Assembly: GCF_000003815.2 (NCBI RefSeq)
Contig: NC_049993.1
Location: 2,134,645 to 2,198,644 of the forward strand
Direction of reading: 5' to 3'
Source of the DNA: Branchiostoma floridae
Lineage: Eukaryota > Chordata > Leptocardii > Amphioxiformes > Branchiostomatidae
Length of the DNA stretch: 64,000 nucleotides
The stretch's first letter is position 1, and each line of letters starts with the position of its first letter. This document shows positions 1 to 64,000 of this stretch, in pieces. The notes beneath the pieces were generated by a model, which was given only the letters and a program-made list of their open reading frames with translations, was not told where the DNA came from and searched no databases. The position numbers were made by a program, and so were the translations under genes.

Positions 1-204
1 TAAGAAATCCAAAATAAGTTATGTTCATCCATGACCAAACTAACACATTCCGAAAATGGAATTTTAGACTTTTGCATGGTGCACAACCAACACGGTAAAA
101 ATCTCACTTTTCCAACCACGCAACCACGGACGAAAAGGGAAAAAAAGATAAACAATAGTTATACAGACACCCAATACATTTCATGCAGGCCTGAGGTCTA
201 CGAA

Positions 205-675
205 CTCTTGTTTATGTCTGTATCTGTTAAATCGCTGTTGTATCATTGCGAAATTTCACAAGCAGTTAGCTTTATAAGGCATCAGTCAACTGCCATACAA
301 TCATTTTGGGCTAGAAATATCGATTTTTTCCCGCCACCCCACACCCTGGGGGGTCGGAACGCATGTTTGGACTGTGCCACTTGCAGCTTTCGCGGGGGTG
401 CCCTTTTGTTAATCGATTCTAGTTATGTCGATATTTGATAAATAATAGATCAATATCTGTAACACTCAACATTAATAAGTCTTAAAAAAGTAGTTAGTGT
501 TAGACCCATACATCGTAAGTTCCCGTTTTCGCAATGTAACATTAGGTACTGACATTGGACCGTTCTAAAAACGCTCCGGCCCGGCGGGGTTACCTGAGGT
601 CACGCGGTGGTTCGAATTTCATGTTCGACCAAAATTGTCACAGGCCTTAAAGTGACCGAGGTTTTCAAAGGTGAC
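205..675. repeat. Dispersed repeat, family R1, copy 1
   Basis: Matches 23895-24400 in order: GCCATACAATCATTTTGGGC, TAGAAATATCGATTTTT, CCCATACATCGTAAGTTCC, TTTTCGCAATGTAACATTAG, CGGCGGGGT and TTCGACCAAAA. No open frame is shared by both copies. Confidence 0.85.
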
Positions 676-1214
676 CTAAGCAATATCAGTCTGGCGCAGG
701 GCTATAGAACTTATCAAATTCAAACTTTAGGCACTTTTCTACGTAATGAAATGAAATAACTTTGTTCTATTCCATACCAACATTCAACGAGAAAACGTTC
801 GATTCCGCGAGAAGGCAGGAAAATGATTGGACAAATGCCTATTTTTCTGGCTTCTAAAATTTAGGGTATTCTTGTATGGCTTGTTTATGTTCAATGCTCG
901 CTGATATGAAAAAAATAATGTTAATGTGGGATGTAACGCAATATCATACAGAATGCCTCATGCAGAATATTTCCATTTTTAACTCTTTAATATTGCTTAG
1001 GTTGCCTTCAAGACATTGTTTAGAAGGCTTGGTTACACTCTTTATAGCATATGCCTGGTGTGTGTGTGTGTGTGCGTGCGTGTGTGTGTGTTCGTGTGTA
1101 TGTAACGAATAATAAGCAATGACTTCAGCAAAGTAGAATTCGGTGACATGTTATCTGATCAAATCTGCATGTTCAGCAATTCATTAATTCATTTATATTT
1201 TCCATTTAATGCAG

Positions 1215-1289
1215 TTCAAGTGATCACTCTGTCTAAGGACTTTCACAAGCATACTGCACAGGCTGAGCTGCAAATTACCGAACTGAAAC
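1215..1289 (+). CDS. Stalk exon (75 nt, phase 1-1)
   Basis: Open through VQVITLSKDFHKHTAQAE and on to TELK, rich in charged and hydrophobic residues with heptad-like spacing. It has a strong GTAAGT donor. It is the same length and phase as the stalk exon of the minus-strand lectin gene at 16628-16702, which suggests the two genes share an ancestor. Confidence 0.55.
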
Positions 1290-2580
1290 GTAAGTCTTTT
1301 TTAAAATTGTCATTATATCTGTATACCGATGGTTGCAATGTAACACTTTGCAGATCAGAACAAGATTACGACATTTCTTTTACTGTATCCATGTAATTAT
1401 TTATTGATTATTGCCCCAAAAGTTAAAAGAACAGTTGTTTGTCCTATAAGTCCATTTGCATTTGATGAAATAAACAACTGTCCTTTTTCACTTTCAGGAC
1501 AACCATACTGTAAATCGTATAAAACAGCAGAAGAATGAGCAAATATTTGCCGTAGGTCTAAAACATGATAATCGCAAAACATATACTAATGTCATAGAAT
1601 ATCCACGTCATGTTTATAGAAGGCCAACGTCAAGATCATGGTCCAAGATGACACGAAAGAAAAAAAGAGTAACATATTATTAGGTATTACTTTGCATGTT
1701 TGGTCATTTGCTTAACCATTGACCATTTAGATTTCATAGTAAAGGCAACGTTTTTGGGCAAAAATTGCTCCTCATCCACACGCTTGCAATTCGTCGTGGG
1801 GTTCGCACAGGATGATATTTGTATAACAAACCAGCGTGACCTTACCTAATGTAATCACGCAATCTACCAGGGCTTCCTGGGCCTCCCGGACTTCCAGGAA
1901 AGACTGGACTCTCCGGGCCACCTGGACCTCCCGGAGAGAAGGGTCCTATTGGACCAACCGGCAATGTGTCTACCGGACCTCCTGGGCTACCTGGACTTCC
2001 AGGAAAGGATGGACTAAGGGGGCCAATTGGTCCTGGGGGGAAGGATGGCCAGCCTGGGCCTGCCGGGTTACCAGGTCCTCTTGGAGGGAAGGGATCGAGA
2101 GGACCGCCGGGTCCCATAGGGAAGGCAGGGGTAGCTGGATCTGCCGGGCCTCCTGGAGCTCCGGGGGAGAGTGGACCAGTAGGACCTGCTGGCCCTGTGG
2201 GGATGGCGGGAAAAACTGGGCCTGTGGGGCCTTCTGGAGCTCCAGGAAGGAAGGGACCTGTAGGGCGCATTGGTCCCATGGGAAAGGCTGGGTCTGTTGG
2301 GCCTCCTGGGTTACCAGGAAAGAGGGGGGCCAAGGGGGCAGCTGGCCCCCCAGGGCAACCTGGAGAGAAGGGACTAAGAGGGCCAATTGGCCCCATGGGA
2401 AGAACAGGCAAGCCTGGGTCAGTAAAAGAAGGAAAGAGACACACAGGCCCGACTAAGCAAGCTGTGACACAAGGCAGCAAAGGGGCAAAGGGGAGCAAGA
2501 AACCTATTTTCATGATACCACACAATGCTCCGTCATTTCACCTTGGCCCAGATGGGAAGGTGAAAAGGGTTCTTCAATAA
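1215..2580 (+). CDS. Collagen-like protein gene, 3' part (two exons seen)
   Basis: Two exons can be supported. The first (1215-1289) lies between an acceptor ending TTTAATGCAG and a GTAAGT donor and encodes a 25-residue amphipathic stalk. The second (1871-2580) follows TCTACCAG and encodes about 56 Gly-X-Y triplets, then a non-collagen basic tail ending in a stop. Phases agree (both junctions phase 1). The joined codon at the boundary would be CGG, so Arg stands where the first Gly is expected. Any upstream exons, including a signal or membrane anchor, lie left of the window or were not recognised. Coiled-coil plus collagen is the stalk architecture of collectin-like and scavenger-receptor-like proteins, but no lectin head follows before the stop. 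The other candidate here, a fibrillar collagen, is unlikely because the whole repeat sits in one exon with no 54-bp exon structure. Confidence 0.7.
1871..2580 (+). CDS. Collagen triple-helix exon with C-terminal tail and stop
   Basis: Begins in mid-codon after an AG acceptor and reads Gly-X-Y almost without break (for example GPPGLPGKTGLSGPPGPPGE) to about 2430. There is one interruption near 1960-1970 (GNVST). The repeat fades into a Lys/Gly/Ser-rich tail and a hydrophobic-basic end (PIFMIPHNAPSFHLG), stopping with TAA at 2578-2580. GC content is well above the flanks, as expected for Gly/Pro codons. Long antisense open frames over the same bases are by-products of the GGN/CCN composition. 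No clear AATAAA follows within 150 bases. Confidence 0.85.
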
Positions 2581-2639
2581 GAACATTTGCAAACAACTAT
2601 TTTGAATACAACAACGACCTGTTATGATCTGGATAATGT

Positions 2640-3145
2640 TTTTATTATATGTTTAATACATACAGTAGTGATGGAGAGGCCATACCTAGGCCATACAATG
2701 CCCCTTATAAAGTAAAGGGAACCAGTAAAATTACAATGATATGAACTCTAATAGTAACGTTAGACGGACTTCCGGAGCATTCACACAGTTGTATTATGCT
2801 GTAGAGTTCCAGAGTTTCGTTGAAAAGTTGAAATGTTTCTTTAACAAGAGCAATGTGAATGAGACATATTTTCGAGGAGCAGGATGGAAAGTGGAAATGG
2901 GTTCTAGAATAAGAATGTTTGTTAACAACTATGTTGAATGAATGAATGTTGAATGTTGAAATACAAGGTCTTGATACACCTTTTTAAGTGTTTAGTAAGT
3001 GTCTAATACAGACTGTGGTGACGGATAGGCCTTTCCATTAATATATGGTAAATTATAGCAGTAAAAGCACAAAATCACAATGATATGGACTCTTATTAGT
3101 GAAGTTAGACGGATTTTACCCAGTTGTGTGATGTAAACAAAAGAA
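2640..3145. repeat. Local diverged tandem duplication
   Basis: The segment 2655-2800 (GTGATGGAGAGGCC, then ACAATGATATGAACTCT, then GTTAGACGGACTT) recurs in the same order at about 2995-3140 (GTGACGGATAGGCC, ACAATGATATGGACTCT, GTTAGACGGATTT). The copies are diverged. They follow the collagen gene directly and may be duplicated 3' flank. Confidence 0.6.
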
Positions 3146-3204
3146 TGGCGAATGAGACAGTTTTCAAACACGAAGCCTTCTTCATCGTAATAGACCATAT
3201 TACC

Positions 3205-3260
3205 CCAGGCACGTGACCAATGGAGGTATGACGTAAGCAGTGACGTAATTTCGGTTGGTT
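3205..3260. promoter_or_regulatory. Cluster of promoter-type motifs (CACGTG, CCAAT, two CRE-like sites)
   Basis: CACGTGACCAATGG is followed within 40 bases by two copies of TGACGTAA. This grouping resembles a vertebrate-type proximal promoter or enhancer. No downstream coding exon was recognised on either strand, so function is conjecture. Confidence 0.25.
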
Positions 3261-3451
3261 TTACTAAAGAACACCAGAGACCTGCTTAAAACGCGGAGGG
3301 ACAATCATTTTGTGTGAATTTTTCTTTGTTTCATTATTTCATTTTTTGTAGCAAAGGAATTTTCCCGCGCCTGGAATGTGAATGAAGAACGCGCCTGCAA
3401 CGACTTCGACATACGTTTCCTTATACTTTGATGACTTTGCTGTGCAATGCT

Positions 3452-3452
3452 C

Positions 3453-3531
<79 letters not shown>
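3452..3531. repeat. (TA)n microsatellite
   Basis: About 70 bases of nearly pure TA repeat. Confidence 0.95.
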
Positions 3532-3535
<4 letters not shown>

Positions 3536-4330
3536 ACTGATAAACAATGATTCTATAAGATAGAAGTCTCTAACCTGACAAATATATTCGTAGATGTTTC
3601 CATTCTAATAAGTCATAATCATGCGAGTTTCATTTCTCATATCATGTACTTGGAGTTATGTAAGTGTTGAAGATATCAATTAAAACAGTAAAAGGACTGC
3701 TGCTGCTTTTTAAACTTGATATGACATAATATGAATACAGTTTGGTGGCATTCAATGATGAGTAAGCATGAACAACAATTACTGCACTATTTCTTTAAAT
3801 GTTGATTCTGTAAAATAGGAGTATTGTAATATGTATCTATTGTAACTTTAAACCAAAGATTCCGATCAAAAAACAGTAAACTAAGTTAGCTGGAGACGAA
3901 ATTTTAAATTGTGCACGAGGCCTAACGTTATGATTTTCTTCAATGTAGCATATATATACCCAAGGTTGTCTTAAACAATAAAATGATTGAATGTAACTGT
4001 CTGCTTCTAGTCAAGAACTTTGTTGTCAAAAGTAAATTTACTCCTGAATTTAGGTTTAAACTATATCTAATACCTTCTTTGGGTTTAAACAGGGAAATAA
4101 CTAGAAAAAATACTTTAGATAGATATCTTTGGATAGATAGATATTTATTTCTAAACCAAAAGTAGTAAAAAAAAGACGTAGTCAACTAAAAACTCGGAAT
4201 GCATGTAACCCACACTTTATAATAACGTTTAGTTTGTAGAAAATAATTAAAGTTCCACTCACACCGGGAGGGGCTGCTGATCTTTTCCATAAGACTAGTA
4301 GGTTTCTCAACCTTACGCAGACTGTAAGGG

Positions 4331-4430
<100 letters not shown>

Positions 4431-4997
4431 GTGCGTAATCGCGCCAATGTTGACGTCTTATAACTCCCAAACGGCTTGCGCTAGGTCAAACAAACTTGGT
4501 GACTAACTGTTGGCAACAATGTACAATGATAAACAAAGATAAATAAGGTTATACATAAGATAGATAACCTAATGACGGTGAAATGAGTAGTTAAATTGAG
4601 TAGTTAAATTGCTACCTTGTGTCATCAAAAACTCAATTTTCCCACTATTCCTTATACTTGCATTGTTTATTTTATGTATCTCATTATCATATCCATGCAT
4701 GTATAATACATGGACCTTCCTCAAATTATTTTCCATATTCCAATTCTGAGAAAATAAAAGGTAATTATTTTAAATAACAGTAACACTGTGTGCAGCATAA
4801 GCAAAATTATTGCCTAACATGGTGACCATTCTACACCAATGCTATATTGTGATTTTGGGATTAAAATCTATCATTTTATTTCTTTACTGACTTATGTCAT
4901 AACCCAGCAATCATACTTTGCCCTGTCATATCTTTACATTTAAGTTTTTCCACTTTGGAATGGACGTAGAGCCTTCTGCAGTAGGTCCAGCCTCATC

Positions 4998-5005
4998 TTA
5001 ATATT
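4998..5005 (-). CDS. Candidate terminal coding exon of the lectin receptor
   Basis: A strong acceptor (TTCTTTTCTCTACAG) ends at 5006. Entered in phase 1, as the last CTLD exon requires, it completes a Glu codon and reads Tyr then TAA at once. AATAAA signals lie downstream on the minus strand near 4877 and 4670. The rest of the exon would be 3' UTR. This is the best-looking end found but rests only on splice-site quality and phase. Confidence 0.3.
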
Positions 5006-8000
5006 CTGTAGAGAAAAGAAGACGATCATAATATAATGTTTTGAATACATCTAATACGTTCCAGTTCGTGGGATTCAACGTGCATACGAAAACTGGGGTG
5101 AAGAGCAAATGTCTATAAAGGTGCACTCTCACTGCACTTGCGTCACCATTGCGTCACTGCGGGGTTCGAAAGATTCTCAACAAATTTCAGAGGTAATGAA
5201 CTAATGTTTTTACTTTTTGTGTATTTTGTCTGAGAAAATGACTGAACAGCGACGCAGTGACGCAAGTGCGGTGAGAGTGCACCTTTAGGCACAGACAATG
5301 GTGGCAGTTGTAAAATCGAGGTGGCTCATAATTTGCATAGTTGTCCGCACCCCTCAAAATAGCTTTCTTTTAAATAGAAGTTACCCGTTGCCACGGAAAT
5401 CTGACGATTTTCTCCAATTTTCGGATCTCAAGACCACAGAAATCAGCGCATTTTACGGCATAATCACTGCAACACCTTTGACTGTATCATCAAAGGAAAA
5501 CAAGATCTGAATAGATCAATATTTTGTCCTTTTCAAAAATGTTAGGACATTTTGAAGAAGATAGATTTTAGTTCTTGGGTAGCCTGAAGATAAGGCAATG
5601 TTTCACTCTTTGAAATATGTAGTTTTTGGCCAAATTTGTAACCCTATATGTGCCGATTTGGTAACTCTTTTGGCTTGACAGTTATACCATGTATAAATGA
5701 TTAATATACTTAACAAATGTAATGTTGCACAATTTGTGGTTTTGTTTTCTTGTCACGCCGTTTTCTTAAAAAAATAGTGCACTTTTGCGTTTGGCAAATT
5801 TGTGAATTTGAGCCATGTTCAAAATACTCCACGTAAAGGTGCACTCTCACTGCACTTGTGCCACGCTTGCGTCACTGCGGGGTTCGAAAGATACTCAACG
5901 AATTTCAGACATAAAGAACGAATTTTCTTATTTTTTGTGTATTTTTCGACTTACTTTTACATTTTGCGCAAGATCTAAATTATACAAAAATAGGAGAAAA
6001 TTTAAAAAAACAGTGACGCAGTTAACAAATCCTGCAGTGACACAAACTTGACGAAAGTGCGGTGAGAGTGCACCTCAACAAAGCAAACGAGAATTCGAAC
6101 TCAAGTTGTTGTCAAAGGTAAATCTATATATTGCAATCTAATAAATGCTTGTAGAGTTTTATGTCGTGGTATTTAGTAACCTGAAAGTAGGCCACTTGTT
6201 TACTTTTGCGATAATTGTTGATTTAAGCACTATTTTGTTTAGGGCTTACCCAGGTGTCTATCAGATACCATCATCAGGGTTAAACTGACTGGATCTGATT
6301 CTTTCTGCTACTTATAGTCGATGTAGGTGGCGCGCTGCAGCAACAAGAATGTCGTCCCAAACGTGGCTCAGCTTGTACCCCCCCCTCTCGTCTCTTGAAT
6401 CAGATGCACTCATGCTAACCCTGATGATGGTGTCTGACAGACATCGAAACGTTGGAAGTGAGTACAGTTTTGGTTGTAGGATAAAGGAGAATTATTTTTC
6501 CACAACCAGCAGGAACTTACATAGCTTACGTTTCGATGTCTCTCAGATACCTTCGTCAGAACTTCTAACTGGAGCTATGCTTCTCACCGCTATATGTAGC
6601 CGATGAAGGTGAATCGTTTGCGGTGAGAAAACAGTCCCAAGCGTGGCTAAGCTTGTATCTCCCCCTCGTCCCGGTTCATCACTGGGGTTGAATATCTTAT
6701 CCAGATCGCCTCCTTAATCCACAGTGTCCGCCTGTTGTCTTCCGTGTCTATAACCTTTGCCCCCTCCCAGTCAATTACGCAATTGTTCATGGCGATATGA
6801 TCTGTAACTCCAGTTAGAAGCTCTGACGAAGGTGTCTGAGAGACATCGAAACGTAAGCAATGTAAGTTCTTGCTGGTTGTGTAAAAAGAATTCTCCTATA
6901 TCCTACATTTTACCAACCTGATGAAACTATTTTCGAACTCTGGGTGTGTTTCAAAGAACCTTAAGATAAAAGGCAATGCCATCTGACCTACCTGTCGTCT
7001 GACAGATAAACTTGGCCTCTTTACTTGAGCACCTCTGATCGTTCCATCCCGTCTTTGCTTGAGAACTGTACTGTGCACAGTCTTCATCTCCGCCATGACT
7101 ATTCGGTTCTCCCTCTCGCCAGTCACTCCAGTTGGTATCCTGGTTGAGAACTTGCCCATCCTCCCACATCCACAGTCCCTCCCTGTTCTCGTCACTCAAA
7201 CCAAACCAGAAATAGTGCCAGGGATCCGCCTCGTTCTTCAAATACACTAAAAAGTCGTTTGTGTTCTTGTCTTTAGGCATGGCTAAAAGTCCGCTCTTGG
7301 CGGCACAAAACTGCCTCGCCTGGTGGTAGGAAACTATCGGGTGGTACGCCTTGAAGCAGGCTCCATTGAACTTAGTAGTGTCATCTGGACAGCCTGTTGG
7401 GAGAACCATGAATTTGTTAATGATTTAAATGATAAATTCAAAATAGAATAAAGTTTTGATGGCATATTTGGGGCCTTTCAGCTTTTAATACATGTTGATA
7501 TACGTTGGACAAGCAGTTAGATTAAAATATTACTCCACTTGGTGTACTTTACTTTACGTGGTGTACTTTGAAAATGGTTCAAATTCACGATTTTTGCCAA
7601 ACACCAAAATATGCTGACTTTTCAGGGAAAACCACTTCACAAAACGTTTCGACTCGAACCTGCACAAACAATTATATTATATGCCATGAATGGATCTAAC
7701 AAGAAATATAGCTAGAATTCTATTTTAGTTGGTCACGAGAAGGTACTTTTCATTTTCGGGAGAGAAAAGGGGAATGGCTGGAAAACATTATTTGCCAGTT
7801 ACAATAATAACTAAGAATTCAATCTAAAGAAGAGCTAATTGAGGAGTTGTGCACCAAGTACAATCTTTGTGCAAAATACGAGCCCAATCTATATTTTGAC
7901 ACCTGCTACAATCGTTTGATCTATACCGACACTTGCTCTTTAGAATTACGAAAAAAAAAACAGAAACCTAACCATTTTCTAATTGATATAACAGCGATAT

Positions 8001-8134
8001 TTCTCCTGTTTTTATCTTTCCCCTTTGTACCAAACAGAATAGAATCTTTAAGAATCACGACAATAATGATGCAATGTGCCTATTAAATGGAATATTTAGG
8101 CGCCTCAGAAAATACATATATATCTATATCTTCG

Positions 8135-8178
<44 letters not shown>

Positions 8179-11100
8179 CGCTAAATATTTGCAAACACCT
8201 GGGTAAACTTGGCACATGAAGGGCAGGGCTAGGTGGCAACTAATGTCATTCCATCCGACTGTTGAATGGTACACGGTCTGGACGCAGTGTTCCCCGCTGT
8301 CAGCGTTATTCGGCTCTCCCGGATTCCACGAGTTGTACTCTGCGAGTGCGGTGCCGTCTATCCACTCAAACTGCCCCTCTTTGCGCTGATCGTGCAGGCC
8401 GATCCAGAAGGCCCCAGATGTGCTCAAGGACTTGAACAGTGTGGTTTGCAAGTCGTCGGTGTCTTTGTCTCGGGGCATGGTGAGAGTACCGCCGTCCTGA
8501 CGACAGGTTGCAGTCGCTCCGTTGAAGCTTTTAGGTGTGTCAAACGCCTTGTAGTAGATACTGTGTAACTTTTTATAGCCTTTTAAAGGTAGAGGTCCTG
8601 GAAAAATAAGATGTTGTTGTACTTTTCGATATCACCACTTGTTGATTTTGACATTGTTCGGTATTCACTACACATTGCGTTGCCAACATATGTTATCTAA
8701 CTATTATGTTTAGATTGCATGCAAAGATTTCAACTTGATGCATGCAAAACTTTCAAGAAGAAGTTCTAGAATATTCAAGAATGAATGAAAAGATAAGAAG
8801 GAAAAAATATCAGCAATCACAATAGAGCACATACTTTCTATCACTTATATTTTCTTCTATTTTCCATTTTTCCATAATTAACAGGGTGTATTTCATTAGA
8901 ATCGTGACAATAATCGTGACAGTTCCTAAAAAAGAGTCAGTACTTTCAGGCGAGTTTAATGAATGTAATGGCCGTACTAAATGGGAAATTAAAATTAATC
9001 AATGTATTAAATACCTTGAATAACTTGGCAGACGAAGGACAGAGATTGGTGGCAACTGGCGTCATTCCATCCGAATGGATCAGGAAAATGGGAATGGACG
9101 CAGTCTTCCCCGCTTTTAAGATTATTTGGCTCCCCTGGATTCCACTGGTTGTACCCCCATGGTTTGGTGCCGTCTATCCACTCAAACTGCCCCTCTTTGC
9201 GCTGATCGTGCAGGCCGATCCAGAAGGCCCAGGGCGTGAAGAAAGTGGTAATGAAGAGGTTGGTCTCTGCGTCTCGGGGTAGGCGAGGGTACCGCCGTCC
9301 TGACGACAGGTTGTAGCCGCTCCCCTGAAGCTTTTAGGCGTATAAAACGCCTTGTAGCAGTAGATATCGCCCCACGATTTGTATCCTTCAGGGAAAGTAT
9401 CTAGAGATTTTTGTTTCAATAGCAAAAGTTAGAATGACATTCTTTGATGTTGAGATGGTTCAATATCCTCTACATGTTACAATACTAAAAAGGTATCATC
9501 TTTCTTTTACGTTTTTGCCTTACTGAAATGCACACACAGTGTATTTTCAGCATTAATTTTGAGAATACTCAAGAATATATAAAAAAGACTAGCTGCCACA
9601 TTATTTACACATCTAATCTTACATCTATCATAATTAAATATCGTCAGTTTTGATATTTTTTGTAATTTTAGCATTGTACTATGATCATTGCGAATACCGA
9701 TCATCTTCCATGATGATAGATGCAAAATTTAATGCGCTAATAATGTGATAGCTTGTCTTTTTTTATCTATTCTTGAAAATTCTCAAAATACTTGCTGAAA
9801 AGACACGTGTGTGCATGTGTGTATGAAAAAAAAAGATGATACCTGTTTTGACATTTTAACATGCAGTGGATATTGATTGAACCATGTCAACATGATAATC
9901 ATTGATCCTGAAGAATGGGATGGTGTTTTTTTGTGTGTTTTTTTATCAATTTCCCCTTATATCATTTTTCTCAAAACCAATATATTTCATTTGATCCTCT
10001 AAGGGATAATCAAATTATGATAATCTCAAGTCATAAGCTCAATGCATTTATTTATAGATTATGCAAGGTATTTTGGGTACCTTCATGGTTGATGGAAATA
10101 ATGCCACATATTTTCCTAATGATTTCACTGCAGCTAAGTTGGTTAATGTCTCAGAGGATGAGTCAATAAACACAAAGCTACTGTTCGAATGCGGGAAGGC
10201 CATCCTGGTTGTATCTGCATGCATTTGTCTTTGAACGTATTTCGGAAGGGAGGACAATGTTGGTCCCGTGTAGGAGGAAAATTTAGTAAGGTGCACTCAC
10301 ACTGCACTTGCGTCAAGCTTGCGTCACTGCCGGATTCGTTCACTGCGTCACTGTTTTGTTATTTTCTACGATTTTTTTTATAACTTTTATATTGCGTTAT
10401 GCGTAAAAGTATGACTTTCAAAACGACAAAATACACAAAAAATAAGAAAACTCGTTCTTTATCTCTGAAATTCATTGAGGATCTTTTGAACCCCGCAGTG
10501 ACGCAAGCTTGACGCAAGTGCAGTGATCGCGCACCTGTTGTTTCATAACTCGAATTGGTGCCTACTTTAGTTGAAGTACTACAACGCGAGTTACAAAAAC
10601 AAGTAATAAGAAAACAATGTACCTGGAACAACTTCGCAGATGAAATAGGCCCCGTGATGGCAATCCACATCGTTCCAACTGAGGCCGAATATTGCATTAG
10701 TGTGCGAATACTGAGTGCAGTCTTCACCGATGTCATCGTTATTTGGCTCTCCCGGAATCCACGAGTTGTACTCTCCGAGTGCGGTGCCGTCAACCCACTC
10801 AAACTGTCCCTCTTCGCGCTGATCGTGCAGGCCGAACCAGAAGGCCTCCTCATCGCTCACGGACTGGTACAATGAGGTGAGGAAGTCGTTCGTCTCCTTG
10901 TCTCGGGGCATGGCGAGGGTACCACCGTCCAGACGACAGGTCGCAGCCGCTCCGCTGAAGCTTTCACGTGTGTTGAACGCCTTGTAGTAGATTCCCCGCC
11001 AGGTTTGGTAACCCTTTGGAAAGGGTTCCGAAAGCTTCCAACTTGGAGGTTCTGAGTAAAAATTGAAACGTGTAAGTTTAATTTCAATAAATACTTTTAA

Positions 11101-14100
11101 TGTAAATTCAAATGCCTAATATGAAGCTATTTAAGGATATTACTATTGTAGATATATGCCAATTCTAAAAGTATAACCCCTCCAACAAGTACAGAAATGT
11201 AACAATAAACTGCCACTTTCCATCAGTTGCAGCCTGCATGGATGTCTGTTTTCAGACTTACATGTACACAGGACCTGTTTTTTGTTTTTTTTTTGCAAAC
11301 AAAACAAGTTGTGCTCTAACTATGCAAATAGAACGGGGGCCTACCCGAAAATACTTGAACTTCACACAAAGTCAGTATTCGGAATGGTCCGGGAAGACGG
11401 ACACCCACGAACCGTCCATTCATCCCCGGACATGGGACGGAGATCGAAGGATGGTCCAGGTCAATTTGACGATTATCTCCACACTTCGGGTTCTTGCTGA
11501 CCTGGTCGGAATCCCCGATGTGGATGTTGAAGGGGTTCAATCGCTCCGGACAACAGTCCTGGCGGTTGAAGATGACCACACTGTAGATGTTGAAAACAGA
11601 AAAAAGTCTCCAAATTTTATATCTTGAACTCGGATGAGCATTCTTTAAAAATCTCATTATATTTGACAGGTTATCAGCCTCTTCCGGCTAACTAAACTTG
11701 TATTTTTTTCTGTCATGTATTCGTCCATTAAAAGTTTTATTAGGTTAGTAAGTGACTGAAAACGATGTTCTCTATCCAAACTCAAGTGTTTTTAAAGTAT
11801 TAGACTAATGTCCGTCAATTTATTTTCCTGGGGGCAATTCTAACTGGTTCACTTTGCGCTGCATCATAGGTGTCGCTGTTTACAGATAGGCTCCCAAACG
11901 CAGAGTATGTTTATATAGCGCTTTGATAAAACATTTGTGTACAATTTTTAACCCCCTTTATCCCCTATTCGTCGTTGCCACTTCTCCAAAACTGTTGATG
12001 CAAAGGTGCGCACGTCTACCATACCGCTGTGTCTGTACATTTTGTGAATAGATAGAATACTTAGTTGTCTTCGGAGTTTGCGAAGAAGAGGACTGCAATG
12101 ACGGTCAGGGTGCACTCTCACCTCAGTTGGGACACCGGTGCAGTACTGCGGGGTTCTTAGATGACGCAAAGAATTTTCAGAGGTAAGGAACGAATACTCT
12201 TCCGGTTTTTTTTTTGGGGGGGGGGGGTATTTTGTTGTCTTTTAAGTCATACTTTTACGTATTTTGCAATATCTGAATTATCAAAAATCTCGAAAATAAC
12301 AAAACAGTGCCGCAGTAAACGAACCCAGCAATACCGTACCAATGCCCCAAGTGCAGTAGAGTCCACCTTCAGACTATGAATGTCGTATCCGTACCTGTCA
12401 ATCACGTAAGATACTCCAAGATCCACTTGCCATGTTGGATTGGCCTCTCCGGGTTTATTCTTAGTGTGTGTACACGAACCAATGTGGACGTTGTAGTCAG
12501 TATTGATGATTCCGTCTACGGCAAGCCCGGCAACTCGTTCTTCAAAGATGCTTGTTTGAAACGCTTTCTTCCCCAGGGCTACATTGACGACTTTTGCAAA
12601 CAACAGAATCGTCATTAGCAGTGTCAAGATCACACCAGTCCCATCAACGTTTAACCAGATATTTGTCTTAATACTTCATTATTAAAGGTATGCCATATAA
12701 CATAATATTCTATGAATGTAAGAGAATAGCAGTAATATAGGAAATAAACGTAAAGATAAATTGTTAGAACCGAAATTAGCGATTTTCGTCAAAAATGCCT
12801 GAAAAGAAACAGTTGACATAGCGACGGAAAAATTGAAATTTTTTAAAACTTTCTGAATTTGTTGCTAACTAAAGTCTAGGGAAACAAACTACGTTTGGTG
12901 GCTCTTGCGCTAGTCGTTTTGGCGTTATAAGACGTGAAACGTGGTTATAAATTAAAGCTCCCCTGCAAATAGTTAAGAGTTAAAAAGTTAAACCATTCCC
13001 GCGCCGAGATGGCGAATAGGGCGGTGCCCATCTCTGTTTCGTTAGCCCTGGTCCACACACAGCACAATCACTACAGCAGGGGGCTAGTCCACTGGTAGGT
13101 AGTGGTGTGTGTTCAACTTCTATTCCCTTTCCCGAATGCTGAGTGCTAAGCAGAGAAAGTATCATGTACCATTTTTAAAGTCTTTGGTCTATCGAACTCA
13201 CGACCCTCCGAATGCAAGGCGAACACTCTACCCACTAGGCCATTGCTACTCATTTTCACCTGAGTATAGTGAGGAAAGCCAAGTAAAGTGCCTTTCCCAA
13301 GGGCACAAGATCGGTGACACGCAGTCGGATTCGAACCCGCAACCTCTCGGTCACGAGGCAGAAATTCCGCCGCTGCGCCACACGATCCCATTGACTCTAT
13401 TCTATATAGTTAAGAACAACATGCCAATTATCAACAGAAGCGAATGAGACATCATTGATACATGCATTTTACTTACACCAGACCAGCCTATTAATTTATT
13501 TCCAGAATGGGAATAAAAAAGCTTTTATTTGACCTACCTGTCTTGTGAAAGCACCAGTGTGCATTTTTCGTAAAATCCTCGAAGCAGCATCCTCGCTGAT
13601 GACACTCCTCTGGAGTCATGCCTGGCCAACCGCAGTTCTTCCGTTTGTTGGGTTCCACCAGGCATGCTTAAAATAACAAGCACATGATAAACTAGAGTTC
13701 CACGATCTCATACCTTCGCCAAATAGTGTAAATCTTTTCGAGTGAAGTATTTATAATTTTTCCCATCCAATTAGTCTTTTGAAAGTCCTATCATGACTGC
13801 AGAGGATTTATTAACATTCCTAATTAATCATGTGAATTAGCGTTGATTTTCATGATAGTACTTTATAATGTAAGTCATCACTTAGGCTATCTACATACCA
13901 AAAATCATTACCACCTGTCAACACGTTCTCGAGTTATATCGTCCAAAGTTTGAAAGGAAATTGGCACCTGCAGCTCAAAAAGGCGCAAGGTAGCCAAATC
14001 GTACGGCACTTACTCCTATGCCCAGAGGGCTGTCTACCACTTAGAACTCACGATCACACGAAGTCCAGAAAGAGAGTTGTCGAAAATGGAAGTTTTGTTG

Positions 14101-16415
14101 TAGTATCTTAGGTAGCCGCTAGGGGTGCCACGATCAAATTTGACCTTCGTTTTCGTGACCCCTAACCACCTACCAAATATCATCACCATTCACCCAAGGC
14201 TTCTTGAGTTATGCTGTTAACAGACAGACAGACAGACACATAGACACAGATACAAACACGCTCAAAACATAACCGAAGGTGATGATTAAGAACGCAACAG
14301 ATAACAAAAACGCATAATATTATAAATGTTTACCCAAAATTACAAGATTAAACATGTGGGGCCTCGACGGAAAATCGACAATTATTAAGACACAATGATT
14401 CAAACCGTTTATATCTCGATATCATAAGATTCTAAGTAGTTAATATGAAGACTTAAGATTTGTATTAAGATCCATGCATCGGAAGATAAGCATCATACGA
14501 ACCATGTTTTTTTCACTTTCAATGTATGGTATTTTCAATGTTATGACATCCAAATTAGATGTTGTCATTACGCCCTTTCTTTACTTACATTTTGGAATTT
14601 TTTTCCACCCCACAAACCTAAGAAGTAGTTAGTACCAAAATTATTTCACAAAATTAACACACATGGCACAATTATATTAGTCATGGTCGAATCATACCAA
14701 GACAACAATATTTGAATAGATCACCTTCATTTGATTCACGCTGGTAAGATGTTTTCGGGTTCTCGGGAGGACTTGAAATTGTAAGTGCAAGCGGCAAGGC
14801 TGGTCCAACAGTCCCTCGTACATCAAACGGTCCCATGGTTTCCTTTTCTGCTGTGGCTTCAGACGTAGTTCCGCCTGGATGTTTCAGTTTTTGTGGCCAA
14901 ACTGATCCCATCGTCCCTGGAGGCCCAACCGGTCCCATGAGTTCCTTCAGTTTTGAAGGTTTATCAGTTACCCATTTGCCGATGCTTGGCCAAACAATCC
15001 CATTTGTCCCCTTTGCACCGTAGACCCAGACAACTTTTCGCCTTGAAGACCCATGAGGTTTAGTAGACCCAGGTACCCCGCCGTGACCCACCTTTCCCAT
15101 TGGCCCTTTCATTTTGGGAGATCCAGTACACCCAGGTTCCCCAACGTGGCAATTCATTCTCATTGGTCCCTTTATTTCAGGAGATCCGGTAGCACCAGGT
15201 AACCCGGCCTGATACACAAAACCCAGGTGTGCTCCCTCTTCAGATGACCCAGGAGACACAGCTTGCTCACCCTTTCCAGTAAGTGCCCTTTCTCCGTCAA
15301 ATCCAGTAGACCCAGGTAGCCCACCCTGACCATCCATTCCCGGAAGTTCATTTTCTCCAGGAGACCCAGTAGCCACAGCTAACCCAGTCTGGCCGCCAAA
15401 TCCAATGATTCTCTTTTTGCCTGCAGACGTAAGTTGGGTTGTAGACCTATTGGTTTCCTGACTCCCGGGGATTTCCGGACCCCCGGGATCCTCTGATCCC
15501 AGGTTAACAACTGGGCCAGTTACCCCTATTGGCCCCAAAGGTGTAGAGGTGCCAGGGTACATAGACGTGTCTGAAAGATATCCATGCCACCTAGTTAGGT
15601 TATCAATTCATGTTTAACACACAATTGAAGTCGTACTTCCTAGAAGCTTCTTCGTTTATCCAAGGTCACAATGAGCAAGAATATTCCTGCAGGCCTTATA
15701 GATACAAAGCTACATACGTAAATACGATCGTGAATATCTTCATGAGGTTGGAAGGTCACTAACATATTATTTTCACAGCCGATGTTTTATTTCTACCAAC
15801 GTTTCGATGACCGTCTATCACCGTTCACAGGGTAATCCTGACCAATCTACTTTGCTATAGGTTTAACATCGATCTTACAAATGTTGTTTTTTCCAAACGC
15901 AAAGTAATCACATATGCACAGTGATTGCTTTATGCGGTGTTTACAATGCGGTGACAAATGAGAAGAATGATAATATTTACATAACAAAATTAAATCAACA
16001 TTAATGATGGTGTAACAGTTATCGTATATTGCGGTCCCAAACGCGAGTGCAGTTTAATGTGATTTAGTAACAAATGCAATTAGTAAGGCGACAAGGTCAG
16101 CGGAAATTAAACAAAAAGGTTGCGTAAAAAGATTATCTCTTTTCCGTGGAAAGACAATGTAACACAATTGTGCAATTACAACCAAATTGACCTTACATTT
16201 ACTTGATGCTATAGATATAATAATCAAAACCAAAAGAAATTTTAATTTCATATATATCAGCGTCCGGAAAAGTTACGTACATTTTTAACTCATGTGTTGT
16301 ATACCACAATATATTAGACAACTCCACCAAGAAGTAGAAGTACTGATGAATTTTTGTTCATACATTAATGCATTTCATCGGGCATAGATATATTTATACA
16401 TGCATATCTATATAA

Positions 16416-16447
<32 letters not shown>

Positions 16448-16499
16448 CATATATTTATATATGTATATATAGAGAGAGATTTGGGGCTCTCTCTCTCTC

Positions 16500-16533
<34 letters not shown>

Positions 16534-19500
16534 TATATATGAATCTTCTGAAAACTTGTATACGTATATGTATATTGATTAAAAAAAACTCCGAAAATTC
16601 AATATAGTAGTAAAAAGTATTACTTACCATTCACTTTAGTGACCCGATTATTCATTTCCTCAGTAACGTTTGACACCTCCCCAGACGAACTGGTTACTTT
16701 TCCTTCAAATATGTAAGAAAAGACGTGCAAATAAACTGACTAAGAACATGGTAAATGGGACCTTCTAAGTATTAAATTAATTAGCCTTAGGCCACAGGAA
16801 GTAAATTTTATGGATGACATCATTTGCAGACGGCAAAAATAGTGAGATAGGGCAAAGAAAACCAAGATGGGTAATAAAAAAATAAGATGGCTAAATTTTC
16901 CAAATATACGCACTAAACGTACTAAAAAGAAAGAATTGAAGCGACGAAACATGGTAACACAGCCTACAAGGCATTCATTTCTGTATTCAATACGTATACT
17001 AGTGTAGAAAATGTGACACTAGTGTGGTATCTGGTATCACTTACCAACATGGCATCAACACTCATGGTTTCCATATTGGGGCCACTTTTACAGCTATCTA
17101 ACTAAATTTTTACTTTGACTTCTATAACTACAGTTATGGCTACCTGACTAGTGTCACTTCTACGAGTACAACCATTAGCCTATAACACAACATATTTGCC
17201 CATTTTGGTACTTTCTCGTCATGTTGACCATCTCCGAAGAAAATCAGGCGAAAATTAATGCGCACGCTAAAGTCATCCATAAGATTTGCTTGCTGAGGTA
17301 ACAAGTATAGCTTCGTACAGCAACATGAAAACACTGACCTACAAAATACGCCAACAGGACGACCGCGACCAAGCCGGAAACAAGGCTGATTGCTTTCCAC
17401 AGCTTCCTGCGTATCTTGCAGCACTCCGTCTTGTTTCCATCAGTGGGCTCATTATCGCTTACACCTATGGAACAAGAATGGAAACGTAAAAGGACATTAG
17501 TTATTGGTTATTGGTTGGGCCGACTACTCACTCTTTGCAGCCAGGGGCTGAATTGCGAGGAGCTTACAATAGGCGGGGCTAAATCGCAAGGGTCTGGAGT
17601 GAGCTGCCATTCCGCGCCACTCAATACGACAGTAAAATTGCCCCCAGGAGCGGCCAAGGTACTGTAGGTTTTGAACCATCCACACCGCACCATCGCACGT
17701 GTGGCGGCTTCTTTGACGTGCCTGGGGTATGGCTCTCCACAAACATGGGACCTCCATTTAACGTCCTATCCGAGGGACGGATGCTATTACTACTCACAGC
17801 TCATGTCACAAAATTGTGGAGCTCATCATCGGGAATGCGCCAAATTACGCCAAAGGACCTGACGCTAAAAACTCTACAAAACACACTGCGGGACATTAGC
17901 TTTCCGCTGAGGGAGTTCTTTACTTCACCTCAGGACAGTTTTCGTCGGGAAGCCCGATACAGGGCATCTAGAGGTAAAACCAAGGGACAGGAACCGTCAT
18001 TTGCGCCCCGTTCTCTAAGATTATTGTACCACAATGCTAGTTACTTAATAAAGATTGTTAATTCTATTGTATCTAGGTTTTTATCCGAACGCTGTCGAAT
18101 TTTAAAAGTTGTATTTATGCATCAGTGTTTAACGTCAATTGTATCACTGTCAAGCGATTCTGTGACTGATGGCGCATTTCATGTGTATTTATCTCATATT
18201 GAATTTCACATGCCTAGTCAATCAGAAATAAAGCTGAATCTGAATCAGAATGAATTGGTGTGTGTGTGTGTGTGTGTGTGTGAATGATTTCGAGGTTTTC
18301 CGAAAAACGAAAACTGGAATGGGCGTTTGCTTAGCCTTAGGAATCCGAGGCTGTCCCAAAATACCATAGGAATGGATGTTCAGGATTGTTTGCTTAGAAT
18401 TTTGGAGGTTGTCCAAAAAACAAAAACGGGAATGGGTGTTCAGGAATGTTTGCTTAGGATTTCAAGGTTGTCCGAAAAAACAAAAAAAGGGAATGGCGTT
18501 TGCTTAGCCTTAGGAACTCGAGGTTGTCCGAAACGACCCCGGGAGAGGGTGTTCAGAAAAGCTGTCCCCATGGACTCCAGGAATAGTAGAACCGATTATA
18601 GTCGGGACGTGAAATAAGGTTGTCTTAAAACACCCAGGGAATGTATGCTCTGTACTGTTGGCTTAATTTTTTTTTTATTGCATTCTACAGTAGAATATAC
18701 AATTCACATTAACAAAAACATAAGGACATGGACAAAAACATAAACCACGGATCCAACGGGAAAGTAAAAGACAATGTACGTAGACATTGCTAGTATAGGA
18801 AATATACAGACTGAAGTATGTAGCAAAATAATGTAAAACAGGATGAATAGATGGATGTAAACAATAATAAATAAATAATTCGGACAAGAACGTTAGGAAT
18901 TGTTACAAATAAAAGAATATAAGTGGAGCTATACAGTATGTATGGATGAAAGTTGAATACAAGATGTATTTGTGCGTATACGTAAAATAACCAAACCATA
19001 GTAACCATACGTCAAAAAGAAAAATAAATTAAAGCAACATCAACAATGACGGTACACAAGAAGGCAAGATGATGGCTGTTGGCTTAAAATTTAAAGGTTG
19101 TCCCAAAACACCTCGGGAATGTATGCTCAGGACTGTTTGCTTTGAAATTTAACGGTGTCCCAAAGACCCCAGGAATAGTTGTTCAGGAATGTTTGCTTTG
19201 AAATTTAAGGTTGTCCCCAAAGACCCCAGGAATAGTTGTTCAGGAATGTTTGCTTTGAAATTTAAGGTTGTCCCAAAAGACCCCAGGAATAGTTGTTCAG
19301 AACTGTTTGCTTTGAAATTTAAGGTTGTCCCAAAAGACTCCAGGAATGGGTGTTCAGGAATGTTTGCTTAGGAATTTGAGGTTGTCAAAAAACGGGAATT
19401 GGTGTCGGGAATGTTTGCTTTCAAATTCGACGTTGTCACAAAAGACCCAAGGAATAGATGTTCATGAATGGTTGCTTGGGAATTTGAGGTCGTCCCAAAA

Positions 19501-20923
19501 GACCCCGGGAATGGCTGGACAGAAATGTTTGCTTAGGAATTCAAGCAGGAATTTAAGGTTGTCCCAAAATACCCCGGGAATGGATGTTCAGAAATTAAAA
19601 ATTATTCCAAAACTAAAACGGAATTGGAGTTTTGGATTGCAGCTTAGGAATGTCCCAAAAAAGGGTAATGGGTGTTCAGGAATGTTTGCTTAGGAATTCA
19701 AGGATGTCCCAAAAGACCCCATGAATGGCTGGTCAGGAGTGTTTGCTTAGGAATTTAGGTTGTCTCAAAAGACCCCAGGAATGGGTGTTCAGGAATGTTT
19801 GCTTAGGAATACAAGGTTGTCCCCAAAGACTCTGGGAATGTGTGCTCAGAAATGTTTGATTTGGAATCCGAGGTTATCCCAAACGACCCCGGGAATGTAT
19901 GCTCAGGAATGTTTGCTAAGGAATTCAGGGTTGTCCCAAAAGACTCCGGGAATGGGTGTTCAGGAATGTTTGCTAGGGAATTCAAGGTTGTCCCGCATCC
20001 CAAAAGGCCCCGGGAATGTATGCTCAGGACTGTTGGCTTAGGAATACATGGTCGTCACAAAAGACCCTGGGAATGGGTGCTCAGGGATGTTTGATGAGTA
20101 GGTGTTCAGGAATGTTTACTTAGGAATTCAAGGTTGTCCAAAAAAACTTGAAAGGGTGTTCAGAAATGTTTGCTTAGATATTCGAAGTTGTCCCAAAAGA
20201 CCATAAAAATGGGTTTTCAAGAATATGTGCATGGCAATTCCACGCTGTCCCACTGGACCTTTTTCAAATTAGCAATTGACGTTAAAAATACCCGTCAACA
20301 ACGGGTCGGAAGGCAACCCGAAAAATTGGGAAATGTTCTTTTTTAATTGTTGACGCAAAAATAAGAAAAGGTAAGAAATTGGTGGCTCTGGCGTAAGCAA
20401 TTTGGAAGGTATGCAACTTGGAAGTTGCCACCCACTCCCACCCCCCCCACCCCTTGTCTGTTAAGGACCACATAGTTGAGCACGAGTAAGTAAAGCTAAG
20501 GGCACAACCCGCCGTACGTGCAAGTACGTGATGTCTACGTGCCAAAACATGGGCAATCTTTTGGGATCCGTAAGTGGTAAGTACCGCCTCCGTACGAACT
20601 CGTAGGGAATCCGACGGATTTTGGAGCACGCAGACACGCCGAAGAACTTTACGTGCAGGCAAAACTTTGTGTGCCATCGGGCTGCGGATTCGCCCCATGT
20701 ACGTGCCAGTACGGGCGACGCGCCTGTCCTGTATAGCCTGAACGTTTTCAGAAGTACATGGCGGACGTGGTCTTCAAAAAACGTACATACAAATTGCACG
20801 TACGGCGGGTTGTACCCGTACCCTTAGCTTAAGATGTTTACCTGTTCCAGAGGCGTAAAGAGCGTTGGGTGTGTTTGCAGTAATGTCCGCAAGGTGCGTC
20901 CAGTCAGTCCGGGACTGCTTCAT
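4998..20923 (-). CDS. Type II membrane lectin: TM, stalk, collagen, trefoil, F-type lectin, 4x CTLD
   Basis: Eleven or twelve exons on the minus strand join in one frame; nearly every junction is phase 1 and the one inside the F-lectin domain is phase 2. Exons, 5' to 3': 20923-20842, 17464-17339, 16702-16628, 15570-14725, 13666-13538, 12590-12395, 11580-11345, 11051-10623, 9400-9015, 8597-8199, 7393-6992, and perhaps 5005-4998. The lack of a signal peptide plus one internal hydrophobic segment predicts a type II protein: a short cytoplasmic N-terminus, then an extracellular stalk carrying carbohydrate-binding domains. Trefoil domains bind mucus glycans, F-type lectins bind fucose and EPN-type CTLDs bind mannose with calcium, so the product would be a multivalent pattern-recognition receptor (inference). 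One CTLD exon is frameshifted, so this allele may be broken or skip that exon. Alternative: two or more neighbouring genes; matching phases argue for one. Confidence 0.65.
5118..5287. mobile_element. TIR-A miniature element, copy 1
   Basis: The left end GTGCACTCTCACTGCACTTG is mirrored at the right end (GACGCAAGTGCGGTGAGAGTG), with a tract containing GCGTCACTGCGGGGTTCGAA inside. Short copy, about 170 bp, no coding capacity. Confidence 0.85.
5835..6075. mobile_element. TIR-A miniature element, copy 2
   Basis: Same terminal repeat (GTGCACTCTCACTGCACTTG) and inner GCGTCACTGCGGGGTTCGAA motif; about 240 bp; 550 bp from copy 1. Confidence 0.85.
6312..6396 (-). pseudogene. Penelope-like element fragment: GIY-YIG protein C-terminus
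   Basis: Minus-strand reading gives GGYKLSHVWDDILVAAARHL and a stop. The GxYxLSHxWD ending is characteristic of the C-terminus of GIY-YIG endonuclease-bearing Penelope-like retroelement proteins. It is followed downstream by a decayed hammerhead-like motif (6240-6300). Only the last few dozen codons remain. Old copy. Confidence 0.55.
6408..6465 (+). ncRNA. Hammerhead-ribozyme-like motif (Penelope-associated type)
   Basis: Core CTGATGA (6421-6427), helix II GGTGTC/GACATC, then GAAAC (6446-6450) followed at once by GTT. Helix I can form from CC/GG and ACTCA/TGAGT around an internal loop. Helix III is reduced to the palindrome ACGT, which could pair only between two copies. Reverse-complement or degenerate partners lie within 400 bp, so a dimer is conceivable. 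Confidence 0.5.
6506..6572 (-). ncRNA. Hammerhead-ribozyme-like motif
   Basis: Minus strand: CTGACGA, hairpin GGTATC/GACATC, then GAAACGTA. Flanks CCAG...AGAA and TTCC...CTGG can form an outer helix I. Same layout as the motif at 6810-6876 but opposite orientation. Confidence 0.5.
6642..6800 (-). pseudogene. Penelope-like element fragment: GIY-YIG protein C-terminal region
   Basis: Minus strand reads VIDWEGAKVIDTEDNRRTLW then IKEAIWIRYSTPVMNRDEG and a stop codon before the usual LSH ending. WIKEAI...MNRDEG is the conserved C-terminal block of Penelope-like GIY-YIG proteins. The premature TAG shows decay. It lies just upstream of a minus-strand hammerhead-like motif (6506-6572), consistent with one broken element. 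Confidence 0.6.
6810..6876 (+). ncRNA. Hammerhead-ribozyme-like motif
   Basis: CTGACGA (6823-6829), helix II GGTGTC/GACATC, GAAAC then GTA. Helix I pairs GCT/AGC, AGAA/TTCT and CCAG/CTGG with internal loops. It is a near-perfect inverted partner of the motif at 6506-6572. Confidence 0.5.
6992..7393 (-). CDS. C-type lectin domain exon (CTLD 4 of 4)
   Basis: 402 nt, phase 1-1, acceptor CTCCCAACAG, donor GTAGGT. Reads GCPDDTTKFNGACFKAYHP, CAAKSGLLAMPKD, FWFGLSDENREGLWMWEDG, EGEPNSHGGDEDCAQY, TGWNDQRC, FICQ. It is the most diverged of the four and keeps the extra N-terminal disulfide (CPDD...CFKAY) of long-form CTLDs. EPN and WND are present, so mannose-type binding is expected. Confidence 0.92.
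7410..8190. other. Intron of the lectin gene
   Basis: AT-rich intron between two CTLD exons; nothing recognised except a (TA)n tract at 8138-8176. Similarly, 8600-9010 and 9405-10285 hold no other recognisable feature. Confidence 0.6.
8199..8597 (-). CDS. C-type lectin domain exon (CTLD 3 of 4)
   Basis: 399 nt, phase 1-1, acceptor TTTTTCCAG, donor GTGTTT. Reads LKGYKKLHSIYYKAF, ATCRQDGGTLTMPRD, FWIGLHDQRKEGQFEWIDG, PGEPNNADSGEHC, VGWNDISC, FMCQ. EPN and WND are intact. Very close in sequence to CTLD 1 and 2, showing recent tandem exon duplication. A (TA)n microsatellite starts about 20 bases past the donor. Confidence 0.92.
9015..9400 (-). pseudogene. C-type lectin domain exon (CTLD 2 of 4) with a 1-base frameshift
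   Basis: The exon runs from acceptor ATCTCTAG to donor AAG/GTATTT. It carries GYKSWGDIYCYKAF and CRQDGGTLA, then shifts frame; in the other frame it continues as FWIGLHDQRKEGQFEWIDG, PGEPNN, GEDCVH, FGWNDASC and FVCQ. Its sister exons read GGGGCATGG on the plus strand where this one has GGGGTAGG (9277-9284), so one base is missing. Length is 386 nt, one short of a multiple of three, while the sisters are 399, 402 and 429. It is either a real inactivating change, a polymorphism, or an assembly error. Skipping this exon would keep the rest in frame. Confidence 0.85.
10288..10536. mobile_element. TIR-A miniature element, copy 3
   Basis: About 250 bp with terminal repeats over 40 bp: left GCACTTGCGTCAAGCTTGCG, right CGCAAGCTTGACGCAAGTGC. 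Sits in the intron between CTLD exons 1 and 2. Confidence 0.9.
10623..11051 (-). CDS. C-type lectin domain exon (CTLD 1 of 4)
   Basis: 429 nt, phase 1-1, acceptor TTTTTACTCAG, donor GTACAT. Features in order: KGYQTWRGIYYKAF, ATCRLDGGTLAMPRD, FWFGLHDQREEGQFEWVDG, PGEPNN, GEDCTQY, LSWNDVDC, YFICE. The EPN and WND motifs are those of calcium-dependent mannose-type binding. The intron downstream carries a TIR-A element (10288-10536). Confidence 0.92.
11345..11580 (-). CDS. F-type lectin domain, C-terminal half
   Basis: Phase 2 to phase 1 exon from acceptor ATCTACAG. It reads SVVIFNRQDCCPERLNPFNI, then CGDNRQ, ISVPCPGMNGRFVGV and LTLCEVQVFSG. RQDCCPER fits the fucose-binding RxDx4R motif. A candidate binding-site His lies upstream (CTHTK), 29 residues before the Arg, slightly further than the usual spacing of 26. 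The adjacent Cys pair and the LCEV ending are typical of the family. Confidence 0.9.
12106..12369. mobile_element. TIR-A miniature element, copy 4 (diverged)
   Basis: Begins AGGGTGCACTCTCACC and ends with a diverged mirror (GTGCAGTAGAGTCCACCTT). Sits in the intron that splits the F-type lectin domain, about 25 bp from a splice donor. Confidence 0.75.
12395..12590 (-). CDS. F-type lectin domain, N-terminal half
   Basis: Begins at acceptor TTTGCAAAAG (phase 1) with VVNVALGKKAFQTS, the standard opening of an F-type lectin (fucolectin/tachylectin-4) fold, and continues through AVDG and PTWQVDLGVSYVID to a phase-2 donor (GACAG/GTACGG). If read without the splice, an in-frame ATG at 12615 would give a short hydrophobic leader, so a separate gene start here is an alternative; the matching phase-1 acceptor makes an internal exon likelier. 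A TIR-A transposon ends about 25 bases past the donor. Confidence 0.85.
12990..13393 (-). mobile_element. tRNA-derived SINE with two tRNA-like segments
   Basis: On the minus strand, GTGTGGCGCAGCGGCGGAAT and GGTTGCGGGTTCGAATCC act as box A and box B of a tRNA-like head. These are followed by a body (CACCGATCTTGTGCCCTTGG), then by a second tRNA-like unit (GGCCTAGTGGGTAGAGTGTT with GTGAGTTCGAT). The same body appears at 46180-46330. Not a functional tRNA: no acceptor stem pairing was found. Confidence 0.65.
13538..13666 (-). CDS. Trefoil (P-type) domain exon
   Basis: 129 nt, phase 1-1, from acceptor TTTTAAG to donor GTAGGT. The sequence ACLVEPNKRKNCGWPGMTPE continues to EECHQRGCCFEDF and AHWCFHK. 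It shows the six cysteines and the RxxCGxxGxTxxxC...GCCF...WCF pattern of the trefoil fold. Trefoil domains occur in mucus-associated and glycan-binding proteins. One complete domain is encoded by one symmetrical exon. Confidence 0.9.
13694..14287. mobile_element. Dispersed repeat, family G
   Basis: Starts AGAGTTCCACGATCTCATAC and CTTCGCC and ends near ACCGAAGGTGATGATTAAG. It shares phrases such as TTCTTGAGTTATGCTG and GCCGCTAGGGG with the copy at 44250-45835. Inner (CAGA)n tract at 14220. Located in a lectin-gene intron. Confidence 0.55.
14725..15570 (-). CDS. Degenerate collagen-like exon of the lectin receptor
   Basis: 846 nt, phase 1-1, open for 282 codons. It starts after TATCTTTCAG (TSMYPGTSTPLGPIGVTG). 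The donor chosen is GAAG/GTGATC at 14725, the only one found that keeps phase 1 before the in-frame stop at 14681. Gly-X-Y blocks are still visible (GLPGSTGFDGE, GPMGKVGHGGVPGS, GPVGPPGTMG) but Gly is often displaced or replaced, so a long continuous triple helix is not possible. The open frame has been kept although the collagen pattern has decayed; it may now be a flexible, Pro/Gly/Ser-rich spacer. Confidence 0.65.
15790..15850 (-). ncRNA. Decayed hammerhead-like motif
   Basis: Minus strand reads GATAGACGGTCATCGAAACG preceded by CTGTGAACGGT where CTGANGA would be needed, so the core is damaged. The flanks resemble the motif at 55800-55848. Lies in the intron upstream of the collagen exon. 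Confidence 0.3.
16418..16540. repeat. Palindromic (CT)n/(TA)n/(GA)n microsatellite
   Basis: CT runs, TA runs and GA runs alternate so that the tract is largely self-complementary and could form hairpins. Confidence 0.85.
16628..16702 (-). CDS. Stalk exon of the lectin receptor (75 nt)
   Basis: Lies between acceptor TATTTGAAG and donor GTAAGT, phase 1-1. It encodes 25 polar residues (KVTSSSGEVSNVTEEMNNRV and on) with an N-glycosylation sequon NVT and heptad-like hydrophobics. Same size as the stalk exon at 1215-1289. Confidence 0.6.
16790..17298. mobile_element. TIR-D element, copy 1
   Basis: Left GGCCACAGGAAGTAAATTTT, ATGGATGACATC; right CATCCATAAGATTTGC. About 510 bp, clearly alignable along its length with 37651-38182, including GACACTAGTGTGGTA and CGTCATGTTGACCATC. 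Inserted in the intron next to the transmembrane exon. Confidence 0.8.
17339..17464 (-). CDS. Transmembrane exon of the lectin receptor
   Basis: 126 nt, phase 1-1, from acceptor CCATAG to donor GTCAGT. The N-terminal half is acidic and polar (GVSDNEPTDGNKTECC), followed by KIRRKLWK and a hydrophobic run (AISLVSGLVAVVLLAYFV). The positive residues precede the span, which places the N-terminus in the cytoplasm. Confidence 0.75.
17540..17830 (-). mobile_element. SINE-like dispersed element
   Basis: Minus strand carries GGATAGGACGTTAAATGGAG and GTCCCATGTTTGTGG, then GCCATACCCCAGGCACGT and GCGATGGTGCGGTGTGGATG. This phrase order is common in marine-invertebrate SINE bodies. Boundaries are approximate. 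Confidence 0.4.
17850..18265 (+). mobile_element. LINE-type 3' end remnant
   Basis: A short coding remnant (RGKTKGQEPSFAPRSLRLLY) precedes a stop and a 3' region ending AATAAAGCTGAATCTGAATC, the simple-repeat tail seen in CR1/L2-like non-LTR elements. A (TG)n tract follows at 18254-18280. Confidence 0.4.
18290..20260 (+). repeat. 57-bp minisatellite array
   Basis: Tandem units of about 57 bp, consensus like GTTCAGGAATGTTTGCTTAG, GAATTTAAGGTTGTCCC and AAAAGACCCCGGGAATGG. Units at 19170-19380 are nearly identical and read as 19-residue repeats (MFALKFKVVPKDPRNSCSG) in one frame; other parts are diverged with indels. The array is split by an insertion at 18667-19075. No splice signals or codon bias suggest that it is translated. 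Confidence 0.85.
18667..19075 (-). mobile_element. Retroposed insertion with poly(A) and 12-bp target duplication
   Basis: The insert is flanked by direct repeats CTGTTGGCTTAA (18655-18666 and 19076-19087). At its left end the plus strand has T(10)ATTGC, that is GCAATAAA followed by A-rich sequence on the minus strand, so a polyadenylated RNA was reverse transcribed and inserted in minus orientation. The 409 bp do not resemble a coding sequence. Confidence 0.8.
20494..20832. mobile_element. TIR-B element, copy 1
   Basis: Left AAGCTAAGGGCACAACCCGC, CGTACG; right CGTACGGCGGGTTGTACC and CCTTAGCTTA. GC-rich interior with many ACGTRC motifs. Sits against the first exon of the lectin gene. Confidence 0.88.
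20842..20923 (-). CDS. First coding exon of the lectin receptor (cytoplasmic leader)
   Basis: ATG at 20923-20921 opens MKQSRTDWTHLADITANTPN and runs to a GTAAAC donor in phase 1, matching the phase-1 acceptor of the transmembrane exon. The peptide is hydrophilic, as expected for the cytoplasmic end of a type II protein. A possible acceptor (TATCTCACCAG) 8 bases upstream of the ATG suggests a spliced 5' UTR. A TIR-B transposon ends 10 bases beyond the donor (20832). The exon was picked from frame and phase only. Confidence 0.5.
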
Positions 20924-21219
20924 ATTCCTGACGTCTGGTGAGATATAATATCATTTGAAGATAATGAAGTACCCACTACACAACTAAAAAGCAAAATAGC
21001 ACTGAGCATTTGTAATGCAGAACATGTGAACTTTTGTGTACATATGACATCTTCGTAGCTTATTCCACGCAAAATATACAAACATGCCCAAGACGACCAA
21101 CCGGGGGACCGTTAGAAGATTATCGACTCACAACATGCCCGATGAATAGTTTAAATGGTTTCCGTTGTGTTTAATGGCAAATAGCAAGCACAAGCACGTG
21201 CATCCACCGCCATCTTTAT

Positions 21220-21505
21220 TTTGAACATAACATCGTAATGTCAGTCAAAATCCAACACAAACTCACCGAATTCGTTTTTATCATTGAAAATCGATGACAC
21301 CTCAAGGTTTGAAAATTACGCGGTCGTTATGGTCAGGAATTGGTCTCGATTTTTTGCAGTCGTGGTAGCGTTGCCCTGGTGGACGTTGTAAAGAGGTCGC
21401 ATAACGCTTACGTCAATGGGTAAAATTTTCGGGACCGAGAAAAAGCGGTCGTAATGGCCACGTGGTCGCTAGGAAGTCGTGGTCGCTTGGGCAGGTTTAC
21501 CTGTA
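21220..21505. repeat. Dispersed repeat, family F, copy 1
   Basis: Shares ACATAACATCGT, TGACACCTCAAGGTT, ACGCGGTCGT and GACCGAGAAAAA in order with 33670-33970. Ends not resolved. The surrounding 20935-22700 contains no other recognised feature. Confidence 0.7.
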
Positions 21506-22716
21506 ATTAGAATGTGTTTTTTATGTCCATGATGACAAAATCACAGTTCTATCTATTCTGAAATACCTGAAGTAATTACCACCAAATAATTAGAGAATGC
21601 CGCACATGTTATATTAGAAAATCAAAATCAAATTCACGTTATATTAACATTCAAAGACGTCATTATGACATCATTTATGTGACTTTATTGGCTGGAAAGT
21701 GCAAAAAGAATGTGCCCTGAAATCTTAAACTCGTAAAGAAACAGAATTTTTTTGATTGCTTAAACTTCTGTTGCCAATAGCAAAAGCGACGATGTCAAAT
21801 CGTCAAACAAGTGGCCAAACATATATAGGCTGACATCAAAGATTCTCCATCCTTAATTTCTTCACAAGAAATAACCCCCTAAAGATAATTTAAGAAGGTA
21901 AATTTAAAACGTCCATTTAAATGCTTGTTTTTTTTTTTTTCAGAAAAATCAGCATGATTCATTCAGTACCCCTCAATCAACAAATCCTATTAACTAGAGC
22001 ATGAAAACAAAATACTGGATTTTTTAAAAAATTCTTTAAATTAGATAGATACAATTGCATAATTTTTTAAGGAGGGTTGTTAATATCAAATACGATAGCC
22101 CTGGTTTTTATGCGCAACAAGATGTTTTCTTACAAAAAGTCCTCTCTACGATTAAAATCACTTTCTTTACACTGAAAATGCCGGTTGTCTTTAACAAACT
22201 TAAAACCTTTGACAATTTTTATCAGGCATAACGTTGGTCCAAAGTAGAAAAGAGTGTTAAATGCCATTTGACTAACATTTAGTATGCCATGCTATGGGAG
22301 CACTCTGTACAAGAATGGCATTCTACTTCAAGGTCATATCTTATGTCGAAAGTCACCGTTTTTTGGGGTGGGTGGGTGGGTGGAATTTTATTAGAAATAT
22401 TCATGTCATGGGGGCATTTTAATCTTTTCAGCATTAAACGGGAAGTCAATAGTCAGAGCCTATTATGTAAACCAATAAATACGAGAGTCACCGTTGTTGA
22501 CCAAGGTCATTCTCAATAGACGAACCCGCTGACATCATATTAAAGCTAAATACATGTTCTTTTGCAATTGCAAATTATTTAGCTTTTCACTTTGGTCTAG
22601 CATAACGTAGAGGATATGTATGTTAATGATTGGCCAAAGTGTTTGAAGACTTAAAATTTCATATCAAACCCACTTCTATGACAAGATCTAACTTATCAAG
22701 AACGCTGTATCAGTTA

Positions 22717-22950
22717 TACCCCTGTCACATTTGGCGAAAATCGATCGGACGACGATTCTGCGACAATCGCACGAGCCTCGCTTATTATAATCACTTTATT
22801 GCACAACAATTGTACAAGGTACAAAGTGTGGCTTATATGTGACAGTGACGGTTTTCAGGTGAAAAATACGCGCAACCCTCTGTCGATCTTAAATATGGCC
22901 GATCTTCCATCGATACGCCCGAAGATCGTGGATAATGTGACAGGTGAATT
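22717..22950. mobile_element. Possible short inverted-repeat element
   Basis: ACCCCTGTCACATTTGGCG with TCGATCGG on the left faces CATCGATACGCCCGAAGATC and AATGTGACAGG on the right. A TTTATTGCACAACAATTGTA tract inside looks like the 3' tail of a minus-strand retroelement. Confidence 0.35.
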
Positions 22951-23894
22951 TTACTACAGCAAATGGCGCATGTTAGCAAAGCTCCATCCACATGAAAGGA
23001 CCAGGATCTGGCTTTGTACGCAAACAAAAACTTCTTTGATCAGATAGTGTGTTTAGACAGAAATTTCATTACTAGACCAGAAGAGTTTGGAACAGTTCAA
23101 GGGAAGGGTTCCCCAGATATAGCGACAATACACTGCCATGAGTGAAAGAGAGAGAGAGAGAGTGAGAGACCAACTGTATGGGGGTTTTGTTGCCATTTCG
23201 TTGCCGCAACAAGGTTTGTGATTTAAGTAAAAACGTAGTCTTTTGGTGATGTCCTAGATGGTAAGAGTTTGATGAATCTATTTCTTTCGGTATCAATTTG
23301 AGTACACACAGGCAGTTTAAGGCCTGTGACACCTGTAGATTCTCAGTCGAGCAGTTATATGGCCATAACTTTTGATGTAACCATCTGTTTTCAACAATTT
23401 TTGGCCAGTTAACGTAATTCACCCATATTCAAAATGTGATGACAAAAAAATTGTGGATCCTCAATATTTTGGGTTTAAAAAACCATTTTTTTGTTAAAAA
23501 ATAGGGATGCTATTAAAATGGGTCTGTGCCCACTATGAAATGATTGTCTAACTGAGTCATATTTTCTGGAGTAATAGATTATATCTCTGTGATATCTAAT
23601 ATGCCCGGGGATCTTGCCGCTATACCTAGGTAAGGCTTCATTTTGGGGCAAAAACAGTATTTTTTGATAATTTTTATGTATTTTTTGTACAAATATCAAC
23701 ACAGCCACCGAAATCAAAGATATTGCAAGAAAGCCCGCTTGATTACCGAAGGTCTAAGGCTTAATGAACGTAAATCTCATAAAAACTCGTCATACAACCG
23801 GTATCCTGATGTGGGCAGCAGCCGACGAAACACTACTTACCCTACAAGAACTGCGCCAAAGTATGTATCAGTGTACGTAACGTTAACCGATGGT

Positions 23895-24400
23895 ACAATA
23901 ATGAAAGTTTTATGCATGTATCAGTCAAATAGCTGTTGTATCAATGCGAAATTCGCAAGCAGCTAGCCTTATAAGGCATCAGTCAGCTGCCATACAATCA
24001 TTTTGGGCTAGAAATATCGATTTTTAGCATTATTTTGCTGTTTCCTTGAAGTATGAGCGCCCCGCTGGTTTCCCGCCACTCCATACCCCGGGGAATCCGA
24101 ACAAGTGTTCGAATGTTCGGACGGTACCATAAGCGATTCTCGCGGGGGTCCCTTTTTATTAACCGCATCTGTTTATGTCAATATTTGATAAATACTAGGT
24201 CAATATCTTTAACATTCAACATTGATAAGTCTCAAGAAAATTAGTTAGCGTGACCCATACATCGTAAGTTCCTGTTTTCGCAATGTAACATTAGGTACAA
24301 TTGGACCATTCTAAACTGAACGTCACGGTCCGGCGGGGTCACATGCGGTCACGCAGTCGTTCGTATCTCTTGTTCGACCAAAACTGTCACAGGCCTTAAA
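23895..24400. repeat. Dispersed repeat, family R1, copy 2
   Basis: Second copy of the repeat at 205-675, more than 80 percent alike by eye. 23050-23890 and 24420-25330 hold nothing else recognised apart from a (GA)n tract at 23146. Confidence 0.85.
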
Positions 24401-25344
24401 CTGCCTGTGCACTGACTAATAAGATGTATTTCACATTCCACTGCATTCTTTGAGCAATATTTACATAATCTTTTGTGGACAAATATCTTTTGCACTTTTT
24501 CTTCTCTTGTATATGACAAATCTTTCATCAAACTTATTATGATAAAGATAATTTTAAATGGAGTATTCAATGGATTAATTTTAATGTTACCGCCTATGTG
24601 GTGTATTCGTCCCCCCCTACTCCGGATCTGTATATACTCTAAGCGTACCATAGGCTATTATTGAAACTTTTGAGTGTCTTGTAGATTTCTCACCAAAATT
24701 GAACCACTCAAGACGAAGTGAGAAATAAAACAAATTTTCATTACAGAGTACAGTGGCGACTCTCTGTTAGAATGTATAGTTAAAGGGGTCCCAAGAAAAA
24801 AGAATTATGTCAAGATGAGAGAATGTGCAGTTTTGTACATTTCAACTATGCGTAATGACCGTACGACCTGTTGTGAGGAGCAGGTCTGCAGGAAGTCGGA
24901 GTAAAAAATGGAAGAAGGAATACAAGGTAGAGGTCACGACTGGCCCACGCTTGTTTCAAAGGCTTTGAATTCAATCGTTTGGTGCCCCGGGCGGTTTTCG
25001 AACAGAAAAATACACAAACAAAAAATTCCGAAATTATAGACGTACTCTACAACATTCCTTCTAGCTGTTGCATTGCATTTGGACAACCGAAGATCTCCAT
25101 ACGTAGAACGCGCGTTCGAACTAAGTGCCTACATTGTAACAGGCGTGGGGCATGCAAAAAAGGAAAAAGGAAAGAAAGAGGGCCGATGTAATGTTAGTGA
25201 ATGTCAACTTGTGAAGATGGCATTATCCTTAGAAGGTTCTACAGGCCCCGAATAAGTGTCATCAGAAATAAAAAATCAGACACACATATGTTAGTTGTAT
25301 CGGGCTCTGCCTTGCGAATAAAGTGCATGCCCTAGACACAGTGA

Positions 25345-25685
25345 ACAATACGTGAAATATTCAAGGTCACCGTACAGCGGTAAACAATACTTGAAATATT
25401 CAAGGACACCATACAGCGGTAAACAATACTTGAAATATTCAAGGTCACCATACAGCGGTAAACAATACGTGAAACATTCAAGGTCACCATACAGCAGTAA
25501 ACAATACTTGAAATATTCAAGGTCACCATACAGCGGTAAACAATACTTGAAAAATTTAAGGTCACCATACAGCGGTAAACAATACTTGAAATATTCAAGG
25601 TCACCATACAGCGGTAAACAATACTTGAAATATTCAAGGTCACCATACAGCGGTAAACAATACTTGAAATATTCAAGGTCACCAA
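25345..25685. repeat. 39-bp minisatellite, about 8.7 copies
   Basis: Unit AGGTCACCATACAGCGGTAA then ACAATACTTGAAATATTCA. Because 39 is divisible by three and the unit has no stop in several frames, long open frames appear on both strands (for example KYSRSPYSGKQYL repeated). No start context, splice sites or domain supports translation. Confidence 0.92.
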
Positions 25686-25951
25686 CAATGCCACCATGAG
25701 CTTCGTTACATCTTAACGGATCCCAACAAAGTATCAGCATAGATGTACTTTCCAGAAAGGTTTACATCAGAAAAAATATTTTGATACCAGGCATTCAGGA
25801 AAGAGAACTCGACAGCTCTTTTTATAGTAACTGCATTCGTTGACGGAAATAGCTATGGTTCGAGTTAGTCCCGAACGAATATCATAGAATAGGTTTCGGA
25901 ATCGGCTAGACATTGATTTCTTAGCCGGGATTCGAGCACCATGCGCCAAAG

Positions 25952-26340
25952 CAATAGCCAGGGTACCACCCGGGTAGAAGTTCGCTCCTATGTTCGGTTC
26001 TGCTACCCTTCTGGAGACCTCACATTCAAACCGTTTGGTGCTAACGTCAGTTAATGAGCAAATTAAGGAATGAGCGCTCGTTCGATGATAACAGGCCTCC
26101 CGCAAGCGGACAGAGGGCTTTTCGGGTGTTGGTAGAAAACTTCGCCTATTCGAACGAGCACTTGAACCCATTTCTTAATTCGGTCGGACGATACCAGACG
26201 TTAATGTGGCCAAGGATCCCAGACAGAACAGCAGAGAAGCCACAGTATATAGTGTATGATAAATGTCAGAGCGAGAAGTGACTGTATATAGTGTATAATT
26301 AACGGAGGAGCGAACTACTTTCCAGATGGTACCCAGGCTA
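25952..26340. mobile_element. TIR-E element, copy 1
   Basis: Ends carry GGTACC and GTAGAAGTTCGCTCC (left), and the reverse complement of GAAAGTAGTTCGCTCC (right). Contains CTGTATATAGTGTATAAT. Related, in opposite orientation, to 43023-43424. Confidence 0.75.
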
Positions 26341-27140
26341 TCAATTCAACTCAAGTTTATTTATGAAAACTTTCTATGCTACATTAGGTTATCATTTTTC
26401 AACTTCAAATTTTAGGAAGTATAATTTAACATGAAAGCTGCTTTGTCTTTCTCGAAAACAATACAAAATGATGTAATCTTGCTCTGTTCTTTTGTATCTG
26501 GGCAATGATGTACACATTGAAAAGTGCTGAACGTGTGGCAAAAGCGTACAAGCGTTTTGTGTCTGCGATAGTGTGACTCCGTATCTGGGTGTAAATCGGC
26601 CCTCGGTGCCGTACGTCGGGTATTCTTATGTCGCACATCTACCCTCAAGGTGCAGTAAAACGGGCCATAAAAATTCCAGACGTACGACACTGGAGGCTAA
26701 CCTCGATGTACGATGTTGTCTCACATCCTGCAAGTTTTCGTCATGAAAATGAGGACTTAACTTAGGCTAGGGTCACAATTGGCCCGGTGCCCGTCAGGGA
26801 TGTAGCCCCGGCCGGGCTCTGAAATCGGGCGGACACCGGCTGTTTACCGGCTGTCGTGGTCACAATCAAACGTTGCCTTCGCGCTGCCCCATGGGGGTCC
26901 CGGAGTGTTCCGGCGGGCACCCCGTCATTTTTCTTTAAAAAATGTCCACCTTTCTAGGTTCGTCTCCGGCAGACACCCGGCAGATGTTCTGACGGTGTCC
27001 TGTAGTCACCCCTGCGGGGTCCGACAGGGTAACATGTGTCCCTTACAGCTCGGTGGGGCAGTTATAGGGTCCCTGCCGCATGCCCTGCGAACAACGGCAG
27101 GGAACCAGGCAGGCTCCTGGTGAGCACTCGTCATATTTAA

Positions 27141-28111
27141 CCCTCAAGCACCCGACCTTTTTTTGCGACTAAAATGACCGAGTGGGGTCCAAACGGACCC
27201 CAAAATGTTTTGTTCATAACATCTCGGTTCCAACTCCTATCGGTGATCATTGTGCATACATTGCTTCGTCAATGCAAGAGGAATATTTTGACATGTTAAG
27301 GTGTTGCTAATTCCACCTCATTATCATAATCTATGCAAAAATCAGAAGGACCATCTTTTGCACTAAACCTATTCTGACCAAAGAGGGGAATTTTGAGGCC
27401 CTCAGCAACCTTTATGTCGCATAACTCATGAACGGTTAGTGCTAAAGCTACGAAACTTGGTTATATATCACAAAATATTGTTAGCAAATTTTTTTGTCAA
27501 TAAAATAAATTTTTCATTTTTTGGGGTTGCCATGGCAACGGAATTATGACAGGCATATTTTTGCCAAAAATTTTCCAATTTCGATTTAAACAAGGTTTTT
27601 TTGGTAAACAATGCTTGTTTTCTTACAACAATAACATTCTATGAAATTCAATGCTATTTTCATGATTCAAAATTAATAATTTATGCTAATTTCATGACGT
27701 CATTAGTCAAAATCCAAGATGGCCGCCCTTATTAGCGTAATGACGTTATAATGTCGTCATATTATATGGTGATGACACATAAGTTTTTATGAGGATTTAG
27801 TTTAACATGTTTATTATGCTCTGAAAGTTTAGTGGTGATACGATAAATAGTTAGGGAGTTAGACTCAAAAGTTTGTTTCAAAAGCTACACTTTTTTGCTG
27901 GGGTCCGTTTGGACCCCAGACGGACTGATCACGGACTTTCTTTATACCTTCCACAGTATTGTACCAATCTTCATAAAAACTTAGGAGAAGGTAGAAAAGA
28001 TATTGGCTGACAAAGTCACGGAAGGAATTTTTCTTCAGATTAAAAATGTTCAAATGGCAATGCAAAATGTACGCCTGGGGTCCAAACGGACCCCACTCGG
28101 GTGTTTGAGGG
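27141..28111. mobile_element. piggyBac-like non-autonomous element flanked by TTAA
   Basis: Terminal repeats CCCTCAAGCACCCGA and TCGGGTGTTTGAGGG are flanked by TTAA on both sides (27137-27140, 28112-28115), the piggyBac target rule. Subterminal palindromes GGGGTCCAAACGGACCCC occur near both ends, with one more half-copy at about 27900. 971 bp, no transposase frame. Confidence 0.85.
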
Positions 28112-28150
28112 TTAAAGGGTATAAAAGGGTACAAGCATTGCCTGCATTCA

Positions 28151-28639
28151 CTTAAGGTCTCATTGATGTAATACTCTGCGAGTGGGTACCCTAAAAGAGA
28201 TCCGAGCCAAAAATGAACGGCTGCACGGACGCATGTTTTTAGCGGTGAGAAATTCCCTTTTAGCCAGCGGAACTGATCTCAAAAGTTAGATTGGTGAAAG
28301 CTTGTTTGTAACTGAAGACATTAGCAGGTAAAGTTTTGCAGCCGCGCGCTAGGTCGGAGGTACACAGCCCTGGGTTCTGAGTGGTGCGGTTGTACACTCA
28401 AATCGAAAAAAGTGCCTTTTGTGGGGATTGACTAATCGTAGTTTGTAATTGCTAAAAAAAAGAATCAGTGCCTGTTTGACGTTGGTAATTTTTCCCCACG
28501 ATATAGGGTAAATGTGCTCAACATAGAATGAAAAATCTGCTAAAATTTTACGTAGCGTCATTATGAACGCGCCCATGAAAAACACGAATTATAACACATA
28601 AGTCTATGGAAAGAAGAAACTCATCAATGAGACCTTAAG
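28151..28639. mobile_element. Inverted-repeat element (CTTAAGGTCTCATTGATG)
   Basis: A perfect 18-bp terminal repeat CTTAAGGTCTCATTGATG at both ends; 489 bp; 40 bp from the neighbouring piggyBac-like element. No coding capacity recognised. Confidence 0.8.
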
Positions 28640-29582
28640 GTAGTAGATCACTGAACTTGGAGTACTGGTGCGGTACGTCAAGGTCCGTTCACTGCGGCAC
28701 GGTTGTTTTCCTCGCACTTGCACTGACGTGCGGCACTGTTACGTTTCTAAACTAAATAAACATGTTATTTGAATTTTTAATGTTGGCGGATGACTTGCCA
28801 AACTGTTGAGGCCTATATTTTCATATTTGTAAAACGAAAAAAAATGTCTTATGGGTCCGAATGACTGCAAGTTTTGCGTTCAGTCGGCCAATTGCAGAGG
28901 AAACGTCCTTCTTCAGCCAAACATCTTTCTTCAGCTTGTTTCTGTAGTCTGGGGTTGTAATATCATAAAAAGCAGAGTAGATTTCTATGAAGGAGACTAT
29001 CTGTTCGCCCTGCTTCTCAGTGATGCAGCCTATTGTGTGGTGTGTTATGTGGTTCGCTGTCCTATCCCCCTCTGTTGCCCTTGTCTGCAGAAGTTTCTGT
29101 TGCTGAATTCTCAGTCCGCCTGCCTAGTTGGCTAAGGGCTGTCCCCTTGTCTTCTCCTTTCCCTTGGTATAGCGCTTTGCGGTAATACGCGTAAGAACTG
29201 CACTGCGATACGTGTAACTACATGGCTTTTGTCCTTTCACGTGATCTGTGACGTCACATATTTGACCCGGTGTTACAAATTACAAAAATTTATTCTGTAA
29301 ACCTGGTCTTTGACGTAACGAATTTATTCCGACAGACTGCCGACAACCGGAGGGGTCCCTCTCGGTGTTGTCACGATTAGGTCGCGGGGTGGTTGTACGA
29401 GCGGGTCCCTGGTTCATTTTAACTCAGACTTAAATTGAACCAGGGTCCCGGCCGGGCCTCAAAATACCCCGGCAGACGCGAGGTGTCCCACAGGGCAACG
29501 CAGGGGTCACGCCCGAAAGTGCCAAAAAACAGCCCGTGAACTGCCCGGCAGGGCCCCTTTTTCCAATTGTGACCTAAGCCTT

Positions 29583-29688
29583 AAGGTGCACTCCCACCGC
29601 ACTTGCGTCAAGCTTGCGTCACTGCGGGGTTCGAAAGATACTCAACGAATTTTATTTTAGTTTTTATGCATTTTGTCGTCTTCTAAAG
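29583..29688. mobile_element. TIR-A element, copy 5, truncated
   Basis: Left half only: AAGGTGCACTCCCACCGCAC, TTGCGTCAAGCTTGCGTCAC, GGGGTTCGAAAGATACTC. The right half is missing where a TIR-B element begins. Confidence 0.85.
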
Positions 29689-30016
29689 CTAGGGGCACAA
29701 CCCGCCGTACGTGCATATAAGTGCTGTCTACGTGACAAAACGTGGGCAATCTTTTGGGATCCGGAAGTGGTAAGTACCGCCTCCGTACGAACTCGGGAAT
29801 CCGACAGATTGTGGAGCATGCAGACACGCCGTAGAACTTTACGTGCAGGCAGAACTTTGTGTGCCATAGGGCTGCGGATTTGCCCCCCGTACGTGCCAGT
29901 ACGGGCGACGCGCCTGTCCTGTACAACCTGAACGTTTTTAGAAATACTTAGTGGACGTGGTATCCCCAAAAAACGAACGGACAAATTGCACATGCGTCGG
30001 GTTGTAACCTTAGCTT
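29689..30016. mobile_element. TIR-B element, copy 2
   Basis: AAGCTAGGGGCACAACCCGC on the left, GTCGGGTTGTAACCTTAGCT on the right; interior alignable with 20494-20832. Abuts the truncated TIR-A copy. Confidence 0.88.
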
Positions 30017-30225
30017 TATACGTTTGGAATGAATAAAAAAACCACACGGTAAGCAAAAAGTATATGTCACTATTCTCTCACCGTCTTTACGAAATATATT
30101 AGATGGAATATAGTGCAAAATTGCCGTACCTTTTGTGCACGTGTATCGGGACTGTTGCTGTCCACGCGACATGGTGACACTTGTCAGGATTCTGGACGGC
30201 AAATAATTTAACGTCTCCTTCACCG

Positions 30226-30326
30226 TAATCTCCCTGTAGATTGACCGGCGGCATGAAACAAAATCAAAAGCCGGACAACTTTTTGATTCCGTCTTATGCT
30301 ACCGGTCAATCTTCTAGGAGATTACC
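30226..30326. repeat. Hairpin: 24-bp inverted repeat
   Basis: GTAATCTCCCTGTAGATTGA, CCGG faces CCGGTCAATCTTCTAGGAGA, TTAC across about 55 bases. Confidence 0.75.
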
Positions 30327-30330
30327 TAAG

Positions 30331-30528
30331 GCTTAGGTCACATTTCAAAGCTGGGGCCCGGCCGGGATGTTTTAAGAAACGAAAAAAATACAATGTATAC
30401 CTAGAAATATTCACAAATTATGCCCATGAATCTTATTTTGACATTTTGTGTATTTTGATGCATTTTATATCATTCTATCGCTCCCGAAAGCTGTTCGGCC
30501 GGGCCCAATTAGGAAATGTGACCTAAGC
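30331..30528. mobile_element. TIR-C miniature element
   Basis: GCTTAGGTCACATTTC at the left and GAAATGTGACCTAAGC at the right, each next to a GGCCCGGCCGGG / CGGCCGGGCCC block. 198 bp, related to the ends at 26757 and 29583. Confidence 0.85.
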
Positions 30529-32034
30529 ATTAGTTCGGCTAGTTGTTTGTTGTTTCTGTATGTGTCCATATTGTTCAGCAGGTATAATCGCCATTCGGAG
30601 GAATGCCATAAGTTGACAGGTAACGGATAATCTAAGTTTTAGACACAATGAAATCTTTTAACTTTACCAAGGACGTTATATAACGTTATATAACGCCCTT
30701 TCCTTTACTTATTGCAACATCAGAAACAGAACATGAAATACTGTTGCGCCGGTAAAATCGCCCTTCGGATTAATACCGTAACTTGACAGGTAAGGGGTAA
30801 TCTAAGCTTTAGACGCAATCTAATCTTTTACCTTTACCAAGGACGTTATAAGTCGTTATACAACGTCATTTCCTTTTCCTATTGCAACATCAGAAACGGA
30901 ACATGAAATATGTTTAGCCGGTATAATCACCCTTCGGAGAAATACCGCGAGTTGACAGGTGAGGGGTAGCCTAAGCATTAGACAGAATGAAATATTTTAC
31001 CTTACCAAGGACATTATATGTCGTTCTTGCCTTTACTTATTGCAACATCAGAAACAGAACATGAAATATTGTTTAGCCGGTATAATCGCCCTTCGGAGTG
31101 ATACCGCAAGATGACAGGTAAGGGGTAATCTTAGCATTGGACGCAATATAATCTTTTACCTTTACCAAGGACGTTATCTAACGTTATCTAACGCCCTTTC
31201 CTTTACTTATTGCAACATCAGAAAAAGAACATGAAATATTGTTAAGCCGGTATAATCGCCATTCGGAGTGATACCGCAAGTTGACAGGTAAGGGGTAATC
31301 TAAGCTTTAGACGCAATGAAATATTTTACCTTACCAAGGACGTTATATCTCATCCTTTCCTTTACGTATTGCAACATCAGAAACAGAACATGAAATATTG
31401 TTGAGCCTGTATAATCGTCCTTCGGAAAAATACCGCAAGATGACAGGTAAGGGGTAATCTTAGCATTAGACGCAAAGGAATATTTACCTTTACCAAGGAC
31501 GTTATATGTCGTTATATAACGCCCTTTCCTTTACTTATTGCAACATCAGAAACAGAACAGGAAATATTGTTGAGCCGGTAGAATCGCCCTTCGGAGTAAT
31601 ACCACAAGTTGACAGGTAAGGGATAATCTAAGCTTTAGACACAATGAAATCTTTTAACTTTACCAAGGACGTTATCTAACGTTATATAACGCCCTTTCCT
31701 TTACTTATTGCAACATCAGAAACAGAACATGAAATATTGTTGAGCCGGTATAATCGCCCTTCGGATTAATACCGTAACTTGACAGGTAAGGGGTAATCTA
31801 AGCTTTAGACGCAATATAATCTTTTACCTTTACCAAGGACGTTATAAGTCGTTACACAACGTCCTTTCCTTTTGCTATTGCAACATCAGAGACGGAACAT
31901 GAAATATGTTTAGCCGGTATAATCGCCCTTCGGAGAAATACCGCGAGTTGACAGGTAAGGGGTAATCTTAGCATTAGACGAAATGAAATATTTAACCGTT
32001 ATATAAACGTTACCCAAGGACGTAATATATATAT

Positions 32035-32598
32035 CATCCTCACACTCAGGGTTGACAAACACGGCAAAGGCTATGATATCACCGCTGACAACTCAGCCAC
32101 AGTATTCGGTTATTAGGGGCGTGGCTTCTAACCAACTGCCAGCCAATCGGAGAGATGGCTTGTTGTTGTCGCAAGCTCGGAAAGGCGCCATATAAGGCGA
32201 CTCATTAATATTCAAGAGCAAGATAACAGTACCGGCATAACGTTTCACAGTTCTTTCAGCGTCCAGCCGTCTTCATTTTAATAGGTGCCAAATTTAACAG
32301 TTGTCGGTTCTGTGGGTATAGGTAACCACGGCATCAACGTATACCGACCTAGCATATGAAAAAAAAAAACATTACCGTCACGCAAAGATAATCAGATCTT
32401 TGTGCACGCCGCGCTTTACCATGCGTACGCTGTTTGTTCGAAACTTGCAATCCGGTCGCTGATTGGCCTGCGACAAATCAGGTAAGCTCATTAATATTCA
32501 TAAGCAAGACACCCCTAATAACCGAATACTGTGGCTGAGTTTTAAGGGTTGTTATATCATAGGCTTTGCCGTGATTGTCAACCCTGAGTGTGAGGATG
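32035..32598. mobile_element. Long-TIR element inserted in the satellite
   Basis: About 80-bp inverted termini: CATCCTCACACTCAGGGTTG, then AACTCAGCCACAGTATTCGG on the left, mirrored on the right (TGTGAGGATG at the end). Flanked by TATAT on both sides. 564 bp. Confidence 0.88.
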
Positions 32599-32614
32599 TA
32601 TATAACAGCATTTA

Positions 32615-32990
32615 GGCCACACCAATTTTATTTGTTGTTTCTCGGATTTCCAGACCCTATTTTTTCCGATTCCAAAAAAAAAAGAAATTCAAATTGATGG
32701 CCACATCTCGTATTGACAAAATATGAAGCTGCTTGGGCCAGCAAAGCTACGATCTGTAGGTAAATAATCTAAAAGAAACCCTAAATTTGGGAGGCATTTC
32801 AATTCAAGTACATGTAGAAAATCTAAAAACTATTTTTTTTGGTTATTTTTGTTGTGTAACTTAAGTAAGCCCCTCGATCTCTCCTACCCTCGACTTTTTG
32901 CAAATGTTTTTTTTTTTTTTTATTCTATGACCGACCGACCCAATTTTTTCTTAAAAAATCCGAGAAACAACAAATAAAATTGGTGTGGCC
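32615..32990. mobile_element. PIF/Harbinger-type miniature element with TTA duplication
   Basis: 35-bp inverted termini beginning GGCCACACCAATTTTATTTG and GTTGTTTCTCGGATTT. Flanked by TTA on both sides (32612-32614, 32991-32993), as expected of PIF/Harbinger elements. 376 bp, no coding. Confidence 0.85.
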
Positions 32991-33669
32991 TTACCAAGTA
33001 CGTTATGAAACGTTATATAACGCCCTTGCCTTTACTTATCGCAACATCAGAACCAGAACGTGAACGGCCGTTATTCCGGATGAGGGTCCGAAATAGTATG
33101 TTGCACAGTCGGGACAATTTTTCTAAACTTCCAATCGGTTTTGCCACTTCATTAAAAAAAGAAATGTTCAATAAGCTCTTCCAATAGTTTTCGCCCTATG
33201 GAGATTTCTTTACTTAAGTTTTGACGCGGAAAAAATAAAGTGCGGTGTACTTCAGGAATGCCAAAAACCTATATGTATGAGTCGAGAGTACAGGACACAA
33301 AATGTTAATAAAAAAAAACAAAAACAAATTAAAATCCTGTCCTAGCCGCCAGGGGGAGGGGGGGCTTTCGTCACTTCTTTCCAAGCTTAAGTGTTATCAA
33401 ACGCTGAAATTCGTGGACATAGCTTGTTCAGAACACAAGATAGAAAAAAAATTAAGTTCCGCTTCCATACCAAGAGAATCCTCAGACACTCAAGCACAAG
33501 AAGTATGAAACCGGTCCGGCCAGCCGTTCTTGAGTTATCTTGTAGAATATTCGGGTTAGTTGCTATGTTCTAAAACAGTACTCTTTCTTGGCCTTTGTAT
33601 TGGTAGATAGAGTCGCTCAGCTTGAAGGCGAAGTGAATTTCCCCCAAATTGTAGGCCTCGAGTAGTGTT

Positions 33670-33970
33670 TATTCTTAACATAACATCGTGATGGCTGTCA
33701 AAATCTGACGCAAACTGGCCATTTTCATTTCAAAATCGCGCTAGTTATCATCGAAAATCGTTGACACCTCAAGGTTGAAAATGACGCGGTCGTAATGGGC
33801 AGGTATTTGGTCCTGTACGGTCCCAGTTTTTGCGATCGCGATCGCGTTGGCCAGGTGGTCGTTGGGAAAAGGTCGCTCAATGCTTATGTTAATGGAAAAA
33901 AATTCGCGACCGAGAAAAATCGGTCGTAATGGTCATGGGGTCACTGAGAAGAGGTGGTCGCTTGGGTAGG
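33670..33970. repeat. Dispersed repeat, family F, copy 2
   Basis: Second copy of the repeat at 21220-21505. The 33310-33560 stretch before it shares CCGCCAGGGGG and GTTCTTGAGTTAT phrases with family G. Confidence 0.7.
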
Positions 33971-34353
33971 ATTGAATGTTTAAGTTAACGGATGGCTTGG
34001 CCAAGAAAACAGTGTATAGCAGGAGTCCCGCCCACCGAGGGGTTTTCAGTCTCCCCGGGGTCGTAGCCTGGTATTAGACCACGTTGATTTGATGATATCT
34101 ATACCAAAAACTGAAGCGAGCGTGAGGATAAAAAAAGTTTTTATTTTAAAAATTCATATTGTCAGGAAGATTAAACAACTGACTCAACTACTACAGAGTA
34201 GGGTATACCAAACAATAGATTCATCTTTTTTTTGTTCTTTCACCTCTTCTTCTTCGACTTTGGATTGGCGTTGGCATTCTATGAAATTAGTATACGTTTT
34301 TCGACATTTTGCGGCACGCGTTTTCACATTTTGCAGCTGCTTTGCACGATTTA

Positions 34354-34354
<1 letters not shown>

Positions 34355-34398
<44 letters not shown>
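34355..34398. repeat. (TA)n microsatellite
   Basis: Over 40 bases of pure TA. 33975-35440 contains no other recognised feature. Confidence 0.95.
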
Positions 34399-34399
<1 letters not shown>

Positions 34400-35446
34400 C
34401 TGAAAACGCATTTCTTTTATTGAAAACGGCCGCTGATGTCATCCATATAATAGTACGACCTAGTTGAAATATGATTTGAAATAGTAGTATTTCTTTCATC
34501 TAAATACACTTTTATACATTCACCAGAAACATGCCATTTTACCGTGTTTTTACATTGTACACTTATTGTAAGAATCGTACGTATTCGTTTGAATTAGTTT
34601 GAACTGCGTAATGTTTTACTCTTATTTCTTACAGTAGTGGATTGTAAGATAGAGTGCTGAAAACACGTGTGTATTCCGCAAAGACCTTCTAAATTCTGTA
34701 CAATGCATAGGAAGTTCCATACATGTATTAGTGTATCAGAGTCCACCGTATGGATCAAATTTGCCTCTTAGCAGTTCAAGACATTATTGCAGAAAAAATC
34801 CCATATTGCTGCAGGAATAACATGACTCGCTAGGAGGCATCAATGACACGTGGTGAGTGTCCACATACCCAAATGACTTGTTTAAAGCTTATACTTTAAA
34901 GGTATGCTACGTAGTTATTTGCGCTCAAATTTGAAATATTCTAGAACTTTTCGAGAACTAAGAAATCTCAGATTTACTACCACTTTTTGACACTTTTGTG
35001 TCATTATTTCACGTTTGCAACGTAAAGGATTAGCCTACAAACATTCCGCCCTACACGCGCTGTAACTTGTTGACCTCCCAAGTTAGGCACTGTGAGAATG
35101 GACCGATCCCAAAGCCCCACCCTCTGTTCGATCATGTTCTAAACGCAAACGCGCTCGTACGGGGAAAATATCGACTCATGACATGCCTTGAATAGTGTTC
35201 CGTAACGCGGTAGGCTTGATTCAACTAAATATATAAAGAAATGGCCGGAAAATTGATTTTTTCTTTTCAGTTTGAAGCGCAAATAACTACGTAACATAGC
35301 CACAGACTTGTCTAAAAAACACAAAATTTATAACCCATCTTTATTGCAAGTGCAAGGAGAAAAGAGACACTACTTTTTCCAACCAAATAAGTCAACATCG
35401 AGGACTAAAAATGCTGTAGAAATGAACCCTCTGCTTACACCATTAA

Positions 35447-35703
35447 ACCACCGTATGGGGTCAAAACTGACCCCTGGTGTATAACAATGTGTGCCATTGT
35501 GACATTTCTTTGAGACCCACATCTGATCTACGTATCGTATGACCACCAAATTTGACAGACATTGATGTACTCATAAAACAAAATTATGGTAACAACTTTT
35601 GTGTCATGGTGAGGTCAATACCACAAAATGTATTGATACAAAACGTTATGTGGTCAGTTTTGACCCCATACAGTAATATTTGTCGTGAAAAAGATACGGT
35701 TGT
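35447..35703. mobile_element. Second piggyBac-like miniature element with TTAA ends
   Basis: ACCACCGTAT and ATACGGTTGT termini (9 of 10 match) flanked by TTAA (35443-35446, 35704-35707). Subterminal GGGGTCAAAACTGACCCC palindrome is repeated near both ends, the same design as 27141-28111 with a different sequence. Confidence 0.75.
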
Positions 35704-35709
35704 TTAAAG

Positions 35710-37645
35710 GTTAACTATAACTGCGGTACCAAAGCCTCAATACGGAATCATATTGCACCGAATAACACCGATAACATTCACCACTGATAAACATCCAAAT
35801 TACACGGAGTGTATATAATATCACCTTATGTATTCGTTGATTAAGGGTTAATGACCCGCCCCGAGGTGTATATGGTGTTATAACGCCTGGTCCTTTGCTA
35901 TAACCACCGAATAAAACCACAGAGTAAGCGAAGCGAACAAGGTGGTTTTATGGGCGGGTCTTTAAGTTATCATATAGCCCATCCTGGTCCATCCAAACTG
36001 ACCCATACAAAAGAGTCAAATTCCTTGTTATAACACGTTCCATACTATGTCGTACATGTCCATGTGAATTGTAGGTAAGAACTTGATTTCTCAGATCAAA
36101 GACAAACTCTGAGATCTGTGTTAAGTTTATCATTACGGAATGCTTCATTTGTCGAGTGAATTTGATCTGTGTATGTACATGTCTCAACTGTAGTTCTGTC
36201 GCAAGGCTTTACAAAAATAAAACAATAATTCAACAAGTTAAAGAATTGTATAGTGTTTCAGAAGCAAACGAACCACTAATGCAGCTGAGCAGCAATGCCA
36301 AATCGCAATGATACAAATAACAAAGGTATACTCAAGGTTATCTTGTTGGGATCGCTTTCTGTTTTTCTTTGCCGCCACGGGTTCTCCCCTGGTATTCAAC
36401 TTCCGCTGGTTTCTGTGTGCCTCCCCAAGCTTTCCGAAACTCGAACAATGACTCTAAATCTGTCTCTGAGATTTTTGGTTATTAAACTGCAGCAGAATTT
36501 TAGTACGGAGTTGTAGGATGGAGGGCGAAGCGAAGAAAAATATGGCTGCCATTGTGGATTGTTCCACTTACAGTGGTGGCGGGGTGTGAAACATGTAGTT
36601 TCCGGTCGTTGTGTTTATGTTCGACTTGAATTGAAATAGTTTTTATCTTTTCATATATTTTACATTTATTTGTGTTATTAACGGTTATTTGTGTTATGTA
36701 AAGTTTTTCTTTTGAGAAAGAAACGCGCCATCGATGTTGACAGAATGAGCCACCACCCCCTGCGATGTCCCTTGTCCCTCTCTGCCTGTCCTTCTGATTG
36801 GTTCAAACTTTGAAAAGTCATTAATGCACACCGTGCATTAAAGAAATTATTGATGCACGGCTGCAATGATTTTCCATCTGTTACGGCGTCATAACCGTCA
36901 TGAAATGGGGCCTTCTGATTGGTCCACGTCCCCTGGCTATATGATAATATCTTTTAATTCATGCAATACTCTGATATGGAGCGTACCCTTCAAACGAATT
37001 TGAAGGAATCCATAAGGGTTTGACGAAATAAATACGGATTTTATAGAGCTCATAGGATCCATATTAAATGAATAAGAAAAATGCGTTCATTCGAATTCAT
37101 ACGAGTTTTATCAAACATATACAATTATTCTGAGACGAAAATATTGTAAAATTATTCATATAAGTCGTATGTTTTTTAGTAATGGATTATATCGATTCAG
37201 TAAAATTCATATGAATACTAAGGCTCCTCTGAGATGATAAACATGGAGTTAGCATAGGATATAGGCAACCTCATCATAATATCTCGTCCTCGAGGTTGAC
37301 TGGTAACTGGTATAAAAACTTTTAATGTTTGTTTTGCTTAATTCTACTTAACTTATTATAGACTCGCATACAAACTGAAATTGTAGGCTATACAATGCCA
37401 TTCGTACATGTGAACATTCATAAACTTACCCATTTTTTTAATTGTTGCCAACAATACTTTAGGAAAACTCACCAAGTTTGGTCGTTCTAGCACAAGCCGT
37501 TTAGGAGCCATAGGAGGTCAAAGTTGGCGCAGGCACTTTTAGCTCCCCCCCCCCCCCCCCTCAGTCTGGATAGGGTTAACACTACTCTCATCAAATATGA
37601 TAAGGGGTAGTTGTTTGTCAGTATATTGAATTTGCATTAACCGTT
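35710..37645. other. Intergenic stretch with no gene recognised
   Basis: Scattered short open frames without domains, splice partners or codon bias. A short ATG frame near 36522 (MEGEAKKNMAA) ends within 25 codons. A C-run lies at 37545-37560. Confidence 0.5.
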
Positions 37646-37650
37646 GCTGA

Positions 37651-38182
37651 GGCCACAGCAAATAAATTTTATGGATGACATCCTCTGTAGACTGCAAAAA
37701 TAGTGCGATAGGGTGAAAAAAAATCAAGATGGGTGGAAAAAAAAGATGGCTACATTTTCAAAAGTAGGCACCATAAAGTTGTGATGAATGTTGTAAAAAG
37801 AATGAAAGGGACAAGACATGGTATCAGAGCCAACAAGGCATTCATTCCTGTGTTCAAGACATGTACTGGTGGGGTAAAAGTGACACTAGTGTGGTAGAGT
37901 GGAATCACCAACAAAGTTGGTAACCACACTCATGGCTTCCATATTGGTGTCACTTTTACAACTATCCAATAAGGTTTATATCTGCAACTACAGTCCTAGG
38001 TACCTCTCAAGTGTCACTTCTATAAGTACAATTATTAGGCTACAACACAACATATTTGCTAATTTTTGTGCTTTATCGTCATGTTGACCATCCCTGCAGA
38101 AGCAAAAAAAAACTTTTTTTTTAAATCAGGCGAAAATTAATGCGCGTGTTGATGTCATCCATAAAATTTAGCTGCTGTGGCC
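37651..38182. mobile_element. TIR-D element, copy 2
   Basis: GGCCACAGCAAATAAATTTT, ATGGATGACATC on the left, mirrored by GATGTCATCCATAAAATTTA, GCTGCTGTGGCC on the right. 532 bp; aligns with 16790-17298. Confidence 0.88.
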
Positions 38183-38467
38183 TATTGCATAGCATAATGC
38201 TTTTCATAGGGCGGCGCCTGTCTTCGAACTGTTGTGGTTCTTTTTTGCATTGCTAGGTGTCGCTATTGATAAATGAGGTTGAATCTTGTATCGTTTCAGA
38301 TAATTACTCTTATATATGGCAATAATTTTTAGATGACACTTTTGATCCGTTAACATAACGTTGCTAAATAAAATACTTTCAAACAGAAATATATTGTGAG
38401 TTCCTTACTTTTCAAAGCTGAGCAAACTAACATGAACAGAATACTACCAAATCCTTTTCGTATCTTC

Positions 38468-38612
38468 CTTTCACGTGTTGTTCACGCCTTGTCCTCGTGA
38501 TTGTTCACCCGTGGTAAACACCTGTAGACTACTACTCTATTCCCCTGTGTAAAAACCTTTCACGTGTAGGTCACGCCTTGTCCTCGTGATTGCTCACCCG
38601 TGGTAAACACCT
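38468..38612. repeat. Local tandem duplication containing CACGTG
   Basis: CTTTCACGTG, TTCACGCCTTGTCCTCGTGA and CACCCGTGGTAAACACCTGT occur twice, about 99 bp apart. Confidence 0.8.
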
Positions 38613-38844
38613 GTGTTACTTGAGAAACTCGATTTGCTAGTTCGCCCCTGTAACTATTTGCTTGAACGCAAATCATTCTATAACAAATTCTGGAGTCTAA
38701 GATAATCATAAAATGACAACAGCTGACAAAATTTACCTTGTTTTCACAAACTGATGGATATGATTTATTAAAACGCCTTTCAGATATCAATTAACATTCC
38801 GTTTATTCTGAAGGCTGAGATACCGTAGGTCTAGGAGTGTCAGT

Positions 38845-39310
38845 GGTAATTTTCTCCTTTGTTTTACCGTCTACAGTAGTTACAGAGTAAGTTGACAAAT
38901 TATGGACAGCTTCGAGTAAACTAGTGGCTCGTTATCCAACGGCAGGGGCCATACGTATTTTGAAAGGTTTGTTAATACAATAATACAAATAATACAATAT
39001 AAGTTTTCAAACTAACTTTATCTCATGTTATACAAAAGATTACCTAAAACAACCCCCCTGCCGATATTAGTTCGAAAATTCAATTGATCAAAAGAGGTTT
39101 TAGAGCTTTTCTTTTATTAGTGATATGACTGTGGTCAGTGGTCATTTTCTCCTTTGTTTTACATTTTACCTCAAGGAAGACATATGAAGGACCCATTCGT
39201 CAACCGTAATTACAAATTTGGTTGACAATTAAGGACAGCTTCGAATCAACTGGTAGTTCTTCATACAATAGCAGAAACCATACGTATTTTGAAAGGTTTG
39301 TATATACGTA
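38845..39310. repeat. Local duplication
   Basis: TTTTCTCCTTTGTTTTAC, GGACAGCTTCGA and CCATACGTATTTTGAAAGGT occur in order at 38845-38970 and 39140-39300. The stretch at 39010-39110 recurs at 41408-41500 (CTTTATCTCATGTTAT, GATTACCTAAAA). No gene was recognised in 38190-41700. Confidence 0.7.
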
Positions 39311-41711
39311 TACAATTTCAGTAGCCTCAGAGACCAGCGGTTTAAACAATTTTTTAAACAATATTGTCAATGTTGATCAGCTAACTGATGCATACATGGT
39401 AGCCGAGACATGCGGCGGAAGAACAAGGAAAAGCTTTACTACTTTGGAGTCTCAGTTTCTGATCAATAACTGAAATACGACAAAATCAAACCCAATTGGA
39501 GTTGACGTCAGGTAAAAAAAAAACAATGCTGTTGATGTCCGAAGTCACTTTGCTGGCCATTATGTTAAAGGAGTTCAAAACTTCAAAAGACAGTGTTATT
39601 TTCTGACAGATATCAATTTTAGGAACTAAAAATGCATATTCATACTCCGCCCATCATTCATACCGAAAATACGCATGATGAAGGAAGTACCTAGTACCTA
39701 TACGTATAGGAAATACATGGGTAAGGTCTGCATTGGTTTAGTGACTGCCATATTGTTGAACAAACATACGTTGCGCATTTCACCACAAGTGAATATGAAA
39801 AAAAAAATCGATTAATTGATGCATAATCTATTGAAAAATTACACACTCTTCTGGCATTTGGGACTCCTTTAACAAAACGCAACATGCCTCGGGGACTACC
39901 ACATTTATAATGAAAGCAAAAGAAATGTCCGCAGTGGTAGTGAGTGCATGGACACCGAATGAGGAACGTATGTTGCCAGAAGTTGTGAATAGATAGGTAT
40001 TTCTTCTATCGTGTAGGTATAGGTATATGTAGCTACTCGACGCACTGAGTTACATCGGACTGTCAGGGTTATACCAGGGGGGACATTCCCTTTCGAGGCC
40101 GATACAAGACGGGGATGCGCCAAAATTTCAAACCTACAGATCTAATAGCATGGTCGTATGAATGTGAAATTCAAGAAGGCTGTTTCGTTTTCGGACTGAC
40201 TGACTGACATTTATGTTTGACTTGTTCTCTTAGTTGATTTTCTGTAATTTTGTATCATGGACTCCAGGAGGGAAATATTTTACTTGCAGTTTGTAAAGTC
40301 TAATGGAGATCGCAATAAGCACAATAAACAACACGGAAACTATTTGGAAAGTGAAGGTGCTACTAGTAATTAAATCAAACAGAACATGGTACATTTGGTT
40401 CGATATAGTTGAGTTGGTGGGTTAAAAATACACGTTAAGGTTTAGGAGTATCGTGTTTATTTCATGTGTCCCGTCCTCGGTTAAGACAAGGTTTTGGACC
40501 CTTATAATTTACAAGAGAACAGGTGACCTAAAATAGATTCAGTTTGTCGCTATTTCATTTAATGTAGCTTTTTAGCATGATACCAATCATTGTGCGACTT
40601 GGTGTTATACATGTATATCCTTATGCAAAACCCCATATGTAACGTTACGTAGACAGTTTTTTGTGTCCCATTTTCAATGGATTGAAAGTAACAGATTTTC
40701 TTCATTAAAAAAGCAAAGTTCTTTATATATCTTGCATTCTAAACGTTATAATTTTCAAATTTGAAACGTCTTTTAACTCATGTCACGCAGTCCAACCAGC
40801 CAACATTTCAGAACAGCAAATTCACCTAACTCATTTTCAGCGGATTGAGAGAAATCGTTTTAGTCTATAATACGTTTTAAATAAACTAAGTTTAGTTTCT
40901 CTTAGTCTAAAGTTTAGAAGCAAATTTTGAATGCACATCTGTTTGCACCATAAAAAACATATGTCGAGTTCCATTTGTCTTAGCTGATAATTACGATTAA
41001 TGAGACTTGCATTGGGAGTATGCAATTAAGATTCCGTTTGTTGTAAAGGCAAACCTGTTTTTTTCGTGGCTGGGTTTTTTTTTCTTCATTTATCGTGTGC
41101 AGTTGACTGTTAAAGGTTCACCCCTCCTCCTACTCCTGTTTTTATGTATCATTTTCTGTATTTCTTTTTATTTTGTTGTTGTGCAAATAAACAAACAAAA
41201 GCAAACAAACAAACTGTTTCCTGACAAGTCCTGCTATTAAGTTAAATAACAAACAACTATTCAGCTTCTGGCTCACAGAACGACGGTTTCAAAACAACAA
41301 CACAGAATCATGTTTTTTAAACCAGTCACCAGTTTTATTATCTTTTCATACTAAAACATCCGTTGCTATTCCCTTGCTTTTCCAGAAGCACACCTCTAAC
41401 ATTGTGTTCAAACTAACTTTATCTCATGTTATTCTAAAGATTACCTAAAATAAAACCCTTGCCGATATTAGTAACAAAATTCGATTGGTCAAAAGAGGTA
41501 GAGCTGTTTAAGAGATTTGTGATATGTCTGGTAAAAACCTTAGACTTTTTGTTTTAATGATGGAGGCCATTGATCTGTCGATATCTGTGTTTCGAGGATG
41601 ATAAGGTCTTCTACACAATCGAGAGAAATTTATCTACCAGTGTTTTAAGGATTTTTTTTACAATGGGAGGCGCCAGACAGGACCGGGTATCTAGCAAGTT
41701 TTGTTCGGGGA

Positions 41712-41855
41712 GCCAAGGCAGTCAGCCCGCCGATCTTACATTAGCACTCCTGGGAGTTAAATCCCGAAGGAGTTATCGTGGTGGACCTTATCGGGCTTAA
41801 ACTCCCCGGGGCGCGAATAGGAGATCGGCGGGCCTGACTGTCTTGGGCCACCGAA
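41712..41855. mobile_element. Fold-back element (two arms of about 60 bp)
   Basis: GGCAGTCAGCCCGCCGATCT on the left faces AGATCGGCGGGCCTGACTGT on the right, with further pairing (GGGAGTTAAATCCCG / CGGGCTTAAACTCCC) towards the centre. 144 bp. Confidence 0.8.
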
Positions 41856-41909
41856 GAAACTGTTTGAGCTACCCGATCCCGGCTGGCCCCCAAGGGATTT
41901 TTCTGCTAC

Positions 41910-42149
41910 AGGTGCATTCTTACTGTACTTACGTCAAGCTTGCGTCACTGCGGGGTTTGAAAGATACTCAACGAATGTCAGAGATGAAGAACAAATTTAC
42001 TTTGTGTGTATTTTGTCTTCTAACTCATACTATTTGAAGTGTTACGCAATGTATAAGTTCTAAATGTTCGATAAAATAAGAAATCAGTGGTGCAGTGAAC
42101 GGACCCCGCATTAACGCAAGTTTGACGCAAGTGCAGTGAGAGGGCACAT
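41910..42149. mobile_element. TIR-A miniature element, copy 6
   Basis: AGGTGCATTCTTACTGTACT, TACGTCAAGCTTGCGTCAC on the left; TTTGACGCAAGTGCAGTGAG, AGGGCACA on the right. 240 bp. Confidence 0.85.
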
Positions 42150-42750
42150 TAACTATGATAAGGGTATATCAGGGTGTATTTCCAACTGCAGGGGTTGTCA
42201 TTACTTGGTAGAGGAATATCTTTACTGCCAAAAATGCTTTTTCTTGTTTATCTTATTTTGCTTCTTCACAGAAAATTAATCTTCTAGGAAGAAAGTTATT
42301 CTGTCCCCAAGAAATCTTCGAAAAATGTGCTTCTCCATGGGGCAAGCAATTTTTTCTTGTTAAGTTTTGAGACAATTTGAGATTTTGTTTTCTTGTATTT
42401 CCAAAAATGATTTTAATTGTTTATCTTGTTTTTGCTTCCTAACAGAGAATCTTACTTTCAGGAAGAAAAAAAAAATCTAGTATTTCTGGTTATCAAAAAA
42501 ACGTTTTTCTTGCTTTTTAAATAAAAAAAGAAGATTTTGCTTAAATCTCTAGAAATATTTGCATAGTTCCTCGATTTGCTTGAATTTTATTCTACATTTT
42601 CTTCTTGCATGAATATTTTTCTTCATTTAAGAATTGTCCATGGAGTAAGCAAAAAAAGAAGAAAAATATTTTTGCGGTGTTTGAAGGCTATGGAAACGCT
42701 GACAGTACATTCCTTTGGTGGTATATTAAACAAAAAACTGCATCATCCAT

Positions 42751-42896
42751 TTATTTACCAACTCGCGTGATCCCTTTCCACTTCTTGCCTTCTTTCCAGC
42801 ACATGTTTTTAGGTGTTTTACCCTTCTTTTTGCAGGAGTCCATGCACGACTTATGCATGTCTTTACGTTTTTCCATCATGTTCAGTACCTGCAAGT
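42751..42896 (-). CDS. Exon 3 of the small secreted peptide (basic, cysteines, stop)
   Basis: 146 nt after acceptor TTGTCCAAACAG. Completes Asp, then LQVLNMMEKRKDMHKSCMDS and so on to RVGK and TAA. A second AG 9 bases in (TTGCAG) would put the exon out of frame. Confidence 0.75.
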
Positions 42897-43964
42897 CTGT
42901 TTGGACAAGAGAATAGATATCAGGAATAGAAGAAATAATAATGCCAACCTAAAATGAAACATCAAAAATGGACGGCAATCCACGGGCATGAAAATCGGAC
43001 AAAATGACTATATTCTGAACATTAGCCTAGGTACCATTCGGAAAGTAGTTCGCTCCGGCGTTCATTAAATACTATAGACAGTCGACGCTTCTAGCTCTGA
43101 CGTTCATTATACACTATATACAGTCGCTTCTGTTTCTTAAGGGATCCCAGACCACGTTTACGTCTGGAATCGTCCAAATTTTGGACATAGGCGCTGCAGA
43201 TTGGTCCCTACATTTGAGCGAATTATGGAATGGGTTCAAACGATCGTTCGAACAGGCGTTTTAACATCGGATAAGCCCTCTTTGGGAGGCCCTGTTGGCA
43301 TCGACCGAGTGCTCTAGAACCTATATTTCTTGATTCGATCATTAATTGGTGTCACCACCAAAATATTTGAATGTGCAGGTCTCCAGACGGATGGCGACTG
43401 CCTTCCGGACGGTACCCAAGCTAGATGAACATAAACCCAGTTATAAATTTATGATTTTTTTACGGTCGAAACTTCACGGCTCAAACGTACCTTCTGCCTC
43501 AGCCTCCAGGTCTTCATCTTCGTCATCCTGGTCTCGCTTCTCCATTTCAAACTCCAGTTCTTGTTTTAGGACAAAAGAAGAAACACATATGTTATAAACA
43601 ATGATATCAATTTTAGATGAACAAACTAGAGCAAGAAAACATAAGTCTACAACATGCACGTCACTTACGAGAAAGCGTCAAGGCACAAACACAAAACACA
43701 TTACACCACAGATTAAATTTACAGCGGGCACGGTGGTTAATGGTGTAAATCTAAGCTACGACTCTACAGGTTCTCAGTTCGTTTGAAGAATAGTATAACC
43801 AAAGAAATCAATTAAATCGTTATGCAAAACAAATTTAGAGACGTACCTTCCAGTTCGGTCTCCAAGTCTTCTACTTCCTCCACCAGGCCTTCCATTTCCT
43901 CTTCAGTGATGGCCACGGCGAGTACAATGCAGCCCATGAAAAGGATGAACATTGGCAGCTTCAT
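42751..43964 (-). CDS. Small secreted peptide precursor: acidic pro-region, basic Cys-bearing C-terminus
   Basis: Three exons in one frame, both junctions phase 1: 43964-43847, 43559-43491 and 42896-42751 (stop TAA). ATG at 43964 opens a signal peptide (MKLPMFILFMGCIVLAVA). Next comes a strongly acidic segment (ITEEEMEGLVEEVEDLETEL, then EKRDQDDEDEDLEAEAED). The C-terminus is basic (EKRKDMHKSCMDSC, KKKGKTPKNMCWKEGKKWKG) with three cysteines and KR sites that a proprotein convertase could use. About 111 residues in all. A TATATA at 44038-44033 stands 70 bp upstream of the ATG. An anionic pro-region followed by a cationic mature part is the design of many antimicrobial and some hormone precursors, but no family was recognised. 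Splice sites (GTACGT twice; acceptors CTAAAACAAG, TTGTCCAAACAG) are good. Confidence 0.75.
43023..43424. mobile_element. TIR-E element, copy 2
   Basis: AGCCTAGGTACCATTCGGAA, AGTAGTTCGCTCC on the left; CGGACGGTACCCAAGCTA on the right; inner CATTATACACTATATACAGT. In the second intron of the small peptide gene. Confidence 0.75.
43491..43559 (-). CDS. Exon 2 of the small secreted peptide (acidic)
   Basis: 69 nt, phase 1-1, encoding 23 residues of which more than half are Asp or Glu (LEFEMEKRDQDDEDEDLEAE). Donor GTACGT. Confidence 0.75.
43847..43964 (-). CDS. Exon 1 of the small secreted peptide (signal peptide)
   Basis: 118 nt from ATG to a GTACGT donor in phase 1. Contains the hydrophobic leader and the start of the acidic segment. 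The start was chosen because the next upstream in-frame codons carry no Met and the leader begins here. Confidence 0.75.
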
Positions 43965-44249
43965 CTTTGCACTGTCTGGTGATCTTTGAGGAAAAATTGT
44001 GAAAAAATTTAAAGTTACAGAAGATGCAACAGTATATATGCCTGTACAAAATACGCTCATGAAGGCATCATCCAATGCAGGGACATCCAACAGCCAAACC
44101 ACCTGTCTGGATGAACGCTGCCCTTTTAACCGTCACACTTAGTTCCTGTGGAGCCCCCTCCCCACCCAAAAAAAAGATGTTAGCCAATTAGAGGATAGGC
44201 TTTCCAAAAGCCGGGTCTCGCATATATAAGGGTAAGCTCATTAATATTT

Positions 44250-45835
44250 ACTAGAGTTCCACGACCCCATACCTTCGCCAAATAAGCCTACCTTTCTTTA
44301 CAACTGCTGTATTAATTGTGTTTGTCATTGATTATGCAAATAAGGTTCTCATTTGCATAAATTACATCAGCTGATCATCTCCTCCACCAGACAGCAGACG
44401 TACACAATATATGTTAAGAAAGAAGGCTTTTATCGCATTTTCTGCTAATTTATACAAATGAGGATCTCATTTGCATAATTGATGTTCAACGATGTTCACC
44501 TGTACATAACTTCCAAATGTTACAAGTAAAAATTTCCTGTCATTTACCACAATGAAAAAATAGCATTTTCTCATTAATTATGCAAATTAGGTCTTTATTT
44601 TGCATAATATACATCAATCAATATTCCTGTCCTTCTCAGTTACAAATGTTACATGTTGCAATGGTCCCATAATGGAACTGAGCGCATTTACCAGATTTCC
44701 TAATTAATTATGCAAATTAGACACAAATTTGCATAATTGTTATGTCATTATATGTAGCATAACTTCAGACATCTACATACCAAAAATCATAACAATCCGT
44801 TAATCCTTTCTTGAGTTATTCCCTTTTAAAGTCTGACATTAAACCTGTCCTGCAGTTCTAAAATAAGCCGCTAGGGGGCCCAAATTTACATCACTTACTC
44901 TCGGCATCAAGAGCTGCCTACCACTCAATAACCATAGCCGCAGCATGTTCAGAACTTGAGATATCAAACCAGGAAGTTCCGCTGCAGTCCCGTTACAGCC
45001 TGCTAGGGGGCCCAAAATCTAATCGTTTCCAGGTCTCATCTAGACCTACCCACATACCGAATATCAATACAATCCATCCAGGCATTCTCGTACACAATCT
45101 ATGTTAAGAAAGAATGCTTTAATCGCATTTTCTGATAATTTATGCAAATGAGGATCTCATTTGCATAATCAATGTTCAACGATGTACATAACTTCCAAAT
45201 GCTACAAGTAAAAAGTTACTGTCATTTACCACAATGAAATTATAGAATTTTCTCATTAATTATGCAAAATAGGTCTTTATTTATCAATATTCTTCTCCTT
45301 GTCAGTTACAAATGTCACATGTTGCAATGGTCCCATAATGGAACTGAGCGTGTTCATAAAATTTCCTAATTAATGATGCAAATTAGATACGAATTTGCAT
45401 AATTTATACGTCATTATATGAAGCATCACTTAAGCTATCTACATACCAAAAATCATGACAATCCGTCAACTCCTTCTTGAGTTATTCCCTTTCAAAGACA
45501 GGCATTAAACCTGCCCTGCAGTTCCAAAACAAGCCGCTAGGGGGCCCAGACTTACTCTCGACATCAAGAGCTATCCACCACATAAAAATCATTGCCGCAG
45601 CATGTCCCAAACTCGAAATATCAAACCAGGAAGTTCCGCTGCAGTACCGTAACAGGCCGCTAGGAGGCCCAGAATCTAATCGTTTTTAGGTCTCAACAAG
45701 ACCTACCAACATACCGAATATGAATACAATCCATCCAGACGTTCTTGAGTTATGGTGGTCTTCTACAGACATAGAAACAAACATACACACATACACACTC
45801 TACCCACAATATAACCTTCTTGGCGAAGGTAATAA
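44250..45835. mobile_element. Dispersed repeat, family G, with internal 0.69-kb tandem duplication
   Basis: Starts AGAGTTCCACGACCCCATAC, CTTCGCC and ends CTTGGCGAAGGTAATAA. The block from 44402 (TACACAATATATGTTAAGAA) to about 45090 is repeated from 45092 (TACACAATCTATGTTAAGAA), including TAATTATGCAAATTAG, GCCGCTAGGGGGCCC and AACCAGGAAGTTCCGCTGCA phrases. Confidence 0.7.
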
Positions 45836-46179
45836 GCAGGGTGGTCAGGAACTAAGGGTGATGGTTGAAAGAAGAGCAGGCCTAGGGCACATCCAGACAG
45901 GCAGTTTGTCCCTGCGTAGAAGGATGCATGTAGGTGGCTTCCTAATACTAAAATTTTACACAGTGAAAATCTGCCGTTTCAGGTACTGTTTGGATGTTGC
46001 TTTTATCGTTTTACGTAGATACTTGAGATGGAGATGTCTTTTTAGCCGCTGGCAGTTTTTTCTCTGAAGCTAACAAACTCGTTTTTTTTTTCTCTTTGCA
46101 TCATTATGCTGATCTCTATGGATTTCGCTTAGGAACCCGTCGGACAAGGCTGCCAGTGAATGGAGAATACGCCCCTTTA

Positions 46180-46460
46180 ATTAGTGAGACCAAATGGCGT
46201 AATTGGCAGCGCATTCGGCTTAGGCCCGAGAGGTTATGGGTTCGAATCCACCGATCTTGTGCCCTTGCCCTTTCCTTACTTGCACTCAGGTGTAAATAAG
46301 TACATAGCATCGGCTAGTGGCAGTGGCAGGCCTTTGTGGCAGTGGCAGCCCTTATGGGCATGTTCGGGCATGACGCACCCGTCATGACACACGAGTCAGG
46401 GGTAGGAGGAACCCTTACATCATTGGTCGCAAGTCCTCCTAGGAGACGAATACTCTGAAC
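46180..46460 (+). mobile_element. tRNA-derived SINE, plus orientation
   Basis: AAATGGCGTAATTGGCAGCG (box A) and TTATGGGTTCGAATCCACCG (box B) followed by ATCTTGTGCCCTTGCC and ACTCAGGTGTAAATAAGTAC, matching the SINE at 12990-13393. 3' limit uncertain. Confidence 0.6.
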
Positions 46461-46992
46461 AACGAAGCCCAAAAAATTGAAAAAAATGAAAAGGCGTCTT
46501 CTGACACCTGTTTCGCCATCCCCTCGATTGTCTATGTACATGGAGAATATCAATAAAATAATAAGACAAAATCAAGAAAATAAAATCTATTCACTTGAAC
46601 ACTGATTAATACTACTGATATTCCCAACGTAAATAATTTGTCGTCCTAAAAACCGCGCGATACAGTTTGATTCCAAAGAAAATAAAAGAGGAGTTGGTAG
46701 AATGTTGGCACCAAAGTTGCAACTATACATGTTTGAAAACGCTCGATTCAAATAGACATTTGCAAATAACATTACACTGGTTTACGCTATTTTTCACAGT
46801 TCAATTGTGGCTAAGGATGTCGTTAGAAGTTGGTGGATAAATTGGATAAATCGACTTGAATTTACCTAAAAAGGGAGTAAATATCACTAATTCGACGGGA
46901 TCTTAACACACCCCAAACCCTTGGCCGACTACACTAGCCCCCGACCCCTTTAGTACGGACCAGCTCACAGCAGCAATTCGCTCAACAAAGTA

Positions 46993-47100
46993 AAGATCCT
47001 CGATTCAGAGCCGGAATTCTGTACCAGAGGAGTGAAGGAGGCTGTGTACATCCGCGCCCACCGTTCATCGCTGAACAGATGCGGCGGCGCAGGTTGCTGG
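46993..47100 (+). pseudogene. GIY-YIG / Penelope-like C-terminal fragment
   Basis: Reads KILDSEPEFCTRGVKEAVYI then RAHRSSLNRCGG. The G(V)KEAIxIRxxxPSLNRxGG block is the C-terminal signature of retroelement GIY-YIG proteins. Only about 36 codons remain. Confidence 0.45.
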
Positions 47101-47162
47101 CATTTGGGACCCCCCATCGTTGCGTTCCGGGGGCGGCAGTGCATGGGCCGGTCCGTTCCCGT

Positions 47163-47478
47163 AAAGCTAAGGGCACAACCCGCCGTGCATGCTAAAACGT
47201 GGGCAATCTTTTGGAATCCGTAAGTGGTATGTACCGCCTCCGTACGAACTCGTATAGGGAATCGACGGATTTTGGAGCACGCTGACACGCCGTAGAACAT
47301 GCAGGCCAAACTTTGCGTGCCATCGGGCCTCGGATTGGCCCCCCGTACGTACCAGTACGGGCGACGTGCCTGCACTGTACAGCCTGAACGTTTTCAGAAA
47401 TACATAGTGGACGTGACCTCAAAAAAAAAAAAAAAAACGTACGGACAAATATCATGTACTGTGGGTTGTGGATAGCTT
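47163..47478. mobile_element. TIR-B element, copy 3
   Basis: AAGCTAAGGGCACAACCCGC on the left; TGTGGGTTGTGGATAGCTT, diverged, on the right. Interior matches copies 1 and 2. An A(18) run lies at 47420. Confidence 0.8.
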
Positions 47479-47827
47479 CACACAGTGAAATAGCGTGCAG
47501 CTTTCAGGACAGAAATTGCTACATTCCGTAAAGAAAATCTACAATCATACAAATTGAACGGGTACCGATTAACACATGGTTGACTTATTTAGTGTACCAC
47601 CTCAAGAATAAAGTAAACAAGGACAGAAGAATAAATACCATTTTCAACCTCTAAGTACAGACCAGGTACTCTCCTAACGAATCGAACACGAAGGCGGCAA
47701 AAATGTTACGACGGCGATATATTTTGACAAAATTTCCAGAAACCCCACACGGCATGAACGTTATATCTAAACAAAATGACGAAAGAAATGATTTCAGTTG
47801 CAAACATAACACTACTTGTCGTTGAGA

Positions 47828-47930
47828 TACTAAGGTATTGCTGCTTACCGAGTATTTCTTCAAGACGGGCACGGTGGGACTCTCTTCTGGAGCTCTTCTT
47901 TTTCGTCTTCTTCTCAGGTCCGGACGCAAG
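47828..47930 (-). CDS. Possible isolated polybasic exon
   Basis: A strong donor (CTCG/GTAAGC) ends an open stretch reading PEKKTKKKSSRRESHRARLE then EIL, phase 1. No convincing acceptor or partner exon was found, so it may be chance. Confidence 0.2.
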
Positions 47931-48327
47931 AGTGTGGAAATGTGGATTGATGGTTTTTATTTAAATGTTTGTGCACCGCAATTATGCTGATGAGGGGGCA
48001 TTTGTGACGGTATTCCAATTGATCAAAATACTGGTCTGCCCATGTTATACAATGTTTCCATTATTTGCGTGCGTAAGACCTCATCTTTTCCCTTTTAAGT
48101 ATATGTATAGTTGCGTTTTTATTTTATTTTTATAGATATTGAATGAGCTTGTTTGACTTTCTCTCAGTCTAAAGTTTAAAACCAAACTAAATGCCCAGAA
48201 GCCCCAGATGTTCACACAATAGACAACACCTGAAGAGCTCTTTTTGTCTTGATAATTACGATTGATGAGGCTTGCATTGTGAGTCTACAATTAAGATTCC
48301 GTTTGTTGTAAAGGCAGCCCTTTTTCT

Positions 48328-50665
48328 GGCTGTTTAAGAAAGACCTCCGGTTAGACTGGAAGGGTCGGTGTCATTTTCATTTTTTTTAAAAATGCTTGTT
48401 AATAACGGGACATTTTTGACGAAATTCCGATAGATCAACGTAGTCGTCTGCTCATGTTATACAATGCCTCCATTGTTTGTGTGCCAAAACCTCGTCCTTC
48501 CTGTTTTAAGTACAAAATGTATAGGTGTTTCACCAATCCCCCTGCCCCGTTTGATGGCGTGACAGGTGTCAATCATGCTATCACCAAGCACCATTGGCTG
48601 ATGCAAGGCGGCTGTATGCCGTAGGCATCAGGAATGGAACTGTTGGTAATGATATTGTTACCAAACCGAAGCAGACTTTTGTCGCATATCAACAAACTCT
48701 ACAAAATTTTCCATAAATAGTTTCATCAGTTTGGTAGATCAATCGAACAATTCTTTTTTTCGTTTCACATCCTTTTTTTTAATTGTTCCGCACCGATAAT
48801 GTTAGTATGATCCATTTTGTACTGATGAAGGTGACAGATAGTCACCGAAACGTCTACAGGAGAATTAAAAGAAGGTTGTGAAACAAAGAAGACTTGTTCG
48901 ATCGGTCTACGAAGTTTTTCACAAAACATAACTATCTTTGCACACACGATAGTTAGAATTCAGTCGTATAAACATGGTGTTAGCTTGGTATGAAAGGCAC
49001 ATGCAAGGAACAGATGGTACAAATCTTCTCAACCTGGCCTCTACTGCCGTAGGCACAGATTCTGAGTTGACAATAGAAAGCTCTGGCGCCGCCATTATTC
49101 ATGCCAATCAGTAATTACAGGTGACATTTTTGTTTACACCTTGTGGAATTCCTTTAAGTCTATCAACACTTGCTTTGCACACACAACGTGCAGAATTTAG
49201 TTGGAATTTCAGTGTTACAATATATGGAAAAACATCACCACCCAAAATATCTTCGTGCATTAGGTAAAAATGTTTGATGTTGCCCTGTAGTAAAAAAAAA
49301 CTGCTAAAAGGCCTAGACAACTATATAAATATTCATGATTGTTACACATTTCGGATCAGCAGTTTTTCGTACCCCTTTTCCAATCGATTGAGTAAATTTT
49401 TTTGTTAGTTTTTGTTTTTCATGAAAAGCAAAGTTCTTCATATTATTGACATTTTTTAACATACTTTAGCCCATGTTAAAGTTATGGCTGTATAAAAGCC
49501 GTGTAATCAAATGGAGGTACTTGGCGACACCGACAAGTATGATAATTGATGGGAACTTTGGGAGAATATCCAATTAAGATTCCATTTGTTGTTTAAGAAA
49601 GACCTGCGGTGAGACTGGAAGGGTCGGTGTCATTTTCATTTTTTTGGTGGGGGGTGCAGAGACCTGATCTACACCCGAGTTGTAAAATTGAATAAAAAAC
49701 AATATTTGTTAATAACGGGACATTTTTGACGAAATTCCGATAGATCAACGTAGTCGTCTGCTCATGTTATACAATGCCTCCATTGTTTGTGTGCCCAAAC
49801 CTCGTCCTTCCTGTTTTAAGTATAGGTGTTTCACCAATCCCCCTAACCCGTTTGAATGCGTGACAGGTGTCAATCATGCTATCACCAAGCACCATTGGCT
49901 GGCACAAGGCGGCTGTATGACGTAGGCATCAGGGATGGAATTATGGGTAATGATATGGTTACCAAACCGATGTTGTTGTTTTTAAGAATTACGTGACTTT
50001 TGCTTCATGTCAACAACGTTTACAAAGTTGTTTTTTTTACTTAACATAACTTGCTTCGAACATGTATACGATAGTTAGAATTCAGCCGTATATACTGTAA
50101 TACTTGATTTTATAACGATAACTTAATTTTAGCGTTTTTAGCGCCCACTACTCGAGCGCTAAATTTTCATTGTAGCGACTTTTTCATTACGCGAATTCAG
50201 CCCCGGCACCCCCTCCCTCTAACGCCGAGGCACTGATTTCTAGTTTGGTTATATCAAGGGCGTTCTATCAGATAGAATGCCCTTGGTTATATACGTTCAC
50301 AATCTAACTCTTACCCTTTACAAAAACGTGCACATTTTACACTAGTAATTCACACAGGGACAGGAAGTTCGTCGTTCTTCAAGAAATAAAAAATATATTC
50401 AAATGGAAAGTTTGTGGGATTTTTACACACACAACGTGAAGAATTCAGATGGAAGTTTAATTCTCATGTAACAATAGTACGGGAAGACATCACCACCAAA
50501 AATATATCTGTGCATTGGGTAAAATGTTTGGTACTGCCCTGTAGGAGACAATGCGAAAAGGCCTGGACAACAATATAAATATATCATATAAAGATTTTAC
50601 ATACAGTATTAGGGATCAGCAGTTTTCCGTAACCGTTTTCCAGACTTGATCTAACTGACATATTT
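48328..50665. repeat. 1.26-kb tandem segmental duplication
   Basis: TTAAGAAAGACCTCCGGTTA, GACTGGAAGGGTCGGTGTCA at 48328 recurs at 49584. GGTGTTTCACCAATCCCCCT at 48532/49826, CACCATTGGCTG, ACGATAGTTAGAATTCAG at 48947/50069, and AAGACATCACCACC-like text at about 49230/50490 follow in the same order. Copies differ by substitutions and small indels. Parts recur at 47990-48120 and 52060-52340, and AAGATTCCGTTTGTTGTAAA also occurs at 41027. Confidence 0.85.
48815..48861 (+). ncRNA. Hammerhead-ribozyme-like motif, best-preserved copy
   Basis: Core CTGATGA (48822-48828), helix II GGTGAC (48830-48835) with GTCACC (48841-48846) closing a five-base loop, GAAAC (48847-48851), then GTC (48852-48854). Helix I: 48815-48821 (TTTTGTA) pairs with 48855-48861 (TACAGGA) for seven consecutive pairs including two G-T. 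Helix III would be the self-complementary ACGT and so would need a second molecule. One extra base stands between CTGATGA and helix II, as in the other copies here. Confidence 0.55.
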
Positions 50666-50789
50666 TTTTTTCGATGCAGTGTATAACAATGTGGATGTAA
50701 TATGTAGTTCGATGAGAATACGTTACAGGTCTTTCGAAAGGATGTGGGTGGCCCTGAAAATGGCCGGGGTTTCGGTCTCCGTCGGGAAT

Positions 50790-51230
50790 CTACTGGGCCT
50801 CGTCGGTCTTCTCAGGCAGAAGCTCGGAATCGATGTCGGAGTCGGAGTCGGAGTCCTCGTCGGTGTTCTCAGGCAGAAGCTCGGAATCGATGTTGGAGTC
50901 GGAATCGGAGTCGGAGTCCTGTTCAATAATGTTGCCGGACATCAGCTTGTTCAACTCCTCGTCGTTGCGGACGGCCAGTTGAAGGTGACGGGTTGTGATC
51001 CTTTTCTCATTGTCGTCGCGTGCAGCGTTAACAGCCTGCTCGAGGATCTTGACGGTCACGCACTCAAGCGCGGCCGCCATGAACACCGGAGCGCCGGAAC
51101 CAACGCGCTGGGCGTAGTGTCCGTGTCTTAATAAGCGATGGATGCGACCAACCGGGAACTGGAGATCCGCTTGGGATGAAATGGTCTGTGCCTCGGCGCT
51201 TGCCTCTGCTCCTTTAACACCTTCAGACAT
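50790..51230 (-). CDS. Divergent histone H2A variant with acidic repeat tail
   Basis: Single-exon frame of 146 codons, ATG at 51230. The histone fold is clear: [65 protein letters not shown]. The N-terminal tail is not the usual Lys/Arg-rich one ([20 protein letters not shown]). Of the acidic-patch residues, the first Glu (LEC), the Glu of ILE and NDEE are kept, but the Glu of AEIL is Lys (VKIL). After the fold the docking domain is replaced by two acidic repeats built on DSDSDSD and DSELLPE(N/K)TDE. It should dimerise with H2B but would make an unusual nucleosome surface. Alternatives are a germline-restricted H2A or a chaperone-like H2A paralogue. No histone 3' stem-loop was recognised downstream, so the mRNA is probably polyadenylated. 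Confidence 0.9.
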
Positions 51231-51263
51231 CTTGCAGTAGTCGATTGATTAGCGTTTAACGAA

Positions 51264-51760
51264 CGACAAAGTGGATGGAAGAATGAATAGACAAAATCTC
51301 TTGCCCCACCAATTTATACCTCGCCGCTGGATAGACAACTTGCGTACGACAAAGTGGATGGAAGAATGAATAGACAAAATGCCCTGCCCCACCAATTTAT
51401 ACCTCGCCGCTGGATAGACAACTTGCGTACGACAAAGTGGATGGAAGAATGAATAGACAAAATGCCCTGCCCCACCAATTTATACCTCGCCGCTGGATGG
51501 ACAACTTGCGTACGACAAAGTGGATGGAAGAATGAATAGACAAAATGTCCTGCCCCACCAATTTATACCTCGCCGCTGGATAGACAACTTGCGTACGACA
51601 AAGTGGATGGAAGAATGAATAGACAAAATGTCCTGCCCCACCAATTTATACCTCGCCGCTGGATAGACAACTTGCGTACGACAAAGTGGATGGAAGAATG
51701 AATAGACAAAATGTCCTGCCCACCAATTTACACCTCGCCACTGGATAGACAACTTCCAAC
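51264..51760 (-). promoter_or_regulatory. Six tandem 83-bp promoter-like units upstream of the H2A variant
   Basis: Units begin (GACAAAGTGGATGG) at 51264, 51348, 51431, 51514, 51597 and 51680. On the minus strand each contains GCGAGGTATAAATTGGTGGG. Five have an intact TATAAA (near 51313, 51396, 51479, 51562, 51645); the most distal has TGTAAA. The nearest TATA box lies 83 bp upstream of the H2A ATG, leaving a 5' UTR of about 50 nt. Spurious open frames run through the array. Confidence 0.75.
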
Positions 51761-51764
51761 CGCG

Positions 51765-51975
51765 GACCGATGGAGTGGGGAGAGAATCTCTGTAACGTCC
51801 ACACCTTCGAAAAGACAATCCAGAAAAATTTGCATTCCCTCCCAGTGGCTCTCACATAAAAAAGCCTAGACGGCACGGGATTTTGAAATGCCACTGTCCG
51901 AACCAATGGAGAGAGGAGAGAATCTCTGCAATTAACGTCCGCACCTTCGACTAGGCAATCCAATGACAGTTTATA
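51765..51975 (-). promoter_or_regulatory. Upstream duplicated block with CCAAT/ATTGG and TATA motifs
   Basis: GGAGAGAATCTCTG, AACGTCC and CACCTTCGA occur twice (51780-51815 and 51918-51955). On the minus strand these lie near CCATTGGTTCGG and TTATAAACTGTCATTGG. It looks like an older upstream promoter module of the same gene. Confidence 0.4.
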
Positions 51976-52349
51976 AGAGACCACAGTGTATAGTGCTACA
52001 TCGAACTTAAAACCATCGCGAAAAGTTCTTTTCCCGCTACCGCGATATAAGATCCCGACGAACTTAAATGCATTTACAGTAAGTTCCGTTCCTCTCAGTC
52101 TAAAATTGCGTTGGAAGTATGCAATTAAGATTCCGTTTGTTGTAAAGGCAGACCTGTTTTTTGCTGGAGGGTCGGTACAATTTTCTTCATTTATCGTTTG
52201 CGATGGACAGTACAATTATGTTGATGAGGTGACATTTGTCATTTGTAACGGCATTCCAACTGATCAGAGTAGTTGTCTGTTTTTGCCATACACTGTCTCC
52301 ATTGTTTGTGTGCGCAAAGCAACATCCTTGCCCTCTAAAGGGTCATTGC

Positions 52350-53230
52350 CCGAGAAAACCAGGCAGAGGACTTAAGATGGGGGTCAATCAAATCGACTCA
52401 AAATTTTTATGTGTGATAGATATGTGGAACTATGAACAGCCACATAGTATAAAAACTCACTAGCTATTTTGCGTTCTGGCGTTCTGGAACTCCCTTAAGA
52501 GGCCCTCGAAAATCCAACAATTTATGGCTGAAATATACTGAAATTCCGATGGCTATCCTGATAAGTATGATAAAGGTACGAACATAAGTTTTGCATTTCC
52601 AGATAGCACGGGTACTAAAGTTTCAGGCAAAAAATTGAAACCGATCTCCATTAAAGTTAAGAGGGTGTGATAGGGGGTTACCTGAACCAATGAAAGAAAC
52701 ATTTATATCACTGTAAATTTTAGTCTTCATAGTCAGTAGGTCTGGTGTATGGTTTTAATGCTGCTATAGAGAGGAACATCCACTTATTCTAAAACAATCG
52801 TCGTCTAATTGGGCCAAACATAACTCGAGCCGTGAGAGGGGGGTCTTTATGGGGATTTTTTCGGATTTGTAAGTAAGGAAACTGTACGCAAGCAACACGT
52901 GTAAGTACGGTAACGTGGAAATCGCACAGAGATCGTACGTACAACTCACTTACTACTTGCGCAACGAACGATAGCACGTAACCGCTCACGGACAGGCGTG
53001 GCGTGCAGACCACATACAAGACATGGTAGATTTTCCTGCTGACAACGGCAGATGTACGATAAAAAGATTTACGAAATGGAACAGTACTATAAAACGGTAC
53101 TAAATCTTATGAGCAATTACTTTTTAGTGTATCTTATTACCTAGTCTAACGTTCATTGTGGGCAATGTCTTAAAATCGTATTCTCAGAACGCTATAAACA
53201 ACACAATGACTCCGAAATGGATTATATTTT
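52350..53230. other. Intergenic stretch, no gene recognised
   Basis: No domain-bearing frame, repeat or strong motif found. The AATAAA at 53241-53236 (minus) at its right edge may end the EGF/SEA gene transcript. Confidence 0.5.
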
Positions 53231-53235
53231 TTTCC

Positions 53236-54268
53236 TTTATTACAAATTTGTTTCATGCATACAGTTTAATGTAATTCCTTTATAATTTCAAAATATATTT
53301 ATAATATCTTAAGCTTTACTGGGATTTTCTCATTATGTACAAAGTAGAGTACTACAATCAACATCATCATCATTCATCCTCTATAGTACATAGACTATCA
53401 TAAACATATATAATCTTCAAATTATACCTCATTGTTTTAAATAGTTGTACACGGTCATTGACATATGTTGCATATAATATTATTATATACAATGCTATTA
53501 GCAATAGATATTACATCTTATAGTTTTAATAGCTAAGAAAATTTTGTCTGTGTTAAGAATGTTTTTCCTTGTCATTTCACATACCTAAACATGTTTAATC
53601 TATATTTCTTATCTTTTTGTTAAATATTGTTCATATTTACCACACTTTATGAGAAAACATCAGTACAATGCGATGATTTTTTGCAGTCTGTGCAAAAAAA
53701 GTCACTGCTAAGCTGTGCGACAATGGTCTACAATTATTTATAACATTGACTATACGATTGTTTCGTAATCGGAGCTCCGTAAAGTTTTCAGAATCATACA
53801 GTAACAATTTCTCTGATTTGTGCTGTACTTAACCTATTAAAATGATGAATAGACATGTAGCGAGCCTCTGGGCAGCTAAAATCAAGAGAGGTTTGTACAT
53901 AAGAACAATAGAGATACAGGAAAGAAAGTTGCAATAGAACTGAGTCAATGCAACTGAAATGACAAAGATAATGTCGTTTTCAAATACCGTTTAGCCTTGG
54001 TGATTCTATACGGTTATAAAGAAGATAGCTAGTATTTACCATGATGGTCAATATTGAACATCGGAGGCCATATAAAGACTTATCCATATCGAAACAGTTC
54101 CTTTAAAATTTCATTAGGTTTAAACCATATTCAGGGCACAAGCTGAGAAGAAATTAGTTCCACAATTTTGTGCATTTGAATTTTCGAAAACTTTCTTTAG
54201 ATAACTTCTAATGAGTGGTACACAAAGGCGAGACTAACGCATCCATCTAGCAGCTTTTTTCGTAATGC
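53236..54268 (-). other. Probable 3' UTR of the EGF/SEA transmembrane gene
   Basis: AT-rich, without coding features, between the stop codon at 54269 and AATAAA at 53241-53236 on the minus strand. Confidence 0.45.
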
Positions 54269-54793
54269 CTAGAATTGGTTGTATCGGACGTTACTTTCCT
54301 TCCTGTACCGTTTGTTTAGTGAGAGCACGAGTTGTAATGGAGGCCTGGCTGGGACGACAGTCTCCACAGATGCGGTGGAATCGGTCCTAGTCAGGGTCGA
54401 GTCGGTAGTGTCGGTGTCGGTGTCAGTAACGGTAGAAGCATCCGTGTCGTAACTGCTTGTGTCTGTTGTTGTGTCTTCAGGAATGAACTGCATTCGAAGA
54501 GTCTGCGACTCGGCGGAAAGGTCGCTTGGACGTCTACTGATGGACTGCAGTTCCCTGTTGTATCCGCCGGATGTCGCCAGGAGGCGTTGTGGAGCGGCGA
54601 AGAGTCCGTCACTGTCGGTCATGAGGACACTGCTGTCGGTGTCTACGTCATCCACATCCGGGTTACATCGCCTCGTCATGACGTCATCACTTCTGACCCA
54701 TCCGTCCCCTCCAGATATGGTATCAGACGGGCCTCTTTCAATAGGCAACACAGCATTGGTGTTGATCGCTGGACGTGCAGTTCGGAACTGTAT
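54269..54793 (-). CDS. Last exon: tail repeat module plus Thr/Asp-rich C-terminus
   Basis: 525 nt with stop. IQFRTARPAINTNAVLPIER, GPSDTISGGDGWVRSDD, RRCNPDVDDVDTDSS, then a region rich in TDTDTDTTDSTLTRTDSTAS and an end LQLVLSLNKRYRK. The acceptor is TTTTCCCCAG, phase 0. Confidence 0.85.
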   Translation of the reverse strand: MQFRTARPAINTNAVLPIERGPSDTISGGDGWVRSDDVMTRRCNPDVDDVDTDSSVLMTDSDGLFAAPQRLLATSGGYNRELQSISRRPSDLSAESQTLRMQFIPEDTTTDTSSYDTDASTVTDTDTDTTDSTLTRTDSTASVETVVPARPPLQLVLSLNKRYRKESNVRYNQF

Positions 54794-57700
54794 CTGGGGA
54801 AAATGGAAAGGGACCGGTTAAAATGCGAACTCAAAAACAACTTACTGGAATCGAAAGACATTGTTAAACACCAATCATTTCACCTTTTATTTTACTCAAT
54901 GACATCTCCTTATAAATCATGTATTTTGAATACGACGTAGGGCCTTTGCACCAAGCAACAAACATACAAAAAAGATGAAGGCAATACATGTGTATTACAC
55001 TTTTGTGTTTATATGTACTGTATGTAGTTGTAATAGACCTTACGATAGTCTCTGTACTGTTGTTCTGTCAAAAAAATATTGTCCATGTGTATGCCTGTTG
55101 GTTATGCCATGATTTGAAAACAATATGATTTAGTTTACAGTAACACTTGTTCACATTTAACCGGGGGTAACCTATATCGGAAGTAAAAAGATCTGGGTAT
55201 TTAGGGAAGGGATGTCTAGTCGATGTACGATAGATTCAAAATCCGAATTGTCGAAAATATTCATTTTTGAAACTATGTTCCGTTGACTTGATACCCTCAA
55301 TACCCTGTTTTTTGAGCAACAGTTATAAGTTACCCCATGGACAGATGTGAACTAGCGTTAGATAGTTTACCTAGGGACATATTTCTAAAAGGTTAACATA
55401 TTTTAATTGTTTTAGCCTGTTTATCGTTATACCCATAAGCTTCTCTCGGTAACTGCGAAACTAAATCATTAGACATGATAGGGAATTCCAGCACCGACTT
55501 ATGAAATGGTTCAAAAAGCAAAGCCCAGATCAAATCACTTACTTTCGCGTTGGCCGAACCGTAGCTTACAGTGTCGTCAACATCCGGGCTACTCCTCCTC
55601 CTCGCTAAGGCTGAATCCATCTGTCCATCATGCCCAAATATGGTATCAGGTGAGCCATCTTGGAAAAGCCGTAGAGCGTATGGGTCGATGATTGGCCGTG
55701 GAAGTCGGTACTGTGTCGGGTAAAATATATCCGTTAACAGTTTCATCAAGCAGTAAGTTACTATAAATAATAAGTATTCTTCATACACAAGATAGTGTTA
55801 ATTCGACCAATGTTTCGGTGACCGTCTGTCACATTCCTCAGGGCAATTCTGACTGGATCACATTGTATCGCAACAATACGCATCACTGCTTAGAGATGCA
55901 GTCACAAATGTAAGTTATTATATATACAAAGATTGGTTGACATTTGTAGTTTAGAATTGCAATTGTGAAAAATGAGTCCATCAATAACTGTATGGGTGTT
56001 GTCATAAATCGATTTTTCTGCATGTCTACAACTTTGGAGAAGAGCCAAACCAAATATCAAATTCACCAGACATCCCATTACACCATTTCAAACTGCCAAA
56101 TTTGCAGATGCGCAACTCGCAAAACATGCAAGCACACGAAAAATGAATGGGATGCACTAATTACTCAAATAACCCTCCCCAAAGATCATTGAGGTATACT
56201 TACGCGAACGTCAGTATCGAAGATCTTTTGGTAAGTCTCCAAGTCCTTCACCGTGCCGAAGAAAGACGATGGTCTCCTAGAGCTGTTCTCTGAAAGGGGT
56301 GTCCTCTGTATTCCCGGCAAGAACCGGGTCACCCGGGTATCATATAGGTGTTCTCGGTGAACATCAGTTTTTGACCATGGACTTGACACCCAGCGATGAC
56401 TGGACTTGAAAAACGATGGTCTGAATGAAAACAAATGATATTACGTTTTAGATGAGCTGTGACCATGTTTTTCGTCATTGATATTAAAAGAACACATAAT
56501 TGCATATTGAGAAGTGTCTGAACCAAAATCCATGTCAAAATGACGTACAGGCTAACTCAATCTATGAAATCATAAATATTTAACAGGAAATTTTCTTAAC
56601 GTTAAGACGCAACCTTATAGAGAAAGTTTAATTTTTTTTTTACATCAGAGCCAATCAATCTTCCCTCAACCTAGACGGGGGCCGATACCGATTGCCAAGC
56701 ACCTTTGACCGTTTGATGATGTCACACTTCCGTTCCGGATGTGTGACTTAAATTTGGGTCATTTCAACTTGATAAGGAACAGAGGATTGATCGAGATATT
56801 GTTGGTAAGCACTTTATTGTTGTTGTTTATGTTGCTTTATTTTGTGCACGGATATCAAAAACGTCTTAAAATTGTAAGATAATCATTTTTATATTGTTCA
56901 TACTTACTTGTATCGTCTAGCCTTAGATTGAAGGGTTCGCCTTTTCATAATGAGAATGAGGGCGATCATGATGAGAAATATCACAGCAAACGTAGCAGTG
57001 GCGCCGGTTACAACTAAAATCAAGGTAATAAAACAATAAAGTTATTTGTACTCCATCACTAATCGAAAATAGATACATGGTGGAAATATGACGTCATGCC
57101 ATGTACAAGCATATTGACACAATAAAGTTTAAAAATGATATGATCGGTTGTGTTTTCGGTTGCTCAAAACAACATGGGATTTTTAAAGACATGGGATTTT
57201 TATATGATGAAATTATGAAAAGTTTCTAATATTTATGAAGATACAACACAGATATAGTGGACTCAACAAAACTGAATACTCCGTTGTTCCAGAAAGTTAC
57301 ATGAAAACAGGAGTCAGCAATTCACATTTTTCATCAACAAAGTCAACATGTTTTAACTTTGAGCACGATTATTTGACGATGGAAGTAAATGATTTATTAA
57401 CATTACGGCCAGTCAACCGTCATTGACACCGAGGACAGAAGTCGATATCGACCTTCACCCACTCATGAAATCCGAATGCCGTTCTGAAATTCGCAGTGGA
57501 TCGATCTTATGCATTGCAACTAATTTGTATCTATTCAGCAAAACTTGAATGGAAACGTATGCAGCCATAAGGTCGAAAATTCTGTGTCGCCAACTTATTT
57601 GTGTTGGAAGACTTTTGAAGTCTTTTATAGAGGCATAGATATTTTTATCATTTTTATGAAATTCAGTTTTCTTACCTCCAGGCAGGTATGTCTCACATCT

Positions 57701-60700
57701 CTGTCCTGTGTACTGAAATGGACAGCTGAAACATACAAACAACGATGTAAACATTAGGATTATTTAAAATGAAAGGTAAAAAAATCATTTAAATTCTCAC
57801 AAAATGCTTATATAAAAGTCAGCGTGTCAAATTTCGGCCATGTTCACTCTTTTATATGGATAGCATCTGCGCGTGCATTAATTTTTATCCGTTTTAAAAT
57901 AAAATATAGATCATATAAAGCAGCTGTGTAATGAGCAAACTAGTTACCTGCATTTCTTGGCACCATTTTCTATAGAACATGATCCTCCGTTTAAGCAGTA
58001 TCCCCTGTAGCAGTACGCTGAAATATGGAAGGTAACTTAGTTTTTTCATTGATTTTGAATCTCGATAAACGAATGATTTATAAAGAACTTTGTTGTTAAC
58101 AGGAGAAAAAAGAAATACAGTGCAATGTAAGCTGTAGAAAAATGTATCTTATTTCTAACTGCCCTTATTATAAGAATGAAAGAGACAAGCGGTATAAAAA
58201 AGTTAAAATATAATTTCCAAGCTTTCAAAAGCTAGCTGACCTCCAAAAAAACACATTTCTACCAAAATTACACAAGTGAATTTTTGCATGATTCAATTAA
58301 AGAAGAAACAACGTGAAAAAAATATGAAAAAACAAGAACATTTTCGGTGCTGTTTTCTAATTTTTATCTTCGCAATTAGAACGAGGACATGGGTAAAAAA
58401 AAAACATTTTTATAAATTACCTCTGGTTGAGACGAAGGACACGTTCATGCCGAGTAGATCAACAGACGTGTTTCCGGCCCCCTGTATGAAGGCCTGTGTG
58501 ATATCAGCCTTGGTCAGATGTACGGAGGGGACAGTGGTCAGCATGGTGTTGGCCACAACACTGCCGTTTCTCAGGTCCGACACGGACGCGGCCATGAACG
58601 CTGACCGGATGGTCCGGTTGACGTGCGTCTCAAACAAACGGGTCAACTGTAACAAAGACGAAAGGTTGAAGGAGGTTGGGAAAATAGGGGAATGCACATT
58701 GTGAAGACTTTGTTTATTTACTGATATAGGTTTTACCGTCGAAGAGATTCATTAGTCACGTATGTTTACAGTTAATAGAATTTTTCATCAATTAGTGACT
58801 GTTATCAAAGGTAAGCAAACTCCGACACTGACACGGCCAGTTTTTATGAAAAACTCTATTAACTATAGGTTTTACGTTTTGTATCTTGAACAGACACGTT
58901 AACATAGGTTACACATACACCAATCCTGGCGCTTTTATACCTACTACATTTTGCATTGTTAAAATCTATCACTACTTCGTTTATGAATATAAATATGTAA
59001 AGGTATTTGGCAATGATATATATTGACAAATGCTTTCACCCGAGAGGCAAAAAAGCCTTCCTTTGATAAAGTTTAGATTGAAAGAACCTAAAGGCTTGCT
59101 GTAACCACAAGCTTTGCTTAACCCGATGCCAGTGTCATTTGAAGCTTTAAGTTTATTTATTTTCAGAACAATTGACCAATCAGAGGGCTTTAAACCCAGG
59201 TCATAAAAATTCGAAATACCACTCGCTTTTGGGTTTTAGATCTCGTTCTCATGGTACTATGAACCTTCAGAACTATGAACAATGATGAGAGCGAGCCACC
59301 GAAATGGCGCCGCGATTCAAAGATGAATAAAACGTAAAAAAAACGATCACAAACAGCAACTTTACGGTTGGTGTACAAAGTGGGGGAGACATTGTGCAAC
59401 TTACTGTGAATTCTATCAGCTCCTTCATATTTTGGTACTCTGTCGTCTTGCAGTCGGCTAGCTTGGCATTGTAGACAAGGTCGTGAAGCTGTAAGGTATT
59501 GGAGAACGCGGCGGAGTCTGGAACAGAACAGAATAGTTTGTGTTATTATAAACAATCAAGAAGTCACTTGATCGCCATGATCAAAGCCCAGAACAAATAC
59601 TAAATGTCAGTGCATTAAGACATCACTTACGTATACAGAGCATATAGTAAACACAATAAAGCACGACCAAGTAAAGCACAGCAGTGCAAAGCATAACATA
59701 ACATCTATATCATACAGTACATCGCAGCAGTGTACAGTACAACGAAACACATAGTGCATCACTACAGTGTGCAACATAACAAGAGATAATGTTACGTAGT
59801 ACATCTCTACACTTTACAATATAACAGAGCATAATGTTACATAGTACATCACTACAATGTACAACATAACAGAACAGAACGTTACACAAAACGTTACTGC
59901 AGCGTACAGCACAACATAACATTATATAGTGTGTATATAACGTATGTGTAAAGCACATAGTATACCACGTACTTCTCGGTGCGAAAGAAAACTAAACAGC
60001 TTCGCTTTACAAGGTTAAGTGAAGGCAAATAACAACAAATAGCACAACATGATACTAAACACAACACTGCTTTTTAATAGAAGACACTAACCTGTTTTGC
60101 ACGTGGTCTTGCCGTCTCCCTTCCAGCCACGTTTGCACTGACAGTACTCATGTGTGCCGTTATACACCAGCTCCCCGTGTTCGTGACATCCATGGTTACA
60201 AGCAGGTTCTGTTGAAAAGAGCGAGGAATGACATTAAATTCTATCACTGACACCAGCATGACATCCACCTGTAGCCACCTGGTTATAGGATGTTTTGCCT
60301 CCAAAAAATGGAGGTGTATTTTTGGGTGTGTCTGTCTGTGTGTATGTCTGTGTGTCTAGATCTGTGTTTCAAGATATTTGTGGTCACCATAACTTTAAAA
60401 CCTCTGAATGGATTGTAATGATATTTGATATGCAGGTACCTTGGTACTGCAGCAGAACTTAAAGTTTTTTATCTTTTGACCTGGACATGCTGTAGTCTTG
60501 TTTCCTATTATTCGTTCTTTTTGTTTCATGCAACACTGATAAAATATGGGTCTGTGATACAGTTAATAGCATTTCAATTGTGAAATTAATAGTGACCTCA
60601 AAAGATTATAACCTCAATCAACTCAAATGTAATTGTATTGGGTCATATTTTCTTCGCCAGTTTGTTTTGAAGTAAAGAAATCTTACCTGTGTTTACGCAG

Positions 60701-63700
60701 GTGTGTCCGTCTTTGTCCAGGTTGTATCCGTTATTACATGAACAGGTGTAGGACCCAATACTGTTTGTACAGTCGTGATCACATGGGAACTCCAAGCACT
60801 CGTCTTGATCTGAAAGACAAAAGAATCCATTGTAAATATTATGGCACTAGTTTACATGGAAACAAGCTCTTTCACCGTTCAACTCTGAACTGAATTTCCT
60901 GTCTCTTCAGCAAGTCTGCCTTTTGTTCATGGAAGTGAGACAAACTTGACAATCACTTTCTGCCATTGCCTTTTCTGACACTGGATTCAACTAGCTACAG
61001 ATGCGCAAAACGCAAATGTCTGGAAACCACGGAAAGCAAAGTCCTTTTGCAGTTGCATAAAGGCCATTGTATTAAAATAAACACCATTGTACTAAAAGAA
61101 AAAAAGGGAATCCAAAGACACAATGTATAACAACAAAACTGATATACTGAAGCGTTCTATGCTCTGGGATGATTTACTAATGATAAGATACTCGAAAAAA
61201 ACGTAAATGATAATCATTTTTCTTTCTAAAATTTTATATCTCAAAAGTACATGTATATATAACATGTCCTGTTGAGTTACTGAGATTCAATATCAACGTA
61301 GTTTGTTTTCAACAATTCATATCTTTGTGGATCAACTTTTGAAAATGCAGCTTACCTTCGCACGAAACACTGTCATTGGCCAAGACGTATCCTTTGCCAC
61401 ATACACAAACGTACGATCCGAGCACATTCTGACAGCCGACTTTACAACCACCTTGTCCGTTTTCACCATTTCGTACACATTCGTTGATATCTGAAAACAA
61501 AATTCGTAATCGTTGAAGTGGTTCATCAGTCACAGTGTCTGTTTTAGAGGTAGAGTACGTACGAGTGGTCAGTATGGAGTAATTATGAAGTAATTATGAC
61601 CAGTGATCATGACAAAAGGTAGCTTTTTCATTTGTCTTATAGTATGTAAAATCAGTATTAGGTAAATGATAGCAAGATATTACGGATTTCCTTTACTATC
61701 AATTTTCTTCCAACAGTGACTTTCTTACAGGTAGAATACGTACCTCTAAATTTTCGACGTCCGACAGCACATCTTGGTCACGCAGAATGGCCTGGCCTTG
61801 TCTCGTGTTCTCTCGTGAGATCGAGACTATGCCATTCTCTGTGACTAAGATGTGCTGTCAGACATCGAAAATTTGGAGGTACGTATTCTACCTTTAAAAC
61901 AGTCACTGTTGGAAGAAAATTGATACTAAACAAAATCCATAAGATCTTGCTATCAATTACTTACGAGTGATGTAACATACTATTAGACAAATGAAAAAGC
62001 CACCTTTTGTCATGATCACATGATCACTGGTCATAATTACTCCATATTGACCACTTTTTGAAAGGCTTAATCACTAAATTGATATAACTTCAGTTAAATC
62101 TTAACAGCTTGTTCTCTGGCTGTGTTAATAATGTACCTATGTAAAAACAACCCGTTTGCTTGTGTTTGCTTCTCTCACTCGGTGGTGCATTAGATGTTTA
62201 TTAAAATTTGCATTGCTCTATGGCACCGTATTCAGAAAGAAATGTCATTAACATGGCATGGCACTGGCATGTAACGTCGTAAACTTTGTACCACAAAATC
62301 CTACAATTAAACTCATTAATATCATAAAAATTCTACGTCAGTATCATTTACTTCAGTTCTATTGATTATTGAGTAGATTTTCAAATGTTTTCAACAGACC
62401 TCCGCAGAGCGAGCCATCCCCCTCGTAACCAGGGTTACATGTACAGCGGTAGCCTCCATCTTCGTCCTGGCAGACGGCATTGGTACTGCAGTCATTGGTA
62501 ACGTTGGAGGCACACTCGTCAATATCTAAAACAACAGAAGAGTAGCATTTCATTATAAAACCTCCAAGTATAGAATGTAGAAGCATGCATATAGATAGCT
62601 GTACAAAATAGATACGTGTTCCTTTTTTATTGTCTGTACTCGTGTCTGTAATTAGCCTACGGGCATGGATTTGCAAATAAATCATTATATTCTAGACCGC
62701 TGTGGCACATATAATGTCTACGCTTGCTCAAATAGACCCCATGTGTAGATAATGATCGTTCACAGGACTTTTTTTTTAAATTTCAAGCCATGTTGATTCT
62801 ATCATTTGGATGACGTCGACACGTGCGTCAATTTTAATCCTTTTGCGAACAAATATCATTATGTAAATCGTACTAAGCAGCCGAAAATTGCCAAAGTCAA
62901 AGAAGATGATACAACCATCAATGTTTGGAAACTCTAGGTCGTTAACATTTAATTAAGCATAAGTGTCTCTGCTGTCAGATGTGGTCCCGAACATAAAGGA
63001 TTTACATATATATAATGCGGTGTTTACAATGCGGTATCCAACGCACAGGAGCGTTGTATATACATAAAGAAAGCTGACATACGGTCAATGAAACCTCTGA
63101 AAATATAACATTTAATATAGTTGCTTAACTGTGTACAAATAGTTTTGTTATCCAGTGACTTGTCAGCCTGATGATATTATTCACGGCAATGCTATTAAAG
63201 ACAATATCTTACTTATACACGTCTTTCCGTCTGCGGCCAGGTAGTATCCCATTAGACATCTGCAGTAGAACGACCCCTCCGTGTCTACACACATTTGGCT
63301 GCAGTTACCGTTGTTGACGTCACACTCGTGAATGTTGTAACACTGCCGTCTGCCGTGTGCTGTCGACAAGCTATACCCCACTTTGCAGATGCAGTCGTAA
63401 CTTCCGGGAGTGTTGCGACATTCTTTGGCGTTCGCGTCACATTTGTGAGTCCCTTCGGCACATTCATCAATATCTATGAGAAAAAGTAACAGAATTTATT
63501 CATCAATATCTATAAGAGAAAAAAAAAACAGCATTTTCTTGGAACAAGTGACTGAACTGCTTGGTATATGGCCCATAAACAAGAGGTCCTTGGTTCAAAA
63601 CTTGCGGTGCTACAGACATTGCGCCCATGAAAAGGGTCCTTCATTTACATGCAACATTTTACTACTTTAGGCCTTGAAACAGCTGCCCTTTTAAAAGGGT

Positions 63701-63912
63701 ATTTCTAACCGCTGTAGACACAAGTTATTAGACCCTCCGTATTTTGGGTCTCCGCACTCTTTTACTCGTTTAGTTATCACTCGGACTAATACATGAAGAA
63801 GACCTTGGGTGTATGGTAGAAAGTTTTGCTTACTTGGTACACTGGACTCCCAGACATAAGAATAGACACCCTCGTTCCTACTCAGAAAGAGTCCACCCCA
63901 CTTACTTTCTTG
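54269..63912 (-). CDS. EGF/SEA-domain single-pass transmembrane protein, 3' part of gene
   Basis: Fourteen exons on the minus strand join in frame: 63912-63834 (partial), 63473-63213, 62525-62400, 61490-61356, 60809-60687, 60208-60092, 59517-59405, 58646-58421, 58017-57948, 57725-57676, 57013-56908, 56420-56204, 55710-55543 and 54793-54269. The order is two calcium-binding EGFs, three single calcium-binding EGFs, one further EGF-like module, a SEA domain over two exons, an EGF split over two exons, one membrane span, and a cytoplasmic tail of about 300 residues. Gene 5' end is beyond the window. EGF-SEA-EGF-TM resembles membrane mucins and related adhesion or signalling proteins. A SEA site GSVV predicts autocleavage into two bound subunits. 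The tail has repeats of its own and no known catalytic domain. Confidence 0.85.
55543..55710 (-). CDS. Cytoplasmic tail exon 2 (repeat module)
   Basis: 168 nt, phase 0-0: YRLPRPIIDPYALRLFQDGS, PDTIFGHDGQMDSALARRRS, SPDVDDTVSYGSANAK. Homologous in layout to the start of the next exon (RP-I, DTI-G-DG, RR--PDVDD), which implies exon duplication. Confidence 0.8.
55800..55848 (-). ncRNA. Hammerhead-like motif, minus strand
   Basis: CTGAGGA, stem GTGAC/GTCAC, GAAAC then ATT. Helix I can use GCC/GGT plus AATT/AATT. Lies in the intron between cytoplasmic tail exons 1 and 2. Damaged compared with 48815-48861. Confidence 0.4.
56204..56420 (-). CDS. Cytoplasmic tail exon 1
   Basis: 217 nt, phase 2 to 0: PSFFKSSHRWVSSPWSKTDV, YDTRVTRFLPGIQRTPLSE, FGTVKDLETYQKIFDTDVR. 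Basic and Ser-rich. No family recognised. Confidence 0.78.
56908..57013 (-). CDS. Transmembrane exon
   Basis: Phase 1 to phase 2: VTGATATFAVIFLIMIALIL then IMKRRTLQSKARRY. About 22 hydrophobic residues followed by a basic stop-transfer sequence, so the C-terminus is cytoplasmic (type I). Confidence 0.88.
57676..57725 (-). CDS. EGF domain, second half
   Basis: Phase 2 to phase 1: SCPFQYTGQRCETYLPG. Completes the EGF started in the previous exon with the CxxxYTGxxCE pattern. Confidence 0.82.
57948..58017 (-). CDS. EGF domain, first half
   Basis: Phase 1 to phase 2: AYCYRGYCLNGGSCSIENGA, KKC. Splits the EGF domain before the fourth cysteine pair. Confidence 0.8.
58421..58646 (-). CDS. SEA domain exon with predicted autocleavage site
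   Basis: Phase 0 to phase 1: LTRLFETHVNRTIRSAFMAA, then SVSDLRNGSVVANTMLTTVP, ITQAFIQGAGNTSVDLLG and FVSTR. The GSVV turn in the beta-hairpin is the self-cleavage motif known from mucin SEA domains. Sequons NRT and NTS suit an extracellular site. Confidence 0.85.
59405..59517 (-). CDS. Start of SEA domain region
   Basis: Phase 1 to phase 0: SAAFSNTLQLHDLVYNAKLA, DCKTTEYQNMKELIEFT, donor GTAAGT. Precedes the main SEA exon. Confidence 0.75.
59600..59960. repeat. Degenerate A/C-rich repeat (ACATAACA, TACAGTAC phrases)
   Basis: Short phrases such as GTACATCACTAC, GTACAACATAACA and ACATAATGTTAC recur at irregular 30-70 bp spacing through an intron. Origin unknown; no unit repeats exactly. Confidence 0.5.
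60092..60208 (-). CDS. EGF-like exon
   Basis: 117 nt, phase 1-1: EPACNHGCHEHGELVYNGTH, EYCQCKRGWKGDGKTTC. Lacks the DxDEC start, so probably not calcium-binding. Confidence 0.85.
60687..60809 (-). CDS. Calcium-binding EGF exon
   Basis: 123 nt, phase 1-1: DQDECLEFPCDHDCTNSIGS, YTCSCNNGYNLDKDGHTC. Confidence 0.92.
61356..61490 (-). CDS. Calcium-binding EGF exon
   Basis: 135 nt, phase 1-1: DINECVRNGENGQGGCKVGC, NVLGSYVCVCGKGYVLANDS, ending VSCE. Confidence 0.92.
61570..62055. mobile_element. Fold-back element with arms of about 200 bp
   Basis: The left arm (ACTCCATACT.. direction: GTCAGTATGGAGTAATTATG, CAGTGATCATGACAAAAGGT, GTAGAATACGTACCTC) is the reverse complement of the right arm (GGTACGTATTCTACC, ACCTTTTGTCATGATCAC, CATAATTACTCCATATTGAC). 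The centre carries CAGACATCGAAAATTTGG and its mirror, resembling the stem of the hammerhead-like motifs. In an intron between two EGF exons. Confidence 0.85.
62400..62525 (-). CDS. Calcium-binding EGF exon
   Basis: 126 nt, phase 1-1: DIDECASNVTNDCSTNAVCQ, DEDGGYRCTCNPGYEGDG, ending LCG. Contains a sequon NVT. Confidence 0.92.
63213..63473 (-). CDS. Exon with two calcium-binding EGF domains
   Basis: 261 nt, phase 1-1. (D/N)IDECAEGTHKCDANAKEC, NTPGSYDCICKVGYSL, then NIHECDVNNGNCSQMC, DTEGSFYCRCLMGYYLAADG. Both carry the DxxEC and aromatic-preceded Cys patterns of calcium-binding EGF. Confidence 0.92.
63834..63912 (-). CDS. Upstream extracellular exon, 5' limit unclear
   Basis: Reads KWGGLFLSRNEGVYSYVWES then SVP to a phase-1 GTAAGC donor that matches the next EGF exon. 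The acceptor is not clear and the frame stays open to about 63969. The domain is not recognised. Confidence 0.45.
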
Positions 63913-64000
63913 CTTTAGGCTTCTCCAGGTATTTGGAATAGGTACATATTTTAGTCGCATTTTCAACAATTCTAATGGTGTATGATTAATTTCTCAAACT

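Follow-up and report, generated by a model that had tools for sequence, protein, structure and literature searches.

Membrane collectins such as collectin-12 are type II transmembrane (TM) proteins with a collagen region and a C-type lectin domain (CTLD), and membrane collectins and class A scavenger receptors both combine a trimerising collagen stalk with a type II TM segment. F-type lectins and CTLDs have also been described in one chain: in the available part of PMC5712786, Drosophila furrowed/CG9095 is a single protein with an F-type lectin, a CTLD and a predicted TM segment, and diverse F-type lectin combinations are reported in Branchiostoma floridae. Lancelet APEC proteins place a fucolectin before two CTLDs, together with CUB and APEC domains (PMC12373286, in the portion available). 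Lancelet genome papers report exon shuffling statistically and describe 1-1 shuffling as very active (available part of PMC4284660).

Here we analyze a B. floridae locus for which a preliminary description proposed a single in-frame gene joining TM, collagen, trefoil, F-type lectin and four CTLD domains. The window, by which we mean the whole 64,000-nt stretch of DNA analyzed, corresponds to C15:2,134,645-2,198,644, and the assembly searched comprises 513,431,437 bases in 431 contigs.

Exon layout, paralogue and N-terminus

The expected set of TM, trefoil, F-type lectin and four CTLD exons is present on the minus strand, with Pfam scores above the cut-offs for Trefoil (53.5 bits; cut-off 21), F5_F8_type_C_2 (67.6 bits; cut-off 27.8) and Lectin_C (78.7, 60.1, 77.6 and 77.8 bits for CTLD1 to CTLD4, with CTLD2 read after a frameshift; cut-off 22.6). 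The eleven exons counted earlier all exist, and the count rises to 12, from 20923 to 4998, once an 8-nt stop exon is added (Table 1). Borders were placed by eye, and all 11 introns are of the GT...AG type. Internal coding units are phase 1-1, save for the internal split of the F-lectin and a break in E9. The earlier statement that phases agree at every junction holds elsewhere, but it gives way at E9, which has an internal stop and leaves CTLD3 and CTLD4 out of frame. The F-lectin is nearest to MsaFBP32 (3cqo, 2.5e-49) and then to AAA (1k12, 1.6e-17), CTLD1 is nearest to mannose-receptor-family proteins with collectins next, and E5 is nearest to TFF2 and TFF1, in an alignment that shows a six-Cys trefoil.

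Table 1. Exons of the predicted receptor gene and adjoining features, in window positions.
Feature	Position	Strand	Remarks
E1 cytoplasmic-tail exon	20842..20923	-	from putative ATG (MKQSRTDWTHLADITANTPNALYASGT); ends in phase 1
E2 transmembrane exon	17339..17464	-	..CCKIRRKLWKAISLVSGLVAVVLLAYFV; basic residues precede hydrophobic stretch
E3 short stalk exon	16628..16702	-	
E4 collagen-derived exon	14725..15570	-	281 open codons, degenerate Gly-X-Y
E5 trefoil (P-type)	13538..13666	-	six Cys and Asn/Trp sugar-contact pair
E6 F-type lectin, first half	12395..12590	-	phase 1 to 2
E7 F-type lectin, second half	11345..11580	-	phase 2 to 1; RQDCCPER motif
E8 CTLD1	10623..11051	-	EPN/WND, intact
E9 CTLD2	9015..9400	-	EPN/WND; 386 nt, -1 frameshift
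E10 CTLD3	8199..8597	-	EPN/WND, intact
E11 CTLD4	6992..7393	-	EPN/WND, intact; purifying selection
E12 stop exon (Glu-Tyr-stop)	4998..5005	-	acceptor and exon conserved in paralogue
Probable 3' UTR	4610..4997	-	aligns with paralogue sequence 3' of its stop exon
F-lectin pair segment	11158..12672	-	not homologous to corresponding paralogue segment

Searches with the trefoil and CTLD1 picked out a paralogue (paralogue A) 8 Mb away, on the plus strand at C15:10,248,165 to about 10,266,600, in which 10 of the 12 exons occur in identical order and the introns can be aligned by blastn in many stretches. Amino acid identity is 68% over 28 aa for the tail exon, 83% for the TM exon, 75% for the stalk, 63% for E4 (first 212 of 282 residues) and 83% for the trefoil; CTLD1 and CTLD4 are 73% and 78% identical, and CTLD2 and CTLD3 are also collinear. 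The two copies have identical stop exons (..cag, then AATATTAA), and about 400 nt beyond them can be aligned. Unlike the window gene, paralogue A has no F-lectin, reads GTG at the putative start and keeps CTLD2 intact; its CTLD1 has WYD in place of WND, and its trefoil has Glu where the window trefoil has its sugar-contact Asn.

The collinear paralogue, in which introns align and the stop exon recurs, strongly supports the assignment of ten exons to one gene. PMC4967905 cautions, in its available part, that chimeric lancelet gene predictions and novel architectures can be false. For the ten exons that caution is answered by the collinear paralogue, the conserved stop exon and the 3' flank, so that the proposal of a single gene is well supported here; for the F-lectin pair, what speaks for inclusion is its phase, splice signals and constraint. 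We consider it probable that the locus holds one amphioxus gene, predicted from its sequence to encode a type II transmembrane multi-lectin receptor.

E1, which had been taken as a plausible ATG exon, is real and conserved, yet paralogue A reads GTG at this point, and a conserved 3' splice site precedes the exon, which probably begins with 20934 as its first base. Its family occupies at least 27 places at E up to 0.01, the window and the paralogue included (among the best 150 of 254 candidates). Met stands at the ATG position in eight of 12 fetched relatives, with Q, R, V and T in the other four, and an acceptor (by eye) precedes the tail exon in all 11 relatives that have enough upstream bases. 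Locus B (C15:1.434 Mb) likewise has its ATG 11 nt from the acceptor. Three of five upstream stretches contain further tandem copies of the tail exon, numbering two in L064, one in L067 and six in L068, so the Met is internal there, and two of the L068 copies carry Leu instead. These tandem exons, which have N-P-x-Y-like motifs, stand before other amphioxus CTLD receptors; the fetched stretches hold two, two and six tail-exon matches, respectively. Between 20 and 60 kb of the window there is a single such exon. A search for an upstream coding exon found none among the matches listed, and what lies upstream in relatives is mostly further copies of the tail exon and other repeats. The true start may be a codon farther upstream than the putative ATG.

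The tail exon type is common to other amphioxus genes, with CTLDs close behind in those opened. Of 30 CTLD loci fetched, five being CTLDs of the window gene and paralogue A themselves, 17 have a TM exon of the related family, which is partial in one case. The cytoplasmic tail holds an N-x-x-Y motif. We infer a type II topology, with the N-terminus inside, from three features: the tail, basic residues ahead of the hydrophobic stretch, and CTLDs at the C-terminus.

The window has other features outside the gene. An open frame of 152 aa at 50793-51248 (minus strand) contains a histone fold that is H2A-like by eye (47 bits for Pfam Histone), followed at the C-terminus by an acidic, repetitive tail that a 57-bp tandem repeat encodes; it adjoins an 83-bp tandem repeat with six copies at 97% (51263-51755). 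A 170-bp satellite of about 8.6 copies lies at 30568-32001, with homologous repeats upstream of the paralogue's tail exon. EGF-type frames at 61312-63495 (minus strand), two of three over the Pfam EGF_CA cut-off, probably belong to another gene.

The F-lectin exon pair

A branch-point-like 'ct(a/g)atga' before E6 and the position of the border AG are common to three other F-lectin loci, as is the gtagg donor at E7; the E6 acceptor, caaaag, is weaker than the caccag, gaggtag and tggtag of relatives. A locus on C2, described below, likewise keeps the AG. We take the pair to be an internal cassette on the strength of these signals, although an open stretch with Met shared 5' of E6 would allow for a leader peptide. 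A separate secreted F-lectin starting from the ATG before E6 is unlikely, since the border AG and the branch-point-like sequence recur in the three F-lectin loci and also at the C2 locus. Omega for E6 and E7 together is 0.28, 0.24 and 0.26 against L049, L050 and L051 (p 1.4e-7, 2.5e-9 and 3.4e-8), values that span long family-wide branches; they show constraint in the family as a whole and do not date it to the window gene.

F-lectin-like places are many in the genome (best 150 of 463 candidates scored). The 1,531-base F-lectin segment matches in full length only itself among the best 40 of 2,832 candidates; the other 58 matches there are at most 329 bases long, 38 of them to E7 (78-85%), 18 to E6 and two to an intron repeat. 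At eight of 44 trefoil places, the window's included, an F-lectin place lies within 15 kb on the same strand, a count based on 107 F-lectin places among the matches listed, namely those that share a chromosome with a trefoil plus a few others. The F-lectin is downstream of the trefoil in six of the eight pairings; five of the eight are on C2, four of these within 31.6-32.3 Mb, and they are not independent.

One of the C2 loci (C2:32.004-32.024 Mb; L047/L048) repeats the window gene's order of trefoil, F-lectin and CTLD exons, with phase-compatible borders, its F-lectin being 78% identical in amino acids over E7. It also has further F-lectin-like exons and, by eye, discoidin-like and FN3-like ones; its trefoil is without the Trp and its CTLD without EPN, unlike those of the window gene, and E2-E4 of the window have no match in its 20 kb. 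By sequence comparison these domain exons are a candidate second trefoil, F-lectin and CTLD unit, which may be a single gene, and the domain set is not unique to the window gene.

The pair is missing from paralogue A: no F-lectin exon was seen in three frames of its corresponding segment, and window 12672-11158 cannot be aligned with A 26802-28121. In its place paralogue A has a dispersed repeat of about 960 bp (L041:7165-8123), which at one end comes to within a few bases of the breakpoint, and the remainder of the segment amounts to about 355 bp. Eleven near-full copies of the repeat occur elsewhere at 86-88% (best 40 of 1,785 candidates), with matches on 16 other large contigs among the matches listed. 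Since a repeat ending at the breakpoint is what would be expected of a repeat-linked deletion, the evidence somewhat favours loss of the F-lectin in paralogue A over gain in the window copy. Gain by exon shuffling after the duplication is a possibility that we entertain tentatively, as the pair is a self-contained 1-1 cassette, exon-only relatives of E7 are found at 38 places (best 40 of 2,832 candidates), and 1-1 shuffling is reported to be very active in lancelets (PMC4284660, available part); the repeat at the paralogue's breakpoint nevertheless fits deletion there, and the order of trefoil, F-lectin and CTLD at C2:32.01 Mb suggests an older unit.

The CTLD2 frameshift, the spacer and selection

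E9 is one nucleotide short of a multiple of three, and its translation meets a stop inside CTLD2; if the exon is included, CTLD3 and CTLD4 are out of frame. Compared with the paralogue, the Met codon in GGTL(A/T)MPRD has lost one base and another is changed, and there are additional indels of 3 nt and 12 nt. There are thus three intact CTLDs in this assembly, and CTLD2 is broken. A 601-base query of the E9 region matched itself in full, the paralogue at 82% over most of its length, and CTLD exons at 71-78%, with no second copy among the best 40 of 206 candidates. E9 is a phase 1-1 exon and can therefore be skipped without loss of frame.

It is unlikely that the frameshift stems from an assembly error or belongs to a minor allele, with all four CTLDs intact in the animal. 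The paralogue's CTLD2 is intact, and past the shift the window sequence still encodes recognisable CTLD residues including EPN/WND (the 60.1 bits given above), but a deletion, a substitution and two indels are more than one miscalled base, and among the best 40 of 206 candidates there is no second E9 copy for comparison.

The collagen-like stalk proposed earlier proved to be decayed. E4 scores 16.2 bits for Pfam Collagen, under the cut-off of 27.2, and its longest uninterrupted Gly-X-Y run is 6 (5 in the aligned part of the paralogue), compared with 50 in a plus-strand collagen exon at 1855-2577. Proteins classed as collagen-like have long uninterrupted Gly-X-Y, which E4 lacks; with a run of only 6 a long triple helix is impossible, and on its sequence E4 is better named a decayed, collagen-derived spacer. 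The collagen exon at 1855-2577 is encoded opposite to the receptor gene and lies 2.4 kb from the latter's stop exon. Upstream of this collagen exon on the same strand, outside the window at C15:2,129,784, stands an E1-like tail-type exon (L062), so a neighbouring gene may share the N-terminus of the receptor family.

Selection was estimated as omega between the window gene and paralogue A in ten units, with uncorrected Fisher tests. Omega is 0.93 for E1, 2.38 for E2 (one synonymous change only), 0.22 for E3 (p 0.02), 0.78 for E4 (p 0.33), 0.36 for E5 (p 0.08), 0.64 for CTLD1 (p 0.13), 0.52 before and 0.82 after the shift for CTLD2, 0.62 for CTLD3 (p 0.06) and 0.36 for CTLD4 (p 8e-4); over all 879 codons it is 0.62 (p 4e-5). 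The gene as a whole has been under constraint; singly only E3 and CTLD4, two of the ten units, reach p<0.05.

These values bear on whether a former four-CTLD receptor is now a pseudogene or non-functional allele, which we regard as improbable. With CTLD2 included, the early stop would probably lead to degradation of the mRNA. The deletion, changed base and further indels in E9, the eroded collagen, and an omega that is singly indistinguishable from neutral in eight of ten units, CTLD2 after the shift among the values noted, are all in keeping with decay, as is the report that lancelet gene presence is highly variable, with the C-type lectin domain enriched among dispensable genes (PMC12373286, portion available). 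Against decay, the remaining exons are open with GT/AG borders, CTLD4 and the whole gene are constrained, and the phase 1-1 exon can drop out with the frame kept.

That the locus comprises two or more genes, with TM, collagen and trefoil in one and the F-lectin and the CTLDs each in another, is very improbable. In favour of such a split, the paralogue lacks the F-lectin exons, which sit in a segment of their own, the frame is open 5' of E6 with an in-frame ATG that makes a short leader possible, and three F-lectin relatives share an open stretch with Met there (..MTMLMTVLSSAPG, ..MTLLMIDLSSAPG, ..VLMTVLSSEVG). Against it, the paralogue joins trefoil and CTLD1-4 in a single collinear unit that ends in the same stop exon, each of the four loci compared retains the AG at the E6 border, as does the C2 locus, which has trefoil and F-lectin-like exons ahead of that border, and phases fit on either side of the pair. 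A chance juxtaposition of exons is ruled out by the collinear paralogue.

Sugar sites and comparison with known systems

The Asn/Asp and Trp of TFF trefoils contact GlcNAc-alpha-1,4-Gal (PMC7221086, available part), and the window trefoil, KNCGWPG..NAHWCF, retains Asn and Trp in the TFF alignment. For F-type lectins, the available part of PMC5712786 gives a fucose motif HX24RXDX4(R/K) and a cation motif h2DGx in which x is small and hydrophilic. RQDCCPER of the window F-lectin fits RXDX4R with vicinal Cys, and its His aligns with that of AAA and MsaFBP32, with an H-to-R spacing of 29, not 24; in its cation motif, AVDGI, h2DG is present and x is Ile. All four CTLDs have EPN and WND, CTLD2 when read after the frameshift, and CTLD4 reads DEDC in the window copy and in the paralogue. 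On sequence alignment, sugar-contact residues are kept in the trefoil and the CTLDs, and mostly in the F-lectin.

Since most of these residues are kept, it is plausible that a single receptor combines three lectin folds. Fucose can be bound by EPN-type CTLDs as well as by F-type lectins, so their specificities need not be separate. The idea of one receptor that reads three types of ligand on a collagen-like stalk is partly supported, tempered by the overlap in fucose, the decayed collagen and the frameshifted CTLD2.

In the model that we propose, the N-terminus would lie inside and several sugar-binding sites would stand on one flexible ectodomain, with mucin-type alpha-GlcNAc as the trefoil's ligand, fucose as that of the F-lectin, and either mannose or fucose for the EPN CTLDs. 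Any one site would be weak, so that binding would be firm only on dense glycan surfaces such as microbes or mucus, and the bound surfaces might then be internalised or trigger Tyr-based signalling. Phase 1-1 units, with the F-lectin as a pair, would allow domains to be added or skipped without breaking the frame, and a protein with three CTLDs would result if the CTLD2 exon were skipped. The gene would have arisen by exon shuffling within the large amphioxus CTLD receptor family. It is doubtful that one chordate chain reads mucin-type alpha-GlcNAc, fucose and mannose/fucose as a combinatorial reader of the glycan code, with a trefoil lectin in a membrane immune receptor and domains swapped by repeat-linked 1-1 exon shuffling.

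If the transcript is real, it would offer a compact natural test of three unrelated lectin folds cooperating on one receptor. The two collinear paralogues, of which one has the F-lectin cassette and the other lacks it and has a dispersed repeat at the breakpoint, are a concrete case of lancelet exon shuffling. Annotations should not carry over the terms 'collagen' and 'four CTLDs', since the collagen is decayed and one of the four CTLDs is frameshifted.

How new is this architecture? Trefoil, F-type lectin and CTLD in one protein were found in none of the titles or abstract openings among the matches listed, and the earlier description likewise named no protein with the full domain order; F-lectin with CTLD is, however, already in print, and the exon trio recurs at C2. 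Drosophila furrowed/CG9095 differs in its CCP domains, and neither trefoil nor collagen is mentioned with it in the available part of PMC5712786. The lancelet APEC proteins differ from the window gene in their CUB and APEC domains, and no trefoil is mentioned for them in the available portion of PMC12373286.

Compared with collectin-12 and the membrane collectins, the window gene has a decayed collagen, with trefoil and F-lectin added; its TM stretch is present, but with the collagen decayed we do not place it among the membrane collectins or class A scavenger receptors. Its closest likeness is to amphioxus type II CTLD receptors (L053, L054, L056 and L061), which consist of a tail exon, a TM exon, a coiled coil (by eye) and a CTLD. 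They share with the window gene the tail exon type (..QTDW..AD..A..PNALY..G), the N-terminal TM exon and the C-terminal CTLD, features by which we count it among them; it differs in a collagen-derived spacer instead of the coiled coil, and in the trefoil, the F-lectin and four CTLD exons. The window gene is probably best read, from these shared and added exons, as an exon-shuffled variant of a large amphioxus family and not as a new kind of system.
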